The translations under genes and the position numbers were made by a program. From contig NZ_CP035492.1 of assembly GCF_004135365.1 (NCBI RefSeq), positions 496,001 to 560,000 on the forward strand: 64,000 nucleotides of DNA, in the 5' to 3' direction. The notes below the pieces were generated by a model. The model made no database searches. It saw nothing but the letters and a program-made list of their open reading frames with translations, and was not told the origin of the DNA. Position 1 is the first letter of the stretch, and every line of letters starts with the position of its first letter. Source of the DNA: Paenibacillus protaetiae (GTDB lineage Bacteria; Bacillota; Bacilli; Paenibacillales; Paenibacillaceae). This document shows positions 1-64,000 of this stretch, piece by piece.

Positions 1-2
1 AG

Positions 3-323
3 GAAGGCGAAGCTCCTCCTGCAGGGTCCAGGCTGGCGGCGGGAGAGCAAAGGCTGGAGCAGCTGTTGAAAAAGAACGCGCTGGCAGTCGCCGACGCTAT
101 TAAGCCGCTTGCCCAGCAGCATGGCCTGACGCCGGCGCAATATGCGCTGTCATGGGTGCTCAGCCGGTCGGGCATTACATCAGCTATTCTTGGCGCTTCC
201 AAGCTCGAACATATCACCGACGCAGCCAAAGCTTGGGATACAAGGCTGAGCGAAGCGGATTTAAAACAAGCGGACGAAGCGACGGAGCAAGTCCGAACGA
301 AAGAAAAAGCACTGATCAAATAA
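3..323 (+). CDS. Aldo/keto reductase, C-terminal part (5' end outside window)
   Basis: Only the last 106 codons lie in the window; the frame is open to the left edge, so the start is missing. The visible part contains QHGLTPAQYALSWVLS and then ITSAILGASKLEHI, the C-terminal barrel strands and cofactor-binding loop typical of NAD(P)H-dependent aldo/keto reductases that reduce carbonyl groups in the cytosol. The catalytic Asp, Tyr, Lys and His lie further left and cannot be checked. A good terminator follows at once, so the gene is not part of the ABC operon downstream. The substrate cannot be inferred. Confidence 0.85.
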   Translation, partial: EGEAPPAGSRLAAGEQRLEQLLKKNALAVADAIKPLAQQHGLTPAQYALSWVLSRSGITSAILGASKLEHITDAAKAWDTRLSEADLKQADEATEQVRTKEKALIK

Positions 324-350
324 TAAAAAATTATGATTTCTACCCTGCCA

Positions 351-391
351 AGGAGGATATCGAAGTTTACTTGCGATATCCTTCTTTTTTT
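351..391 (+). terminator. Rho-independent terminator after the aldo/keto reductase
   Basis: A 12-base stem with one mismatch (AGGAGGATATCG at 351-362, CGATATCCTTCT at 374-385) is followed by a run of T at 385-391. It separates the upstream reductase from the importer operon that starts at 415. Confidence 0.85.
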
Positions 392-414
392 ATTACTCGA
401 ACCGGGGGTGCAGC

Positions 415-1524
415 ATGGCCAGCGTCAGCATCAAACATTTGTATAAAAAATACGGCAAAGAAAAACATGCGGTTGTGCAAGATTTCGATCTTGAAATCAA
501 GGATAAAGAGTTTATCGTATTCGTCGGGCCATCCGGCTGCGGCAAATCGACAACGCTGCGCATGATTGCGGGGCTGGAAGACATTACGGAGGGCGAGATT
601 TATATCGGTGACCAGCTGGTGAACAAGCTGCCGCCGAAAGACCGCGACATCTCGATGGTTTTTCAAAACTATGCGCTGTATCCGAACTTATCCGTCTATG
701 AGAACATCGCCTTCGGCCTGCGCATGCGCAAGCTGCCGAAGCACGAAATTGACCTCGCGGTGAAGCAGGCTAGCCGGGTGCTGGAAATCGAGCCGTATTT
801 AAGCCGTAAGCCAAAGGATCTGTCCGGCGGACAACGGCAGCGCGTTGCGCTCGGAAGGGCGATCGTCCGCAATCCGAAGCTGTTTCTTATGGATGAACCG
901 CTGTCGAATCTGGATGCCAAGCTTCGTTCAACGATGCGGATGGAGATTACGAAGCTTCATAAAAAACTGGGTACGACGTTCATCTTCGTCACCCACGATC
1001 AGATAGAGGCCATGACGATGGCGGATCGGATCGTCGTTATGAAAAACGGCGTTATTCAGCAATGCGATACGCCGGAGAAAGTGTATTCCAAACCGGCCAA
1101 TACGTTTGTAGCCGGCTTTATCGGATCGCCGCAAATCAATTTCATCGAGGGAAAGATCGAAGAGAATGCATTTGGGCGGCTGGAGTTCAAAACGAATCGT
1201 CTTCAGCTCAAGATTCACGAAGCGACGGAGGCTGTTTTGCGGCTTAATAACCAAGTAAACAAATATGTAATATTGGGAATTAGGCCGGAACATATCAAAC
1301 TGGAAGGGCTGTATTCCGAGACGGTAATAACCGGCATCTATACGGATAATGAGCTGATGGGAGCCGACCGGTTTATTTATTTGAACATCGGGCAAGAGAA
1401 GCCGTTGATCGTCCGGGTCGAGCCGGAAAATCAATTCGAGGAGAATGAGAAACTGAAAGTAGAGCTGGACTTGTCTAAAGCTCACTTTTTCCATAAGGAA
1501 ACGGGCGTCCGGTTAACCGACTGA
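415..1524 (+). CDS. Carbohydrate ABC importer ATP-binding protein (MsmX/UgpC type)
   Basis: The 369-residue protein has the full length of MalK/UgpC/MsmX-type ATPases, which sit on the inner face of the membrane and power sugar permeases. Visible motifs are Walker A GPSGCGKST (38-46), Q-loop Q84, signature LSGGQ (136-140), Walker B LFLMD with catalytic E161, and the H-loop His194. The remaining 130 or so residues form the regulatory OB-like domain of this family. It is the first gene of the operon with the binding protein and permeases. It is the only importer ATPase in the window, although four permease pairs are present, so it may serve several of them as MsmX does in Bacillus; that is inference. 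Confidence 0.95.
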   Translation: MASVSIKHLYKKYGKEKHAVVQDFDLEIKDKEFIVFVGPSGCGKSTTLRMIAGLEDITEGEIYIGDQLVNKLPPKDRDISMVFQNYALYPNLSVYENIAFGLRMRKLPKHEIDLAVKQASRVLEIEPYLSRKPKDLSGGQRQRVALGRAIVRNPKLFLMDEPLSNLDAKLRSTMRMEITKLHKKLGTTFIFVTHDQIEAMTMADRIVVMKNGVIQQCDTPEKVYSKPANTFVAGFIGSPQINFIEGKIEENAFGRLEFKTNRLQLKIHEATEAVLRLNNQVNKYVILGIRPEHIKLEGLYSETVITGIYTDNELMGADRFIYLNIGQEKPLIVRVEPENQFEENEKLKVELDLSKAHFFHKETGVRLTD

Positions 1525-1558
1525 CCGGTTGTGCGCAGCAAGGGAGGGGCGTCGGTTC

Positions 1559-4531
1559 ATGAGGAGCAAGAAACGGCAAGCAATATGGTTTACCCTGGGC
1601 ATTGCAGCAGTCGCGCTGCTGACGTCCTGCGGACAGGATTCCGTGAAACAGGCGAGCGCAATATCCGCAGATGATGAAGGGCTGTTCAACAAGCTGGACC
1701 ATTCATTCGAGTTCGAAACGGACCCTTATTACAGCGCCGTGCTTGCAGACTGGAAGCAGCAAGGCATACCGGCAGCCGGAACAACGGTTAAGGTACAGGG
1801 AGCAAAACCTTCGAAGGTTTCAGATGCTTCGGCGATTAAAACCGGTACATATGAAAACAGGGACAACGTTCTCCTCTGGCAGACGCCGGATGAAGGATGG
1901 GTTGAATACGAAGTCGACGTCGCGGAAGACGCCTTATACGAGATTCACGCTGTGTATGATCCGCTCAAGGAAACGGACAGCAAGCGCCCGGTTCAATGGG
2001 ATGTTTCGATCGACGGGAAGCGGCCGTTCCAGGAAGCTTCTACGGCATCGTTGTACCGTGCTTGGGAGGACGTCAGTCCGATTGTAAAAAACTCCGACGG
2101 CGATCAAATTAGACCGCGCTCGATTGACGTGTCGACTTGGAGCGAGAAACCGCTGGTGGATTCGGGCGGCGCATATGACAGCCCGTTATTATGGCATTTG
2201 TCTCCGGGCAAGCATACGATTCGCCTCGAAGGATTTGATCCCGTCGCGATTGACAGCTTGCTGCTGACTGCGCCGCAGACCGTACCTTCTTATGAGGATG
2301 TCAAAGCGACGTACGCCAATACGCCTTCAATCGGCGGAGATCCGATTACGATTCAAGCCGAGCAATTTACGTCCAAGAATGATACGGCCATCAAGCTGTT
2401 CTCCGATAAGGATGACCGCACGGTGCCGCGTTATACGGGGCGTATCGTCTATAACACGATTGGCGGCCAGCGCTGGCTGGAGCAAAATCAAGAGATTACA
2501 TGGACATTCGACGTACCGGAAGACGGCTTGTACAAGTTTGGATTCCGTGCTTTGCAAAACACAATCGCGCAAAAAACATCGTTCCGTACTATTAAAATTG
2601 ACGGCAAGGTTCCGTTCGAGCCGTTTCAGGCTTACGGATTTCCATATTCCGCTTCCTGGCAGGGCATTGAACTGAAGGATGAAGCGGGCGATCCTTACCT
2701 TGTAAAGCTGGATAAGGGCCGGCACACGCTTTCGCTTGCAGTGACGCAATCGCCGGTCAAGCCTATTATTATCGATCTGGAAAAGCTGCTGGCGCATTTG
2801 GATTCCATTGACTGGGATTTACGGATGGTTACGGGCAATAAAGCAAACAGCGTACGTACGCTGGACCGCAACCGCACTTGGAATATGGAGCAGGACTTTC
2901 CGGGCATTACGGATAAAATAGCGCTTGCGGCTGAAGCGATGGAGTCACTCGCTGACCGCGTCGAAGAGGCGAATGGCAATAAGGATTCAATTAGCCAAGG
3001 GCTGCATTCTTCAGGCAAGGATTTGCGTTCGCTGCTAAGCAAACCTGAAGAAATTCCATATAATGTCGACCAGATATCGTCTATGAGGGAGAAGCTGGCG
3101 AACTTTATGGATTCCTTGTCCAAGCAAGCGCTGCAATTGGACGAAGTTTATGTCGTTCCGGAGAAAGCGCCGCTTCCTCCTATGGTGGCCGGCGTATTCG
3201 ACCGGGTGTGGGGGACTGTGCAAAACTTCGGCTATTCATTCGACACGAGAGACAGTCTGAAGGACATGGACGACCGGAAGCTTAACATTTGGGTGCAGCG
3301 CGGACGCGACTACGTCGATCAGCTGCAGCAGCTGGCAGACGAATCCTTTACGCCGGAGACCGGAATTGAAGTAAAAGTCAATTTGCTTCCGACCCCCGAG
3401 CTTCTGCTGATGTCGAATGCAGCCGGCGTGCAGCCCGACGTCGCGCTAGGCTTGACGCAGGATTTGCCGGTCGATTACGCGATCCGCGGAACGCTGGTCG
3501 ACTTATCCAAGCTGGACGGCTTCGATAAACTGTATCCGAATTACAGCCCGGGTTCGTGGCTGCCGCTTTATTACAACGGCGGTTATTATGGCGTACCGGA
3601 GACACAGTCGTTCCAGGTGCTCTATTACCGGAAAGATATTTTACAACGGCTGAATTTGAAAGTGCCGCAGACCTGGGATGATGTATACGATCTGCTGCCG
3701 ACATTGCAGCAGAACGATATGAATTTTTATGTCAATCCGAAAGAATATGCAACGTACTTCTATCAGCACGGCGTCGAATTTTACGAGCCGGGCGGGAAAA
3801 AGACGGGGCTGGATTCTCCTAATGCTTATGAGGCGTTTAAGCAGTGGACCAATCTGTTCAACACCTATGCGCTTGAGCGGGAGGTGCCGAGCTTTTACCA
3901 GCATTTCCGTGACGGTTCCATGCCGATCGGCATTTCCGATTACAACATGTATGTCCAGTTATCGGCGGCGGCGCCGGAGCTGAACGGCCGGTGGGGAATC
4001 GCCTTGCTGCCCGGAGTCAAACAGCCGGACGGCACAATCGCCCGTTGGGCGGGCGGCGGCCAGCGCACCGGCGTTATTTTCAACAAATCGGAGAAACAGG
4101 ATGAAGCGTGGAAGTTTTTGCAGTGGTGGCTGTCTACCGACGTTCAGACGCAATACGGATCGGATTTGGAAGCCATGAACGGTGTCGCATTCCGCTGGAA
4201 TACTTCTAATATTAAAGCATTCACCAATCTTCCATGGAAACGGGAGGATGCGGCTGTCATTCTCGAGCAGTGGAAATGGTATAAAGATATTCCGAACGTA
4301 CCGGGAGGCTACTACTTGGAGCGTGAATTAAACAATGCATGGCAGCGGTCCGTTGTGCAGACGGATAACTACATGTCCTCGTTAGAGGAAGCCGCCCGGG
4401 ACATCGATCGGGAGCTGCTTCGCAAGCAGCAGGAGTTTGGTTTTGCCGATAAGAACGGCAATTCGCTCAAGCAGCTCGATATTCCGGTCGTCAATCAGCC
4501 TTGGGAGGGAGACAGCCGGAATGTTAAGTAA
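1559..4531 (+). CDS. Giant extracellular solute-binding lipoprotein with N-terminal CBM-like modules
   Basis: The start is ATG 1559, preceded by AGGGAGGGG at 1541-1549; an in-frame TTG at 1529 lies before this site. The 990-residue product opens with a basic/hydrophobic signal and the lipobox LLTSC, so it should be a membrane-anchored lipoprotein. Residues of about 40-400 hold two beta-sandwich-like modules with phrases such as VEYEVDVAEDALYEI and LSPGKHTIRLEG, which resemble carbohydrate-binding modules. A helical linker follows. The last 450 residues form a family-1 sugar-binding protein (LNIWVQRGRD, then YYNGGYYGVPETQSFQVLYYRKDIL). Ordinary family members are about 430-550 residues, so this is a fusion. 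It overlaps the next permease by 11 bases. Confidence 0.88.
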   Translation: MRSKKRQAIWFTLGIAAVALLTSCGQDSVKQASAISADDEGLFNKLDHSFEFETDPYYSAVLADWKQQGIPAAGTTVKVQGAKPSKVSDASAIKTGTYENRDNVLLWQTPDEGWVEYEVDVAEDALYEIHAVYDPLKETDSKRPVQWDVSIDGKRPFQEASTASLYRAWEDVSPIVKNSDGDQIRPRSIDVSTWSEKPLVDSGGAYDSPLLWHLSPGKHTIRLEGFDPVAIDSLLLTAPQTVPSYEDVKATYANTPSIGGDPITIQAEQFTSKNDTAIKLFSDKDDRTVPRYTGRIVYNTIGGQRWLEQNQEITWTFDVPEDGLYKFGFRALQNTIAQKTSFRTIKIDGKVPFEPFQAYGFPYSASWQGIELKDEAGDPYLVKLDKGRHTLSLAVTQSPVKPIIIDLEKLLAHLDSIDWDLRMVTGNKANSVRTLDRNRTWNMEQDFPGITDKIALAAEAMESLADRVEEANGNKDSISQGLHSSGKDLRSLLSKPEEIPYNVDQISSMREKLANFMDSLSKQALQLDEVYVVPEKAPLPPMVAGVFDRVWGTVQNFGYSFDTRDSLKDMDDRKLNIWVQRGRDYVDQLQQLADESFTPETGIEVKVNLLPTPELLLMSNAAGVQPDVALGLTQDLPVDYAIRGTLVDLSKLDGFDKLYPNYSPGSWLPLYYNGGYYGVPETQSFQVLYYRKDILQRLNLKVPQTWDDVYDLLPTLQQNDMNFYVNPKEYATYFYQHGVEFYEPGGKKTGLDSPNAYEAFKQWTNLFNTYALEREVPSFYQHFRDGSMPIGISDYNMYVQLSAAAPELNGRWGIALLPGVKQPDGTIARWAGGGQRTGVIFNKSEKQDEAWKFLQWWLSTDVQTQYGSDLEAMNGVAFRWNTSNIKAFTNLPWKREDAAVILEQWKWYKDIPNVPGGYYLERELNNAWQRSVVQTDNYMSSLEEAARDIDRELLRKQQEFGFADKNGNSLKQLDIPVVNQPWEGDSRNVK

Positions 4532-5417
4532 AATATGGTCATACCGGACGTCGTATTTGTTTATCGCGCCGTTTCTCATCTGTTTTACATTGTTCATCGT
4601 CGTGCCGATCATCGCGTCCGTCTGCTTGAGCTTTACGTATTACAACGGCATTGAACGGCCCCGGTTTATCGGCTGGAGCAATTATCAATATTTAATTGCA
4701 CAAGACATGATATTTCTGAAATACGCATTGCCTAACACGTTCAAATTTGCCGTTATCGTCGGACCCGGGGGATATGCCGCCGCCTTCCTGCTTGCATGGC
4801 TTATCTCCCGTCTTCGGGGCAGCTACCGCAAATGGGTGGCGCTGGCCATGTATACGCCTTCGCTTACGATCGGTACAGCGATGACGATAATATGGCTGCC
4901 GCTGTTATCGGGCGACCGGATCGGCTACTTGAACAGCTTCCTGCTGAAAATCGGATTCATCGACGTGCCGAAGCTGTGGGTGACACAGCCGCAGCTGCTC
5001 ATGAATTCAATGATCGCCGTTACACTCTGGTCGAGCATGGGAGTCGGGTTTCTCGCCATGCTTGCCGGAATTCTGAACGTGGATAAAACGCTCTACGAAG
5101 CAGGACGGATCGACGGCATCCGCAACCATCTGCAGGAACTGTGGTTTATTACGATCCCGTCCATGAAGCCGCAGATGCTGTTCGGCGCCGTCATGGCGAT
5201 CGTAACGACGTTCAAGACCGGCGCAATTGGCGTTGAGCTGTCCGGGCAAAATCCTACACCGCAATATGCCGGCCATCTCATCGTCAATCATATTAATGAC
5301 TACGGTTTTATTCGTTTCGAGATGGGCTACGCATCGACGATTTCTGTTTTTCTGCTTATCTTTATGTATTTTGCAAACAAGCTTAGCTGGAAATTGTTTG
5401 GCTCGAAGGAGGAATAA
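4521..5417 (+). CDS. Sugar ABC importer permease, first subunit (pair 1)
   Basis: ATG 4521 lies inside the end of the binding-protein gene, with a GGGAGG ribosome site just upstream; a longer in-frame extension to 4437 is only a shadow of that gene. The 298-residue product begins with a cytoplasmic stretch and a first membrane helix (YLFIAPFLICFTLFIVVPII) and shows about six membrane spans. The EAA loop that docks the ATPase is at about residues 192-212 (EAGRIDGI then ITIPSMKP). It should form a heterodimeric channel with the product of the next gene and receive sugar from the large lipoprotein. Confidence 0.93.
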   Translation: MLSKIWSYRTSYLFIAPFLICFTLFIVVPIIASVCLSFTYYNGIERPRFIGWSNYQYLIAQDMIFLKYALPNTFKFAVIVGPGGYAAAFLLAWLISRLRGSYRKWVALAMYTPSLTIGTAMTIIWLPLLSGDRIGYLNSFLLKIGFIDVPKLWVTQPQLLMNSMIAVTLWSSMGVGFLAMLAGILNVDKTLYEAGRIDGIRNHLQELWFITIPSMKPQMLFGAVMAIVTTFKTGAIGVELSGQNPTPQYAGHLIVNHINDYGFIRFEMGYASTISVFLLIFMYFANKLSWKLFGSKEE

Positions 5418-5420
5418 CAT

Positions 5421-6269
5421 CTGAAAACATCGGGTCTAGCCGCCAGAATCAGCTTTAATCTGTTTATGCTCGCGATCTCGGTGCTGATGATATTGCCGAT
5501 CGTCTATATATTCAACAATGCGTTCAAGCCTTATCACGAGCTGTTTGTATATCCGCCGACCTTCTTCGTGAGGGAGCCAAGCCTGCAAAACTTTGTTGAG
5601 CTGATGCTCGTAACTTCGAATTCCATTGTTCCGATCTCGCGATATTTGTTCAACAGCGTGTTTGTTGCGCTGCTGAGCGTCATCAGCGTTACGGTTGTCA
5701 GCGTGTTGTGCGCCTATCCGCTGTCGAAGCATAATTTTCCGGGGAAGAAATTTATCTTCTCCACCATTATATTGATGCTGATGTTTACGCCGGAGGTTAT
5801 CCAAATTCCGCGTTATCTCGTTGTCAGCAGTCTCGGCATTCTGAACACGTATTGGGGTCATCTGCTTCCGGCGCTTGCGCTGCCCGTTGGGGTCTTCCTG
5901 CTTAAGCAGTTCATCGACCAGATTCCCGACTCGCTGATGGAAGCGTCCCGGATTGACGGGGCGAATGAAATCGTTGTTCTGGCGCGCATCGTTGTGCCAA
6001 TGAGCATGCCGGCTATCGCCACAGTTGCCATACTCGCGTTTCAGAATGCTTGGGGCAACATCGACACGTCGTCGCTGTTTATGCAGGATGACGAAATGAA
6101 GACATTCCCGTTTTTCCTGTCAACGCTGACGAGCAATCTGGCGAACAACGTGGCGAGACAGGGAGCGGCCGCGGTGGCAGCGCTCATCCTGCTCGTGCCG
6201 AACTTAATCTTTTTTGTCATCTTGCAGAGCAAGGTCATCTCTACGATGGCTCATTCCGGCATTAAATAA
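5421..6269 (+). CDS. Sugar ABC importer permease, second subunit (pair 1), probable CTG start
   Basis: The first in-frame ATG is at 5466, but it has no ribosome site and would begin the protein within its first membrane span. An ideal AAGGAGG at 5406-5412 sits eight bases before a CTG codon at 5421, and the codons from there give the usual short cytoplasmic leader (KTSGLAARISFNLFM). The in-frame stop of the previous gene at 5415 rules out anything further upstream. The 282-residue product has six membrane spans and the EAA loop EASRIDGANE at about 173. It pairs with the permease encoded immediately upstream. Confidence 0.88.
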   Translation: MKTSGLAARISFNLFMLAISVLMILPIVYIFNNAFKPYHELFVYPPTFFVREPSLQNFVELMLVTSNSIVPISRYLFNSVFVALLSVISVTVVSVLCAYPLSKHNFPGKKFIFSTIILMLMFTPEVIQIPRYLVVSSLGILNTYWGHLLPALALPVGVFLLKQFIDQIPDSLMEASRIDGANEIVVLARIVVPMSMPAIATVAILAFQNAWGNIDTSSLFMQDDEMKTFPFFLSTLTSNLANNVARQGAAAVAALILLVPNLIFFVILQSKVISTMAHSGIK

Positions 6270-6290
6270 CAGAACAAGGAGGGAGGCCGT

Positions 6291-8441
6291 TTGAAAAGCA
6301 GGACACTGCGGATAGTATCCCTATGGCTTGCCGTCGCTGCTGCGATTTCCGCCGTGCTTCCGCTTCATCGGGCAGCTGCTTCAGAGCTGCCTTACGAAAC
6401 GTATTATAAGGACGGCTTCGGACAGCTTGTACATACGCAGGCTGCCTACATTCCGGCCGGCATCATCGGCTACAATACAGCCATTGCCGGACAGGGCTCC
6501 GGTTCGGCGGACAGCACTGGAAAGCTGCAGCTCAATCAGCCAAAAGATTTGTTTATCGATCAGAAGGATCATGTATTTATTGCCGATACCGGGAATAACC
6601 GGATTGTGGAACTGGACGCCCAAGGAGCTTTTATCCGCCAAATTACAGTGGATGAAAGTCCGCTTAATAAACCAAGCGGCGTATTCGTCCATCCGAACGG
6701 CGATATTTATATCGCGGATACCGGGAATAACCGGATCGTCAGGCTTAATGCAGGCGGCAAGCTGCTGAAAGAATATGGCCGGCCGGACACGGACTATATC
6801 CCGGCATCGTTTAAATACGATCCTGTCAATCTGGTTGTCGACAAGCGGGGATTTCTATATGTTACTTCGCTGGGCGCTTTTCAAGGGCTGATAGAGCTTG
6901 ATCCTGACGGGCAATTCGTTTCTTTCTTCGGCCCGAACAGAGTGTCGTTCTCCGTGTTTGATGCGTTCAAGCGTCTTGTTTATACACGGGAAATGTATCA
7001 GCGCGAGCTGAAGAAGCTTCCCGGCGCTATTGCAAATGCAGCGATTGATAATCAAGGTTTTATTTATACGGTGACAAAAGAAGTGGCAAGCGATCAGATC
7101 AAAAAGCTGAACATCGCAGGGCTTGACCAGCTGCCCGGGAAAGGCGACTTCAGCTCGGTTGAACCTGTCAGATCGTACGGCGAAGTGCTGAAACACCGGG
7201 CGGGGGATATGAATCCCCAGCTTAACGACATTACGGTCGATGAATCCGGCAATATGACGGTTGTGGATACGGTGTGGAACATGATTAGCCAATATGACCA
7301 GAACGGCAATTTATTGTTTTTCTGGGGAGGAGACGCCATCACGGCGACTTCGAAGACGGGGGTTGTCAAGACGCCGGCTGCGATCGCGAATGATTCCAAA
7401 GGCAATCTGTACGTGCTTGACAATACAAACAATCTGATCCAAGTGCTCCGTCCATCCGAGTTCGGCAAGCTGGTTCATCAGGCCAATGCATTAACGCAGG
7501 AAGGCAAATACGAAGAGAGCGAACCGATCTGGGAAGAAGTACATCGTCTCAATACGCAATATACACCTGCTTTAATCGGTTTAGCGAAAGCGGCATACAA
7601 GCGGCAGGATTATGAACGGGCGGCGCAGCTTTACAGCCAGGCCGGCGTTGTTGGCGGCTATTCCGACTCGTTCTGGCAGAACCGGCTTATCTGGTTCCAG
7701 AACAACTTTGGCCTTGCCATGAATTTCGTGCTTGCTGCGGGCATTTTGTTCCTTGCTTGGGGGAAATGGTCGAGGAAGCTGCTGCCGGCAGGCGGGCTGG
7801 GCGGCAAACTGCGCATGGATATCCCGTTCGCCAAGAAACTTGGCCACGTCTTTACGATTGCACGCCATCCGGTAGACGGTTTTTACGGAATCCGCCATGA
7901 GCAGAAAGCGAATCTGCTAAGCAGTCTGATCATCCTTATTGCGGCTGCTGCGGCATTTGGTTATATGCAAGCCGGCACGAACTTTGTGTTTAATCCGAAG
8001 GTGCATGTCGGAATCGACTTGCTGCCGCAAATGGTCCAGTTTTTTGGATTGTGGTTCGGATGGGTTGTATCCAATTATTTGGTCAGCTCGCTGCTTCGGG
8101 GAGAAGGCCGTTTCCGCGATGTTTTTTACGGCAGTTGCTATGCTCTATTTCCGATTATTCTGATAGGCATACCTGTTACATATTTGTCCAATGCGCTGAC
8201 GCTCGATGAATCCGCCATCTATCATTTTTTAAAGCTGGCTGCGGTTATCTGGGTTGTATTGCTGGCTGTTTGGATGGTACAGGGCGTTCATAACTACACG
8301 TTTATCGAATCGGTATTTATCATTTTGCTGTCGATCTTTACGCTTCTGATTATCGTCATTCTGATCTTCCTATTCGTCAGCCTCAGCTATGAGCTGGTTA
8401 ACTTTATTAAATCGATTTATCAAGAGGTGATCATCCGGTGA
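6291..8441 (+). CDS. Secreted NHL-repeat protein with C-terminal Yip1-like membrane domain
   Basis: TTG 6291 follows AAGGAGGGAGG at 6276-6286. The 716-residue protein has a signal peptide (to about residue 30). Next comes a beta-propeller of NHL-type repeats, with ADTGNNRI occurring twice, covering about 70-390. A short TPR-like pair of helices spans about 395-460 (NALTQEGKYEES, YKRQDYERAAQLYSQAG). About six membrane spans fill the last 240 residues and resemble Yip1/YIF1-type proteins. The propeller would lie outside the cell. Its place between permease pairs suggests a sensor, scaffold or assembly role in the uptake system, but no function is known to me. Confidence 0.72.
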   Translation: MKSRTLRIVSLWLAVAAAISAVLPLHRAAASELPYETYYKDGFGQLVHTQAAYIPAGIIGYNTAIAGQGSGSADSTGKLQLNQPKDLFIDQKDHVFIADTGNNRIVELDAQGAFIRQITVDESPLNKPSGVFVHPNGDIYIADTGNNRIVRLNAGGKLLKEYGRPDTDYIPASFKYDPVNLVVDKRGFLYVTSLGAFQGLIELDPDGQFVSFFGPNRVSFSVFDAFKRLVYTREMYQRELKKLPGAIANAAIDNQGFIYTVTKEVASDQIKKLNIAGLDQLPGKGDFSSVEPVRSYGEVLKHRAGDMNPQLNDITVDESGNMTVVDTVWNMISQYDQNGNLLFFWGGDAITATSKTGVVKTPAAIANDSKGNLYVLDNTNNLIQVLRPSEFGKLVHQANALTQEGKYEESEPIWEEVHRLNTQYTPALIGLAKAAYKRQDYERAAQLYSQAGVVGGYSDSFWQNRLIWFQNNFGLAMNFVLAAGILFLAWGKWSRKLLPAGGLGGKLRMDIPFAKKLGHVFTIARHPVDGFYGIRHEQKANLLSSLIILIAAAAAFGYMQAGTNFVFNPKVHVGIDLLPQMVQFFGLWFGWVVSNYLVSSLLRGEGRFRDVFYGSCYALFPIILIGIPVTYLSNALTLDESAIYHFLKLAAVIWVVLLAVWMVQGVHNYTFIESVFIILLSIFTLLIIVILIFLFVSLSYELVNFIKSIYQEVIIR

Positions 8442-10714
8442 AGAGCCGCAAACTTCCGATTACTGCCATCGCCAAGGCCGCAACGACGGCCGTTCTGCTG
8501 CTCTTGATCGGCTGGATCGCGCTGCAAATATGGAGCCCGTGGGGCGGACAAAAAACGAATATTGCTCAGGCAACCGCCCAGTTCGATAACAAAGGCGAGT
8601 TGTACAAGGCGGTTGTCCCGCAGGATTCGGGCTTCGAAACCGCTGCGGAAAACGATAAGCTGAAGCTGCTTGTCGACCGTTCGACGTCGCATTTTCAAGT
8701 TGTGGATAAAGCGACCGGCACCATCTGGCGTTCATACCCCGATCCGCAGGAATGGCCGAAAGAAACAGCGACGGGCACATGGAAAAATCATTTGCTGTCG
8801 CCGATTCTGATCGAATATGTCAATGCCAAAAACTATAAGTCCTCTTCCTTTACGGCTGGGCTTGTGGACACCGGCGGATATTTGGAGCAGTTCCGGCTGA
8901 TGGAGGGGGGATTTGCAGTTACGTTCGCTTTTCCAAAGGCGCAAATCAAAATTCCGGTGGAAGTATCGTTGCACCCGGATTATGTGGAGACGCGAATTAT
9001 CGACTCGGGGATTGTTGAAGGCGATTTAAGCCTGCTGAATGTGAAGCTGTATCCGCTGTTCGGCGCGGAGCCTTATGTCGGGCAGGACGGCTACATTATG
9101 ATCCCCGACGGTTCAGGATCGCTGATCCGGTTCGGCGACAAGCGGATTATGCCGCAGCTGACGTACAACGAAAGCGTGTACGGGTCGGATTTGTCGTTTT
9201 ACAACGAGGAGACGGGCAGACAGCGGATTACGATGCCGGTGTACGGCTTAAAATCAGGCAGCCAGTCGTTCTTGTCGATCATAACCGAAGGCGATGCCTA
9301 CGCAAACGTATATGCAGCGCCAGGAGGTGCGGTCGGAAGATCCAATTGGGTAACGACGGAATGGCAATACCGGAAAAAATTTTACCAGACGGTCAGCAAA
9401 AATACGGGAGAAGGTTTCTACACGTACAGCAGTGAAAGATTCACGTCACAAGGCAGGGCAACCCGTTATTATCCGCTCACGGGCGACAAAAGCGATTACG
9501 CGGGCATGGCCGCGGTCTACCGCAACTATTTGATGACGGAGCAAGGGGTGAAGCCGGTGCAGTCGGCAAAGCCGGACATTCCGCTGTATTTGGATATCGT
9601 CGGGGCAGATATTAAAAAAGGGCTGTTTTCCGATTCGTACTTGAAGGCAACGACTACAGACGAAGCTGCATCGCTGCTGAAAGATGTGTACGGCCTGGGC
9701 ATTCATAATGTACAGGTGCATTACGAAGGCTGGCAGCAGAACGGGTACAGCTCGCAAGGCGGCTATTTTCCGGTTGATAAACGAATTGGCGGAAACAGCG
9801 GCATGAAACGGTTTATTGATTTTGCCCATTCGCTTGGCATCCCGGTTTATCTGACTGCGAATTATACGCTGAATACGAATGGGGACGACGGATTCTGGTG
9901 GAGAAGAGACGGGCTGCGCAATATGGCGGGTACGGTGCTGAAGGAAGAGACGAAGGAGCAGCAGGACGATCAGGACGATGCAACGTACGTCAGTCCCGGG
10001 TTTTACGCGAAAGTCGTACGTTCCGATCTGAACCAATATAAAAAACTGGGTGCGGACGGCATCTACTTCGAAAATGGCATCGGATCGCAGCTTAATACCG
10101 ACTTCAATAACCAGTATAAGGCCAGCCGAAGCGATTCTGCCGGCATTCAGGCCGATTTGCTGAAGCAAACCAAAGAAACGCTTGGTTCTGCTGCAGCGAG
10201 CAATGTCAATTTTTATGCTTTGGGAGAGGTGGATCAAGTCCACCAGCTCGCCAGCGATTATTCGTATGATGTGTTCGTCACTGAACCGATTCCATTCTCG
10301 GCGATTGTGCTGCACGGCTTGCGGCCATATACGCTGGAGTGGTCCAATGTGCGGGATGAATGGCAAAGCGGGTTTCTCCGGAGCATCGAATACGGCGCTT
10401 CCCCCGCCTATATTCTGAGCGGAGATCAATCGGAAGATATGCGCGAGTCGTATTCGTTATGGTATTACAGCCTGGATTACAAAGATTGGATCAGCCGGAT
10501 ATCGGATGAATATGAACAAATGAATGCGGTGCTTGCCGAAGTGAAGGACCGTGCCATTACCGAACACCGGACTATAGCGCCGGGCGTGAAGGAAACGGTA
10601 TACGAAGGCGGTTACCGCGTGCTGGTGAACTACAACGAACAACCCTATGAGAGCGGCGGACTTTCCGTTCCGGCGCTCGGCTACACGGTGAAGAAAGGCG
10701 GAGAGGCGCAATGA
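8438..10714 (+). CDS. DUF5696-like membrane-anchored protein, possible glycoside hydrolase
   Basis: GTG 8438 overlaps the previous stop by four bases, so translation is probably coupled. The 758-residue protein has one N-terminal membrane anchor (about 11-30) and is otherwise extracellular. Residues 360-660 read like a TIM barrel: IPLYLDIVGADI, then GIHNVQVHYEGW, SLGIPVYLTANY, KLGADGIYFENG and YDVFVTEPIP end successive strands, with acidic residues in plausible catalytic places. I associate this pattern with the DUF5696 family of Paenibacillus sugar operons, from memory. Hydrolase activity is inference; no named catalytic pair can be assigned. Confidence 0.7.
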   Translation: MKSRKLPITAIAKAATTAVLLLLIGWIALQIWSPWGGQKTNIAQATAQFDNKGELYKAVVPQDSGFETAAENDKLKLLVDRSTSHFQVVDKATGTIWRSYPDPQEWPKETATGTWKNHLLSPILIEYVNAKNYKSSSFTAGLVDTGGYLEQFRLMEGGFAVTFAFPKAQIKIPVEVSLHPDYVETRIIDSGIVEGDLSLLNVKLYPLFGAEPYVGQDGYIMIPDGSGSLIRFGDKRIMPQLTYNESVYGSDLSFYNEETGRQRITMPVYGLKSGSQSFLSIITEGDAYANVYAAPGGAVGRSNWVTTEWQYRKKFYQTVSKNTGEGFYTYSSERFTSQGRATRYYPLTGDKSDYAGMAAVYRNYLMTEQGVKPVQSAKPDIPLYLDIVGADIKKGLFSDSYLKATTTDEAASLLKDVYGLGIHNVQVHYEGWQQNGYSSQGGYFPVDKRIGGNSGMKRFIDFAHSLGIPVYLTANYTLNTNGDDGFWWRRDGLRNMAGTVLKEETKEQQDDQDDATYVSPGFYAKVVRSDLNQYKKLGADGIYFENGIGSQLNTDFNNQYKASRSDSAGIQADLLKQTKETLGSAAASNVNFYALGEVDQVHQLASDYSYDVFVTEPIPFSAIVLHGLRPYTLEWSNVRDEWQSGFLRSIEYGASPAYILSGDQSEDMRESYSLWYYSLDYKDWISRISDEYEQMNAVLAEVKDRAITEHRTIAPGVKETVYEGGYRVLVNYNEQPYESGGLSVPALGYTVKKGGEAQ

Positions 10715-11565
10715 AAAGGCTGGAGGCCAAAACGCTCCGCAAGCTGGAAGGATCAATGTTCATTGCGCCGTGGGTGTTCGGCTTTCTGACATTCGTGGCA
10801 TTCCCGCTTGGCTACTCGCTCTTCATGAGCTTTCATCAAGTTAAAATCGAAGTGAACCGAACCGAGTACACGTATATCGGTTTCAAACATTACAGGGAAA
10901 TTCTGGTTGCTAACGGCAGCCTGCTGTATGAGGAATTGATTCCGTTCTTGAAGCAGTCGCTTATGATGATCCCGATCATACTCGTCTTTTCCTTGTTTGT
11001 GGCTATACTGCTGAACTTGAAATTTCCGGGCCGGACGTTGTTTAGAGTCATATTTTTCCTGCCGGTCATCTTCTCATCGGGGCAAATCGTGCAGGAGTTT
11101 ATTACACAAGGCGAAGGTTCGCTTAGCATGATGCAGTCGCTGCGGATCGATTATTATTTGAAGGAATATATGCCTGCGGCCTGGGCGTCGCCGATCGAAA
11201 GCGTGTTGAGCTCCTTTGTGCTCGTGTTGTGGTATTCCGGCGTGCAAATTTTGATTTTTCTCGCCGGCAGGCAGACGCTTTCGGCATCGGTTTATGAGGC
11301 TTCTCGGATCGACGGCTCCAATCCGTGGAACACGTTTTGGCAAATTACGCTGCCGGGTCTCGTGCCTTATATATTTCTGAACCTGATGTATACGGTTGTC
11401 GATCTGTTTACGTTCCCTTCCAATCCTATCATCAGCAAGGTCAATACGACGAATTACGGCAGTTCGAGCGCACTCGCGTGGATCTATTTCGTCATCATTA
11501 TGGCGTTTGTTTTGCTGACGCTCCTGCTTTATCGAAAAGTAGATAAGGCATTATCGGGCAGATAA
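10711..11565 (+). CDS. Sugar ABC importer permease, first subunit (pair 2)
   Basis: The start overlaps the previous gene by four bases (ATGA), again indicating coupling. The 284-residue product has a first span around FIAPWVFGFLTFVAFPLGY, further hydrophobic segments, and an EAA loop EASRIDGSNPWNTFW near residue 195. It is the first half of a second permease pair in the same operon, which is unusual because only one binding protein and one ATPase are encoded here. Confidence 0.92.
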   Translation: MKRLEAKTLRKLEGSMFIAPWVFGFLTFVAFPLGYSLFMSFHQVKIEVNRTEYTYIGFKHYREILVANGSLLYEELIPFLKQSLMMIPIILVFSLFVAILLNLKFPGRTLFRVIFFLPVIFSSGQIVQEFITQGEGSLSMMQSLRIDYYLKEYMPAAWASPIESVLSSFVLVLWYSGVQILIFLAGRQTLSASVYEASRIDGSNPWNTFWQITLPGLVPYIFLNLMYTVVDLFTFPSNPIISKVNTTNYGSSSALAWIYFVIIMAFVLLTLLLYRKVDKALSGR

Positions 11566-11588
11566 CTAACAATTCGAGGTGATAGGAA

Positions 11589-12563
11589 GTGAAGATCGAG
11601 AGAGGCCGGCCGGGGTTCCTGACCGATTGGCGGCCGAATGCCAAGCTGAGAAGCCGCCTGGAGCTGCTTCGCTACCGCGTGCTGGGAACGGAGATCGACA
11701 AGGGCATTTTGTTCAAGCTGGTTGTCTATTTTGTGCTCATTAATGTTGCATTCATCTATCTGAAGCCGATTTTGTATATGGTTACGACGATGGTGAAAGA
11801 CGCCAAGAACATACTCGATCCGTCGGTAATCTGGGTGCCGAAGTCCATATATTTGGGGCATCTGCAAGAAGCAAGCCATATGCTCAATTACGGAAAAAGC
11901 TTTCTTATCAGCGTGTCGCTTGCCACATCCGTCTCCGTGCTGCAAATGTTCTCGTGCGCTATTGCGGGATATGCATTCGCCAGGCTGGATTTTCCGCTGA
12001 AAAAGCTGTGGGGCGCGCTGCTGCTGTTCACATTTATTATGCCGCCGCAGGTTACGATTCTGCCGACGATTATGCTGTTCAAGCAGTTCGGCTGGATGAA
12101 TACCTTCCTGCCGATGGTAGTGCCGGCGTTATTCGGACACGGGCTAAAAGGTGCGATGTTCGTCATTATTTACCGGTCATTTTATTCCACGCTGCCGAAG
12201 GAGCTTGATGAAGCGGCCCGAATCGACGGTGCCGGGATGCTGCGGATGTTTTTCCGCGTCATGTTTCCGATCTCGCGGTCTGCGACGGTTGTAGTGCTGC
12301 TGTTCGCTTTCGTTTGGAACTGGAACGACTTCTACTTCCCGTCGCTGTTTATGTTCACAGCTGAGAATGTGCCGCTCTCCATTACGCTTGCGCGTATGGC
12401 CGGGGAGATGGAGCAAGCTGCCGGTGCGGGTGAAATAACCGTGTATGCGGAATCGATCAAGATGGCGGCTTCGTTCCTGATCATCATGCCGCTGCTGGTT
12501 GTTTATCTCTTTATGCAGCGCTGGTTCATCGAAGGCGTGGAACGTTCCGGGCTTGTGGAATAA
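11589..12563 (+). CDS. Sugar ABC importer permease, second subunit (pair 2)
   Basis: GTG 11589 is preceded by GAGGTGATAGGAA. The 324-residue product carries a longer than usual cytoplasmic N-terminus (about 50 residues before the first span at FKLVVYFVLINVAFIYL), then five more spans and the EAA loop EAARIDGAGMLRMFF at about 207. It is the last gene of the importer operon; a hairpin follows at 12644. It should form the channel with the permease encoded just before it. Confidence 0.92.
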   Translation: MKIERGRPGFLTDWRPNAKLRSRLELLRYRVLGTEIDKGILFKLVVYFVLINVAFIYLKPILYMVTTMVKDAKNILDPSVIWVPKSIYLGHLQEASHMLNYGKSFLISVSLATSVSVLQMFSCAIAGYAFARLDFPLKKLWGALLLFTFIMPPQVTILPTIMLFKQFGWMNTFLPMVVPALFGHGLKGAMFVIIYRSFYSTLPKELDEAARIDGAGMLRMFFRVMFPISRSATVVVLLFAFVWNWNDFYFPSLFMFTAENVPLSITLARMAGEMEQAAGAGEITVYAESIKMAASFLIIMPLLVVYLFMQRWFIEGVERSGLVE

Positions 12564-12643
12564 TCTGCAGCGGAACAGGGTGTCGTTTTGCTTCAATTCC
12601 AACTAATTTCATAGGTATAACACGTATATTGTTAATCTACCGG

Positions 12644-12687
12644 ATAACCGGAGGTTGCTGACAAGCGGCTTCCGGTTATTTGTGTTT
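12644..12687 (+). terminator. Probable terminator of the importer operon
   Basis: ATAACCGGA (12644-12652) pairs with TCCGGTTAT (12671-12679), followed by the T-rich TTGTGTTT. The U-tract is broken, so termination may be partial. The right arm overlaps the candidate promoter of the next operon. Confidence 0.5.
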
Positions 12688-12698
12688 CAGATTATAAA
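12670..12698 (+). promoter_or_regulatory. Candidate promoter of the monooxygenase operon
   Basis: A -10-like TATAAA (12693-12698) lies 17 bases after TTCCGG (12670-12675), a weak -35. It is about 30 bases ahead of the first LLM gene, whose ribosome site AGAGGTGTGAT ends near 12721. No riboswitch motif (SAM, T-box) was recognised in the 160-base leader. Confidence 0.35.
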
Positions 12699-12726
12699 AA
12701 TAATCCAGATAGAGGTGTGATCGACA

Positions 12727-14043
12727 ATGAGCGAAAACGGACGAAAAGTTCATTTGAACGTATTTCTGAGACCGACCGGACACCACGCCGGCGCTTGGCG
12801 CCACCCGGATTCAAAACCTGAATTGGAGCTGGACATTGACTATGTGGCTCAGCTGGCGCAGCTCGCAGAGCGTGGCAAGCTCGACTCGGTGTTCCTTGCA
12901 GACGGTTATGCAGGAGGCGGCAGCAAGCTGGAGCCGTTTACGATGTTATCCGCACTCGCTTCCGTCACAAGCCATATCGGTCTGATTGCAACGGTTGGAA
13001 CGGTTTATAACGAGCCTTTTCACGTCGCGAGGCAGTTTGCGTCGCTGGATCACATTAGCGGCGGGCGCGCAGGCTGGAACATTGTAACCGGAGCGGGCTC
13101 GGCAGCACACAACTTCGGCAGAGACGAACATCCCGAACATTCCGAACGATACGACACGGGCGAAGAGTTCGTTGAGGTCGTTAAGCAGTTGTGGGACAGC
13201 TGGGAAGACGATGCGCTTATCTACGATAAAGTGAATGGACGGCTGACGGCTCCAGGCAAGGTCCATGAGATTAACTTCAAAGGCCACACCTATTCGGTGA
13301 AAGGGCCGCTTAATATTCCGCGTCCGCCGCAAGGCTATCCGGTGCTCGTTCAAGCCGGCTCCTCCGAACGGGGCAAGGAACTGGCAGCCAAAACTGCGGA
13401 AGTGATCTTCACAGCCCAGCAAACGTTTGACGCCGGCCGCGAGTTTTATGCGGACGTCAAATCAAGGCTTGCCAAATACGGGCGGACGGCCGATGAGTTA
13501 GTTATCCTGCCGGGACTTGCGCCAATCGTTGCCGATACGGAAGCCGAAGCGAAGGAGATCGAAGCAGAGCTTCATGCTTATGTCGATACGAGCCGCGCGC
13601 TGCGTAACCTGTCCGAGCGCTTCACGGTCAACCTGGCCGACTACGATCTTGATGATCTGGTTCCTCTCGATAAAGCGAAGCCGTCCGAGGAATTTAACGG
13701 CATTCGCAGCCGGCAGGAAGTTGTGCTCGATGCGGCAAGACGGGAAGGCTTTACGATCCGCCAGCTGCTGTATCGCAGCAACGGCGGGCACGGGCATGTT
13801 ACTTTCACCGGATCGGTGCTGCAAACAGCCGATTTTATTGAGAAGTGGTTCAACAACCATGCGGCGGACGGTTTCAACATCCTCCCGCAACTCGTTCCGA
13901 CAGGGCTTGAAACATTCATTGACAAGGTGATTCCGGAACTTCAGAACCGCGGCTTGTTCCGGACGGAATACGAAGGCACAACGCTGCGTGAAAACTTAGG
14001 GTTGAAAAGGCCGGCGAATGTAAGACATTTGCAGCGGCAATAA
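12727..14043 (+). CDS. LLM-class flavin-dependent monooxygenase, NtaA/SnaA/DszA family (copy 1)
   Basis: The 438-residue protein matches the length of the NtaA/SnaA/DszA branch of the luciferase-like fold: two-component FMNH2-dependent monooxygenases that act on small N- or S-containing organic molecules. The N-terminal LNVFLRPTGHHAGAW, the central FASLDHIS and GRAGWNIVTG, and IPRPPQGYPVLVQAGSS are family hallmarks. They need reduced flavin from a partner reductase; the NfrA-like protein encoded at 18229 could supply it. It heads an operon with two closely related copies and two binding lipoproteins. The substrate is not predictable; association with a cysK gene points weakly to sulfur. Confidence 0.93.
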   Translation: MSENGRKVHLNVFLRPTGHHAGAWRHPDSKPELELDIDYVAQLAQLAERGKLDSVFLADGYAGGGSKLEPFTMLSALASVTSHIGLIATVGTVYNEPFHVARQFASLDHISGGRAGWNIVTGAGSAAHNFGRDEHPEHSERYDTGEEFVEVVKQLWDSWEDDALIYDKVNGRLTAPGKVHEINFKGHTYSVKGPLNIPRPPQGYPVLVQAGSSERGKELAAKTAEVIFTAQQTFDAGREFYADVKSRLAKYGRTADELVILPGLAPIVADTEAEAKEIEAELHAYVDTSRALRNLSERFTVNLADYDLDDLVPLDKAKPSEEFNGIRSRQEVVLDAARREGFTIRQLLYRSNGGHGHVTFTGSVLQTADFIEKWFNNHAADGFNILPQLVPTGLETFIDKVIPELQNRGLFRTEYEGTTLRENLGLKRPANVRHLQRQ

Positions 14044-14065
14044 AACAGTGAGGTGGAGTGCCTAT

Positions 14066-15442
14066 ATGATAAAAAAACTTGCTGGAACGATGAGCATGAT
14101 CGTTATGACGGCCGCTCTTTTGGCTGCTTGCGCCGGCGGCGCCGCAAACGGCGGTACGCAGCAGCAGTCTGCGGACGCCGGTGCGGCCGGAACGGATGAC
14201 GGGGCAAGCGGAGCGATTAAGAAACTTGGCGATGAACCGTTGACGCTGACGTTTTATTCCAGCGGTCCGACATTTACGGATGTCGAATTCAAAACGATGA
14301 TTGCCGATCCGATTCATAAGAAATATCCGAATGTTACGATCCAGCGTATTTCGCCGGCTGCAACCACAACGCCGGAGGAAGTGCTGTCCACGCAAACGCC
14401 GGACATTTTGTTCACGAGCGTATCGCAGCGGCTTATCCGTACGGGAGCCTTCGAAGATTTACGCGGCTTGATCAAGAAGTTTAACTTTGACGAAAGCCGG
14501 CTGAAGCCTATCGCCTATAACTACATCAAAGATGCGACCAAAGGCCATGGCGATCAGATCTATGCGCTTCCGTTCAATGTGAATCAGCACATTTTGTACT
14601 ATAACAAGGACATTTTCGATAAATTTGGCGTTCCGTACCCAACCGACAAACAAATGACCTGGGATGAAGCGGTTGAGCTTGGCAAACAGCTGACGCGTAC
14701 GGACAACGGCGTCAATTATGTCGGTCTTGTAGTAGATAACTTGCAAGGCCTCGCCAAGTCGCTTGGTCTGGCCTATGTAGACCGCGAGACCGGGCAGGCG
14801 GCGATTGATACGCCGGAGTGGCACCGCGTGTTCGAATTGCAAAAGAAAATATTCGATACTCCGGGTTATGTCGCTCCTGACGGCACTTGGAACTGGACGC
14901 GCGACAACTTTATGAAAGACCAGAACATTGCGATGCGCGCTTCATGGCTTGCAAATATGGTTGGTCCGCTTGAGGAGCTGCGGCAGCAAGGCGTCGAGTT
15001 CAACTGGGACATTGCGCCTGTTCCGAACTTTGACGATAAGCTGGGCACGACCAGGGAGGCGCAAATCCACTCGATCTCGATCAACAGCCAAAGCAAACAT
15101 AAGGATGAAGCATTCCAGGTGCTGGAATATTTGCTGTCGGATGAAGGCCAGCGGACAATCGCCAGAAACGGGCGTGTACCAGCCATTATTAATCCGGATC
15201 TTGAAAAGGAGTTTGGGGCGGATATCCCGGTACTGCAAGGCAAAAACGTACAAAACGTATTTATCGGCAACCCGATGCAGGAGCATTACCAGCATCCGTA
15301 CGAAGCCGATATTTCGGTTCGGCTGACCGAAGCGGCCGAGGGCATGGCGATTCATGGACTTGATGTAAACTCTGCAATCCGCCAGGCGACGGAAGCGATC
15401 AATAAGGATGTTGAAACGTTAAAAACGACGATCGGCCAATAA
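14066..15442 (+). CDS. Family-1 extracellular solute-binding lipoprotein (copy 1)
   Basis: ATG 14066 is nine bases from AGGTGG; an in-frame GTG at 14048 lies before the ribosome site. The 458-residue product has a signal peptide with lipobox LLAAC, a low-complexity linker, then a family-1 binding-protein fold (LTLTFYSSG, VLYYNKDIFDKFGVPYP written here with NQH before it, and WLANMVGPLEELRQQG). It would capture a small molecule outside the membrane. No permease or ATPase gene adjoins it, which is odd. It is clearly a paralogue of the product of the gene at 16832, and each follows an LLM gene. Confidence 0.92.
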   Translation: MIKKLAGTMSMIVMTAALLAACAGGAANGGTQQQSADAGAAGTDDGASGAIKKLGDEPLTLTFYSSGPTFTDVEFKTMIADPIHKKYPNVTIQRISPAATTTPEEVLSTQTPDILFTSVSQRLIRTGAFEDLRGLIKKFNFDESRLKPIAYNYIKDATKGHGDQIYALPFNVNQHILYYNKDIFDKFGVPYPTDKQMTWDEAVELGKQLTRTDNGVNYVGLVVDNLQGLAKSLGLAYVDRETGQAAIDTPEWHRVFELQKKIFDTPGYVAPDGTWNWTRDNFMKDQNIAMRASWLANMVGPLEELRQQGVEFNWDIAPVPNFDDKLGTTREAQIHSISINSQSKHKDEAFQVLEYLLSDEGQRTIARNGRVPAIINPDLEKEFGADIPVLQGKNVQNVFIGNPMQEHYQHPYEADISVRLTEAAEGMAIHGLDVNSAIRQATEAINKDVETLKTTIGQ

Positions 15443-15466
15443 TGGCTAATAAAAGGAGGAAATGCG

Positions 15467-16789
15467 ATGAGTGAAGCAAAACGTCAACTGCATTTAAACG
15501 CGTTTTTGTTCGGCACGGGGCATCATGAAGCCTCCTGGCGCCTTCCCGATGCCCAGCCGGAGAAAAACCTGGATTTTAACCATCTGCTTCGTATTGTACA
15601 AACGGCCGAGCGAGGGCTGCTCGATTCCGTTTTTCTGGCAGACGGATATGTCGGACGTTCTAACAAACTAGAGCCGTTCACAGAGCTTTCCGCGCTGGCA
15701 AGCCGCACGAAGCATATCGGTTTGATCGCCACCGTAGGCACGACCTACAACGAACCGTTTCACGTCGCACGCAAATTTGCATCGCTGGATCATATCAGCA
15801 AAGGCCGCGCAGGATGGAATATCGTGACAGGCGCCGGTTCCGCCGCTCATAACTTCGGATTAGAGGAGCACCCCGAGCATTCCTTGCGGTATGAAGATGC
15901 CGACGAGTTCGTCGAAGTGACGAAGCAGCTGTGGGACAGCTGGGAGGATGATGCTGTCCTGAATGATAAGGCATCCGGCAAGCTGTACGATCAGGACAAA
16001 ATTCACAAAATTGATTACGAAGGCCAGTACTACAAAGTGCAAGGGCCGCTTAACATCGCCCGGCCGCCGCAAGGTTATCCGGTTCTCGTACAGGCGGGTT
16101 CCTCCGAAAGCGGCAAGGAGTTTGCAGCGAAAGTGGCGGAAGTCATATTCACCGCTCACCAAAGCATCGAAAGCGCCCAGCTGTTCTACCATGATGTTAA
16201 ATCCCGCCTTGCCAAATACGGGAGAACGCATGATGAGCTGAAAATATTGCCGGGAATTAGCCCGATATTGGCTGAGACGGAAGCGGAAGCCAAGGAAATC
16301 GAAGATCAGCTGTTTGAATTCATTGATAAAGACGAAGCGGTCCGGCGGCTGTCGGAACGCCTCGGCGTGGATTTGTCCGCCCGTTCCCTTGACGCGCCGC
16401 TGACGCTGGAAGGATTACGGTCCACGGATGAAGTGAACGGCAACAAAAGCCGCCATCAGCTCATTCTTGATCTTATCCGCGACGAGCAGCTTTCTTTGAA
16501 GCAGCTTATCAATCGCTTGGGCGGCGCGCGCGGGCATTTTACATTCACGGGAACGCCGATTCAACTGGCGGATAAGATTGAAGAATGGTTTACGCATGGC
16601 GCTGCAGACGGATTTAACGTCATGCCCCAAGTATATCCAAGCGGCCTTGACATCTTCGTCAATCGTGTTGTGCCGGAGCTGCAGAACCGGGGACTGTTCC
16701 GAACCGCTTATGAAGGAAATACGCTCCGCGACAGGCTTGGCTTGAAGCGTCCGGAGAACGCCCGCCGCTGGGCGAAAGCCTTGCAATAA
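15467..16789 (+). CDS. LLM-class flavin-dependent monooxygenase, NtaA/SnaA/DszA family (copy 2)
   Basis: AAAGGAGGAAATGCG precedes the ATG. The 440-residue protein aligns along its full length with the other two LLM enzymes of the operon and shares GRAGWNIVTG, LWDSWEDDA and PPQGYPVLVQAGSSE. The region after residue 300 is the most divergent, which in this family shapes the substrate pocket, so the copies may act on different substrates. It forms a repeated two-gene unit with the binding lipoprotein that follows. Confidence 0.93.
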   Translation: MSEAKRQLHLNAFLFGTGHHEASWRLPDAQPEKNLDFNHLLRIVQTAERGLLDSVFLADGYVGRSNKLEPFTELSALASRTKHIGLIATVGTTYNEPFHVARKFASLDHISKGRAGWNIVTGAGSAAHNFGLEEHPEHSLRYEDADEFVEVTKQLWDSWEDDAVLNDKASGKLYDQDKIHKIDYEGQYYKVQGPLNIARPPQGYPVLVQAGSSESGKEFAAKVAEVIFTAHQSIESAQLFYHDVKSRLAKYGRTHDELKILPGISPILAETEAEAKEIEDQLFEFIDKDEAVRRLSERLGVDLSARSLDAPLTLEGLRSTDEVNGNKSRHQLILDLIRDEQLSLKQLINRLGGARGHFTFTGTPIQLADKIEEWFTHGAADGFNVMPQVYPSGLDIFVNRVVPELQNRGLFRTAYEGNTLRDRLGLKRPENARRWAKALQ

Positions 16790-16831
16790 TAGGGTCAACC
16801 AATACGAACATCTAAGGGAGAGAGTACGGTA

Positions 16832-18205
16832 ATGAAGAAAGTCATTTATGGAATCGTGACGATTTTGCTGCTATCGGTTCTAACCGCATGCGGCAGCAAT
16901 GAAGAGGACAATAACGGCGTTAGCGCCGCAACGAAGCCGGGGAATGCCTCGGCAGGGGAAGGACAGCCGGCATCCGGCGAGCATGTGCTGGGCAGCAAAC
17001 CGCTGAAGCTGACGTTTTACAGCACGAGCGGGACGCTTCCGGATACTGAGTTCAAGACGCTGATTGCGGATCCGATTCATGCCAAATATCCGAACGTGAC
17101 CATAGAGCGAATTACGCCGGCTGCGACAACGACAGCGGAAGAAGTGCTTACAACGCATGAACCCGACATCATCTATTCGACTTCAACAACGCACCAGCAA
17201 ATTATCCGCACAGGCGCATATGAAGACCTGCGGGATTTGATCGACAAATACCAGTTCGATACAAGCCGCATTAAGCCTATTCTGTGGAATTATATCAAAG
17301 ACCTTGGCAAAAACGGGGAAATCTATGCGATTCCGTTTAACTCGAACCAGCATGTGCTTTATTACAACAAAGACATCTTTGATAAATTCGGCGTCGAATA
17401 TCCGCCTAATGAGCAGCTGACATGGGATCAAGTGCTGGAAATCGCGAAAAAACTGACCCGAACGGACAACGGCGTCCATTACGTCGGTTTGTCGGTCGAC
17501 AATTTAACGGGCTTGGCCAAAGGCCTCGGGCTGCCTTATTTGGACCGCGAAACGGGCAACGCCGCAATTGATACGCCGGAATGGCACCGGATATTCGATT
17601 TGGAAAAACAAATATTCGATATTCCGGGTTATGTTTCGCCAGATGGCGTATGGGATTACGGGCGTGATCAATTCATGAAGGATCAGACTGTAGCGATGCG
17701 TGTCACTTGGCTTGCGAACATGGTTGGCCCGCTGGAGGAATTGCGCCAGCAAGGCGTCGAGTTTAACTGGGATATTGCTCCGGCTCCGAACTTTGAAGAT
17801 CAGCTGGGCAAAACAAGAGAAGCGCAAATCCAATCGTTGTCGATCAATTCCCAAAGCAAACATAAAGAAGAAGCTTTCCAAGTTATTGCAGAAATTTTGT
17901 CGGACGACGGACAACGGATTTTGTCGCGTAACGGCAGGGTGCCGGCCATTACCAATCCGGATCTTGAGAAGGAATACGGGCTGGATATTCCGGTGCTGCA
18001 AGGCAAAACCGTTCAGAACGTATTTGTCGGCGAGCCGCTGCAGGAGCATTATTTCCATCCGTACGAAAACGATATTTCGGTTCGTCTGACTGAAGCGGCT
18101 GAAGATTTGGCGATCCATGGCCTGGATGTGAATTCAGCGATACGCAAAGCAACGGATGCGATCAACAAAGATGTCGAATCACTTCGCCAGACAATCGGAC
18201 AATAA
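16832..18205 (+). CDS. Family-1 extracellular solute-binding lipoprotein (copy 2)
   Basis: The 457-residue product starts at an ATG after AAGGGAGAGAGT and has a signal peptide with lipobox LTAC. It resembles the product of the gene at 14066 throughout (LKLTFYSTSGTLPDTEFKT, WLANMVGPLEELRQQG, SVRLTEAAE). The ligand-contacting N-lobe differs in places (STSTTHQQI against SVSQRLI), so the ligands may be related but not identical. Like its paralogue it has no adjacent permease. It would need to share a permease encoded elsewhere, or act as a sensor. Confidence 0.92.
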   Translation: MKKVIYGIVTILLLSVLTACGSNEEDNNGVSAATKPGNASAGEGQPASGEHVLGSKPLKLTFYSTSGTLPDTEFKTLIADPIHAKYPNVTIERITPAATTTAEEVLTTHEPDIIYSTSTTHQQIIRTGAYEDLRDLIDKYQFDTSRIKPILWNYIKDLGKNGEIYAIPFNSNQHVLYYNKDIFDKFGVEYPPNEQLTWDQVLEIAKKLTRTDNGVHYVGLSVDNLTGLAKGLGLPYLDRETGNAAIDTPEWHRIFDLEKQIFDIPGYVSPDGVWDYGRDQFMKDQTVAMRVTWLANMVGPLEELRQQGVEFNWDIAPAPNFEDQLGKTREAQIQSLSINSQSKHKEEAFQVIAEILSDDGQRILSRNGRVPAITNPDLEKEYGLDIPVLQGKTVQNVFVGEPLQEHYFHPYENDISVRLTEAAEDLAIHGLDVNSAIRKATDAINKDVESLRQTIGQ

Positions 18206-18228
18206 TTGAACGCGACCAGGAGGAGAAC

Positions 18229-18981
18229 ATGAACGATACCATTCGCTTGCTGCGGGCACACCGCTCCATACGCAAGTATAAGAATGATCCCGTCACAGAC
18301 GGGCATTTGCAGCAAATTGCACTAGCCGCACAGGCGGCGCCAACGTCTTCTAATATTCAAGCGTACAGCGTTGTTGCCGTAAGGGACACGAACCGCAAGC
18401 AAGTGCTTGCAGGCCTGGCCGGAAACCAGAAGCAGATCGAAGAAAGCCCGCTGTTCCTTGTGTGGCTTGCCGATCTGAATAAAATTCAGACGGCCGTAAG
18501 GCTGCATGAGGATTCCAAGCTGCATCAGAACACGGAATTGTTCCTGCTCGCAACGATCGACGCGACGCTTGCGGCGCAAAATGCCGTTATTGCGGCGGAG
18601 TCGCTTGGTTACGGAACGGTCTACATCGGCGGCATCCGCAACAATCCGGGGGCTGTAAGCGAGCTTCTAGAGCTGCCTCCGCTTGTATATCCTGTATTCG
18701 GATTATGCGTAGGGGTGCCGGACCAAGAGCCGGATATCCGGCCGCGGCTGCCGATTGGCGCATTTTTGCATGAGGAGATGTACCAGAATGGCCGGGTTGC
18801 CGGCGCGATCGAGGAGTATGACGCTACAACCCGTACGTATTATGCCACCCGTAAAGGCGGGGGCAAAGGCGGCGAGACGGAAACAAGCTGGTCGCGCGAG
18901 ATGGTGCGGCGTTTCGACGGCGGCCGGCTGCGCGGACATATGCGAAGTTTTCTGCAAGACCGCGGTTTCGATTTGAACTAG
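18229..18981 (+). CDS. NADPH-dependent FMN oxidoreductase / nitroreductase (NfrA-like)
   Basis: AGGAGG precedes the ATG. The 250-residue protein begins RAHRSIRKYKNDPV, the FMN-binding N-terminus of NfrA/Frp-type nitroreductases, and contains AAPTSSNIQAYSV and AAESLGYGTVYIGGIRN, both typical of this group. Such enzymes reduce free FMN with NADPH. Lying between LLM genes it is the natural candidate for the reductase partner of the three monooxygenases. That pairing is inference from position. Confidence 0.9.
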   Translation: MNDTIRLLRAHRSIRKYKNDPVTDGHLQQIALAAQAAPTSSNIQAYSVVAVRDTNRKQVLAGLAGNQKQIEESPLFLVWLADLNKIQTAVRLHEDSKLHQNTELFLLATIDATLAAQNAVIAAESLGYGTVYIGGIRNNPGAVSELLELPPLVYPVFGLCVGVPDQEPDIRPRLPIGAFLHEEMYQNGRVAGAIEEYDATTRTYYATRKGGGKGGETETSWSREMVRRFDGGRLRGHMRSFLQDRGFDLN

Positions 18982-19016
18982 CGCAACCGTGCGATTCTAT
19001 TAAAGAGGTGCATAAG

Positions 19017-20390
19017 ATGAGCGGATTTAATCAACGTAAGCAGGCCCATTTTAACGTCTTTATGCGGGGAGCGGGGCATCATTCGGCTGCCTGGAAGCAT
19101 CCCGATTCCAATCCGCAGGACGATCTTAGTCTCGAATATTATGCAGAGATTGCAAGAATCGCGGAGAGAGGGCTGTTCGACTCGCTGTTTATGGCGGATA
19201 ACTATTCGGGACTCGGCCGAAGGCTGGAGCCGTTCACGCTGCTTTCTGCGCTGGCAGCCCTCACGAAGCATGTCGGGTTCATTGCGACGGTAAGCACTAC
19301 GTACAATGACCCGTACCACGTGGCGAGAAAATTCGCTTCGCTGGATCACATCAGCAAAGGCAGAGCGGCTTGGAATATTGTAACCGGTCATTCCCGGGAG
19401 GATGCCGACAATCTTTCCAGGCCGGAGCATCCCGATGTATCTACCCGGTACGAGATCGGGGAGGAGTTCGTTGAAATTACGAAGCAGCTGTGGGACAGCT
19501 GGGAAGAGGACGCCCTCATCTACGATCGGGATAACGACGTGGCGATTGACCGGAGCAAAGTGCATGAGATTAACTTCAAAGGAAAACATTACCAAGTCAA
19601 AGGGCCTTTAAACATCCCAAGGCCGCCGCAAGGTTATCCGGTGCTTGTACAGGCCGGCTCATCGGAAGGCGGCAAGGAGCTTGCAGCGAAGACGGCTGAA
19701 GTAATTTTCACAGCTCAGCAAACACTCGGCGCCGCTCAGCAGTTTTACGGAGATGTGAAGGCTCGCCTCGCCAAATACGGCCGCAAGCCGGAACAGCTGC
19801 TTATCATGCCGGGACTTTGCCCGATCGTGGCCGATACCGAAGCGGAAGCCCGGGATATCGAAGACGAATTTAACGCTTTGCTTAACCCGAAACAAGCGCT
19901 TCGCAGGCTTTCCAATTACTTCACCGTCGATCTGACCGAATATTCGCTGGATGATCTGGTTCCGGTCGACAAAGCCAAACCTTATGGCTCCATCACATCC
20001 GGCATCACGAGCAGGCAAGAGGTAGTCGTTGACGCTGCGGTCCGGGATAAGATGACGCTCCGGCAATTTATCGCCCGAAGCGCAGCCGGCCACGGCCATG
20101 TGTCGTTTACGGGTTCGGTGCTGCAGACGGCTGATTTTATTGAGAAATGGCTGCTTGAGAATGGCGCAGACGGGTTTAATATTTTGCCTCATCTTTATTT
20201 CAGCGGTTTCGAAACGTTTGTCGATAAGGTGGTGCCGGAACTGCAAAACCGGGGGCTGTTCCGCACGGCGTATGAAGGAAAAACGCTTCGCGACAACTTG
20301 GGACTGGAGCGTCCGGTTAACCGGAACCGGGAAGTATGGGCAGCAGCCAAAGAAGCGCAGAAACAGCTGGCTAATAGCAGCCAAGCTTAA
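19017..20390 (+). CDS. LLM-class flavin-dependent monooxygenase, NtaA/SnaA/DszA family (copy 3)
   Basis: An in-frame GTG at 19008 is part of the ribosome site AAAGAGGTG, so ATG 19017 is the start. The 457-residue protein is homologous to the other two copies, with FNVFMRGAGHHSAAW, FASLDHISKGRAAWNIVTG and PPQGYPVLVQAGSSEGG. The GAGSAAHNF loop of copies 1 and 2 is HSREDADNL here, and the C-terminal tail is longer. This copy is therefore the most divergent and is not followed by a binding protein. Confidence 0.93.
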   Translation: MSGFNQRKQAHFNVFMRGAGHHSAAWKHPDSNPQDDLSLEYYAEIARIAERGLFDSLFMADNYSGLGRRLEPFTLLSALAALTKHVGFIATVSTTYNDPYHVARKFASLDHISKGRAAWNIVTGHSREDADNLSRPEHPDVSTRYEIGEEFVEITKQLWDSWEEDALIYDRDNDVAIDRSKVHEINFKGKHYQVKGPLNIPRPPQGYPVLVQAGSSEGGKELAAKTAEVIFTAQQTLGAAQQFYGDVKARLAKYGRKPEQLLIMPGLCPIVADTEAEARDIEDEFNALLNPKQALRRLSNYFTVDLTEYSLDDLVPVDKAKPYGSITSGITSRQEVVVDAAVRDKMTLRQFIARSAAGHGHVSFTGSVLQTADFIEKWLLENGADGFNILPHLYFSGFETFVDKVVPELQNRGLFRTAYEGKTLRDNLGLERPVNRNREVWAAAKEAQKQLANSSQA

Positions 20391-20420
20391 ATCGTACGAA
20401 CCATAAAGGGAGGAATGAAG

Positions 20421-21386
20421 ATGTCAGTTCAATATCGTTCATTAGGTGCAAGCGGGTTAAAGGTAAGCGAGATCAGCCTGGGCAGTTGGCTCACATACGG
20501 CGGTTACGTAGAAAGGGAAAATGCGGTGCTTTCGATCCGCAAAGCATATGAGCTTGGCATTAATTTTTTTGATACGGCGAACGTTTATGCAAAAGGCGAA
20601 GCGGAGCGTGTCGTTGGCGAGACATTGCAAGATTATGAACGTTCGTCTTATGTGCTTGCCACCAAAGTATACGGCAAAATCGGGGACGGTCCAAACGACC
20701 GCGGACTTTCCCGCAAGCATGTTATCGAATCGGTGAATGCAAGCTTGAAACGGCTTGGACATGATTACATTGATATTTTGTACAGTCACCGTTTCGACGT
20801 GAACACGCCGTTAGAAGAAACGCTCCGCGCCTTCGACGATCTGGTTCGCCAGGGCAAAGTGCTGTATATCGGGGTCAGCGAGTGGACGGCTGCGCAAATT
20901 ACGGAAGCCTTTGCGATAGCGGATAAATATTTGCTCGATAAAATCGTCGTTAACCAGCCGATCTACAACTTGTTCGAGCGTTATATCGAAAAAGAAATTA
21001 TTCCGCTTGGCGAGAAAAAAGGATTCGGGCAAGTCGTGTTTTCGCCTTTGGCGCAAGGCATATTGACGGGCAAATATACAGCGGGGTCTATCCCAGCCGA
21101 TTCGCGCGCCGAGAAACAGGACAATTTCAAAAACAAGCTGACGGAAGAGAAGCTTGCAAAGGTAGCGTTGCTGCAAGATATTGCCCGCGAACAGGGGATT
21201 ACGGTCAGCCAGCTGTCGCTTGCCTGGATTCTCCGGCAGCCAAACGTTGCAAGCGCTCTTGTTGGAGCAAGCCGTCCCGAGCAAGTAGAAGAGAATGCCC
21301 AAGCGTCCGGCATCCTGCTGGATGAAGAAACGATTGCCCGCATCTCAAACGTATTGAATAACGAACCGGCAAACGTACGGGGCTAA
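20421..21386 (+). CDS. Aldo/keto reductase, Kv-beta/YghZ-like
   Basis: AAAGGGAGG at 20406-20413 suits ATG 20421 rather than the ATG two codons earlier. The 321-residue barrel carries the expected tetrad: Asp and Tyr in FFDTANVYAKGEAE, Lys in LATKVYG, and His in DILYSHRFD. The pattern YIGVSEW and IYNLFERYIEKEIIPL is that of Kv-beta-like reductases. It closes the monooxygenase operon, 30 bases after copy 3, and a strong terminator follows. It may reduce an aldehyde or ketone released by the monooxygenases. Confidence 0.93.
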   Translation: MSVQYRSLGASGLKVSEISLGSWLTYGGYVERENAVLSIRKAYELGINFFDTANVYAKGEAERVVGETLQDYERSSYVLATKVYGKIGDGPNDRGLSRKHVIESVNASLKRLGHDYIDILYSHRFDVNTPLEETLRAFDDLVRQGKVLYIGVSEWTAAQITEAFAIADKYLLDKIVVNQPIYNLFERYIEKEIIPLGEKKGFGQVVFSPLAQGILTGKYTAGSIPADSRAEKQDNFKNKLTEEKLAKVALLQDIAREQGITVSQLSLAWILRQPNVASALVGASRPEQVEENAQASGILLDEETIARISNVLNNEPANVRG

Positions 21387-21396
21387 ACGGTAACCG

Positions 21397-21456
21397 GGCC
21401 AGACTGCCAAATTCCAGTAAATGTTTATTTACTGGAATTTGTTATGGCCTTTTTTC
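21397..21456 (+). terminator. Strong terminator of the monooxygenase operon
   Basis: A perfect 14-base stem (AAATTCCAGTAAAT at 21409-21422, ATTTACTGGAATTT at 21427-21440) is nested within GGCC/GGCC and followed by T at 21450-21455. Confidence 0.92.
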
Positions 21457-21507
21457 CCCTAGATGCCGATACGTTTACTTTAAAACAAGCGGGAAGTGAT
21501 TATTTTA

Positions 21508-23277
21508 TTGAAACCGGCAAATCCGAAACTGATTAGAAGCTTTTTTTTGAAGACGTGGCCGATTTATGCTTTATCGCTTTTCTTTCATTTTGTATCGAAC
21601 TGGATTAACGTCAATGTCCCGAAAGTGTTGGGGAAATTCACCGATCAGCTGCAGCAGGGCAGCCTGACGCATGACAGCGTCATTTCGTACAGTCTGCTGC
21701 TGCTTGCAATCGGCATCGGCCAGGTGTTATTTAACGGCGGCGCTACCTATTTGGTCATGTATATCGGCAGAAAATTCGAATATCACTTGCGGCAGCGGTT
21801 GTTCAGCCATTTTACGCAAATGAGCGAGCGTTTTTATTCCAACAACGGGGTAGGCCGGCTGCTCAGCTATTTTATGAATGATGTGACGGCAGTCCGCGAG
21901 TCGATCTCGATGGGATTTAACGCTACAGCCAATGCGGCCATGCTGCTTACGGCTGCCGTAACCATGATGATCACAAGCGGCATTCCGCTGTATCTCATTG
22001 CCGCCTCCGTATTTCCTCTGCTGCTGATTCCATTTATCGTCGTATACCTCGGTCCGGTCATTCGAAGAAGATCGCTCGCCGTGCAGGAATCGCTTGGCCG
22101 GATGACGGAGCTGGCGGAGGAGCAGTTCGGCGGCGTACGCGTGACGAAGAAGTTCGCTGCCGAAGATATTATGGAGCGGCGTTTTAATGCATCGGTTGAC
22201 GAAATTAGCCGTAACCAGCTCCGGCTTGTACGGGTATCTTCGCTTTTTCAGGCGCTCATTCCGTATCTTGGGACGATTGCGCTTATTACGGCGCTTGCGT
22301 TTGGCGGCTACTTGCTGATTCACGGTCCTATTACGCTTGGCAATTTCGTCGCCCTTACATTATACGTTCGGATGCTGATGAATCCGCTCCAGCAGATTGG
22401 CAACGTCATAAATTCGATTCAGCGTTCCCGCGCATCATTGGAGCGGCTGAACGGCTTGCTCGGGCAGCAATCCGAAATCGTGGAGGCGGATGATGCCCAA
22501 ACGGTGAACTTGGCGGCAGCGGAGCTTCGCATCCGCGACTTGACGTTTGCTTACAATCCCGGGTCACAGCCTGTGCTTCAGCATATCCGGCTGACATTAA
22601 AACCGGGGCAGACGCTTGGCATCGTCGGGCGCACCGGCAGCGGCAAAACTACGCTGATGAAGCTGCTGCTTCGCATGTACGATCCGCCGGCCGGTTGCAT
22701 CAAGTTTGGCAATACCGACATCCGGGACTTGACCCTTGAAAGCTTGCGCAGCCAGATTGCTTATGTGCCGCAGGACGGCTTCCTGTTCAGTACGACCATC
22801 CGCGAGAACATTGCGTTTCATAACCGGGAAGCTAAGCTATGCAAAGTGAAGACAGCGGCCAAGCAAGCGCAAATTTACGACAATATCGCGGAGCTTCCCG
22901 GCAGTTTCAACACGAGGCTCGGGGAGCGCGGCCTGACGCTTTCCGGCGGACAGCGCCAGCGAACCAGCCTGGCAAGAGGGCTCATAAAGAATGCGCCGCT
23001 GTTAATACTTGACGACAGCGTCAGCGCCGTCGATACCGTAACGGAAAAAGAAATTATCGCGTCGATACGCAGAGAAAGAGCGGATAAGACCACCATTATT
23101 ATCGCGCATCGGATAAGCGCGCTTAAACACGCCGATGTCATCCTGGTGCTGGATGAAGGCGCAATCGTCCAGAAGGGCACACATGAGCAGCTGCTGCGCG
23201 AGCCTGGATTATATGCGGAGCTTTATGCCATACAAGAGGAGGGCCTTCACCATGCGACCGGCACAAGCTATTCATAA
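21508..23277 (+). CDS. yheI: Heterodimeric ABC exporter, degenerate-site subunit (YheI/BmrC-like)
   Basis: TTG 21508 is chosen because GGGAAGTGAT (21491-21500) is a good ribosome site for it; the upstream in-frame GTG at 21496 is inside that site. The 589-residue protein has six membrane spans and an ATPase domain with Walker A GRTGSGKTT (about 375), signature LSGGQ (about 477) and Walker B LLILDDS (about 500). The usual catalytic Glu after Walker B is Asp, the mark of the degenerate half of BmrCD-type exporters. It works with the product of the overlapping next gene. Likely role: efflux of drugs or a toxic product. Confidence 0.9.
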   Translation: MKPANPKLIRSFFLKTWPIYALSLFFHFVSNWINVNVPKVLGKFTDQLQQGSLTHDSVISYSLLLLAIGIGQVLFNGGATYLVMYIGRKFEYHLRQRLFSHFTQMSERFYSNNGVGRLLSYFMNDVTAVRESISMGFNATANAAMLLTAAVTMMITSGIPLYLIAASVFPLLLIPFIVVYLGPVIRRRSLAVQESLGRMTELAEEQFGGVRVTKKFAAEDIMERRFNASVDEISRNQLRLVRVSSLFQALIPYLGTIALITALAFGGYLLIHGPITLGNFVALTLYVRMLMNPLQQIGNVINSIQRSRASLERLNGLLGQQSEIVEADDAQTVNLAAAELRIRDLTFAYNPGSQPVLQHIRLTLKPGQTLGIVGRTGSGKTTLMKLLLRMYDPPAGCIKFGNTDIRDLTLESLRSQIAYVPQDGFLFSTTIRENIAFHNREAKLCKVKTAAKQAQIYDNIAELPGSFNTRLGERGLTLSGGQRQRTSLARGLIKNAPLLILDDSVSAVDTVTEKEIIASIRRERADKTTIIIAHRISALKHADVILVLDEGAIVQKGTHEQLLREPGLYAELYAIQEEGLHHATGTSYS

Positions 23278-25063
23278 CTGGCAGATGGATCAGAAAACCG
23301 AACCGAACATGCCGGAACAAAAACCGCAATATGTATCCGCATTCCGTACGCTGCTGCGTTATATTAGGCCGCATCTTGTTTCATTCGGGCTGGTCTTCCT
23401 GTTTACGGTCATTGCCATTTTGTCGGATTTGCTGCAGCCGTATTTGATGAAAATCGCCATCGACGATAATCTGATCGTCGGCCATAACGACTACCGGGGT
23501 TTGCTGCTCATATGCGCTGCTTATTTCGCCTTATCGGCGACCAGTTTTCTGTTTACGTATTTACAGAATAATCTGCTGCAGCGGGTGGGGCAAAGCATCG
23601 TCGGATTAATCCGGAAGCAGCTGTTCAGCCATATTTTAAGGCAGTCGATGCGTTATTTCGACCGGATGTCGTCAGGCAGCCTTATTACGCATATTTCAAG
23701 CGATACGGAAGCTTTGAATCAATTTTTTAATCAAGTGCTGCTTAGCCTGTTCCGGGACGGCTTGACGCTGATCCTCATTGTTGTATTGATGTTTCATCTC
23801 AATGTACAGCTTGCATTGTATTGTCTCGTACTGCTGCCAATCATTATGATAATCGCGATTGCATTCCGGTCGTTCATGCGCACTACTTATCAGCTTGCAA
23901 GGACGCGGCTGTCGCGGATGGTTGCATTCGTAGCGGAAAATTTGGCAGGCATGAACCTTGTGCAGGCATTCCATCAGCAAAGGCAGCAGGAGCAGCATTT
24001 CAACGAACGGAACGGGTTGTATTTTCAAGCGAATATTAGGGAAATCCGGACAAACGTCCTGTTCGGCCGGACGTTTGACGTACTCAGCAATTTATCCATT
24101 GCATTCGTCACCTGGGCCGGCGGAAAGGCTGTCCTGAACGAGAATTTGGAGTTTGGGGTGCTGTATGCCTTCATTACGTATATCCGCCAGTTTTTTCAGC
24201 CGATTAATACGATTACGCAGCAGTGGAATACGCTGCAATCCGCTACGGTCGCCATATCCCGGATATGGACTGTATTTGACAGCGAACCGGATGTGCGAGA
24301 TCCAAAGAAAGCCCCTTCGGGCTGGGACGAAGAAAACATTCGCGGCCGGATCGAATTTGATCGCATTTCATTCGCCTATGAGCCGGATGTGCCGGTCATT
24401 CGTCATTTGCAGCTGACGATCGAGCCAGGCGAAATGATTGGTGTCGTCGGAACTACCGGTGCGGGGAAAAGCTCGCTCATCAGCCTGCTGTGCCGATTCT
24501 ACGACGTTCAGGAAGGGGCCGTCCGGATTGACGGCGTCGATGTCAGACATATTCCGCAAGCATCACTCCATCGGATCATCGGTTTGGTGCAGCAAGATCC
24601 TTACCTGTATTCCGGCAGCATAATTGACAACGTCCGCCTGTTCGACGATTCGGTCAGCCGGGAAGAGGTTATCGCTGCTTGTGAATTTGTAGGGGCAAGC
24701 ACGGTTATCCAGAAGCTTGCAAACGGTTATGATACGAAGCTGTCGGAGAGAGGAAGCGGACTATCGTCCGGCGAGCGGCAGCTGATCTCCTTTGCAAGAA
24801 TTATTGTGTTTAAGCCTAAAGTGCTTATTTTGGACGAGGCCAGCGCCAATTTGGATTCCCAGACGGAGCAGCTGATCCAGAACGCACTGCATGCCGTCTC
24901 CCGGAACCGGACGACGATTGTGATTGCCCATCGGCTGTCAACGATTCAGCAAGCAGACCGCATCCTCGTTATGAGCAAAGGCGAAATCGCCGAAGAAGGC
25001 ACGCATGAGCAATTAATAGAAGCCGGCGGCCATTATTCGCAGCTGTATGAAAATTCCAAATAA
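23252..25063 (+). CDS. yheH: Heterodimeric ABC exporter, catalytic subunit (YheH/BmrD-like)
   Basis: ATG 23252 follows AGAGGAGGG at 23235-23243 and overlaps yheI by 26 bases. The 603-residue protein has six spans from residue 45 on, Walker A GTTGAGKSS (about 402), an altered signature LSSGERQ (about 504) and Walker B LILDEAS with the catalytic Glu. The altered signature here and the missing Glu in its partner together form the one inactive ATP site, as in BmrC/BmrD. The cysK gene follows 50 bases later, possibly in the same transcript. Confidence 0.92.
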   Translation: MRPAQAIHNWQMDQKTEPNMPEQKPQYVSAFRTLLRYIRPHLVSFGLVFLFTVIAILSDLLQPYLMKIAIDDNLIVGHNDYRGLLLICAAYFALSATSFLFTYLQNNLLQRVGQSIVGLIRKQLFSHILRQSMRYFDRMSSGSLITHISSDTEALNQFFNQVLLSLFRDGLTLILIVVLMFHLNVQLALYCLVLLPIIMIIAIAFRSFMRTTYQLARTRLSRMVAFVAENLAGMNLVQAFHQQRQQEQHFNERNGLYFQANIREIRTNVLFGRTFDVLSNLSIAFVTWAGGKAVLNENLEFGVLYAFITYIRQFFQPINTITQQWNTLQSATVAISRIWTVFDSEPDVRDPKKAPSGWDEENIRGRIEFDRISFAYEPDVPVIRHLQLTIEPGEMIGVVGTTGAGKSSLISLLCRFYDVQEGAVRIDGVDVRHIPQASLHRIIGLVQQDPYLYSGSIIDNVRLFDDSVSREEVIAACEFVGASTVIQKLANGYDTKLSERGSGLSSGERQLISFARIIVFKPKVLILDEASANLDSQTEQLIQNALHAVSRNRTTIVIAHRLSTIQQADRILVMSKGEIAEEGTHEQLIEAGGHYSQLYENSK

Positions 25064-25113
25064 AAGAAATGGCGCTGCTGTTGTCCGGCAGCGTCCAATG
25101 AGGAGGAACGATC

Positions 25114-26057
25114 ATGAGTCTGGTCGTCAACAATATTACGGAGCTGATCGGCAGAACACCGCTTGTCCGCTTGAACAGCCTGGTGCCGGCTACAAGCGCG
25201 GATATTTATTTGAAGCTGGAATATTTTAATCCCGGGAGCAGTGTGAAGGACCGGATCGCTATCAGCATTATTGAAGAAGCGGAGCAAGCCGGACGGTTGA
25301 AGAAAGGCGACACCATTATCGAGGCCACAAGCGGCAACACCGGCATCGGTATCGCGCTTGTTGCTGCTGCGAGAGGATATAAGGCAATATTGGTTATGCC
25401 GGAGACGATGAGCCTGGAGAGGCGCAACTTGCTGCGGGCTTACGGAGCGGAGCTCGTGCTTACCCCGGACTGGAAGGAATGAAGGGCGCAATTCGTGTTG
25501 CACAAGAGCTGGCGGCGCAGCACCCCGATTACTTCCCGGCAGCCCAGTTCGACAATCCGGCCAATGTCAAAATCCACCGGGAAACGACAGGGCCAGAAAT
25601 TGTGAAAGCTATCGAATCCATTGGCGGAATGCTGGACGGTTTCGTAGCCGGAGTCGGAACCGGTGGCACGATTACCGGAGCGGGCGAAGTGCTGCGCCAG
25701 CATTATCCGGGCATCCGTATCGCAGCTGTCGAGCCGGCGGCATCGCCCGTATTATCGGGAGGTACCGCCGCTCCGCATAAAATTCAAGGCATCGGAGCAG
25801 GATTTGTGCCTTCGATCCTAAACACAAGCATTTATGATGAAATTATACAAGTCAAAAATGAATCGGCTTTCGAGATTGCGAGGCGGCTTGCAAAGGAGGA
25901 AGGGATTCTTGGCGGCATATCCTCGGGAGCGGCTGTATACGCCGCGCTTCAGCTGGGCGAGAAGCTTGGACCGGGCAAACGAATTGTAGCGGTCATTCCC
26001 AGCAACGGGGAACGCTATTTGTCGACGGTGCTTTACCAGCAGGAACAAACATTATAA
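25114..26057 (+). pseudogene. cysK: Cysteine synthase A, interrupted by an apparent one-base deletion
   Basis: Residues 1-118 in one frame (VRLNSLVP, the PLP lysine K45 in PGSSVKDR, and TSGNTG at 72-77) run into a stop at 25480. The rest, from about 25470, continues in the +1 frame as [17 protein letters not shown] and [13 protein letters not shown] to 26057. The break is at CCCCGGACTGG near 25468: one extra G would give PGLEGMKGA and a 314-residue protein, normal for CysK, which makes cysteine from O-acetylserine and sulfide. AGGAGG precedes ATG 25114. As given it would yield two fragments. It could be a true frameshift or a sequencing error; see the finding on G-run deletions. Confidence 0.9.
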
Positions 26058-26077
26058 GCCGCAAGTAAATGCTAGAG

Positions 26078-26109
26078 AAAACGGAGCCAATGGACTGGCT
26101 CCGTTTTTG
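26078..26109. terminator. Bidirectional terminator after cysK
   Basis: ACGGAGCCA (26081-26089) pairs with TGGCTCCGT (26096-26104), flanked by A's on the left and T's on the right. It would stop transcription from cysK and, on the other strand, from the decayed dehydrogenase gene. Confidence 0.88.
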
Positions 26110-26123
26110 TTATGCAATTTCGC

Positions 26124-26276
26124 TTATTGCTTCTCGCAAGCAAGCCGGCACATGCTGGCTGTCGTGCCGCCATCGGCAAGCAGGTCTATGCCGGTCATGG
26201 AGGACACGCAGCCGCTGCATAAAAAATAAACAGCGGATGCGGCTTCGGACCGATTAGTTTCTCGAAAGCGTTTACC
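26124..26276 (-). pseudogene. Remnant of a short-chain dehydrogenase/reductase, C-terminal 50 codons
   Basis: Reading the minus strand from 26276 down to the TAA at 26124 gives SEAASAVYFLCSG, then SSMTGIDLLADGGTTA. This is the C-terminal end of SDR proteins (typically EVASAVYFLxS, then TGxxLxVDGG). An in-frame TGA lies just upstream at 26279-26277 and no further SDR sequence is recognisable, so only the tail survives. The shared terminator at 26078 fits a gene that once converged on cysK. Confidence 0.72.
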
Positions 26277-26299
26277 TCAGCTTGAAAACGGTTTAAAAT
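26263..26299 (+). promoter_or_regulatory. Candidate promoter with overlapping cre-like site for the serine hydrolase
   Basis: TTTACC (26271-26276) and TAAAAT (26294-26299) are spaced by 17 bases. CGAAAGCGTTTACC (26263-26276) matches the CcpA cre consensus TGWNANCGNTNWCA except at its first and last positions, and it covers the -35. Repression by CcpA is inference. Confidence 0.45.
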
Positions 26300-26337
26300 T
26301 TACAACGAGACTTAAATTGAAGGAGGAGAGGACAAGT

Positions 26338-27513
26338 ATGCTAGATCAATTTGCAGTCAAGCAGCTGAAGAACACATTAAGGAACGGCATTGAATCGAAC
26401 GAAATTGCCGGTGCGAATTTGCTTGTGCTGAAAGAAGGCAGCGAGCTTTTTTACCATGAAGACGGATTGGCGGACCGCGAGACGGAGAAGTCCATAACAA
26501 GAGATTCTATATTCCGCTTATATTCGATGACGAAGCCGGTTACCGCTGCTTCCGTTATGATATTGCTGGAGCGGGGCATGATTGATTTGTTTGATCCTGT
26601 AAGCCGTTACCTTCCGGGGTTTAAAAATCAGACTGCAGAAGTAAACGGGGAACTGGTGCCTGTTCATCGGGAGGTTACCATTCACGACCTGCTGTCGATG
26701 ACATCCGGATTGTTGTACGGGGGGACAAACCGGACCGGGAGAGCAACCGAAGCGCTATTCGAGGAAGTCGACCGCCGTTTAACCGGCGATTCACCGATGA
26801 CGACGCAGGAAATCGCCAACCGGCTTGGCCAAGGGCCGCTTGCTTTCCAGCCGGGCTCGTATTGGGCGTACGGCACGTCTGCAGATGTGCTTGGCGCGGT
26901 CGTTGAAGTGGCTTCGGGTATGCGTTTCGGGGAGTTTTTGAAGCAGGAAATATTCGAACCGCTGGATATGCACGATACCGGCTTTTGGGTGGAACCATCC
27001 AAAAGAGAGAGGCTTGTGAATACGTACCAAAATAACAGCGAAGGCGGACTGGCGCTGTTTGCGGGCAGCCATCTTGGCATTAACCACCGGATGGACCGCC
27101 AACCGGCTTACGAAGCGGGAGGCGCCGGCCTTGTTTCAACGATTGACGATTACGCCCAATTTGCTTCTATGCTGCTGAATGAGGGCACTTATAAGGGAGT
27201 GCAAATACTGCGGCCGACAACAGTGCGTTACCTCACTTCGGCTGTTCTGAACGAAAAACAGCAAAAAGGTTTCGAGAACTGGCATATGTTGACCGGGCAC
27301 AGCTATGGCAATCAAATGCGAGTTATGACCGACAGCAGAAGAGCGGGGATTATAGGCACAACCGGCGAATATGGCTGGGACGGCTGGCTAGGCGCTTATT
27401 TCAGCAACAGCCCGCAGGACAAGCTGACGGTTCTGTTTTTGACGCAAAAGAAAGACGCCGGAACGCTGCCCGTTACCCGCAAGCTTCGCAATATTGTATA
27501 CAGCTGCCTGTAG
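26338..27513 (+). CDS. Serine hydrolase of the beta-lactamase (class C / penicillin-binding) family
   Basis: AAGGAGGAG (26320-26328) fits ATG 26338; a TTG at 26317 is upstream of this site. The 391-residue protein has the nucleophile motif S63-M-T-K66 in LYSMTKPVTAAS. A Y178-G-T stands at the usual YxN position (SYWAYGTSADVLG), and LLSMTSGLLYGG is typical of class C-like esterases. There is no signal peptide, so it is probably cytosolic, an esterase or peptidase rather than a resistance lactamase. It stands alone between the cysK terminator and a converging regulator gene. Confidence 0.88.
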   Translation: MLDQFAVKQLKNTLRNGIESNEIAGANLLVLKEGSELFYHEDGLADRETEKSITRDSIFRLYSMTKPVTAASVMILLERGMIDLFDPVSRYLPGFKNQTAEVNGELVPVHREVTIHDLLSMTSGLLYGGTNRTGRATEALFEEVDRRLTGDSPMTTQEIANRLGQGPLAFQPGSYWAYGTSADVLGAVVEVASGMRFGEFLKQEIFEPLDMHDTGFWVEPSKRERLVNTYQNNSEGGLALFAGSHLGINHRMDRQPAYEAGGAGLVSTIDDYAQFASMLLNEGTYKGVQILRPTTVRYLTSAVLNEKQQKGFENWHMLTGHSYGNQMRVMTDSRRAGIIGTTGEYGWDGWLGAYFSNSPQDKLTVLFLTQKKDAGTLPVTRKLRNIVYSCL

Positions 27514-27635
27514 TCCCTGCCGGCATAAGCTTGCTGCGGGAAGGAGCGGCGAATTGATATCGGACGCTCCCGGCGCAGGAACGAGCATCGGGGCAGCCAG
27601 CTTTCGCTGCGGAAATGCCGCGGGTATGCTTCGGC

Positions 27636-28507
27636 TTACAGATGGCGGCTGCGGGCGGCCGCTTCTTTCCGGTATTCGCTGGGAGACAAACCGGTTACTC
27701 GGCGAAATAACCGGTTAAAGTAGCCGATATCCTGGTAGCCGGCCGCCGCCGCGATGTCGGCCATTTTGCGGTCTGTCGTGCGGAGCAGCAGGCATGCCTT
27801 ATCCATTCGCACAGACTGGACATATTCGATAAAGGTCATTCCTGTACGCGCCTTCAATTTCCGCAAAAACTGGCGTTCGCCAAGGGCTGCAAGTTCGGCG
27901 ATTTCCTTTACTGTAATGGCAGCATCAAACCGGGTGTGGATTACACGCAGCGCCGCCTCCATGCCCGGTGACGATGTTGGGTGCGCCTGCTTACCCTCTT
28001 CCGCCGGGCAGCGGTGGAGATACAGCAGCAGCTCCAGCACCGCTGCAAAAAGTCCGGCCTCCCACCCCGGCCGCTTGGAGCTGTATTCGTCATGAAGCTT
28101 ATGAAACAGCATCCGGCATTCCCCGCGGCCGTCATGATAATGCTGCCAGTCCGGCTCGTCAAGCAGCGGTTCAAGCAGCTTTCCGCCAGGGAAGCTGAGC
28201 AGGATCGGCCGGAACCGATCCGCCGCCACAACACAATTGTAAACGATAAGCGGGCGGCTGCTCACAGCCGGCCGGAATACATGAGAGACGCCAACCGGAA
28301 TAAGAAACATATCCCCTGATGCACCTGCACCGTCTGATCCCCGATATAATGCGTGCCGGAGCCTTCCCCTACACAGCAAATTTCTACAAAGTCATGTTTA
28401 TGTTCAATGAGGTCAAAAGCTTCCGCAGCCCGGTTGACGAAAACCGGTATCTCCGGACGGAAAAAGGTTTCGCCTTTCAATAATTCGATTGGACGCTGAA
28501 TCGTCAC
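27636..28507 (-). pseudogene. AraC-family regulator, interrupted by an apparent one-base deletion
   Basis: From GTG 28507 (after GGAGGT) the minus strand encodes an N-terminal cupin (IELLKGETFFRPEIPVF, then HKHDFVEICCVGEG) that leaves frame at VHQG. The next frame continues at once as DMFLIPVGVSHVFRP and ends with an AraC DNA-binding domain (VKEIAELAALGERQFLRKL, then AAAAGYQDIGYFNRLF) to 27636. The break lies in the C4 at 28313-28316 (GGGG on the coding strand); one more G restores a 290-residue protein, normal for the family. It is divergent from the rhamnosidase gene, so a sugar-responsive activator of that gene is the likely role if the gene is intact. Confidence 0.88.
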
Positions 28508-28573
28508 GGATGTAGACCTCCTATTGGGATTCGATGTCGGAAATGGCTACTATAAAAGTCGCAAATACCTGCA

Positions 28574-28587
28574 TGTAAGCGTTCTTC
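28574..28587 (+). promoter_or_regulatory. cre-like site upstream of the rhamnosidase
   Basis: TGTAAGCGTTCTTC matches the CcpA cre consensus except at the last two bases. It lies in the 127-base divergent promoter region between the AraC gene and the GH78 gene. Confidence 0.4.
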
Positions 28588-28634
28588 TTCATCTTATGAT
28601 GATATCGATACGAGTTCAAGCAGGAGGGATTGTC

Positions 28635-31310
28635 ATGACCGAATTGCAGGTTGCCCAAATAACGGCTGAATATCGCCGGAACTGGCTGGGGACGGATGTA
28701 CGCAAGCCCCGCTTCAGCTGGCAGGTGAAATCCGGCAGGCGCGGGACAATGCAAGCCGCTTACCGGCTGCAGGTGGCTGTCGCAGATACCGGATTTACCG
28801 ATTTACAGTGGGATTCGGGCAGGGTGGAGCATGCCGGATCGCTTCATGTGGAATATGGCGGCCGTCCGCTTCAGTCCCGGACCCGCTACGTCTATCGTGT
28901 TAAGGTATGGGACGGGTTCGGGCGCGAATCCGCCTGGAGCGATGAGGAATGGCTGGAGACGGCGCTGCTGGATGCCGGCGAATGGCAGGCGAGATGGATT
29001 ACGCCTTCAGCGGAAGCGATTGATCCGGCTTCCGAGCCGGTTTTTATGCTGCGTACAACGTTTAAGGCGGATAGCCCAATTCGTTCGGCGCGAATATATG
29101 CCAGCGCGGCAGGCGTATACGAAATCGAATTAAACGGCTGCCGCGTGTCGGATCCGTTTATGGCTCCCGGATGGACAAGTTACCACAAACGGATCCAGTA
29201 TCAGACCTATGATGTGACAGGCGCCCTGCGAGCAGGGGATAACGGAATTGGCATTATGCTTGCTGACGGTTGGTATAAAGGCAATATCGGTTTTGGCGGC
29301 CGAAGAAATGTTTACGGCGAACGGAGAGCCGCTTTGCTGCAGCTTCATATTGTCTATACAGACGGAACAGAGCAGATCGTGGCAACCGATCCATCCTGGA
29401 AAGCTTCCACCGGTCCGATTCGTTATTCCGAAATTTATCATGGCGAAACGTACGATGCACAGCTGGAGCAGCAAGGCTGGAGCGAAGCCGGCTTCAACGA
29501 TTGCGCTTGGGCGGCTGTAGAGACAATTGATCTGCCGATGTTCACGCTGGTCGCCCAGGAGAACTGGCCGTCGCGTGTAACGGAAATTGTGAAGCCGGTT
29601 TCTTATATCCGTACGCCTGCCGGTGAAGCGGTGCTGGATATGGGGCAAAATATGGTTGGTCGGATCCGGTTGTCCGCGGAAGCCCCCGCCGGAACGGAAA
29701 TACGGCTGCAGCATGCGGAAGTGCTGGATCAGAACGGCAACTTCTATACAGGCAATTTGCGATCCGCCAAGCAGACCGTTAATTATATTGCAAAAGGCGG
29801 CGGGCTTGAGACGTATGCACCGCATTTTTCGTTTCAAGGGTTTCGGTATGTAAAGATCGAGGGCTATCCGGGGCAGGAGAACGGGCCGCCGCTGGATCGT
29901 TTTGCCGGCGAGGTCATTCACTCGGACATGGAACCAACCGGCGAGTTCGAATGTTCGAACAGCATGGTCAACCAGCTGCAGCGCAACATCGTGTGGGGAC
30001 AACGCGGCAACTTTCTCGATGTGCCGACAGACTGCCCGCAGCGGGACGAGAGGTTAGGCTGGACAGGGGATGCGCAAGTTTTCGTCCGTACGGCTGCTTT
30101 TAATTACAATGTGGCGCCTTTTTTCACCAAATGGATGCGCGATATGAAAGCCGATCAATTGCCGAATGGCGGCGTGCCGTATGTTATTCCTCATATGCTG
30201 GAAGAAACCGCACATTCTTCTGCGGCCTGGGGAGACGCTGCGGCCATTTGCCCTTGGACGATGTATTTGGTGTACGGAGATACAAGGCTGCTTGCGGAGC
30301 AATTTGACAGCATGAAGGCATGGGTGGACTATATCCGGAGTCAGGGCGAAGACGAATATTTGTGGAACACGGGCTTCCATTACGGGGACTGGCTTGGTCT
30401 GGACGCGAAGGAGAATAGTTATATCGGGGCTACGCCCAAAGATCTGATTGCATCCGCTTTTTATGCGTATTCCACACGGCTTGTGAAGGACGCTGCGGCC
30501 GTGCTCGGCTATACCGGTGAGGCGCAGATATACGGCGAGCTGCTCGATCGGGTCGAGCAGGCATTCCGCCATGAATTTATTACGCCGGCCGGCCGCATTG
30601 CCGCGCCAACCCAAACCGCATATGCGCTGGCGCTTAAGTTCGGCCTCGTGGAAGGGACGGCAAAGGAGAGAGCGGCGCGCGAGTTAAATGAAATGGTTGT
30701 CCAAAACGATTATCATTTGACGACCGGTTTTGTCGGAACGCCATATTTATGCCGCGTTTTGTCGGATAACGGTTATCATCATACAGCGGTCAAGCTTCTG
30801 CTTCAGCAGTCGTATCCATCTTGGCTTTATCCGATTACGAAAGGCGCGACGACGATTTGGGAGCATTGGGACGGCATTAAGCCGGACGGTTCCTTCTGGA
30901 GCGACGATATGAACTCTTACAATCATTATGCATACGGCGCAATAGGGGAGTGGCTGTACCGTTCGGTTGCGGGGCTTGATCTGGATGAGTCGGCTCCGGG
31001 TTATAAACGCCTTCGTATCGCTCCGCAGTTCGGAGCCGGCGAATTAACAAGCGCCCGGGCATCGCTTGCCACGCCGTACGGGCAAGCTGAATCGAGCTGG
31101 CGCAGCGAAGCGGGAGAAACGACGCTTTCTTTGCAAATACCGGCCAATACAATCGCTGATGTGCTGCTTCGCGGGACATGGCTGGAACAGGTGCGCGAGA
31201 GCGGCAATCGGCTGGAGGATGCCGAAGGCGTCAGCCGCTGCCAGCAGACCGCGGACGGCGTTCAGCTTACCGCCGGATCGGGTTCTTACGAATTTACTTG
31301 GCCTTCATGA
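28635..31310 (+). CDS. Alpha-L-rhamnosidase, glycoside hydrolase family 78
   Basis: AGGAGGG (28622-28628) selects ATG 28635; the longer frame to 28524 has no ribosome site. The 891-residue protein has no signal peptide, so it probably acts on imported oligosaccharides. The order is N-terminal beta-sandwich domains (RKPRFSWQV, then RSARIYASAAGVYEIELNG), the (alpha/alpha)6 barrel with CPQRDERLGWTGDAQ at about 466, the acidic motif TIWEHWDG at about 740, and a C-terminal beta domain. In characterised GH78 enzymes the acidic residues of these two motifs are catalytic. It releases terminal rhamnose from plant or bacterial glycans. Confidence 0.95.
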   Translation: MTELQVAQITAEYRRNWLGTDVRKPRFSWQVKSGRRGTMQAAYRLQVAVADTGFTDLQWDSGRVEHAGSLHVEYGGRPLQSRTRYVYRVKVWDGFGRESAWSDEEWLETALLDAGEWQARWITPSAEAIDPASEPVFMLRTTFKADSPIRSARIYASAAGVYEIELNGCRVSDPFMAPGWTSYHKRIQYQTYDVTGALRAGDNGIGIMLADGWYKGNIGFGGRRNVYGERRAALLQLHIVYTDGTEQIVATDPSWKASTGPIRYSEIYHGETYDAQLEQQGWSEAGFNDCAWAAVETIDLPMFTLVAQENWPSRVTEIVKPVSYIRTPAGEAVLDMGQNMVGRIRLSAEAPAGTEIRLQHAEVLDQNGNFYTGNLRSAKQTVNYIAKGGGLETYAPHFSFQGFRYVKIEGYPGQENGPPLDRFAGEVIHSDMEPTGEFECSNSMVNQLQRNIVWGQRGNFLDVPTDCPQRDERLGWTGDAQVFVRTAAFNYNVAPFFTKWMRDMKADQLPNGGVPYVIPHMLEETAHSSAAWGDAAAICPWTMYLVYGDTRLLAEQFDSMKAWVDYIRSQGEDEYLWNTGFHYGDWLGLDAKENSYIGATPKDLIASAFYAYSTRLVKDAAAVLGYTGEAQIYGELLDRVEQAFRHEFITPAGRIAAPTQTAYALALKFGLVEGTAKERAARELNEMVVQNDYHLTTGFVGTPYLCRVLSDNGYHHTAVKLLLQQSYPSWLYPITKGATTIWEHWDGIKPDGSFWSDDMNSYNHYAYGAIGEWLYRSVAGLDLDESAPGYKRLRIAPQFGAGELTSARASLATPYGQAESSWRSEAGETTLSLQIPANTIADVLLRGTWLEQVRESGNRLEDAEGVSRCQQTADGVQLTAGSGSYEFTWPS

Positions 31311-31312
31311 AC

Positions 31313-31352
31313 AAAACGCCTCATTCCGCTGCCGGAACGAGGCGTTTTGCCG
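31313..31352. terminator. Terminator after the rhamnosidase
   Basis: AAAACGCCTC (31313-31322) pairs with GAGGCGTTTT (31339-31348), with a nested TTCCG/CGGAA in the loop. The symmetric A and T ends could work in both directions. Confidence 0.85.
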
Positions 31353-31386
31353 AGGGCGCAGGGCAACCGTCATAATCGTTTATATG

Positions 31387-31424
31387 AAGAAGCGGCTGCC
31401 CGCTGTTTGCGGGAGCCGCTTCTT
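31387..31424 (-). terminator. Hairpin downstream of the MMPL exporter gene
   Basis: AAGAAGCGGCT and AGCCGCTTCTT (31387-31397, 31414-31424) with an inner GCCCGC/GCGGG arm form a long stem just past the MMPL stop at 31466. The T-tract is poor on the minus strand, so confidence as a terminator is moderate. Confidence 0.55.
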
Positions 31425-31465
31425 CATGTTGCCAATGCTATTGCTAAAGGGGCTGCCGCCGCTCT

Positions 31466-33868
31466 TTAATGGGCACGGGAAGGGATGCCCGCCGCTTTGG
31501 GCGCGCTGCTCTCGCTCTCCTTCAGCTGGGCAAGCAGCTTGTCTCCTTCAACATCCAAGTTTGGAAGCAGGCGGTCCATCCATTTTGGCAGCCACCAGGC
31601 TTTGTCGCCGAACAGCGCCATCACGGCAGGAACAAGCAGCATGCGAACGATAAAAGCATCGATCAGAATGCCGGCCGCAAGCGCGAAGCCAATCTGCTTA
31701 ATCATAATGTCGGCTGCAAAAATAAAGCCGGCAAATACGGATACCATGATGACGGCTGCTGCGACAACGACGCGGCTCGCCTGGCCGTAGCCATGGATGA
31801 CGCTCGCGGTTCCGCGGCGGCCGTGCACATACGACTCGCGCATGGAGCTGACAAGGAACACCTGATAGTCCATGGCCAGGCCGTACAAAATGCCGGTAAC
31901 CAGAATCGGCATAAAGCTGAGCAGCGGTCCGCCGGTGTCGAAGCCAAACAGCGAGTGGAGCCAGCCCCATTGATAAACGGCGGTCGTAATGCCAAACGTT
32001 GCTAAAATGCTGAGCAGGAAACCGACGGTAGCTTTAATCGGCACAATAATGGAACGGAACACAAGCAGCAAAATGATGAGCGATAAAAGAACGATGACAC
32101 CGACATAAACCGGAAAAGCGCCCGCCAGCTTCGAAGACATATCAATATTGATAGCGGTGAAGCCGGTAACGCCAATTTTTACGCCATACGTTTGCGCGAT
32201 TGGCGAGTCAGGATCACGCAAGTCGTTTACCAGCTGTTTGGTTGCTTGATCCGTCGGGCCGGATTTCGGAATGAGGCTGATGATGGCGATATTTCCAGCT
32301 TCGTTCAAGCCCATCGGCGATACGACGGATACATCTTCGTATTGCTGCAGCTCCTGCGTAATGCCGGCGAGCGTTTTGGCGGACAGTAGCTCCGAGGGCT
32401 GGCCAGGTTCGGCCACGATCAGGAGCGGGCTGTTATAGCCTTCGCCGAACCCCTTCGCAATGGCGTCATAACTTTGCCTCGAAGGCGTATCCAGGTTTGC
32501 CGTGCCTCCGGAAGGGATGCCCATTTCCATCTTGGCGACGGGAATCGCAACAATGCCAAGCAAGGCAATAACAGCGATCACAATAAGCACGCGGAACTTC
32601 AGAACGCCCGAAACCCAGCGCTGTGCAAATCCAAGGCGGCTTTGGCCCGCAGAAGCATTCGTTTTGAGGCGTGCTTTTCGGGAGCAGATGCGTTCCCCGA
32701 CAAGGCCAAGCAGCGCCGGCAGGATGGTTAATGCAATTAATACGTTGACGAACACCGCTACTGCGGCAACAAGCGCCATGGCGGACAAAAACGGAATGCC
32801 GATAACGAGCATGCCGCAAAGCGCGATAATGACGGTCAGGCCGGCAAAAAATACCGCGCTTCCCGCAGTGCCAACTGCGCGGCTTGCCGCTTCCCGGGCG
32901 CTTAAGCCCTGGTCCAGAATCATGCGCCGCTGACGGTTTACGATAAACAGCGAATAATCGATCCCGACGGCGAGTCCGACCATCAGCGCCAGAACCGGCG
33001 TAATATCAGTCATCTGGATAAACTTCGAGAATGCGAAAGCGCCTCCGACGCTGATCCCTACGCCAAGCAAGGCTGTAATCAACGGCAAACCGGCAGCGAC
33101 AACCGAACCTAGCGTCATAAACAGTACAATGGCCGCCACCACAAGCCCGATAGCTTCCGTTGAGCCGATGGCCGGCTTGCTCGACAGCGAATCGCTAGGC
33201 AGCGGAGTAATGCCCGCCTCCTTAACCGGCTGCGCCGCAGCGATCACTTGATCCGGCACTTCTGCCGGCAGCGACATTTGCTGGACGGTGAATTGAAATT
33301 GGAACAGCGCGACACTCCCGTCACCTGAAAGCATAACACCCGGAACAGGGGCGCCGTTTACGATTAGCGGCCCATAGGACGGCGCGCCGCCGGTAGCAGC
33401 CTGCTGTGCAGCGCCGGCGGAAGAACCGTCCTGGCCGGCTCCGCTGCCCGTGCCGGCAGCATCCGCGCCAGCGCCGGCCTGGCTGTCCGTTCCTGCAGAC
33501 GCCTCCGAACCGGCGGCAGCGCCGGAAGCTGCGGCCATTTCGGCCGGATTGTTCACATAGGGATTGTGATACACGTTTTGAACGGCTTTGGTAATAGCTT
33601 CGAGGCGTGCCGGCGTGTCCAGCCGTTCGCCTTCCGGAGCGGTAAAGACGATGCTGGCTTGCCCGCCGGAAGCTTCCGGCAGCTCATGAGCCAGCTGATC
33701 GAGCACCTTCTGCGATTCTGTGCCTTCAATCTTCATCTCGGAGCCGGCATGAATGCCGTTAATGCCAAGCAACACAAGCGCAGCGGCAAGAATGGCAATC
33801 CAGCTGACGATAAACGGCCACGGCTTGCTGTAAGCGGTTTTTCCTATTTTATACAGGAATGTCGACAT
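31466..33868 (-). CDS. MMPL-family (RND superfamily) membrane transporter
   Basis: The 800-residue protein has the layout of Gram-positive MMPL proteins: a first span at about 18-38, an extracellular loop, five or six spans (EAIGLVVAAIVLFMTLGSV, then LMVGLAVGIDYSLFIVNR), a second loop, and a second block of spans ending near 775. The GxxxGIDYSLF and GLAMDYQVFLVSS segments carry the Asp-Tyr pairs that conduct protons in this family. An Ala/Gly/Ser-rich insert occupies about 112-165 in the first loop. AAAGGAG precedes the ATG. The TetR gene is 42 bases upstream in the same direction. Likely role: export of a lipid or drug. Confidence 0.93.
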   Translation of the reverse strand: MSTFLYKIGKTAYSKPWPFIVSWIAILAAALVLLGINGIHAGSEMKIEGTESQKVLDQLAHELPEASGGQASIVFTAPEGERLDTPARLEAITKAVQNVYHNPYVNNPAEMAAASGAAAGSEASAGTDSQAGAGADAAGTGSGAGQDGSSAGAAQQAATGGAPSYGPLIVNGAPVPGVMLSGDGSVALFQFQFTVQQMSLPAEVPDQVIAAAQPVKEAGITPLPSDSLSSKPAIGSTEAIGLVVAAIVLFMTLGSVVAAGLPLITALLGVGISVGGAFAFSKFIQMTDITPVLALMVGLAVGIDYSLFIVNRQRRMILDQGLSAREAASRAVGTAGSAVFFAGLTVIIALCGMLVIGIPFLSAMALVAAVAVFVNVLIALTILPALLGLVGERICSRKARLKTNASAGQSRLGFAQRWVSGVLKFRVLIVIAVIALLGIVAIPVAKMEMGIPSGGTANLDTPSRQSYDAIAKGFGEGYNSPLLIVAEPGQPSELLSAKTLAGITQELQQYEDVSVVSPMGLNEAGNIAIISLIPKSGPTDQATKQLVNDLRDPDSPIAQTYGVKIGVTGFTAINIDMSSKLAGAFPVYVGVIVLLSLIILLLVFRSIIVPIKATVGFLLSILATFGITTAVYQWGWLHSLFGFDTGGPLLSFMPILVTGILYGLAMDYQVFLVSSMRESYVHGRRGTASVIHGYGQASRVVVAAAVIMVSVFAGFIFAADIMIKQIGFALAAGILIDAFIVRMLLVPAVMALFGDKAWWLPKWMDRLLPNLDVEGDKLLAQLKESESSAPKAAGIPSRAH

Positions 33869-33910
33869 ATACGTAAGTTCTCCTTTAGGAAACGGTTTGT
33901 GGGAGCAGGT

Positions 33911-34525
33911 TTAAAAACCGCTGCGCAAATAGCTGAATATGGAATCTAAATATTGATCGAGCGGTATAGCTTCCGGGCTTCGTTCTTCCGGTTCACCGGG
34001 CAGCAGTACATCCAGGCTGCCGTCAAGCAATGGCATGGCAGCCCCATAGACGGCGCCGGCAAGCAAATGGCTGTAACCCGCCGGATATTGGCCATGGGAC
34101 AGCTCATCCAATGTTTGCTGTGCCGTTGTTTGCAGGTCGTGAAACGTGCTGAAGATGTAAGGTTCCAGCGACGGGGTATCTTTGGACAGCGATACAATCT
34201 GGCGCAGCTTGCGGAGCAAGTCCGCGGTAAGCTGCATTCTCATCAGCCGGTGCAAAATATCAAGCGGGGATGCGTCATGCGGCAGCTGGGCAATCAGATC
34301 TTCCGCTTCCGATTTGCTCTTGAACGTAACGGCTCCGGATACGACCGCTTCTTCCTTGCATGAAAAATGGTTGGCGAACGTTCTTCGGGCATAGCCGGCT
34401 TTCTGAACGATGTCATCGACGGTAAAACCGTCCATGCCGCGCTCCAGTACAAGCTCGAATGCTGCATCGGCCAGCGCGTTGGCCGTCGCTTCTTTTTTTA
34501 TATCTCGCAGATTTTGTTTGTTCAT
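33911..34525 (-). CDS. TetR-family transcriptional repressor
   Basis: The 204-residue protein has an N-terminal helix-turn-helix (GFTVDDIVQKAGYARRTFANHF, about 33-54, where YARRTFANHF is the recognition helix) and a helical C-terminal ligand domain. It precedes the MMPL gene on the same strand and probably represses both through the inverted repeats at 34595-34625 that cover its promoter. The inducer is unknown. Confidence 0.93.
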   Translation of the reverse strand: MNKQNLRDIKKEATANALADAAFELVLERGMDGFTVDDIVQKAGYARRTFANHFSCKEEAVVSGAVTFKSKSEAEDLIAQLPHDASPLDILHRLMRMQLTADLLRKLRQIVSLSKDTPSLEPYIFSTFHDLQTTAQQTLDELSHGQYPAGYSHLLAGAVYGAAMPLLDGSLDVLLPGEPEERSPEAIPLDQYLDSIFSYLRSGF

Positions 34526-34579
34526 AGATTATCGCTGCAGCGCGTGCCTCCTTTCCTGTAAAATCCTTATTCTAAACTA

Positions 34580-34609
34580 ATTATAGTGATATTGTTGCCC
34601 AATAGGCAA
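34580..34609 (-). promoter_or_regulatory. Promoter of the tetR-MMPL operon
   Basis: On the minus strand a -35 TTGCCT (34609-34604) and a perfect -10 TATAAT (34585-34580) are 18 bases apart. The -35 lies inside the first operator-like repeat. Confidence 0.7.
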
Positions 34610-34625
34610 TTATGCCCAACGGGCA
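34595..34625. promoter_or_regulatory. Tandem inverted-repeat operators, probably for the TetR protein
   Basis: Two palindromes stand in tandem: TTGCC-CAATA-GGCAA (34595-34609) and TGCCC-AAC-GGGCA (34613-34625). Both share TGCCC/GGGCA-type half sites and overlap the -35 of the divergent regulator gene, a common arrangement for TetR autoregulation. Confidence 0.65.
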
Positions 34626-34904
34626 ATGTATTACGAATATGTGTCAAATTTCTGGAAGATCGGCATTTGGCCGCTATTGGCCGGAAGCAAAGAAAGTAGC
34701 AGCATAGGAATTGGGAGATTTAGGGGGCGGCGTCTATTGCCGCTTTTTTGTATGCAACCAGCTGCCGGTCTAATCGCTATACCGAAGGTTACATGCAGGC
34801 GAAGTCATCTATTTTGAGTATCATGTCGCAATCTTATAGTCAAATCTCTTGATATTCATCGCATATTGCGAAAAGAACTTTAATATCTATTGAATATAGC
34901 ACAA
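34626..34904. other. Intergenic region between the TetR gene and the sugar importer
   Basis: This 280-base AT-rich stretch contains no convincing gene; the frames present are short and lack ribosome sites. A small hairpin GCGGC/GCCGC (34727-34731, 34739-34743) followed by seven T's is terminator-like. The promoter of the binding-protein gene should lie in its right part, but no clear -35/-10 pair stands out. Confidence 0.5.
34727..34750 (+). terminator. Short terminator-like hairpin
   Basis: A five-base GC stem with a seven-base loop is followed by T's at 34744-34749. No intact gene on the plus strand ends here, so it may be a leftover or an upstream-transcript stop. Confidence 0.4.
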
Positions 34905-34918
34905 TGAAAGCGCTTTAT
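34905..34918 (+). promoter_or_regulatory. cre-like site ahead of the sugar importer
   Basis: TGAAAGCGCTTTAT matches the CcpA cre consensus except for the last two bases. It lies 30 bases before the TTG start, a usual place for catabolite repression. Confidence 0.5.
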
Positions 34919-34948
34919 AGAAAACAGTTCAATAGGGAGGGTTCATAT

Positions 34949-36408
34949 TTGAAGACCGGTAAAAAAATGTGGTCAGTAACCGCCTCGCTCGTATTGTGTT
35001 CAGCATTATTGTTTGCCTGCTCGAACAATTCCGGCACGAACAATGCTGGCAGCTCGAGTAATCCAAGCAGCACCCCGCAGCCATCTGCTTCGGCATCGGC
35101 TGATACGGCAACGGATAATGGCGGGGGACGAAAACCGACGGGCAAAAAACAGTCGTCTCGATCACGTACCGCGATGACGGCATCGGCGAACAGGGCGTCA
35201 TGTACAAATGGATTCAGGATATTGCGGCAAGCTTCCCGGATAAAAGCATTGAAATTAAGCCAACGCCAATCCAGGCGTCCGAAGGCGATTATTTTGCCAA
35301 AATCGCATTGGCGCTGAAATCGAAGGATACGGCGCCGGATATCGTGACGGAAGATACGTTCATTCTGAACTCGGATGCAAGCGCCGGTTATTTGGAGCCG
35401 CTTGATGACAAGCTGACCGGCTGGGAAGACTGGAGTAACGGCTCGTTTATCGAAGCGCTGAAAAAAGGCGTTACCGCCAGCGACGGCAAAGTGTACGGCG
35501 TACCTTACAACACCGATTCCCGCGGTCTCTGGTATAACAAGACGCTCTTTAAACAAGCGGGGCTTCCGGAAGACTGGGCGCCAAAAACGTGGGATGAAGT
35601 GCTGGACGCCGCCAGAACGATCAAGCAGAAGCTTCCGGATGTCGTGCCGTTCTGGATGAACATGGGCAAGGCAACAGGCGAAGCAACGTCCATGCAAACG
35701 TACGAAATGCTGCTGTATGGCACGGGCGAACGGTTGTATGATAACGCTACCAGCAAATGGATTACGAAAAGCCAAGGCATTCTCGACGCGCTGCAATTCA
35801 TTCAAACGATCAACAAAGAAAAGCTTGGCCCTCCGCTTTCCAAAGTATTAAACGGCCAGGCGGGCAATACGTCAGCACGCGAATATTTGCCGCAGGGCAA
35901 ATTGGCGATATCGCTTGACGGCTCGTGGATTCCAGGCAACTACCTGCCGAATGGAGCAGCTCCTTGGCCGGAATACAAAGACGTTCTTGGCTTTGCGCCG
36001 ATGCCGACAAGCAAAGGCCAAGCACCGGGATCGATTACGCTGGCCGGCGGCTGGGCGCTGTCGATTCCAAGCAATTCGCAGCATAAGGATGCGGCATGGG
36101 AAGTCATCAAGTATGCGCTCAACAAAGAAAACTCGAAGAAGCTTGTCATCGCATCGGGCAACATCACGGTACGCGCCGACGTCGCGCAAGATCCGGAATA
36201 TACGGCGATGCCGTTTAACGACTTGGCAACGGCTTATCTGGCTAACGCCGAATTCCGTCCGGCGCAGGACAAATATCCGGAAGTATCGACGCAAATTCAA
36301 ACGATGGTGGAATCCGTTGCGACAGGCACTTCGCCTGCGGACGCCGCCAATAAATACGCGCAGGATGTGACGCGTATCGTAGGGGACGGCAATACAATCG
36401 AGAAATAA
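34949..36408 (+). pseudogene. Family-1 sugar-binding lipoprotein, interrupted by an apparent one-base deletion
   Basis: TTG 34949 follows AGGGAGG. The first frame gives a signal peptide with lipobox LLFAC and an Asn/Ser/Pro-rich linker. It then becomes nonsense after NGGG, while the +1 frame continues as TVVSITYRDDG, then VMYKWIQDIAASFPDK, to 36408. Adding one G to the G5 run near 35122-35127 gives NGGGTKTDGQKTVVS and a 486-residue protein of normal family length. The fold includes GVPYNTDSRGLWYNKTLFK, typical of sugar-binding proteins. Two permease genes follow, so it should be their substrate receptor. It could be a true frameshift or a sequencing error. Confidence 0.88.
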
Positions 36409-36420
36409 CTGAATAAGCAG

Positions 36421-36468
36421 GCTTGCTCAAGCGCTTCATCCGAATGCCGCTTGAGCAAGCTTTCTTTG
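36421..36468 (+). terminator. Intercistronic hairpin between binding protein and permeases
   Basis: GCTTGCTCAAGCG (36421-36433) pairs perfectly with CGCTTGAGCAAGC (36448-36460), followed by TTTCTTTG. A partial terminator or RNA-stabilising stem here would give more binding protein than permease, as is usual in such operons. Confidence 0.7.
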
Positions 36469-36488
36469 TACAAGGAGGGAATTGCGGC

Positions 36489-37379
36489 ATGAGCAGCTTG
36501 GCAGTTGCAAGCGCGGGAAGACGAAGAAAAACATGGACGTGGCTCTACTTTTTGCTGCCCTCACTCGCCATCATGCTTGTCTTCTTTATTTACCCCATTA
36601 TATTAACGGTGTTTTATTCGTTTACGAACTTGGCGCTAACCGGTGAAGCGGCCAAAAATTTGAAGTTTATCGGGTTCGATAACTACACGCATATGTTTGA
36701 AGACCCTACAGTACGGACCAGCATCTGGAACACGCTTGTATTTCTGATCGGCTCGGCAGTTGTTGGCCAGCAGGTGCTCGGATTTCTGATTGCATTGTTT
36801 ATGAAGCATAAAAACAAATGGTTCCGAAGAGTGGTCGGGACGATCGTACTGGCCGGCTGGGTCACGCCGGAAATTGTGTGCGCGTTATGCTTGTACAGCT
36901 TTTTTAGCGATGAAGGGACGCTTAATGCGATGTTGCAATCGGTAGGCATACCGGAGGTGACATGGCTGTACACTGTCCCGATGATTACAATTATCCTTGC
37001 CAATATTTGGCACGGGACGGCATTCTCTATGCTGGTGTTCCAAGCGGCTTTAGACGATGTGCCAAGCGAGATCGAAGAAGCGGCCGTTGTGGACGGCGCA
37101 ACAAAATGGCAGATTTTGACCCGGGTAACGATCCCTTATATTAAAGAAACGATTACGACGAACATGATGCTGGTTACGCTGCAGACGCTTGGCGTTTTCG
37201 GCTTGATCTATGCGATGACCGGCGGCGGACCGGGCACTTCCACGACAACTTTGCCGATCTTTATGTACAATCAGGCGTTTGTTAATTACCAGCTTGGATA
37301 CGGCACCGCTATTTCGCTGCTGCTGCTTTTTATCGGTATTATATTGAGTTTGTTCTATATCCGTTCGATGCGAGACTAG
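36489..37379 (+). CDS. Sugar ABC importer permease, first subunit (pair 3)
   Basis: AAGGAGGGA selects ATG 36489; the longer frame to 36423 overlaps the hairpin. The 296-residue protein has six spans (first at WLYFLLPSLAIMLVFFIYPII) and the EAA loop EEAAVVDGATKWQIL at about 195. Together with the next gene it forms the channel for the binding protein encoded upstream. No ATPase gene is adjacent. Confidence 0.93.
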   Translation: MSSLAVASAGRRRKTWTWLYFLLPSLAIMLVFFIYPIILTVFYSFTNLALTGEAAKNLKFIGFDNYTHMFEDPTVRTSIWNTLVFLIGSAVVGQQVLGFLIALFMKHKNKWFRRVVGTIVLAGWVTPEIVCALCLYSFFSDEGTLNAMLQSVGIPEVTWLYTVPMITIILANIWHGTAFSMLVFQAALDDVPSEIEEAAVVDGATKWQILTRVTIPYIKETITTNMMLVTLQTLGVFGLIYAMTGGGPGTSTTTLPIFMYNQAFVNYQLGYGTAISLLLLFIGIILSLFYIRSMRD

Positions 37380-37411
37380 AAAAAGTACATGAAAATAAGG
37401 AGAACAACCTT

Positions 37412-38245
37412 ATGAATTCGAAACAGCGCAAATGGATTTATAACATTTTGCCTTATACCATTCTAGCTATTGTGGGCATCTGTTTTTTACTTCCCTTGTT
37501 ATGGGTGCTGGTCGCGTCTGTGGACCCCCATGCGATGCAGTCGCTTAAAATGCCTGACCGGCTGACCGGCAACAACTATGTCGATGTGCTCAAAAACCCG
37601 GATAATCAGCGCGCATTCCTGATCGGGCTGCTGATGTCCGGCGGCCAAGCTTTGATGGTAGTCTTATTAGGCCTGCTGGCGGCGTATCCGCTGTCCAGAT
37701 ATCAGCTGAAATTCAAAAAGCCGTTTATGCTGACAATTTTGTTCATGACCTCACTGCCGATCACGGCCGTTATGGTACCGGTCTATCAGCTTTTTTTAAT
37801 CCTCAAGCTGTATAACAACATTTTTGGCGTCATCTTGTTTTTTATCGCTTCGGCGATGCCTTACGGCATATGGATGCTCAAAAACTTTATGGACTCCGTA
37901 TCCATCGAGTTGGAGGAAGCGGCATGGATCGACGGAGCGTCGGTGTTCACCGGCATCCGTAAAGTGATTGCGCCGCTTATGGTTCCCGGTATATGCACAG
38001 TCGCGATCTTCACCTTTTCCGGCAGCTGGGGAAACTTTTTTGTCCCGTACATTCTGCTGCAATCGCCGGAACGGTTCCCGGCTTCGCTCAAAATTTACCA
38101 GTTCTTCGGGCAATACGGGATGGCTGACTACGGCAAGCTGGCGGCTTTTTCCGTGATGTACGCCATTCCTTCGATCGTGCTGTACATATTGTCCCAGCGC
38201 TTTATGTCCAAAGGCTTCAGCATGCAGGGCGGGATGAAGGGGTAA
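37412..38245 (+). CDS. Sugar ABC importer permease, second subunit (pair 3)
   Basis: The 277-residue protein follows AAGGAGAAC. It has six membrane spans, the first at YTILAIVGICFLLPLLWVL, and an EAA loop EEAAWIDGASVFTGI near 167, where the ATPase docks. A strong terminator follows at 38292 and the accessory island begins directly after that. Confidence 0.93.
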   Translation: MNSKQRKWIYNILPYTILAIVGICFLLPLLWVLVASVDPHAMQSLKMPDRLTGNNYVDVLKNPDNQRAFLIGLLMSGGQALMVVLLGLLAAYPLSRYQLKFKKPFMLTILFMTSLPITAVMVPVYQLFLILKLYNNIFGVILFFIASAMPYGIWMLKNFMDSVSIELEEAAWIDGASVFTGIRKVIAPLMVPGICTVAIFTFSGSWGNFFVPYILLQSPERFPASLKIYQFFGQYGMADYGKLAAFSVMYAIPSIVLYILSQRFMSKGFSMQGGMKG

Positions 38246-38291
38246 GAGAGAGGGAAGGGAGTAAAAGGGTCGAAGGTAGAGGAGATCATCC

Positions 38292-38352
38292 AAGAAGCTC
38301 ATCTCTAATGGATGGAAGCACAAGCGACCATTTACAGGTGAGCTTCTTTTTT
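38292..38352 (+). terminator. Terminator of the third importer operon
   Basis: AAGAAGCTCA (38292-38301) pairs with TGAGCTTCTT (38339-38348), followed by T's to 38352; the loop is long (37 bases). It marks the last base of clearly native sequence before the island. Confidence 0.8.
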
Positions 38353-38441
38353 GTGCTTGAAGAGTGTATTGGACCTAATTTCGTGTAACTATTACAACAA
38401 TTTCCTGATATTTAAGACAGGACCAATGTATTCAACAAAGA

Positions 38442-38962
38442 AGACCAGCTAAGCAAGTAACCACGAATGGGACAACCGTCGATTATCGGAATAACGGAGA
38501 TGGACTTCTGGTTGAACGTACGCAGAATAAGGAGACCACACGCAACTACTATGACGGAGATCAGATTATGAAGCAACTGCTGTAAACGGGACCCCGCAAT
38601 TCAAAGTGCATTATATACGGGGGAATTCAGTTGGAAGCAAACCAATATGCTGATGTAAGTAAGGCTTATGTATCTTATAATGGTCATGGAGATATTGTGG
38701 AACTTAGAAATCAGAACGGGACGCTGTTGAATACCTACACTTACGATGTATGGGGTAATCCAACAACAGAGGAGGAGCAAGTATACAAACCATTCCGTTA
38801 TTCCGGCGAATTATGGGATAGCACTACTCACCTGCAATATTTGCGAGCCAGATAGTACAGTCCGAGTGTCGGTTTATTAATAAGGATACGTATGAGGGGC
38901 AGATTGATAATCCGCTGAGTTTAAATCTTTATACGTATGTAAATAACAATCCGGTGTTCTGT
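38442..38962 (+). pseudogene. RHS/YD-repeat protein remnant (core end, toxin domain lost)
   Basis: Translating all three plus frames gives a continuous RHS C-terminal core spread over several frames. VTTNGTTVDYRNNGDGLL and NYYDGDQI come first. Then FKVHYI and ADVSKAYVSYNGHGDIVELR lead into YTYDVWGNPTTEE and STTHLQYLRAR, a stop where Trp is expected, and YSPSVG. Last come KDTYEGQIDNPLS and LYTYVNNNPV. There are at least three frameshifts and one nonsense codon. Intact RHS proteins deliver a variable C-terminal toxin starting just after NNNPxxxxDPxG; homology stops exactly there, so the toxin end has been replaced. Confidence 0.85.
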
Positions 38963-39129
38963 TTTTTACGAGGTGGATTTGAAACATGGGAATCGGCAAT
39001 AAATCGGCATGAAAGACCATCTTCCGAACAATAAGGAGGTGGCCTTTTCATATATCCTTGGAGAGGTGGCGTCGTTGCCGCGCCACCTATTATCGACGCC
39101 ATATGTCGCTTAAAATAGAAAATCTATTG
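38963..39129. other. Junction between RHS remnant and the large NTPase gene
   Basis: No gene is visible. A small GGTGGCG/CGCCACC stem (39064-39071, 39081-39088) lies just beyond the stop of the minus-strand gene, but there is no T-tract, so termination is uncertain. Confidence 0.4.
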
Positions 39130-42100
39130 CTATCTTTTCATCATTTCATGGCTTAGTCTTCTAACTGGTCCGATCTGCTTTTCAAACATTAAATCCCAAA
39201 TGTCCAGGCATTCTTGTGCTATGTGCTTTAACTCCGGCCTAGTATCTCCAGAAGTCTCATCGTATAGTCCAATCACCAGTTTAGATATTTCGTCATGTAT
39301 CCCCCACGCACCCTCGTAGTTCTTAGTGTCATTCTGGATTAAATGACGGCTCATTGATAGTATTATATCTTTGTATTCAACTACCGACTTTGCTTCTTCT
39401 TCTAGGTAATGCACAAATGCATGCAGTGTTCTACGACTTAAATTCGAACTCATTATTTCTATCAAAAAATCCTTATCTCGCTCTAAATTAATTCGATTAT
39501 CATAAAATAATCTTGAAACCGGCATTTCTAAATCCAGTGTGCTTGTTTTAAATTGAAGTATGATATTTTTAGCTAATGCGTTGTACTCTTCTTTGTTAAA
39601 GTACAACATGACCATATATACAACCTGTTCAGCTTGTAATTTGCTCATAGTATCTACATTTGTCATTTCATTTACAAATTCATTTTTAAGAAAGAACATT
39701 TCTGACAAGCAATGTGCTCCACATTTTATCAATTCTTCATCTTCAGAATTGTAGCATTGCATAATAATTTTTAATATGCGTTGACGATACTGAGGGTACA
39801 ATAAAAAAAACATATTTTTTGTATCATGAAATCCGGCTAGTCGAAAATCTTGTTCATAGAGATAAAGAATCTTTTCAGATGCCCAATCTCTATCAATATT
39901 ATATGAAGGCCATAATGCAAATAAACTTGCCAGTCTTACCGCAGGATTTTCATCCATTACTAACTGTTCAATTGTTTTTTTAAATTCTATAAAAAGTTCA
40001 CTTTCTTTCCATAATAATTGAGCTATTGCTCGGGACGCCCTGCCTCTTACGCAATTCAACGCATTGCTTTGTAACATATCAAAACTGCGCATTTCTTTAT
40101 CTTCATTATTGGTCACATTCGGTTTTCCAATTTCAGGATTTATGTGGTAAATCGCAATGTCCTTAAGAAAATCCAATATCTCCTGTGACCACTCCGACCT
40201 ACCGCTATTTTCAATAATCGTACATATAGAACTTGCCCTATAAGAAGCGAAATCGAATGAGAACTTCAAAATCATTTCTTCCAGCATATTCAATGGAACA
40301 TTCTTTAATGTTTTACTATAAGCTACTCCGCTAAATAACGAATCAATGTAGATATCCAAGATCGTATTATTACATGAAAGCATCAGCTGTATCATTCTTT
40401 CAGGTTCTTCGGATACGGCATTACTAAAAGAGCTTGAAAAAGATTCAATCGAACTCTCTACAAATCCCCCAGAGACTTCTTTCCAACGGGAAGCATGTTT
40501 TTTTCTAAGTTTATCATTAGTCAATATATCTATCCATTTTTTATTACTGAGCTTTTTCCCTGCAACAGGGGAACTTACAAATCCACTGTGTCCATGAGAA
40601 TACTTATATAAAGTAGTTTCGTTTGAGAATTTACGCCTTAACACATGAACTAAACCTTTGGCTTTTTCACTAAGTCGATTATATGGCAACACTTCTAGGA
40701 CTTCGTTTTGTAAATCCCCCCAAAAGCTCCAATAAACTATGTAACCATTATCTTCACGGTTAAATTCAATTCTACGTCGATATCGTTCTTTAGCTCGTGG
40801 CGATACGTAACCAATAACCGTTTTTTCTAGCACATTAAAAATAGCTGAGTCACAGTGTTCGGAGTGTCTTGCTAAAACTTGTTTGGCAAGTAACAATTCA
40901 TCGCCATTACCACTTGTTCTTTCAAATATGTTTTTGTCAAAATCATTACATAAATATTCGACAATAGCGTTACTAAAGGAAGTTGGCAACTTAGACATTG
41001 CATCTAATATAATCTCGTTGTACAAATCATTTCCTATTCCCATGTATTCTTTATACCGATCCCAAAATGCTTCTGGGTTTGAAGAAATTACTGCTGCACT
41101 GGCTTTTTTTAAGATTTGAATGCATGTCCTTTCAAGACCTCTTCTGTGAGAGTATCTTCCAGACCAATCACTAAAAAATGAATTTTCATCATCTAAAATC
41201 GGAATATAAGGTAATAATAAGTCTATGACTTCTATACCTTTTTCAATTAAAAATTCCGAATCTTCTACCAAAAATTCTTCTTCATATCTATATAAAGATT
41301 GGGTATGTCGGTTCAGTTTGTTTTCCAAAAGAAATGCAAACACTCGTATTGTTCGCATTTCACATTTTTTTAGCATTGCCTTAAAATCTAGATAATTTTC
41401 CGCCATTTTTGGATATTGACGATAAAATTTCATTCGTAATTCAAACATCTCATCGATATCCTGATTGATATCATGTAAAAAACATTGAGAAAAACGAGTA
41501 TCATCTTCTTGAGATTGAAATGCATACTTTTCTATAAAATAAACATCTTCTATATCATAATTAGATGAATTGCTAATAATTAAATTAAATACGAGATCTT
41601 TCTTCTCACTACTTTCAAACCATTTATCTAGAATACCACGTTTCCTAAGTAATTTAATGTACTGTGGTTTGGAATATATTACATTATTAATGATATGAGG
41701 ACCATGAGCTTCGTCTTCACAACTATTAATAATATAGTTCTGAATATTCTCGTCCAAATCTTCCAACTGATTTAATAATTCAAAAAACACAAACTTTACA
41801 CAATATCGGATCTGCTCAGATGTCAACATCTTTTGACCTGCGTTAAGAAAATCCGAGCTGTCGAATTCAATTAAGTTCTGTAACAGCATTTGGACTTGGT
41901 ATCTTCTTCCAGGTGTTTGCTTTTCCTTAATCCCAATAACTTCTAGGATATTCTCGGTCTCATAGTACTGTTTCAGCATCATTTCGGCCAGAAAGCAGTC
42001 TAATATCGATTGATGAGCAAATGAGATCCTATTTCCCTGTATTACAAGGAAACCATTTGAAGATAAAAAATCTAGACTTGATCTATTGACACTTAATAAA

Positions 42101-43689
42101 TTTAATGGAATAGATATCCGACCTAACTTATCAAAATAACTTATAATTTTCTCCTTAGTTCCATTCAGATCTCCCTCACTTAGTCCGAATTCAAAACATT
42201 TTCTTTCTAATTGCCTCCACCATTCCGAAACTAGATGATTGGCAGTCGAACATTCATTGTACTCTCTATTGCTGTCTAAATGCTTCCATATATATAGATT
42301 ACTCGGAATTCTCAATATTTCCTTTAATTTTCCTGTCAAGCTTTCATATCGGTTTCCAATAACATTTCTAACTGTCTCATCATACAACTCATTGATTTGA
42401 ACATTATTCCACTTCAAAACTGATCTTTGTTTATCATCATTTTTAAACAAGGATTTAATATTATTATCATTTTCTAAGTCGTACGTTCTACATACAAAAA
42501 CCACTGAAATCTTATTTTCTCTTTCTAAATTCACTCGTTCTACTTGATCTATTATTTGAGTACATACCAATAAAGCTTCCCTTGAGTGTGCTTGAGTCCA
42601 GCGTAATGCATCTAATTGATCCAATATAATTACAGCATTTTCGGTCTTAGACACACTGTGGATACAATGAACTAGAGAAGAGGGCAGCCCTAAATCTTCA
42701 CCCCATTTCTGGGCATTTCCACTTGGAATACGTTTATCTAATTTTATAGCTATATACGGTATAGCATTTTCTCGACAATAGTTAATAATATCCTCTGTAC
42801 AACCACTTTTTCCTCTTCCGGCCTTTCCGTGTATTATCAGTGACTCTCCTGAACTTATTACCTGTCTACTTTCGGAGAATTCATTTCTATTAATCAGTTC
42901 ATTATTTACTGGTTTAAATACAGATCTATATTCTCGATTCAACTCCTCCAATCTAGGAATAATTCGTTGATCCGATGCAAGATTCTTTAGTTTAATCTCT
43001 TTCTCACTAAATAAATGATAGATGACGGATTGAGTAATTTGTTTCCCTAAGATATCCCCGTCTATAACCCAAGTCACCAATGTCTCATATATGTCTTCTT
43101 CATTCCCAAGCAACAGATAGTTGATTTTTGATAAGATCAATTTTTTTAATTCGCTATCTGGAATTTGGCGATATGATATCTTCTTCAAAAGAGAAATACA
43201 TTTTATTAAATCAGCATCTTCTTCGGGTTTTAAATCCATTGCTTTACAAAAATTGCTAAAGAAATCTTTTAGTTCTTTACTAGCGCTGAGTACTTGATTA
43301 TTATAAAAATCTTGAGGTAAGGTACTTGTATTCTTTGCTCTTGTAATTAAATCTTCTAATAGTGTGAAGGCTAATGGGGACACTAATGAAACTGTGTTTG
43401 ACTCGTTCCTTTCTAATTGAAACTTCCAATTTGCAAAAATGCCTTTTGCATTAGCTGTGCCGTAATCCCAATACTCCTTACTCGAATTTCGTCCTTTACA
43501 TTGCTGAGCTTCTCTGATGCCATTCTTTTGGCCAGCCCAAATATCAACGCCCCGCTCGTCATCTCCAAGAGCTTCAAGCGTAATATAATCCAGCCTTTCG
43601 TCCAATACATCAAGAATCTGATATATTGTCCATCTAATTTCAAATCTATTGCCACTTTTATCTGCTCTTCCACCTAATTCATTTGGCAT
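39130..43689 (-). CDS. Large nuclease-like P-loop NTPase with long helical C-terminus (STAND/Avs-like, candidate defence protein)
   Basis: The 1519-residue protein starts at an ATG after GGAGGTATCTAGT. Residues 10-100 look like a PD-(D/E)XK nuclease of the Mrr/Cap4 type: E39, then GVDIW with D49, then AQQCKGR giving Q63-x-K65. Residues 270-440 hold a P-loop ATPase: Walker A GKAGRGKS (288-295), Walker B AVIILDQLDAL with D357 and D360, then SVVFVCRTYDL. The remaining 1000 residues are charged helices without a catalytic motif that I recognise, resembling the TPR/HEAT-like sensor region of STAND proteins. This order resembles Avs (AVAST) anti-phage proteins. The gene is strongly AT-rich compared with its neighbours, stands alone, and lies in an island, all signs of transfer. 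The function is inferred, not shown. Confidence 0.75.
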   Translation of the reverse strand: MPNELGGRADKSGNRFEIRWTIYQILDVLDERLDYITLEALGDDERGVDIWAGQKNGIREAQQCKGRNSSKEYWDYGTANAKGIFANWKFQLERNESNTVSLVSPLAFTLLEDLITRAKNTSTLPQDFYNNQVLSASKELKDFFSNFCKAMDLKPEEDADLIKCISLLKKISYRQIPDSELKKLILSKINYLLLGNEEDIYETLVTWVIDGDILGKQITQSVIYHLFSEKEIKLKNLASDQRIIPRLEELNREYRSVFKPVNNELINRNEFSESRQVISSGESLIIHGKAGRGKSGCTEDIINYCRENAIPYIAIKLDKRIPSGNAQKWGEDLGLPSSLVHCIHSVSKTENAVIILDQLDALRWTQAHSREALLVCTQIIDQVERVNLERENKISVVFVCRTYDLENDNNIKSLFKNDDKQRSVLKWNNVQINELYDETVRNVIGNRYESLTGKLKEILRIPSNLYIWKHLDSNREYNECSTANHLVSEWWRQLERKCFEFGLSEGDLNGTKEKIISYFDKLGRISIPLNLLSVNRSSLDFLSSNGFLVIQGNRISFAHQSILDCFLAEMMLKQYYETENILEVIGIKEKQTPGRRYQVQMLLQNLIEFDSSDFLNAGQKMLTSEQIRYCVKFVFFELLNQLEDLDENIQNYIINSCEDEAHGPHIINNVIYSKPQYIKLLRKRGILDKWFESSEKKDLVFNLIISNSSNYDIEDVYFIEKYAFQSQEDDTRFSQCFLHDINQDIDEMFELRMKFYRQYPKMAENYLDFKAMLKKCEMRTIRVFAFLLENKLNRHTQSLYRYEEEFLVEDSEFLIEKGIEVIDLLLPYIPILDDENSFFSDWSGRYSHRRGLERTCIQILKKASAAVISSNPEAFWDRYKEYMGIGNDLYNEIILDAMSKLPTSFSNAIVEYLCNDFDKNIFERTSGNGDELLLAKQVLARHSEHCDSAIFNVLEKTVIGYVSPRAKERYRRRIEFNREDNGYIVYWSFWGDLQNEVLEVLPYNRLSEKAKGLVHVLRRKFSNETTLYKYSHGHSGFVSSPVAGKKLSNKKWIDILTNDKLRKKHASRWKEVSGGFVESSIESFSSSFSNAVSEEPERMIQLMLSCNNTILDIYIDSLFSGVAYSKTLKNVPLNMLEEMILKFSFDFASYRASSICTIIENSGRSEWSQEILDFLKDIAIYHINPEIGKPNVTNNEDKEMRSFDMLQSNALNCVRGRASRAIAQLLWKESELFIEFKKTIEQLVMDENPAVRLASLFALWPSYNIDRDWASEKILYLYEQDFRLAGFHDTKNMFFLLYPQYRQRILKIIMQCYNSEDEELIKCGAHCLSEMFFLKNEFVNEMTNVDTMSKLQAEQVVYMVMLYFNKEEYNALAKNIILQFKTSTLDLEMPVSRLFYDNRINLERDKDFLIEIMSSNLSRRTLHAFVHYLEEEAKSVVEYKDIILSMSRHLIQNDTKNYEGAWGIHDEISKLVIGLYDETSGDTRPELKHIAQECLDIWDLMFEKQIGPVRRLSHEMMKR

Positions 43690-43995
43690 ACTAGATACCT
43701 CCGCTTTGGGACGTTATCTGATTGAGAGAATATTAATAATTGACATTCAATAGATGCTTTGTCTCCATGTATCATTAAAAAATTAAATTCGTCAAATAAC
43801 CCCAATATCCTCCATTTGACCATAACATTTGAGTTACGTGCAACGTTGCAGTGAACAAAGTTTGATGTTCCTGTAAGGAATTTTCTACGGCAATCCAGTA
43901 GTAGGTCACAAGAGATATTGCTTGTGCCTGTTTGGATTGACTTTTTGTTGCTACAAATATATATTTATTGTGGACACAAAAAGCGAGGTGAAGAG
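43690..43995. other. AT-rich divergent intergenic region
   Basis: This 306-base spacer separates the large NTPase gene from a ribbon-helix-helix gene. It contains a perfect 12-base palindrome TGCAACGTTGCA (43839-43850) that could be an operator, and the promoter at 43937. No gene is supported within it. Confidence 0.5.
43937..43965 (+). promoter_or_regulatory. Promoter of the ribbon-helix-helix gene
   Basis: TTGACT (43937-43942) and TATATT (43960-43965) are 17 bases apart, a strong match to the sigma-A consensus, about 30 bases before the start codon. Confidence 0.65.
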
Positions 43996-44175
43996 ATGCC
44001 GTCCAAGAAGATGGGGCGTCCTCCATCTGACAAGCCCAAAAGCGAATTGATTCGAGTACGGGCCGATCAAGAGATTTTGAGCAAGCTTAATGCTTGCACC
44101 GAAAAGCTCAAAACAACCCGTTCCGATGTTATTCGCAAAGGGATTGAAAAGGTGTATGATGAGCTCCAAAAATAA
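43996..44175 (+). CDS. Small ribbon-helix-helix (CopG/Arc-type) DNA-binding protein
   Basis: ATG 43996 follows GAGGTGAAGAG; the frame extends further upstream but without a ribosome site. The 59-residue protein begins MPSKKMGRPPSDKPKSELI, then a beta strand RVRADQE and two helices with TTRSDVIRKGI, the RHH pattern. Such proteins are common in integrative and conjugative elements of Firmicutes, where they act as auxiliary relaxosome factors or autoregulators. The gene sits at the edge of a group of element-type genes with oriT-like repeats nearby. Confidence 0.75.
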   Translation: MPSKKMGRPPSDKPKSELIRVRADQEILSKLNACTEKLKTTRSDVIRKGIEKVYDELQK

Positions 44176-44313
44176 AGAAGGAAGCAGCGTGAGTCCCGAG
44201 AAGAACACCGCTACTTCCTACCCGCAATCGCTACATGAGCAGACTGCATAAATATCCTACCATGTGCAGGAATCTCATTCAAGCGATGCGATGACAATGA
44301 TGGGAGGATGACC

Positions 44314-44622
44314 ATGAAATCGATTCTGGAAGCCTTATACCGCGGACAGCTTCATCCCGAGGAGATCATTGTACCGACTCATCCTGAATATCGGCCGTTA
44401 AGCCGACAACTTGGCACTATGACTGAAAAATGGAGAAAGGAACTCAGCGACGAGATGTTTCGTGAGCTTGAGAAGTATTCTGATCTATGTGTGAGCGTGA
44501 ACAGCCTGCATGTTGAAGCTGCCTTTGTTCATGGATTCAAGCTCGGCGCCAACATGATCATAGAAATCATGGATAAGCGTGAGGAGTTGGTACCGAATGA
44601 AGCTGCGGGCGTGTCATTATAA
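44314..44622 (+). CDS. DUF6809-like small protein of mobile-element type
   Basis: TGGGAGG at 44301-44307 fits ATG 44314, not the ATG at 44308. The 102-residue protein begins MKSILEALYRGQLHPEEII and continues PEYRPLSRQLGTMTEKW, a pattern I associate with the DUF6809 family found in Firmicute phage and conjugative elements. Then comes a helix-rich part with AFVHGFKLGANMIIE. Its function is unknown. It overlaps the next frame by 26 bases. Confidence 0.7.
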   Translation: MKSILEALYRGQLHPEEIIVPTHPEYRPLSRQLGTMTEKWRKELSDEMFRELEKYSDLCVSVNSLHVEAAFVHGFKLGANMIIEIMDKREELVPNEAAGVSL

Positions 44623-44929
44623 TGAATGCAGCTACATCATGACGGTTGTATTTGAGGATGGAACAACACGTCGCCTTAACTGCTCCGAGATCGAAGCAAC
44701 GTATGATATGCATGCATCAGCGTGTTCTCGTTTGATCTGGCTTAAAGAAAATGACCCGTTTGCTTATGCCGAGTTGGTTCTCAACAACAATTTGAAGCGC
44801 TATGCAGAGGAATACAGCCGGGAATACCTGAAGCAGCAGAATGAACTGGCCGAGCAACTTGAAGCTCACTATCAAGATAAGGCCTATGCGCAGGCGATTG
44901 CGAGAGAAATCATGATGCGCGGCGATTAA
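44597..44929 (+). CDS. Hypothetical protein of mobile-element type
   Basis: I choose ATG 44597 because GAGGAG (44581-44586) lies ten bases upstream; a GTG at 44579 is also possible. The 110-residue product starts with a short beta region (MTVVFEDGTTRRLNCSEIE) and ends in a long charged helix (KRYAEEYSREYLKQQNELAEQLEAH, given here in part, 20 residues or fewer being diagnostic), probably a coiled coil. I do not recognise the family. Overlap with the gene before suggests coupled translation within the element remnant. Confidence 0.55.
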   Translation: MKLRACHYNECSYIMTVVFEDGTTRRLNCSEIEATYDMHASACSRLIWLKENDPFAYAELVLNNNLKRYAEEYSREYLKQQNELAEQLEAHYQDKAYAQAIAREIMMRGD

Positions 44930-44946
44930 CGCTAAGTTTCATTGAG

Positions 44947-45043
44947 GGAAGCGTCAAAGGCGGAGGAAGCTTTCAAGTCAACCAGTCAAAAGGACGGATG
45001 ACAATCGAAAGCATCGTCGCTTGACGCTTCCTTCATTCTTTTT
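44947..45043 (+). terminator. Long-loop inverted repeat, terminator-like
   Basis: GGAAGCGTCAA (44947-44957) and TTGACGCTTCC (45021-45031) are perfect complements 63 bases apart, followed by TTCATTCTTTTTC. It could end transcription of the preceding small genes. Confidence 0.5.
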
Positions 45044-45087
45044 CCCGGCAGATGCCCGGAAGGCAACCTCGGACGATGTCCGAAGTT

Positions 45088-45329
45088 GCAGCAAGCACTG
45101 AATTTGGATATCCAAATTCGCTTGTTAGGGGCGAAGCCCCTAATACCCCTTTCGACAGTCGAGATTCATCCATTCATTCCCCCGTCGCTTTTGAATCAGT
45201 TCGAAACCATCCATTCACACTTTCCTCCAAATACAGTAAATTTCGATAGCGTCACATCGTACATTGCCGGGGCTTGGGGGCGCAGCCCTCAACAAGCGAA
45301 TTTGGGAGACCAAATTCAGTGCTTGCTGC
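45088..45329. repeat. Pair of oriT-like inverted repeats
   Basis: A 60-base motif occurs at 45088-45149 and again, inverted, at 45269-45329. Each copy has GCAGCAAGCACTG, a palindrome GAATTTGG-N4-CCAAATTC, then GCTTGTT and a GC-rich arm (TAGGGGC-GAA-GCCCCTA in the first copy). A short palindrome followed by a conserved GCTTGTT and a GC hairpin resembles conjugative transfer origins. The intervening 120 bases hold no supported gene; short frames through the repeats lack start sites. Confidence 0.6.
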
Positions 45330-45385
45330 ACCGTTACATGGCGCCAAAAAGCACCTTCCGGGAACAATAGGAAGGGCTGCCGGAG

Positions 45386-45622
45386 TCAAGAACGTTTCTT
45401 CGCGCGGGGCGGATAAGGCGTTTTTTGATCGGTGCGGCCAAGTAAATAATCGACACTCGTTTGATGGAAGTCGGCTAATGAGATTAAGAGCGCTGTCGGA
45501 ATATCGAGCTTTCCCCGTTCGTAATCGCTGTACGTTCGCTGTTTGCAATTCAGATGCGCGCATAACTGCTCCTGTGATAGATCCTTATCTTCACGTATGT
45601 TTCGTATTCGTTCATAGACCAC
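45386..45622 (-). CDS. XRE-family helix-turn-helix regulator
   Basis: The ribosome site GAGGTGAA (45635-45628) touches the ATG at 45628 but is well spaced for GTG 45622, which gives the usual beginning MVYERIRNIRED. The 78-residue protein has the XRE/Cro helix-turn-helix (LSQEQLCAHLNCKQRTYSDYE) and SVDYLLGRTD, typical of phage- or element-borne repressors. It faces away from the Spo0E-like gene and probably controls genes of the element remnant. Confidence 0.85.
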   Translation of the reverse strand: MVYERIRNIREDKDLSQEQLCAHLNCKQRTYSDYERGKLDIPTALLISLADFHQTSVDYLLGRTDQKTPYPPRAKKRS

Positions 45623-45762
45623 AAGCATTCACCTCAGGATGAGTATAGTTCAGTGGATAATCCGCTATTTACTTTCAGTGTGTTATACACTAGAATTTTC
45701 TATACACGCCTTTACTCATGCCGGGGCGAGCCGGAACGATGTGGTCGGCGAAGGGGGACATC

Positions 45763-45942
45763 ATGGTGAAAGGAGTCGAAGAACTGCTGGCACGTATCGA
45801 AAGCGTTCGCCGGGAACTGAATGAGCAAGCCCTGCATGACAGTCTTCCAAGCTCGACGATGCTTGAAAAATCCAGGGAACTCGATCGTCTGTTGAATGTG
45901 TATCAAGCGGTCAAGACGGGAGCGCGGCTCACGCAAGGCTGA
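45763..45942 (+). CDS. Spo0E-like sporulation regulatory phosphatase
   Basis: AAGGGGG precedes ATG 45763. The 59-residue protein forms the two-helix hairpin of the Spo0E family: VEELLARIESVRRELNEQ then SRELDRLLNVY, with the diagnostic SxxxD as S37-R-E-L-D41. Family members dephosphorylate Spo0A~P and delay sporulation. The host is therefore probably a spore former; carriage in an element remnant would let it influence host sporulation. The longer frame to 45718 has no ribosome site. Confidence 0.82.
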   Translation: MVKGVEELLARIESVRRELNEQALHDSLPSSTMLEKSRELDRLLNVYQAVKTGARLTQG

Positions 45943-46074
45943 CACCCCTGCTTTTTTTAAGGTAATCGGCACAGAGGTGTCCGATTTAAGCGCGAAAATG
46001 AAACGGTTAGTAGAGGGCTGTATTTGAAGAAGCCCTCCGACTAACCGTTTTATTTTGGAGAGGAGAGCGAGAAC

Positions 46075-46482
46075 ATGAAGTCTCCCGTCTTTCGTGACGA
46101 CCAGCATGAAGCTTTTTATTACCGGATGTTAGCCGAACGTCGTTGTACCGACAGCTACCATCGAGCCTTGTTTTACACGCTGGGACTGTCGAAGGATACC
46201 CGTGCCCATATTCAGGACTTGTTCGACTTTTCCGATGGTGACATCAAACTGGAAGGTCTGTCTGCTTACTGGCAAACCGGAGGCTCCCTCCGCATCTGAC
46301 GTTTGGCGTTTAATCTCTGGAACGGCTGGAGCAAAGCGGGCGAGGAACGATATTCAACTCCGTATGAGCTGTTTGATTGCGAAGCAGCTCCCTACTTTTT
46401 TGAAGCAATACGACTGCGATATCCGGAATATGTTCGCCAACTGACACCCGTCATCAAGCCTCATGCCGAACGCACGCGGTGA
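46075..46482 (+). pseudogene. DUF6075-like protein with an in-frame UGA
   Basis: From ATG 46075 the frame reads HEAFYYRMLAERRCTDSY, then YHRALFYTLGLSKDTRAHI and WQTGGSLRI, then a TGA at 46297-46299. It continues in the same frame as RLAFNLWNGWSKAGEERY, YELFDCEAAPYFFEAI and RLRYPEY to a stop at 46480. The whole length matches the DUF6075 pattern as I know it, in which Cys occupies the position of the TGA, so TGC has become TGA. As given only 74 residues would be made. The function of the family is unknown; it is common in conjugative elements. Confidence 0.78.
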
Positions 46483-46519
46483 GCCGCGTTTGGGAGATTT
46501 ACGGAAGGGAGAGACGCGG

Positions 46520-46708
46520 ATGAATGTAGAGAAGCTTCCTTTGTCATCGACTCCGGCAGACCGCGACCGCGATCTGATACACGAGATGCAGTTGGGGAAA
46601 AGCTTGTATATCGTGAAATGTCACTTTATCGGTAATGAAACGCTCGGTGATAGAATCGAACGGCTTGTTTTGCGAACGTGGGAGGATGAAGCGCTAAGGA
46701 GCCGATGA
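46520..46708 (+). CDS. Small mobile-element protein, TnpW-like
   Basis: ATG 46520 follows GGAAGGGAGAGACGCGG. The 62-residue product contains LIHEMQLGKSLYIVKCHFIG and TLGDRIERLVL, similar to small proteins near transposition or conjugation modules (TnpW-like, from memory). An upstream in-frame ATG at 46463 overlaps the DUF6075-like remnant and lacks a ribosome site. Function unknown. Confidence 0.55.
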   Translation: MNVEKLPLSSTPADRDRDLIHEMQLGKSLYIVKCHFIGNETLGDRIERLVLRTWEDEALRSR

Positions 46709-46837
46709 AGCCGGAAGGGAACCAAAGGACAATTCTACAAGGGACAGGTTAAAATAGGTACTACTACGATTGAACATACTTCATTCGGTTTAACCGATAA
46801 TAAGGTTAATGTAGGAACATATTATGTTAAGAAATAG
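46709..46837 (+). pseudogene. C-terminal scrap of a polymorphic toxin or RHS-type protein
   Basis: Directly after the stop at 46708 an open frame runs to TAG 46835. It encodes GTKGQFYKGQVKIG, then IEHTSFGLTDNKVNVGTYYVKK (last 20 residues diagnostic). It has no start codon or ribosome site and is more AT-rich than the gene before it, so it is the tail of a larger protein. Position 14 bases ahead of a small acidic-protein gene is the classic toxin tail/immunity layout. Identity as a toxin is inference. Confidence 0.55.
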
Positions 46838-46851
46838 AAAGGGAGTTATAG

Positions 46852-47238
46852 ATGCAAGGAACCCATGGAATGAACCTTATTGAATCGGAAAGAGGCTTAT
46901 CACTAGAAGAGCATCAATGGTTTTCAAAACTTTTATCTGAAAGCTTTGAAGGTAGAGATGGACTTAAAGAACAAGTGAAGAAGTGCTCAGTAGTTGGACG
47001 CTGTGGGTGTGGATGTCGTACAATCGATCTAAAAGTAGAAGAGTCAGCCCCTAAGCATTTTTTTGAAACTAGAGTACCAGTTGAAATGCTTGTGCAGACA
47101 GATGATGGTATTCCAATTGTATTTTACTTACATGTTGTTGATGGCTATATTAAGGAATTAGAAGTATTTAAGGCGGACTCTTCTCCTATAGTCCGAATGC
47201 CTGATATTAGCAAAGCCCTAGTCACAATAAATGTATGA
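46852..47238 (+). CDS. Putative immunity protein of a polymorphic toxin
   Basis: AAAGGGAG precedes ATG 46852. The 128-residue protein is cytosolic (no signal peptide or membrane span) and mildly acidic. It contains EEHQWFSKLLSESFEGRD, a Cys-rich RCGCGCRTIDL, and FYLHVVDGYIKELEVFKAD. I do not recognise a named family; the size, composition and position just behind the toxin-like tail suggest immunity. A hairpin terminator follows. Its AT-rich codon use differs from the core genes. Confidence 0.6.
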   Translation: MQGTHGMNLIESERGLSLEEHQWFSKLLSESFEGRDGLKEQVKKCSVVGRCGCGCRTIDLKVEESAPKHFFETRVPVEMLVQTDDGIPIVFYLHVVDGYIKELEVFKADSSPIVRMPDISKALVTINV

Positions 47239-47248
47239 ATAATCTCAG

Positions 47249-47284
47249 CCACATGCGAGTGTAACAACTCCATGTGGTTTCTCT
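47249..47284 (+). terminator. Terminator of the putative immunity gene
   Basis: CCACATG (47249-47255) pairs with CATGTGG (47271-47277), followed by TTTCTCTT. Confidence 0.6.
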
Positions 47285-47361
47285 TAAGCCCCAAAATTGG
47301 ATTTGAGTCTAGGTTACTTAACGTAGTAGGCTAGATGAAGAATCAATGGAGGGGATTTTTT

Positions 47362-47694
47362 ATGCAACGGAGACGATTTACGATCGAGTTCAAACAGCAA
47401 GTAATTCATGAAGCCAAAGAAGTCGGGAATGCTGCACAAGTAGCGCGCCGCCATAACATAAATCCGAAGATATTGTACCGTTGGATGGAACAAGCAGAGC
47501 ACACGGATTGGAAAGCAACCAATTCCTCTGCGAAAGCGGTCAGCGCCTATGTACCTTCGCCACAGGAGTTTCGAACACTTGAAGGTGAAAACAAACAACT
47601 GAAGGAGCTCTTGGGCGAGAAGGATTTGGAGATCGCAGTCCTTCGTGACTTGTTAAAAAAGCAGAACCCAGCTTATCGGACAAGATTGAAATAG
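47362..47694 (+). CDS. IS3-family transposase OrfA
   Basis: GGAGGGG (47348-47354) points to ATG 47362 rather than the ATG at 47335. The 110-residue protein has a helix-turn-helix (FTIEFKQQVIHEAKEVGN, then VARRHNINPKILYRW) that binds the IS ends, and a leucine-rich coiled coil (LEGENKQLKELLGEKDLEIA) for pairing with OrfB. The sequence A_AAA_AAG at 47655-47661 would shift ribosomes by -1 into orfB. Confidence 0.88.
   Translation: MQRRRFTIEFKQQVIHEAKEVGNAAQVARRHNINPKILYRWMEQAEHTDWKATNSSAKAVSAYVPSPQEFRTLEGENKQLKELLGEKDLEIAVLRDLLKKQNPAYRTRLK
47655..47661 (+). promoter_or_regulatory. Programmed -1 frameshift heptamer
   Basis: A_AAA_AAG is in phase with orfA (TTA AAA AAG), and the -1 frame continues openly into orfB (GCA GAA CCC). 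This is the standard IS3-family signal for making the OrfAB transposase. Confidence 0.75.
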
Positions 47695-47723
47695 CCGACA
47701 AATGGATTGAGCTGGGGCATGCA

Positions 47724-48164
47724 GTGAGCCGCATTCTGCGGATCGTCGGTGTAAGCGAACAGACTTATTACAACCGTAAAAAACAGCCAGGCAACCAAGT
47801 CTCTGTAAAGCGTAGAGGTGGTCGTCCTGTGCCTGGTTTCTCGATGACCAAGACAGGAATACCGATTAGTGACGGCCAGATCCAGGAATGGCTCTGTGAA
47901 CTGTTGAACGGAGAAACAGACGTCTATGGTTACCGTAAGCTGACGATTTGTTTGCGACGTGAGTACGAGCTTGTGATTAACAAGAAAAAAGTATACCGGC
48001 TGCTCGATGAGATGGAGATGCTTCAGCCACAGCGGCGTAAACGATTAAAGCATCCGCGCAAACTGGCGAATAACCGTGAGATTAAAGCTTCGAACGAGCT
48101 CTGGGAAATGGATATTAAGTATGGCTATATCGCAGGAGAACAGCGCTTTTGGGTCTGTCAATAA
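47724..48164 (+). pseudogene. IS3-family transposase OrfB, truncated
   Basis: The frame (open from the slippage site; first GTG at 47724) encodes the N-terminal third of OrfB: RILRIVGVSEQTYYNRK, then DVYGYRKLTICLRREY, KKVYRLLDEMEML and ASNELWEMDIKYGY with the first catalytic Asp. After GEQRF the integrated IS256-family end adds a few codons and a stop at 48162-48164. The second Asp and the Glu of the DDE core are missing, so it cannot be active. Confidence 0.87.
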
Positions 48165-49509
48165 TTTCGTGTAAACTCTTTTGTAAGAATCCTCCCCCGA
48201 GGGGGGAGCGGCCGCCTAGCGAAGATGCTGCCCGACCCGGTCCGGAAAAAAGACGGAGAGCTGGAGGAGCATCTGCCCCCAGTTCTGAACGCGGCCGGTC
48301 CATTTACGGATCACGTCCATTGTTGAGAGATAAAGCATTTTGAGCAGCGCCTCATCGGAGGGAAAAATGCTCTTACCTTTGGTCACCTTGCGCAACTGTC
48401 GATGGTAGCTCTCGATGATGTTCGTGGTGTAGATCAGTTTGCGGATTTCCGGCGGGTACTTGAAAAAGGTGGCGAGTTCCGACCAGTTCGTGCGCCAGGA
48501 ACGCACGATGAGCGGGTACTTCGTGCCCCAGATTTCCTCAAAGCGATCGAGTTCCACTAACGCAGCTTCCTCTGTGGCGGCCTTGTAGATCGGCTTCAGA
48601 TCCGCCGTGACTTTCTTGAGATCCTTGTAGGATACGTAGCGCGTGGAATTCCGGATTTGATGAATGATGCACTTCTGGATTTCCGTCTGAGGGTAACAGG
48701 CCGTAATCGCTTGGGTGAAGCCGGTCAGGTTGTCCACACAGGTGATCAGGATATCCTGAACGCCGCGGTTCTTCAACTCATTTAAGACGCTGAGCCAGAA
48801 CTTCGCGGACTCGTTCTCGCCGATCCACATGCCCAGCACATCCTTGTTCCCGTCCAGATCAATGCCGATGACCATGTAAGCCGCTTTATTCACAATGGCG
48901 CCGTCTTGCTTCACTTTAAAATGGATGGCATCCAGGAACACGACGGCGTATATGCTCTGCAGCGGGCGATTCTGCCACTCTTTGATGAGCGGCACGATCT
49001 TGTTCGTGACATTGGAGATGAGCGTTGGCGACACCTCAATGCCGTACAACTGCTGCAGATGATCCTGAATCTCGCGTGTGCTGACGCCTTTGGCATAGAG
49101 GGCGACGATCTGATCTTCGATGCCCGTGACGTTCGATTGATGCTTTTTCACAACCAGCGGCTCAAAGGGGCCTTCGCGGTCCCGAGGAACAGCGATCTCC
49201 TGCTCGCCATATTCGCTGGTGACCGTTTTTCGGCTTTTGCCGTTGCGGCTGTTCGTCGTCTGTTTGCTTTTTGCGTCATGCTTTTCGTAGCCCAGATGCG
49301 TGTCCATTTCGGCTTCCAGCATTTCCTGCAGCGTCTCGGCAAACAGATCCTTCAGCGCGTTCTGGGCATCCTGTGCCGTCACCAATTGGTTTTCCTTAAT
49401 AAACGCGCGCAGCTGTTCTTTCGTCCATAATCCCATGTGTGCTCCCCAACCTTTCTTCTGCTTTCATTGTAATCGGTTTTTGGGAGTTTACACATTTTAT
49501 TTTACAGAC
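48153..49509. mobile_element. IS256-family insertion sequence, complete
   Basis: The 1357-base element is bounded by imperfect 26-base inverted repeats (48153-48178 and 49484-49509) that share GTCTGT at the tips and GTGTAAACTC inside, and it encodes one full transposase. The flanks show no 8- or 9-base target duplication: GCTTTTGG on the left, TCCAACAG on the right. The insertion therefore has been followed by a deletion or recombination. Confidence 0.88.
48216..49436 (-). CDS. IS256-family (Mutator-type) transposase
   Basis: The 406-residue protein is full length for the family. Its DDE triad is visible as D169 in VFLDAIHFK, D235 in CVDNLTGF and E342 in NIIESYHRQLRK, along with the CIIHQIRNS zinc-like C/H motif. 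It starts with an ATG at 49436 close to the right terminal repeat. The frame is intact, so the element could still be mobile. Confidence 0.95.
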   Translation of the reverse strand: MGLWTKEQLRAFIKENQLVTAQDAQNALKDLFAETLQEMLEAEMDTHLGYEKHDAKSKQTTNSRNGKSRKTVTSEYGEQEIAVPRDREGPFEPLVVKKHQSNVTGIEDQIVALYAKGVSTREIQDHLQQLYGIEVSPTLISNVTNKIVPLIKEWQNRPLQSIYAVVFLDAIHFKVKQDGAIVNKAAYMVIGIDLDGNKDVLGMWIGENESAKFWLSVLNELKNRGVQDILITCVDNLTGFTQAITACYPQTEIQKCIIHQIRNSTRYVSYKDLKKVTADLKPIYKAATEEAALVELDRFEEIWGTKYPLIVRSWRTNWSELATFFKYPPEIRKLIYTTNIIESYHRQLRKVTKGKSIFPSDEALLKMLYLSTMDVIRKWTGRVQNWGQMLLQLSVFFPDRVGQHLR

Positions 49510-49819
49510 TCCAACAGCCCTTCACCCCAGTCTAGAATGCACGTTGAGTATCTTTCAGTAATGACAGTCCTTTCTTTTCTCTCTTTTTGTAGTTACTAAT
49601 TGTATCGAAATTTATCGAACAAACAAAAAGCCTACTCAAAACCTCGCAAATACAAGCATTTACCCCCTTGTAACATGAAACTAAATGTATCAAAAACTTG
49701 ATTTTACAACCCTATTATCTTAATTTCACCTGTTTGAATTTGATAATGTAAGCGCTATTATTTGAGTAGACATGCCAGCTAGACTTCCAACATTAAATTA
49801 CGGGAGGTTATACGGCTAC
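49510..49819. other. Intergenic region upstream of the SLH surface protein
   Basis: This AT-rich 310-base stretch lies between the IS256-family element and the surface protein. No gene is supported. It carries a near-perfect cre site (49747) and must contain the promoter of the surface protein; several AT hexamers are possible -10 boxes and no single pair stands out. Confidence 0.5.
49747..49760 (+). promoter_or_regulatory. cre-like site ahead of the SLH surface protein
   Basis: TGTAAGCGCTATTA differs from the CcpA consensus TGWNANCGNTNWCA at one base only (T for C at position 13). It lies 60 bases before the start codon. Confidence 0.6.
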
Positions 49820-52800
49820 ATGAAAAAGAAAAAAAAGGTGACGGCTGCATTATCGGCGCTGACACTTGCGGTTGGTCTCGTTTCATTCTCTCCGTCCGTT
49901 TCACACGCGGCAATTCCGGCATCACCGGCGAACTCCACCATATTTGGCCCCAACGTTTACGTGTTTGACGACTCCATGTCCAAAAGCGATATTGAAAGCG
50001 TTACCGGCGCGGTCTTTAACCAGCAGGAAAGCAATGAGTTTGGGCCGGAGCGGTATGCGCTTCTGTTCAAGCCCGGCACTTATGATGCCAATGTTAAAGT
50101 TGGTTTCTACACATCCGTTGCAGGGATCGGGCAAAATCCTGGTGATGTCACGATTACGGGCGGGGTCAATACAGATGCCCAGTGGGATAATGGCAACGCA
50201 ACCCGCAACTTCTGGCGTTCGATTGAGAACTTGACGATTGCGCCTACGGATAAGTCCAATCCGTCACAGTTTGCCGTTTCGCAAGCTGCCCCGATGCGCC
50301 GTGTCCATGTGAAAAACGACTTGTGGCTATTTGACTTGGATCACACGACATGGAATGCTGGCTGGGCCAGCGGCGGCTATATGGCTGATACACTGGTAGA
50401 CGGTCAAATTACACCGGCTTCGCAGCAGCAATGGTTCGCCCGCAACAGTTCTTGGAACAACTGGTCCAATGGCGTGTGGAATATGGTGTTTGTCGGTGAC
50501 GAGAATGTGCCAAGCGGGGTGTTCCCGCAAGATCCCTATACGAAGGTAGACACGACGCCGGTTGTCCGCGAGAAACCTTATTTATATGTGGACGGCGATG
50601 GCAACTACCAAGTATTTGTACCTTCACTGGAAACGAATACAAAGGGTGTAAGCTGGGCGGACGGTTCGACGCCGGGCACTTCGATCTCGATTGATGATTT
50701 CTACATTGCCATAGAAGGACAGGCGACTTCGGCCGATATTAATGCGGCGCTTGATGCCGGCAAAAATGTGCTGTTTACGCCGGGCAATTATCATCTCGAG
50801 GATACAATCCATGTGACCAACCCGAATACGGTTATACTCGGCATCGGCCTTCCGACGCTGATTCCGGATAACGGACAGGACACGATGCTCGTTGACGATG
50901 TGGATGGCGTTACGCTCGCGGGTCTTGTGTTTGATGCGGGGGCAAACCATTCTTCCACACTACTGAAGATAGGTGAAGATGGCAGCAACTCGGACCACTC
51001 TGCAAATCCAACCTTGTTGTCCGATATTTATTTCCGTACAGGCGGAGCGACAGCGGGAAGCAACGACACTGGCCTTGAAATTAACAGCAATAACGTCATT
51101 GGCGATCACTTCTGGATTTGGCGCGCTGACCATGGCGAAGGAGCAGGCTGGACGGATAATGTATCGAGGAACGGCCTTATCGTTAACGGTGAAGATGTAA
51201 CCATCTACGGCTTGTTCAACGAGCATCACAACGAATACCAGACCGTATGGAACGGCAATGGAGGACGATTGTATTTCTACCAGTCGGAAATCCCGTATGA
51301 TGTGCCGGACCAGCAATCCTGGATGAGCAACGGCGGGGATACAAACGGGTATGCCTCTTACAAAGTAGGCGATAACGTAACGGATCATGAAGCATGGGGA
51401 CTGGGCATTTATTCGTACTTCCGGGATGCTGCCGTGAAGCTGAACAGCGCCATTGAAGTGCCGGATAATCCGGGCATCAAGCTTCATCACTTAACGACTA
51501 TTTGGCTGAACGGTACGGCTGGCAGCGAAATTACGCATATCGTAAACAATCTTGGCGGCAGTGTCACATCAAGCGCGGATATGCGCAAGACGTATACCGA
51601 ATTTGTGGGCAATGATACGGAAGCGCCAACCGCGCCAACGAATCTTACCGCAACGGCAAGCGGCGGCAGTGAGATCCGATTGGCATGGGATGCTGCTACG
51701 GATAATGCGGGTGTAGATTCTTACGATATTTACCGTAACAGTACCTACATTGCATCTACTTATGGCACAACTTTTAGCAATACCGGATTAAAAGCAAATA
51801 CGACTTATTCGTATAAAGTCGTTGCCAAGGACAGCGTCGGCAATACATCTCCGGCGAGCAATACGGCAAGCGCAACAACTGCGGGAGGAGACGGGAAGCT
51901 TGTCCGTACGGGATGGACGGCAACGGCTAATCCGACAAGCGCCGGGGATGTCCCATCCAATATGTTCGACGGAGTGAATACTTCGCGCTGGTCGAGCGGT
52001 GCAGCCATGCAAAACGGGCAGTATATTATTGTAGATATGAAGCGTTTTGCCAATATCCAGCAAGTCGTGATGGATTCTAACGGAAGCGGGGACTATGCAC
52101 GGGGTTATGAAGTGTATGTTTCGGCAGACGGAGAAACATGGGGCGACGCCGTTGCAAGCGGTACCGGCACCTCTTCGCTTCTGGCAATTAACGCAGAAGC
52201 AAGCCATGTCAGATACATTAAAGTTGTGCAGACAGGAACTTTGAGCAACTGGTGGTCCATCCATGAGTTTAATGTGTACGGAACCTATGAGGATGAAGGC
52301 AGCGTAACGCCGCCGGAGACGGAAATTACAGATAAACCTGCCCTTATATCGAATGATTCTTCGCCTTCCTTCAGCTTCGCCAGCGAAACCGGCGTAAGCT
52401 TTGAATACAGCCTTGATAATGGCGGGGAGTTTTATGTGCCTAGCTTCAGTGCTATTACACTGCAAGGCTTGAAAGACGGCGAACATACCTTATATGTCCG
52501 TGCTGTAAATGCAGCGGGGGATGTCGATGTAACGCCTGCAGCTTACGCCTGGACAATCGACACGGTGAAGCCGGTTATTACCTTGAATGGCGACAGCGCA
52601 ATTACGCTGGAGCAAGGAACGGCATTTAACGATCCGGGAGCAACAGCTTCGGATGATCTCGCTGGTAATTTGACCGAAGCGATTGTGGTAACGGGAACGG
52701 TGGATGTGAGCGTACCAGGCGTTTACACCTTGTATTACAATGTCAGCGATACGGCCGGCAATGCGGCGGATCAAGCGGTTCGTACGATCCAGGTGAACAG

Positions 52801-54700
52801 CGGAGATACAGGCGAACAACCGCAAGCACCGGACACTTCCATTATAAGCGCTCCTCCATCGGTGTCTAACAATAGCAGCCCGGCATTTACATTTGGCAGC
52901 GATCAAGAAGAGGTAACCTATGAATACAGCTTGGACGGAGAAACCTATTTGCCGAACGAATCCAACGCCGTTACGCTTTCAGATTTGCCGGACGGCGAAT
53001 ATACGCTGTATGTCCGTGCTGTTAACGCGGCAGGGGATGCCGATGAAACGCCGGCGTCCTACAGCTGGACAATCGACACGGTGAAGCCCGTTATTACCTT
53101 GAATGGCAACAGCACAATCACACTGGTGCAAGGTACAGCCTTTACAGATCCGGGGGCAGCAGCATCGGACAATTACGATGGTGACCTTACCGATGCCATT
53201 GTTGTATCGGGAACAGCAGATGTGACGGAACCAGGCACTTACACGCTGGATTATAATGTAAGCGATGCGGCCGGCAATGCGGCGGATCAAGTTACCCGCA
53301 CCGTTATTGTCCAAAGCGCTGAAGAGCCGGAGGCGCTGGACACGACGATTGCCAGCAAGCCTGCTTCTGTAACCAATGCAACAAGCGCGGCATTTACGTT
53401 TAGCAGCAATAATGAGCAGGCATCGTTCGAATACAGTCTGGACGGCGACAGCTACTCGGCAGCTGAATCCGGCGCCATCACGCTTTCGGATTTATCGGAC
53501 GGTGAATATACGCTGTATGTCCGGGCTGTTGATGAAGACGGCAATGTCGATGAAACGCCTGCTTCGTACACCTGGACAATTGATACGGTGAAGCCGGTAA
53601 TCACGCTTAATGGCAACAGCTCCATTATCGTAGAGAAAAGCTCCTCCGCGTTCACGGATCCGGGAGCAACGGCTTCGGATAATCGGGACAGAGGCTTGAC
53701 CGACGCGATCGTCGTAACCGGTTCGGTTGATCAAAGCAAAACAGGCACTTATTCGCTTTATTACAACGTGAGCGACGAAGCCGGCAATGCGGCAGATCAG
53801 GTGACCCGCACGGTGCGTGTTGTATCGGGCGTTAACCCTTCGCCTCCGTTATCCAGCAACGCGAATCTGAAGTCGCTCAGCGTGAAGGCGAGCGGAGAAT
53901 CAGTTAGCCTGACGCCGGCGTTTAGCTCGTCTACGACTTCGTATACCGCACGAACGGATCAGGCGCAAGTTGGGCTGAGCGCAGAGGCAGCCAGCTCCGC
54001 TGCCCAAATCAGCTTGACCGTTAATGGTAAATCGCAAACATCACTCACTGCAGCTGATCTGAAAATCGGCGACAACGTGCTCGTATGGAAAGTTACAGCA
54101 GAGAACGGCAACACGAAATCATATACGCTGACGATTACCCGTACCGATAACGAACAACCGGAAATTCCTGTATTTACGGATATCGCCGGACATTGGGCGG
54201 AGTCGTATATCCGGCAAGCAGCTGCGCTGCATATTGTAAACGGCTATACGGATGGCACGTTTAAACCCGATAATACGGTAACGCGCGCCGAGTTTGTCGT
54301 TATGCTCGTGAATGCACTTCAACTGCAGGGCTCAGGCGAACAGCTTTCGTTTAACGATGCATCCGATATCGGCACCTGGGCGAAAGACGCTGTATCTATC
54401 GCAGTTCAAGCCGGCATTATCGGCGGTTACGAAGACGGAACGTTCCGTCCGAATGCGACCATTAACCGTGCCGAGATGGCGGTCATGATTGCACGTGCGC
54501 TTAAACTGACAGCTTCATCGGCATCGGCATCTCCATTTGAAGATGAGAACCAGATTCCGCAATGGGCCAAAGACGCGATTCATGCGCTTGAGGAGCAAGG
54601 GTTGCTTGAAGGACGCGACGGCAACCAGTTTGCGCCGAACGGCACAGCGACCCGCGCCGAAGCTGCAGCAGCGCTGCTTCGCTTGCTTGGCCAGCAATAA
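49820..54700 (+). CDS. Giant secreted beta-helix protein with FN3, discoidin, Ig-like repeats and three SLH domains
   Basis: ATG 49820 follows GGGAGGT and begins the signal peptide MKKKKKVTAALSALTLAVG. An upstream ATG at 49772 would spoil this. In the 1626-residue product, about 35-580 is a right-handed beta-helix like GH55/GH87-type proteins (NQQESNEFGPERYALLF, then HFWIWRADHGEGAGW and VTIYGLFNEHHNEYQTVW). Next are FN3 (598-690) and a discoidin/CBM32 domain (692-823). Three repeats of about 165 residues, each an Ig-like part plus a DUF5011-like part, span 833-1337. A cadherin-like domain (1347-1440) and three SLH domains (1450-1623) follow and would bind the cell-wall polymer. A surface glycan-degrading or glycan-binding role is likely; the catalytic residues are not assigned. 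Confidence 0.88.
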   Translation: MKKKKKVTAALSALTLAVGLVSFSPSVSHAAIPASPANSTIFGPNVYVFDDSMSKSDIESVTGAVFNQQESNEFGPERYALLFKPGTYDANVKVGFYTSVAGIGQNPGDVTITGGVNTDAQWDNGNATRNFWRSIENLTIAPTDKSNPSQFAVSQAAPMRRVHVKNDLWLFDLDHTTWNAGWASGGYMADTLVDGQITPASQQQWFARNSSWNNWSNGVWNMVFVGDENVPSGVFPQDPYTKVDTTPVVREKPYLYVDGDGNYQVFVPSLETNTKGVSWADGSTPGTSISIDDFYIAIEGQATSADINAALDAGKNVLFTPGNYHLEDTIHVTNPNTVILGIGLPTLIPDNGQDTMLVDDVDGVTLAGLVFDAGANHSSTLLKIGEDGSNSDHSANPTLLSDIYFRTGGATAGSNDTGLEINSNNVIGDHFWIWRADHGEGAGWTDNVSRNGLIVNGEDVTIYGLFNEHHNEYQTVWNGNGGRLYFYQSEIPYDVPDQQSWMSNGGDTNGYASYKVGDNVTDHEAWGLGIYSYFRDAAVKLNSAIEVPDNPGIKLHHLTTIWLNGTAGSEITHIVNNLGGSVTSSADMRKTYTEFVGNDTEAPTAPTNLTATASGGSEIRLAWDAATDNAGVDSYDIYRNSTYIASTYGTTFSNTGLKANTTYSYKVVAKDSVGNTSPASNTASATTAGGDGKLVRTGWTATANPTSAGDVPSNMFDGVNTSRWSSGAAMQNGQYIIVDMKRFANIQQVVMDSNGSGDYARGYEVYVSADGETWGDAVASGTGTSSLLAINAEASHVRYIKVVQTGTLSNWWSIHEFNVYGTYEDEGSVTPPETEITDKPALISNDSSPSFSFASETGVSFEYSLDNGGEFYVPSFSAITLQGLKDGEHTLYVRAVNAAGDVDVTPAAYAWTIDTVKPVITLNGDSAITLEQGTAFNDPGATASDDLAGNLTEAIVVTGTVDVSVPGVYTLYYNVSDTAGNAADQAVRTIQVNSGDTGEQPQAPDTSIISAPPSVSNNSSPAFTFGSDQEEVTYEYSLDGETYLPNESNAVTLSDLPDGEYTLYVRAVNAAGDADETPASYSWTIDTVKPVITLNGNSTITLVQGTAFTDPGAAASDNYDGDLTDAIVVSGTADVTEPGTYTLDYNVSDAAGNAADQVTRTVIVQSAEEPEALDTTIASKPASVTNATSAAFTFSSNNEQASFEYSLDGDSYSAAESGAITLSDLSDGEYTLYVRAVDEDGNVDETPASYTWTIDTVKPVITLNGNSSIIVEKSSSAFTDPGATASDNRDRGLTDAIVVTGSVDQSKTGTYSLYYNVSDEAGNAADQVTRTVRVVSGVNPSPPLSSNANLKSLSVKASGESVSLTPAFSSSTTSYTARTDQAQVGLSAEAASSAAQISLTVNGKSQTSLTAADLKIGDNVLVWKVTAENGNTKSYTLTITRTDNEQPEIPVFTDIAGHWAESYIRQAAALHIVNGYTDGTFKPDNTVTRAEFVVMLVNALQLQGSGEQLSFNDASDIGTWAKDAVSIAVQAGIIGGYEDGTFRPNATINRAEMAVMIARALKLTASSASASPFEDENQIPQWAKDAIHALEEQGLLEGRDGNQFAPNGTATRAEAAAALLRLLGQQ
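52318..53830 (+). repeat. Three tandem 500-base coding repeats
   Basis: Units begin near 52318, 52828 and 53330. Each encodes an Ig-like part (SLDGE, then DGEYTLYVRAVNAAGD and ETPASYSWTIDTVKPVI) and a DUF5011-like part (FTDPGATASDN, then YNVSDAAGNAADQ). Near-identical stretches between units make this a likely site of unequal recombination and assembly collapse. Confidence 0.85.
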
Positions 54701-54737
54701 GCAATTCAATTGGCCATGTGCGGTAACATGCAAAACC

Positions 54738-54786
54738 AATAAACAAACGAGCCTCTGGATTTATTCCAGAGGCTCGTTTGTTTATT
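54738..54786. terminator. Bidirectional terminator between convergent genes
   Basis: A perfect 21-base inverted repeat (54738-54758 and 54766-54786, loop of seven) with A-rich and T-rich ends serves both the surface-protein gene and the AraC gene converging from the right. Confidence 0.93.
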
Positions 54787-54796
54787 CCCCGGCTGC

Positions 54797-55705
54797 TTAC
54801 AGCTCCAGCGGCGTCAAATGATGGACGCCGCTCGATTCCAGCTTCCGGAATTCGCTGGGCGTATAACCCGTCCATTCGGTGAACTGGCGGCTGAAGCTTT
54901 GCACATTCTCATATCCGACACGATGCGCGACCGTCTCAATCGTATCCCGGCTGCCGGCCAGCATTTGCATCGCTTCCTGGCGTTTCAGCACCATTAAATA
55001 TTGGCGCGGCGACATGCCGTAGGCTTGCCTGAATACACGATGCGCGTGGCGCCTGCTGACACCCATCTGCTGCGAGATTTGCTCCAGCCAATTGTCATTG
55101 GTTGTATTCGCCGCCTGCTGCTCTTGTCCGTCGGCAACAACAAGACGTTCGATTTCTTTGGCAATCCGGTACGGAGTGGAAGGCTGCCAGCCGCCATCTG
55201 GTCTCCGGTTTGTGCTCAGCTGTTTTTCCAGCTCGTAGCATATGGCGTACAGATTGGCGAACAGCCCGATGCGGGAGTTGACCTCGCCGGACAAAGCCGA
55301 GGCGATTTGCCGGATGTATGGCGTCAGCGCTTCATTCACCGGATGGCCTCCCGGATACAAATTTATATTTTCGCGTTCAAGCAATTCGATGAAATAAGGG
55401 TCGGGCAGCTGCACATGCATCGTAAAATAATGCATTTCGTCCGACTCGTCCACGCGAAAATCATGCATTTGCATCGGAGAAACAATAAGCAGATCGCCTT
55501 CCTGCTGCACGAACTCGGCGCTGCCGACGGTAACCGTCGTTTTTCCTTTGAAGACGAGATTGAACTCCGTCATCATATGATGAAGATGCTTCCCGCATAC
55601 CCAGCCTTTGCGGGCGACCGCCGAATGGGAGCCGTACAGGCACGCTTCGGACCGGATGTAAGGCGTGAGATGGTTGTAGGTCAAACCGGATGTGCTAATG
55701 GCCAT
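54797..55705 (-). CDS. AraC-family transcriptional regulator
   Basis: The 302-residue protein has an N-terminal cupin sensor (EFNLVFKGKTTVTVG, then GDLLIVSPMQMHDFRV) and a C-terminal AraC DNA-binding domain (QISQQMGVSRRHAHRVFRQA, then IETVAHRVGYENVQSFSRQF). The cupin usually binds a sugar or related ligand. It is transcribed away from the ABC exporter gene at 55875, which it may control through the shared 170-base region. Confidence 0.93.
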   Translation of the reverse strand: MAISTSGLTYNHLTPYIRSEACLYGSHSAVARKGWVCGKHLHHMMTEFNLVFKGKTTVTVGSAEFVQQEGDLLIVSPMQMHDFRVDESDEMHYFTMHVQLPDPYFIELLERENINLYPGGHPVNEALTPYIRQIASALSGEVNSRIGLFANLYAICYELEKQLSTNRRPDGGWQPSTPYRIAKEIERLVVADGQEQQAANTTNDNWLEQISQQMGVSRRHAHRVFRQAYGMSPRQYLMVLKRQEAMQMLAGSRDTIETVAHRVGYENVQSFSRQFTEWTGYTPSEFRKLESSGVHHLTPLEL

Positions 55706-55874
55706 AATGTATCCTTCCAGTCTAGGCTTGATGTCTCATTATGTTAAATCATTTCGGCACATAAGACCGAATATGTTATAGATGTCTCGTTTCGGCAGCC
55801 GTATACTTGGAACGGAGAAAAAGACCAAAAGAGAGAATGCCTTTATTGTAAAGGCAAAAGCGGGTGGAGAGAAG

Positions 55875-57671
55875 ATGGGAAAAATGTCTATTGCTTCGGA
55901 TGCCGGGCTGTCGCTCGATTATTCGAAGCCGTTTGAGAACGCGCGCGGCCGCGGTCAGAAGCCGCTTCGGCTTCTGATGCAGCTGTACCGGGGCCACTGG
56001 GACAAAGTGCTGCTGTCGGCCTTGTTTTATACGATCAAATCGTCGCCGGTTTTTGTCCTGCCGATTGTAACGGCGAATGTCATAAACATGATTACATATC
56101 CCGACCGGCATTCGATGAACGAATTTTGGATCAATCTGGCCGTCATCGTAGCGGTTATTGTCCAAAATATCGGGACCCATACGCTTCATGTCAGTTATAT
56201 CAGCAAAGCGGTCCGCCATGTGGAAGCGGGACTGCGGAGCACGCTCGTCCGCAAGCTGCAGCAGCTGTCGCTCAGCTATCACGGCGATTTGAGCGGCGGC
56301 AAGCTGCAGGCGAAGGTGCTGCGGGACGTCGAAGCGATTGATTTCTTGTCGCGTCAAATGATGATGACGATTATTCCGGCTTTTATCAATCTGGTTATTG
56401 TCGTTGGCATTACGCTTTATCACAGCTGGATGGTCGCTTTGTTTTTTGTGCTGATGGGACCTGCGGCCATCGTGCTTGTCCGCGTATTTCAGCGCTGGAT
56501 GTCGAAGCGCAACCGGGAAGTGAGGCAGACCATTGAGGAGATGTCCGGCAAAGTGTCGGAGACGGTCGAGATGATTCCGGTCACGCGGGCGCATGGCCTG
56601 GAGGATGTGGAAATCCGCAAGGTAGACGGCGCGCTGCATCATATCCGTGAGCGGGGGCACCGGCTGGACGTGCTGGAAGCGTATTTTGGCTCGACGAGCT
56701 GGGTGGCGTTCCAGTTGTTCCAGGTTGCTTGCTTGTTTTTTACGGGATACCTTGCGCATGCCGGTTATATGGAGATTGGCGATATTGTCATGTATCAAGG
56801 CTTTTTCGGCATGATGGTCGGCTCGGTCAACTCCATTCTGAACGTCTACCCTAACCTGTTGAAAGGAACGGAATCGCTTCATTCGGTATCCGAGGTGCTG
56901 ATGTCTTCACAAACAGAGGAATACCGCGGCCGGGTGAGGCCGGATGACATTCGCGGGGAATTCGAGTTTAGCGGCGTTGGGTTCAAATACCATAACGGCG
57001 ACCGGCATGTGCTGGAAGATTTGACGCTGCATGTGCGGCCGGGTGAGAAGGTGGCTTTTGTAGGGGAGTCGGGCTCCGGCAAATCGACGATTCTGAACCT
57101 TATTATCGGATTTTACCGCCCGCAAAAAGGGATGATCCGCATCGACGGCATTCCGATGGATGACCTCCGGATGAAACGTTATCGCCAGTCGCTTGCAATC
57201 GTGCTGCAAAACAACATTTTATTCTCCGGCACGATCCGGGAAAACATTACGTACGGCTTGCCGGAAATTCCGGAAGAACGGCTGCAGAAGGCGATCTGGA
57301 TGGCCAATCTGCAGGATGTGATCGACAGCCTGCCGGAGGGGCTGGATACGAAAGTCGGCGAGCACGGCGGCCGTCTGTCCGGCGGGCAGCGGCAGCGCAT
57401 TGCCATTGCCCGGGCGCTTGTCCGCGACCCGCGCATCATTATATTGGATGAAGCGACATCCGCTTTGGACAATGTCAGCGAAAAGCATGTTCAGGAGGCG
57501 ATGGAGCAGCTGATGGAAGGGCGCACGACGTTTATTGTCGCGCACCGGCTGTCAACGATCCGCAATGTTGACCGCATTGTCGTCATGAAGAAAGGGCGCA
57601 TTGCCGAGATGGGAAGCTATGACGAGCTGATGGCAAACCGCGGCGAGTTTTACAAGCTCAGAAATATATAA
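55875..57671 (+). CDS. ABC exporter, fused membrane and ATPase domains
   Basis: GGTGGAG (55863-55869) selects ATG 55875; the frame is open to an ATG at 55782 that has no ribosome site. The 598-residue half-transporter has six membrane spans and an ATPase with Walker A GESGSGKST (about 396), signature LSGGQ (about 500), and Walker B IIILDEATS with a normal catalytic Glu. It should work as a homodimer. Drug, lipid or peptide export is possible; the sequence does not decide. It lies divergent from an AraC regulator and ends with its own terminator. Confidence 0.92.
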   Translation: MGKMSIASDAGLSLDYSKPFENARGRGQKPLRLLMQLYRGHWDKVLLSALFYTIKSSPVFVLPIVTANVINMITYPDRHSMNEFWINLAVIVAVIVQNIGTHTLHVSYISKAVRHVEAGLRSTLVRKLQQLSLSYHGDLSGGKLQAKVLRDVEAIDFLSRQMMMTIIPAFINLVIVVGITLYHSWMVALFFVLMGPAAIVLVRVFQRWMSKRNREVRQTIEEMSGKVSETVEMIPVTRAHGLEDVEIRKVDGALHHIRERGHRLDVLEAYFGSTSWVAFQLFQVACLFFTGYLAHAGYMEIGDIVMYQGFFGMMVGSVNSILNVYPNLLKGTESLHSVSEVLMSSQTEEYRGRVRPDDIRGEFEFSGVGFKYHNGDRHVLEDLTLHVRPGEKVAFVGESGSGKSTILNLIIGFYRPQKGMIRIDGIPMDDLRMKRYRQSLAIVLQNNILFSGTIRENITYGLPEIPEERLQKAIWMANLQDVIDSLPEGLDTKVGEHGGRLSGGQRQRIAIARALVRDPRIIILDEATSALDNVSEKHVQEAMEQLMEGRTTFIVAHRLSTIRNVDRIVVMKKGRIAEMGSYDELMANRGEFYKLRNI

Positions 57672-57698
57672 CGGACATAAGCAAACCGGTGTCAGGAT

Positions 57699-57732
57699 AA
57701 AAAGCTTGAGCGATCAAGCTTTTTATTTTTTT
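57699..57732 (+). terminator. Terminator of the ABC exporter gene
   Basis: AAAAAGCTTGA (57699-57709), loop GCGA, TCAAGCTTTTT (57714-57724), then seven T's. Confidence 0.93.
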
Positions 57733-57767
57733 CGTATTTTTCAATCATAATCGGATGATTTTGTTCT

Positions 57768-57799
57768 ACCATACTACCATACAAGTATGGTAGTATGGT
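57768..57799. promoter_or_regulatory. Perfect 15-base-arm palindrome, probable operator for hexuronate genes
   Basis: ACCATACTACCATAC (57768-57782) and GTATGGTAGTATGGT (57785-57799) are exact complements around AA. The arm itself contains the half site ACCATAC twice, so two dimers could bind. It lies 50 bases before uxaC and directly before a cre-like site. A GntR- or LacI-type regulator of uronate use is the likely ligand; no such gene is in the window. Confidence 0.7.
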
Positions 57800-57801
57800 C
57801 A

Positions 57802-57815
57802 TGAGAGCGTTTTAT
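57802..57815 (+). promoter_or_regulatory. cre-like site ahead of uxaC
   Basis: TGAGAGCGTTTTAT matches the CcpA cre consensus except for its last two bases and sits between the palindromic operator and the start of uxaC. Confidence 0.45.
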
Positions 57816-57847
57816 CAAAATTATCAATCATGCGGAGGGACATTGGA

Positions 57848-59248
57848 ATGATTGCTTTTCATACCGATAAGCTGCTATTGACGAACAATACGGCCAAAAC
57901 CTTGTTCCATGAATATGCATCGCAAATGCCGATTTACGATTATCACAGCCATCTGGACCAAAGCAAAATCGCTGCGGGCTATCAGTTCAGCAACATCACC
58001 GAGCTGTGGCTGAACGGCGATCATTATAAATGGAGAGCGCTGCGCTGGCTGGGTGTGGATGAAGCGTACATAACCGGTGCGGCTTCTGACAAGGACAAAT
58101 TTCTGGCTTGGGCGAAAGCGGTTCCCAAAATGGCCGGCAATCCGCTGTACCATTGGACGCATCTGGAGCTTGACCGGTATTTTGGCATTACCGACCGCCT
58201 GTCCGAGCACAATGCCGAGGATATCTGGAACCGCTGCAACGAGCAGCTGCAGCATAAATCGTTAAGCGCATCCGGTATTTTAGATAAGTTCAATGTCAAA
58301 GTCGTGTGCACGACGGATGATCCGGTCGATTCGCTGAACGATCACCGTGCTATACGTGATCAAGGCAAGTTGTCCACGAAAGTGGCTCCGACATTCCGTC
58401 CTGACCGCATTCTCGATATTCAGCGCGCCGATTTCCGCGACTATATGCGCCAGCTTGCAGAAGCTTCGCGGACGGAAATTAACGGGTTGACCGATTTGCT
58501 TCAGGCCGTGGCTGTGCGGGTACAATATTTCCATGAACATGGCTGCCGCTTATCCGACCACGGCATGGGCGAGCTGCCGTTTGCACCGGCAACGGAGCAG
58601 GAAGCGTCCCGCATCCTGAAGCTGGCGCTTGCAGGCGAGGCGGTGAGCAAAGCCGAAGCGGAGGCGTACCAGACGTTTATCATGCTTCGCCTTGGCGAGC
58701 TGTACAGCAAACACGGCTGGACGATGCAGCTGCATATCGGAGCGATCCGCAACAACAATACGCGCATGTCCGCTTTGCTGGGCAAGGACAGCGGATACGA
58801 TTCCATTCTCGATTATCACTTGGCGCGTTCGCTGAACGGGCTGCTGAATGAGATGGACAAAACAGACCAGCTGCCAAAAACGATTGTATACTCCTTGTAC
58901 CCGTACCAATACGAAGCGATTGCGACGGCCATCGGCAACTTCCAGGGCGGCGGCGTAAGCGGCAAGCTCCAGCTTGGCGCGGCATGGTGGTTTCACGACC
59001 AGAAGGAAGGCATGCTGCAGCAGATGAAGGCGTTGTCGAGCATCGGCCTCATCAGTACGTTCGTCGGTATGCTGACCGATTCGCGCAGCTTTATGTCGTT
59101 CCCTCGCCACGAATATTTCCGCCGTCTGCTGTGCAGCATGTTCGGCACATGGATGGAAGAAGGCGAGCTGCCGATGGATATGGAATACGCAGGTGAAATG
59201 ATACGCGATATTTGTTACCGCAATGCTGAAGCTTACTTCGGCATTTAA
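57848..59248 (+). CDS. uxaC: Glucuronate isomerase (uronate isomerase)
   Basis: GGAGGG (57834-57839) fits ATG 57848. The 466-residue protein has the family's length and its N-terminal metal-binding motif YDYHSHLD in an amidohydrolase-type barrel. The C-terminal MLTDSRSFMSFPRHEYFRR is also typical of UxaC. It converts D-glucuronate to fructuronate (and galacturonate to tagaturonate) in the cytosol. The next gene releases glucuronate from xylan fragments, so the two form a short pathway. Confidence 0.96.
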   Translation: MIAFHTDKLLLTNNTAKTLFHEYASQMPIYDYHSHLDQSKIAAGYQFSNITELWLNGDHYKWRALRWLGVDEAYITGAASDKDKFLAWAKAVPKMAGNPLYHWTHLELDRYFGITDRLSEHNAEDIWNRCNEQLQHKSLSASGILDKFNVKVVCTTDDPVDSLNDHRAIRDQGKLSTKVAPTFRPDRILDIQRADFRDYMRQLAEASRTEINGLTDLLQAVAVRVQYFHEHGCRLSDHGMGELPFAPATEQEASRILKLALAGEAVSKAEAEAYQTFIMLRLGELYSKHGWTMQLHIGAIRNNNTRMSALLGKDSGYDSILDYHLARSLNGLLNEMDKTDQLPKTIVYSLYPYQYEAIATAIGNFQGGGVSGKLQLGAAWWFHDQKEGMLQQMKALSSIGLISTFVGMLTDSRSFMSFPRHEYFRRLLCSMFGTWMEEGELPMDMEYAGEMIRDICYRNAEAYFGI

Positions 59249-59305
59249 TACACAACTCGGACAATCACTCAATTGTTTGGAAGCATTGAAGGAGGATTTT
59301 GCATA

Positions 59306-61372
59306 ATGGAGAAAGCATCAATTCAATCGCAAGCCGGCTATGGCGCCTGGCTGAATCACCTGCCCCTGGCTGAAGGAGCATATCGGGAACACGCCGCTTC
59401 CTGGACGAAAGCGGTAGTGGCGGAAGGAACGGAGCTGTGCGTATTGACGGCTTTGTCCGAACTCGAGGACGGTATTGCCAAGCTGACGGGCAAACGCCCG
59501 GAGAAAGATATCCCGCAAAACGGCAGCCGCTACATTGCCATCGGCACATTCGCCGGCAGCGCTGCCGCTAAAGAAACGTTCAGCCGCGAAGAGCAGGCTG
59601 AAGTAGCGGCGGAAGGCTTCCGCATCCGCACGAGCGGCCGCTCCATTGTCATTGCGGGCGCTTCCGCGCAAGGGGTTCTGTACGGCGCGTTTCATTTGCT
59701 GCGCCTGATCAGCAGCGGCGCATCGCTGGATGAGCTTAATCTGCTCGAAAATCCGGTTAACGGCATCCGGATGATCAACCAATGGGACAACATCGACGGC
59801 AGCATTGAACGCGGTTATGCCGGCAACTCGATTTTTTATGCCAACGATGATATCGTGGACGATTTGACGAGAGTGCGCGATTACGCCAGAATGTTGGCAT
59901 CGGTAGGCTTAAACGCGATTTCCATCAATAATGTGAATGCTCACCGTTACGAAACAATGTTTATTACGGAACGCTTTCTGCCGAAGGTGGCACGCGTAGC
60001 GGAGACGTTCCGCAAATACGGCATCAAAACATTCCTAAGCATTAACTTTGCGGCGCCGATCGAAGTCGGCGGGCTGGAAACAGCCGATCCGCTGGAAGCG
60101 TCGGTTCAGGAATGGTGGAAAGAACGCGCGGCTGAAATTTACCGCTACATTCCGGATTTTGGCGGCTTCCTTGTAAAAGCCGATTCGGAGAACCGCCCAG
60201 GCCCGTTTACGTATGACCGCGACCATGCCGACGGTGCCAACATGCTGGCGGATGCGCTCCGCCCGTTCGGCGGCGTTGTCATCTGGCGCTGCTTCGTGTA
60301 CAACTGCAAGCAGGATTGGCGTGACCGCAAGACGGACCGCGCCCGCGCTGCGTACGATCATTTTACGCCGCTGGACGGACGGTTTAAGGACAACGTCATC
60401 CTGCAGGTGAAAAACGGCCCGATGGACTTCCAGGTGCGCGAACCGTTGTCTCCGCTGTTTGGCGCGATGCCAAATACGAATATGACGATCGAATTCCAGA
60501 TTACGCAGGAATATACGGGCCAGCAGCGCCATCTATGCTACCTGGTGCCGCAGTGGAAGGAAGCGCTTGAGTTTGAAACGTATGCGCGCGGCGAAGGCTC
60601 GACCGTGAAGCGTGTAGCTGATGGAACCCTGTTTGGGCGTTCCTACGGCGGATTTGCAGCGGTGTCCAACATTGGCGACGACGCCAACTGGACCGGTCAT
60701 CCGCTTGCGCAGGCGAATTTGTACGGCTACGGCCGCCTCGCCTGGAACCCGGACTTGACTTCGGAGGGCATCGCAGCGGAATGGATTACACAAACGTTTG
60801 GCTCTAATGAACAGGTGCTTGAAACCGTCAGCGGCATGCTGATGGAATCGTGGAGCATCTATGAATCCTATACGGCACCGCTTGGCGTAGGCTGGATGGT
60901 AACGCCTCATTATCATTACGGTCCGGATGTGGACGGTTATGAATATTCGAAGTGGGGAACGTACCATTTTGCCGACCTGCACGGCATTGGCGTAGACCGT
61001 ACCGTGAAGTCGGGTACCGGTTATACGGCGCAATACCAAGGCTCGAACGCGGAAGTCTACGAGTCGCTGGAGCGTACGCCGGACGAATTGCTGCTGTTCT
61101 TCCATCATGTGCCGTACACGCATGTGCTGAAATCCGGCAAAACGGTCATTCAACATATTTACGACACTCGTTTTGAAGGCGCGGAGCGTGCTGCCGGACT
61201 GACGGCGAAATGGAATTCGCTGGAAGGGCTTATTGAGCCGTCCATCTTTGAGGAAGGCAAGCAGCGCTTCCTCATTCAAGAGGAGCATGCCCAGCATTGG
61301 CGCGACGTGCTGAATACGTATTTCTTCCGCAAAAGCGGGCTGCCTGACGCATTAGGCCGCACCATCTATTAA
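59306..61372 (+). CDS. aguA: Alpha-glucuronidase, glycoside hydrolase family 67
   Basis: AAGGAGG lies before ATG 59306; an upstream in-frame ATG at 59273 precedes the ribosome site. The 688-residue length is typical. Expected catalytic regions are present: the acid Glu in [10 protein letters not shown] (about 294), the Asp in KNGPMDFQ (about 372) and the Glu in [11 protein letters not shown] (about 395). There is no signal peptide, so it acts inside the cell, removing (methyl)glucuronate from imported aldouronates. It follows uxaC with a 57-base gap and ends at a strong terminator. Confidence 0.96.
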
Positions 61373-61386
61373 GTTTCAATAACGAG

Positions 61387-61436
61387 AGAGCAGCTCCGAA
61401 AGTCGTCATAGATGACTTTCGGAGCTGCTCTTTTTT
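61387..61436 (+). terminator. Terminator after aguA
   Basis: AGAGCAGCTCCGAAAGTC (61387-61404) pairs with GACTTTCGGAGCTGCTCT (61414-61431), followed by T's. Confidence 0.93.
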
Positions 61437-61772
61437 AGGGGGCGGGCAATCCATGTCATAGGCGGGCAAGGCGGCATGAATTACGCGGCTCATCTCGCTG
61501 ACAACGGATTCCCCGCTGCATGAATGCATTTTACGCAGCCACGCGTCCGACCGTGCAGCTGTGCGCGCCTGTTCCTGCGGACCGGCTCATCCCCCCGCAA
61601 GCCAGCGCATTAACGACAAGCCCGTCCGGCACAGCCGCGTCCCTGTGATTCGTCCGCTTTCGCTTTTCGGATTTTTTTATAAGAAATCGTACATCTCTCT
61701 TCTACAGGCTGTACACCGCTTTTTTTTATAATAAATACATAAAGAAAGTAAACAACAAGAGGTGAGTTCCGC
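61437..61772. other. Intergenic region upstream of the aldouronate-type permeases
   Basis: The left two thirds are GC-rich without a supported gene on either strand. The right end is AT-rich and carries a perfect -10 TATAAT at 61727-61732 with no good -35, about 45 bases before the first permease start. AGAGGTGAG is its ribosome site. Confidence 0.5.
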
Positions 61773-62741
61773 ATGAACCGTACCGTAACGGTTAACGACA
61801 GCAAGATCGAGCACGCGATCGGCAAGAAGCGCAGCAGTTTCTGGAGCCGGTGGGAAACGCCGGGTATCGGCTATTTGTTCATCTCGCCATGGCTAATTGG
61901 CTTTTTTCTGTTAACGCTTTATCCGATGCTGTTGTCCTTGTATTATTCATTTACGAACTACACGCTGATGAAACCGAAGAAATGGGTGGGCTTGGACAAT
62001 TATCACCGTATCTTCACAGCAGACGACAAATTTATCCAATCGCTGAAAGTGACGTTCTGGTATGTGCTTGGATCGGTTCCGCTTAAGCTGATTGCCGCAT
62101 TGCTTGTTGCGATTATTTTAAACAAGGCGGTTAAAGGCATCTCCGCATACCGCATTGCGATTTATTTCCCTTCGCTTATTGGCGGCAGTATCGCGGTGTC
62201 GATGCTGTGGCGCAATATTTTTGGCGTAGACGGATCGTTTAACGATTTCCTTGGCTTGTTTGGAGTTCAAGGGACAGGCTGGATCAGCAATCCGAGCACA
62301 GCGCTTTGGTCGCTAATTGTGCTGACGATTTGGCAGTTTGGTTCTTCGATGGTTATTTTCCTGGCTGGCCTCAAGCAAATTCCAAAAGATTTGTACGAAG
62401 CTTCCAGCGTTGACGGGGCAAACCGGATTGTCCAGTTTTTCCGCATTACGCTGCCGATGCTTTCGCCGACCATTTATTTTAACTTCATTATGGGTGTTAT
62501 CGGCGCCTTCCAAATGTTTACCTCCGCTTATGTCATTACAAACGGCGGCCCGATGAACTCTACGCTTGTATATGCGGTGTACTTGTACGAACGCGCTTTC
62601 AGCCGCTATCAATTAGGATACGCTTCGGCGCTGGCATGGATTATGCTTATTATGATCGCAGTGGTTGCCGGACTTATCGCCCTCAGCTCCAAGTATTGGG
62701 TGTTTTATGAAACCGACACTGGAAGGGGGAAACGCAAATGA
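61773..62741 (+). CDS. lplB: Sugar ABC importer permease, LplB-like (pair 4)
   Basis: The 322-residue protein has an N-terminal cytoplasmic stretch, six spans (first at YLFISPWLIGFFLLTLYPML) and the EAA loop EASSVDGANRIVQFF at about 208. By content and neighbours it resembles LplB of the Paenibacillus aldouronate-utilisation cluster. It overlaps the next gene by four bases. No binding-protein gene accompanies it within the window; it may lie to the right. Confidence 0.9.
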   Translation: MNRTVTVNDSKIEHAIGKKRSSFWSRWETPGIGYLFISPWLIGFFLLTLYPMLLSLYYSFTNYTLMKPKKWVGLDNYHRIFTADDKFIQSLKVTFWYVLGSVPLKLIAALLVAIILNKAVKGISAYRIAIYFPSLIGGSIAVSMLWRNIFGVDGSFNDFLGLFGVQGTGWISNPSTALWSLIVLTIWQFGSSMVIFLAGLKQIPKDLYEASSVDGANRIVQFFRITLPMLSPTIYFNFIMGVIGAFQMFTSAYVITNGGPMNSTLVYAVYLYERAFSRYQLGYASALAWIMLIMIAVVAGLIALSSKYWVFYETDTGRGKRK

Positions 62742-63589
62742 GCTTTTCGGCGAAAAATGTAAGAGGCGGCATCCGCCACATTTTAATGATTTTGTTTTGC
62801 CTGCTGATGGTGTATCCGGTGTTCTGGTGGATTGGCGCTTCCTTAAAATCGAATGAAGAGCTGACCTCCGCCAGCCTGTGGCCGGATCATCCGCTTTGGA
62901 GCAACTTCAAGAACGGTTGGAATTCCGTGCCGGGACATTCGTTTACGGATTTTTATGTCAACACCTTTGGACTTGAAATTGCCGTATTGATTACGACGTT
63001 TGTATCTTGTACGCTTGTTGCTTTCGGGTTTGCAAGGCTGGACTTCCCGCTCAAAAACTTCTGGTTCAGCATTCTGATGCTGACCCTGATGCTGCCGGCA
63101 CAAGTGCTGATTATTCCGCAATATGCGATGTTCCACCAGTTCGGATGGGTTAACACGTATTTGCCGTTTATCGTTCCGCATTTGCTTGCTTCCGGCGCGG
63201 GCGGCACGTTCTTCGTCTTCCTGCTCATTCAATTCATTCGCGGCGTGCCGCGCGAGCTGGACGAATCGGCCAAAATCGACGGCTGCTCCTGGTTCGGGAT
63301 TTACTGGAGAATCGTCATGCCGCTTACCAAACCAGCCATCGTAACCGTAAGCATTTTCTGCTTCCTGTGGAACTGGGATGACTTTCTTGGCCATTTGCTG
63401 TATATTAATTCGGTCGACAAATATACGGTAGGGCTTGCTCTGAAAATGATTAATGACTCGCAATCCGGTACGCAGTGGGGACAAGTGCTAGCAATGTCGC
63501 TTGTATCCATCGTTCCGGCAACGATCGTATTCGCTTTCGCTCAGAAACAGCTGGTGGAAGGCGTTGCAACAACCGGTATTAAAGGCTAA
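62738..63589 (+). CDS. ytcP: Sugar ABC importer permease, YtcP-like (pair 4)
   Basis: ATG 62738 overlaps the previous stop (ATGA), so the two subunits are translationally coupled. The 283-residue protein has six spans and the EAA loop DESAKIDGCSWFGIYW at about 174. With the LplB-like protein it would import aldouronates or related oligosaccharides. Two hairpins follow, then a sensor kinase gene. Confidence 0.9.
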   Translation: MSFSAKNVRGGIRHILMILFCLLMVYPVFWWIGASLKSNEELTSASLWPDHPLWSNFKNGWNSVPGHSFTDFYVNTFGLEIAVLITTFVSCTLVAFGFARLDFPLKNFWFSILMLTLMLPAQVLIIPQYAMFHQFGWVNTYLPFIVPHLLASGAGGTFFVFLLIQFIRGVPRELDESAKIDGCSWFGIYWRIVMPLTKPAIVTVSIFCFLWNWDDFLGHLLYINSVDKYTVGLALKMINDSQSGTQWGQVLAMSLVSIVPATIVFAFAQKQLVEGVATTGIKG

Positions 63590-63623
63590 TATGAAACGGA
63601 CCGAAGTCCGTTATACCTATCTG

Positions 63624-63652
63624 AAAAGCGACGGCAACGTCGCTTTTCTATT
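63624..63652 (+). terminator. Terminator after the pair-4 permeases
   Basis: AAAAGCGAC (63624-63632) pairs with GTCGCTTTT (63639-63647), followed by CTATTTAT. A smaller AACGGA/TCCGTT hairpin lies just before it at 63595-63612. Confidence 0.75.
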
Positions 63653-63689
63653 TATATCGAGGCGGTAAAAAAGGAGAAGGAAGCTGCTC

Positions 63690-64000
63690 ATGGTCAATCC
63701 ATTTAAACGTTATCGCATTGACTACTTGTTTTTTGGAAGCATTGCCGCATTAATTGTTGCGATATTGGGCTGCACCATTTGGGCCAGCTATGTATTGACC
63801 TCGAACGAAATGGTCAAAGCGACCTCCGACAACCAGCAGAAGCTGCTGGACCAGCTGAACAGTGAAATTGCGCTGCGGCTGGTGACCTTGGAGCAAATCT
63901 CGTTGTCCACCTCCCGGGATACGGCGCTGCTCAGCTTTTTGAACCGAAGCGAGGCGATGGACCAGTTCACCAGGCTGCAAAAATATAAAGAAGTTCAGCA
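63690..64000 (+). CDS. Start of a membrane sensor protein, probably a YesM-type histidine kinase (3' end outside window)
   Basis: ATG 63690 follows AAGGAGAAGG; the frame is open to the window's end (103 codons). The visible part has one membrane span (FFGSIAALIVAILGCTIWAS, about 14-33) and then an extracellular helical region (NEMVKATSDNQQKLLDQLNS). This is the usual start of YesM/LytS-type kinases that sense sugars in Paenibacillus, paired with a YesN-type regulator. The kinase domain is not in view, so a chemoreceptor or AraC-type membrane regulator remains possible. Confidence 0.65.
   Translation, partial: MVNPFKRYRIDYLFFGSIAALIVAILGCTIWASYVLTSNEMVKATSDNQQKLLDQLNSEIALRLVTLEQISLSTSRDTALLSFLNRSEAMDQFTRLQKYKEVQ

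Follow-up and report, generated by a model that had tools for sequence, protein, structure and literature searches.

In Bacillus subtilis, the NtaA/DmoA-type monooxygenases YtnJ/MoxC and YxeK take part in sulfur salvage, the role that we propose for their relatives here, and the ytmI and yxeK operons that encode them also provide an amino-acid-type ABC importer and N-acetylation enzymes; other NtaA/DmoA enzymes attack C-N and other bonds. The sulfo-SMO and sulfo-ASMO systems have a carbohydrate-type ABC importer with its own binding protein, SmoF, and an importer of that type is also encoded at the locus described below. These systems make up the oxygenolytic sulfoquinovose pathway and are reported mainly from alpha- and betaproteobacteria (PMC9594981), while the ytmI and yxeK operons are controlled by CymR (PMC2743287). 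At the RNA level, antiterminators of the BglG/SacY type (RAT) and the ANTAR targets (PMC3369931) use a small hairpin that overlaps the 5' arm of a terminator and excludes it. We analyzed a window of 64,000 nucleotides from Paenibacillus protaetiae and propose, with a probability of roughly 0.6, that a cassette of monooxygenases and binding lipoproteins in it is the enzyme half of a conserved Paenibacillaceae operon that imports a sugar-linked or sugar-like organosulfur compound, cleaves its C-S bond, and is controlled by a leader element.

The gene order of the cassette given in the initial annotation, LLM-SBP-LLM-SBP-NfrA-LLM-AKR, is real, with all open reading frames on the plus strand between positions 12727 and 21386. 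LLM1 (12727 to 14043), LLM2 (15467 to 16789), and LLM3 (19008 to 20390) are FMN-dependent monooxygenases of the NtaA/DmoA family that carry a Bac_luciferase domain and reach 530, 536, and 524 bits, respectively, with TIGR03860 (Pfam/NCBIfam; cutoff, 279.7), while alkanesulfonate monooxygenase models give them only 72 to 81 bits with a cutoff of 518. In a comparison with the PDB, the nearest solved structure to all three is B. subtilis YtnJ/MoxC (342 bits for LLM1 and 343 bits for LLM2). The sugar-type binding lipoproteins SBP1 (14048 to 15442; lipobox LLAAC in the translation) and SBP2 (16832 to 18205) both have an SBP_bac_1 domain, and a structure search with the AF2 model of SBP2 (pLDDT, 89.3) found an oligosaccharide-binding fold. 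SmoF was matched in sequence (E, 1.9e-6) and, with the SBP2 model, in structure (Z, 29.3 versus 36.0 for the top match); in the fold search, many oligosaccharide binders matched, SmoF did no better than dozens of others, and there was no SmoF-specific signal. An NfrA-type NADPH nitroreductase/flavin reductase (18229 to 18981; NF008033, 226.2 bits with a cutoff of 223) is, judged by its family, a candidate FMNH2 supplier and partner flavin reductase for the monooxygenases, and the cassette closes with an aldo/keto reductase, AKR1 (20415 to 21386; Aldo_ket_red, AKR6D1/Kv-beta-like).

The cassette had been described as being without any permease; in fact, four BPD_transp_1 permeases and a MalK-type ATPase lie upstream of it on the same strand, between positions 415 and 12563. 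This transport operon is opened by another aldo/keto reductase (AKR2) and includes a MalK/UgpC-type ATPase (415 to 1524; ABC_tran, OB_MalK, and TOBE_2), a solute-binding lipoprotein of 1,000 amino acids (1529 to 4531) with an SBP_bac_1/8 domain at about residues 597 to 877 and no domain assigned in its N-terminal half, permease A1 (4437 to 5417 as the listed open reading frame, with a true start probably some 60 to 120 bases further in), permease A2 (5466 to 6269), an NHL-repeat/Yip1 membrane protein (6291 to 8441), a DUF5696 protein, and permeases B1 (10711 to 11565) and B2 (11589 to 12563; UgpE-like, 101 bits), all on the plus strand. Permease B2 is directly 5' of the cassette and ends 164 bp before LLM1. 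The regulatory OB/TOBE domain of the ATPase and the BPD_transp_1 pairs beside SBP_bac_1 lipoproteins mark this importer as carbohydrate type by its domains, with a sugar as putative cargo; the resemblance of the SBP2 model to oligosaccharide binders concerns the fold and does not specify a ligand.

The arrangement recurs in about 10 other Paenibacillaceae loci, and synteny of the block extends to P. kobensis, P. phyllosphaerae, P. xylaniclasticus, two further genomes (G162 and G401), and others, the ATPase being syntenic in P. kobensis, P. phyllosphaerae, and G162. The suggestion that the lipoproteins belong to orphan modules, serving a permease encoded at another locus or offering the substrate to a sensor, draws on the absence of a permease between SBP1 and SBP2 and on one relative (G323), in which about 25 kb separate the transporter that carries SBP2 from a unit of SBP1, LLM2, LLM1, and NfrA that has a leader to itself. 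However, the permease pairs and ATPase directly upstream are syntenic in all close relatives, and binding proteins of the same subfamily stand directly 3' of permease B2, with no monooxygenase gene between, in P. koleovorans, P. paridis, Cohnella fermenti, and G091; the gap from permease to binding protein gene is 40 to 150 bp in several relatives. A sensing role is not needed because carbohydrate-type permeases adjoin the lipoproteins in the window and in relatives, and we rejected both suggestions on these grounds as highly improbable. The description of the genes as one operon needs a caveat, since a conserved leader bearing a terminator (12598 to 12694, plus strand) separates permease B2 from LLM1.

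SBP1 and SBP2 are paralogues, as had been noted, with 68% identity. Duplication of a single LLM-SBP unit, the history drawn from this, is not established because the nearest paralogue of LLM1 in the tree is LLM3, which has no binding protein. The sister of LLM2 is LLM2', an extra copy found in relatives, and SBP1 is nested among SBP2 copies; a simple and recent duplication is likewise not established. In P. hemerocallicola, binding proteins and monooxygenases form separate tandems. An LLM-SBP duplication is still compatible with the tree if the duplication linking LLM1 and LLM3 came later.

The DUF5696 protein (8438 to 10714; 610 bits) has one N-terminal hydrophobic helix, and its model, with a mean pLDDT of only 69, has NagBb and ZgGH129 as top structural matches, with a Z score of about 28 over 510 to 570 residues versus 18 for others. 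A profile of NagBb matches with an E value of 5.7e-8 over 128 positions, in an alignment that ends before the catalytic region. We therefore describe the modeled fold as GH129-like and the glycosidase function as putative; no publication on DUF5696 in Paenibacillus was found in the open-licence literature.

The leader 5' of LLM1 consists of a box, a mini-hairpin (ACCGGATAACCGG), and an overlapping terminator hairpin, and a second copy precedes the AKR2-ATPase unit. The hairpin has 4 bp in the form CCGG-ANRR-CCGG with a conserved adjacent A, and mini-hairpin and terminator covary. The box 5' of the hairpin may resemble a CymR-type site. Leaders of relatives have a -35 element, of which none is recognizable at the internal, LLM1 copy in the window. 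Rfam 15 gave no match to a leader RNA (S-box, T-box, or others) in the window at gathering score, its sole match among the leader loci was a purine riboswitch elsewhere in one of them (L039), and relaxed thresholds gave nothing relevant. Inspected by eye, the leaders have neither start codons nor Cys codons in any consistent pattern that would point to a leader peptide as sensor, and the open-licence literature yielded no publication on such a leader. A generic scan for promoters and terminators gave counts within those of shuffled sequences and missed the leader, the exact box pattern had no match in the P. protaetiae genome, and the exact hairpin pattern, which is too strict to define a regulon, recovered from 59 genomes the copies at the cassettes and a single one at NfrA.

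The leader is present in 136 of 394 Paenibacillaceae genomes, while in a class-wide sample, matches at an E value of 1e-4 or lower occurred in only 2 of 299 genomes, both Paenibacillaceae. In relatives, it precedes a sulfate ABC transporter at 5 loci, an NMT1/SsuA-type (sulfonate) ABC transporter with or without LLM and AKR genes at about 10, a Cys/Met PLP enzyme at 2, an alkyl-sulfatase-type protein at 1, and NfrA at 2, and at 11 loci, the first gene after it is an LLM. Some of its company is not obviously related to sulfur (argininosuccinate-lyase-like and hydroxyisobutyrate-dehydrogenase-like operons), and three matches (L263, L268, and L272) with no convincing gene close 3' may be due to chance. 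The leader is apparently an undescribed RNA switch that stands 5' of many sulfur uptake genes in relatives. Whether it represents a new class of cis-regulatory RNA, in which hairpin and terminator compete, through some factor, to turn on a Paenibacillaceae sulfur regulon that includes a desulfurization pathway for sugar-type organosulfur compounds, is in our view an evenly balanced question.

The same distribution bears on the substrate. An ordinary glycan utilization operon, with monooxygenases acting on a group other than sulfur (C-N or C-H) and sulfur genes as incidental neighbors, would be consistent with the occurrence of the glycan-type transporter and DUF5696 protein without LLM genes at three loci (L035, L037, and L038) and with the presence of nitrilotriacetate and alkane monooxygenases among the LLM family relatives. 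We consider this improbable, as the leader of both units also precedes sulfate and sulfonate transporters. A sulfur-containing substrate, as initially suggested, gains independent support because the leader of the cassette also precedes sulfur genes in relatives, and it agrees with the likeness of the monooxygenases to YtnJ/MoxC and with the conservation of cysK. Downstream, the plus strand encodes two ABC exporter halves (21496 to 23277, with its position kept in relatives, and 23180 to 25063; ABC_membrane and ABC_tran in each) and cysK (cysteine synthase; 25114 to 26057), which is conserved in close relatives, where it ends the block; its frame is broken near 25470 to 25482 in the window and intact in two relatives. 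The block might alternatively serve salvage of S-alkyl or otherwise S-modified cysteine derivatives by thioether cleavage and no desulfonation, as in the Bacillus ytmI and yxeK operons. The structural proximity to YtnJ/MoxC and the conserved cysK would fit this too, but the importer is carbohydrate type with a GH129-like partner, and no acetyltransferase or deacetylase reading frame was recognized among the block genes, which leaves such salvage unlikely, if less so than plain glycan utilization.

We favor import and desulfurization of a sugar-linked or sugar-like organosulfur compound, and the substrate, chemistry, flow of sulfur, and direction and signal of regulation that we infer would be as follows. 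The importer, built from its ATPase, two permease pairs, the large binding lipoprotein, and the two smaller ones, would take up the compound together with the membrane-anchored GH129-like protein. With FMNH2 from NfrA, the three monooxygenases would cut the C-S bond to yield sulfite or a thiol and a carbonyl (aldehyde) product, the latter to be reduced by the aldo/keto reductases, and the sulfur would enter assimilation at the CysK step. Control of expression would lie with the leader, in which mini-hairpin and terminator are mutually exclusive.

What had appeared as orphan binding proteins is replaced by a complete and conserved operon for import and, as we propose, desulfurization. This suggests that sugar-type organosulfur compounds are a source of sulfur for Gram-positive soil bacteria, which would use enzymes unlike the proteobacterial ones, a pathway that, if confirmed, was previously unrecognized. 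Through the leader, an RNA element open to direct reporter testing, a putative sulfur regulon becomes accessible in a large family whose members live in soil and in association with plants.

Among described systems, the proposed operon would work like the sulfo-SMO and sulfo-ASMO pathways, with which it shares a flavin-dependent monooxygenase, a flavin reductase (here a candidate one), and a PF00248 aldo/keto reductase, present in the cluster, for the carbonyl product (PMC9594981). Yet it is not a member, because its monooxygenases, three in number, are of the NtaA/DmoA type and not of the SsuD type; it also has NfrA in place of SsuE, a GH129-like protein, and a Bacillota host. In contrast to the amino-acid-type importers of the ytmI and yxeK operons, its importer is carbohydrate type with SBP_bac_1/8 binding proteins. 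It resembles CUT1 importers of the MalFGK2 type in its MalK OB/TOBE ATPase, BPD_transp_1 permease pairs, and SBP_bac_1 lipoproteins and differs from them in combining one ATPase with two permease pairs, three binding proteins, and the NHL/Yip1 and DUF5696 proteins. Just as in RAT and ANTAR targets, some bases of the leader hairpin also belong to the 5' arm of an intrinsic terminator, which the hairpin excludes, while its sequence and size (CCGG-ANRR-CCGG), which have no match in Rfam, set it apart from both.

The seven genes of the cassette lie on the plus strand in the order and at the positions of the initial annotation, each an open reading frame with a match to the expected family: LLM1 (12727-14043), SBP1 (14048-15442), LLM2 (15467-16789), SBP2 (16832-18205), NfrA (18229-18981), LLM3 (19008-20390), and the aldo/keto reductase AKR (20415-21386), where LLM denotes an NtaA/DmoA-family FMN-dependent monooxygenase and SBP a solute-binding lipoprotein. 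The annotation described this cassette as being without any permease, which is incorrect, as four permeases and a MalK-type ATPase are encoded directly upstream on the same strand. This block comprises the ATPase (415-1524), a 1000-aa binding lipoprotein (1529-4531), two permeases (4437-5417 and 5466-6269), an NHL/Yip1 protein (6291-8441), a DUF5696 protein (8438-10714), and the permeases permB1 (10711-11565) and permB2 (11589-12563), with 164 bp between the end of permB2 and the start of LLM1. A second aldo/keto reductase, AKR2, heads this transport operon 5' of the ATPase, just beyond the window edge (9250-10320 of L039, the own-genome locus reaching upstream). The same locus (entry 4346-5382 and 6043-6146) also holds a CRISPR-like array of repeats, with cas-like ORFs in its vicinity, as well as a purine riboswitch (Rfam RF00167) 5' of a phosphoribosyltransferase/permease pair.

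Searches with the window proteins (tblastn) found an identical gene order in P. kobensis (G021; most proteins 84 to 95% identical) and P. phyllosphaerae (G032), in both of which AKR2 comes first and the exporter and cysK come last. cysK is intact in both and broken in the window at 25470-25482 (overlapping frames 25114-25482 and 25479-26057), owing to a sequencing error or to a genuine frameshift. Among loci from a wider scan of genome contigs and further genomes, DUF5696-permB1-permB2 precedes LLM and SBP genes in P. xylaniclasticus, Bacillus sp. FJAT-28004, Paenibacillus sp. FSL A5-0031, P. luteus, Paenibacillus sp. Soil522, and genomes G162, where the locus spans AKR2 through SBP2, and G401. 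In P. koleovorans, P. paridis, Cohnella fermenti, and G091, permB2 is followed directly, after gaps of about 40 to 150 bp, by an SBP of the SBP1/SBP2 subfamily, and remoter SBP relatives likewise adjoin such transporters (in G005, permB1-permB2 and then three SBPs in a row). Because SBP genes adjoin permB1-permB2 across relatives, we infer that these permeases belong to SBPs of the cassette type, rather than the lipoproteins feeding a permease encoded elsewhere, as had been proposed. Further SBP relatives (L057, L058, L172) are repeatedly paired with fumarate-reductase-like FAD_binding_2 flavoproteins, with cysK close by, another flavoenzyme-SBP pairing besides LLM-SBP.

A two-gene duplication, as proposed, may have occurred and been followed by further LLM duplications, but the LLM-SBP pair is no fixed module: LLM1 and LLM3 are sisters in the LLM tree (support 100/99), and P. 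hemerocallicola has the order SBP2-SBP1-LLM2-LLM1. LLM2 clusters with LLM2', the gene 5' of LLM1 in several relatives, and SBP1 forms a clade nested among SBP2 copies.

Elsewhere in the window, a 1519-aa protein (39130-43689, minus strand) in a stretch of only 34 to 40% G+C weakly matches PADLOC candidate PDC-M54A (51 bits) and is possibly a defence gene. A 406-aa transposase-like ORF (48216-49436, minus strand; mutator/IS256 type by eye) adjoins this stretch, and an 800-aa MMPL-type transporter ORF (31466-34525, minus strand) adjoins a TetR-like regulator ORF, both recognised by visual inspection of their translations.

An alignment of eight genomes revealed a conserved hairpin, ACCGGATARCCGGAGRTTGC...GCTCCGGYTATTT, between permB2 and LLM1, preceded in most relatives by a promoter, TTGACA-17-TAAATT; no recognisable -35 was found at the window's leader, which has a folding z of -4.1. 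The leader also occurs 5' of NfrA, LLM, and SBP genes in relatives. With a covariance model it was present in 136 of 394 Paenibacillaceae genomes (E<=0.01), while a class sample of 299 genomes gave matches at E<=1e-4 in two, P. protaetiae and one genome of the same family. P. protaetiae has two good matches, 5' of LLM1 and 5' of AKR2. The leader has no counterpart in Rfam 15 and may be a new regulatory RNA.

Across 87 aligned matches, 97% of the cells of the terminator stem are paired, and compensatory changes are numerous. A mini-hairpin, CCGG-ANRR-CCGG, takes the 5' arm of the terminator, making the two mutually exclusive, and is paired in 99% of cells of this terminator-fitted alignment; its one-side changes are mostly matched opposite (G-C to U-A in three, G-C to A-U in one). 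The terminator of 11 out of 77 leaders forms without the CCGG, and these leaders nevertheless retain the box. Alone, the mini-hairpin folds at -5.8 kcal/mol; the full stretch favours the terminator (-27.9), so that the mini-hairpin would depend on a factor or ligand to form. We infer that the leader may work by antitermination, and go no further because the pair counts come from an alignment fitted to the terminator, the mini-hairpin changes are few, and a DNA palindrome would give the same covariation pattern.

For 60 leader matches outside or beside the cassette, the first gene downstream was an LLM in 11 cases and, in 5, an AKR accompanied by LLM and SsuA/SsuC-type ABC genes. About 6 opened with ABC genes of the NMT1/SsuA type or related to it, in part together with an LLM, and one of these adjoined an alkyl-sulfatase-type protein. 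A sulfate ABC binding protein came first in 5, a Cys/Met PLP enzyme in 2, NfrA in 2, and a hydroxyisobutyrate-dehydrogenase-like gene in 4; an FAD_binding_2 protein with ferredoxin and an HpaB-like protein followed 4, and a few others had different genes. In 10 the first gene was argininosuccinate-lyase-like, with an amidohydrolase and SBP; this operon, with permeases, recurs (L206, L207, L209, L210, L211, L212, L216, L239), and we would guess that the enzyme is a lyase for an S-succinylated compound. Three of the few others, the matches at L263, L268, and L272, may be due to chance. Neither sulfate transporters nor the PLP enzyme were among the covariance-model training loci, and their presence behind the leader is therefore independent evidence that it marks sulfur acquisition, strengthening the annotation's suggestion of a sulfur-containing substrate.

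LLM1-3 all score over the NtaA/DmoA cut-off, and B. subtilis YtnJ/MoxC is the closest protein of solved structure; salvage of the S-alkylcysteine type is one rival reading of the operon. The SBP2 model is good (pLDDT 89.3), and its fold resembles oligosaccharide binders, with cycloalternan-binding Lmo0181 as best match (Z 36); the sulfoquinovose-binding SmoF (Z 29.3) was not set apart from its other matches. The DUF5696 model is moderate (pLDDT 69), and its predicted fold best matches the GH129 enzymes NagBb and ZgGH129 (Z about 28 versus 18 for others); a profile search also matched part of it to NagBb (E 5.7e-8). A glycan operon unrelated to sulfur is the other rival reading.

Most likely, the operon serves sulfur-limited import and C-S cleavage of a sugar-linked organosulfur compound. 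Sulfur-limited cells would express the importer, NfrA would provide FMNH2 to the LLMs, which would cleave C-S bonds, the AKRs would reduce the carbonyl product, and sulfite or a thiol would enter cysteine synthesis. In the oxygenolytic sulfoquinovose pathways sulfo-SMO and sulfo-ASMO, an FMNH2-dependent monooxygenase and then a PF00248 reductase act in turn (PMC9594981). The proposed logic of our operon, monooxygenase then reductase, is equal to theirs, but its monooxygenase belongs to another family, and for this reason we do not count it as a member of these pathways.
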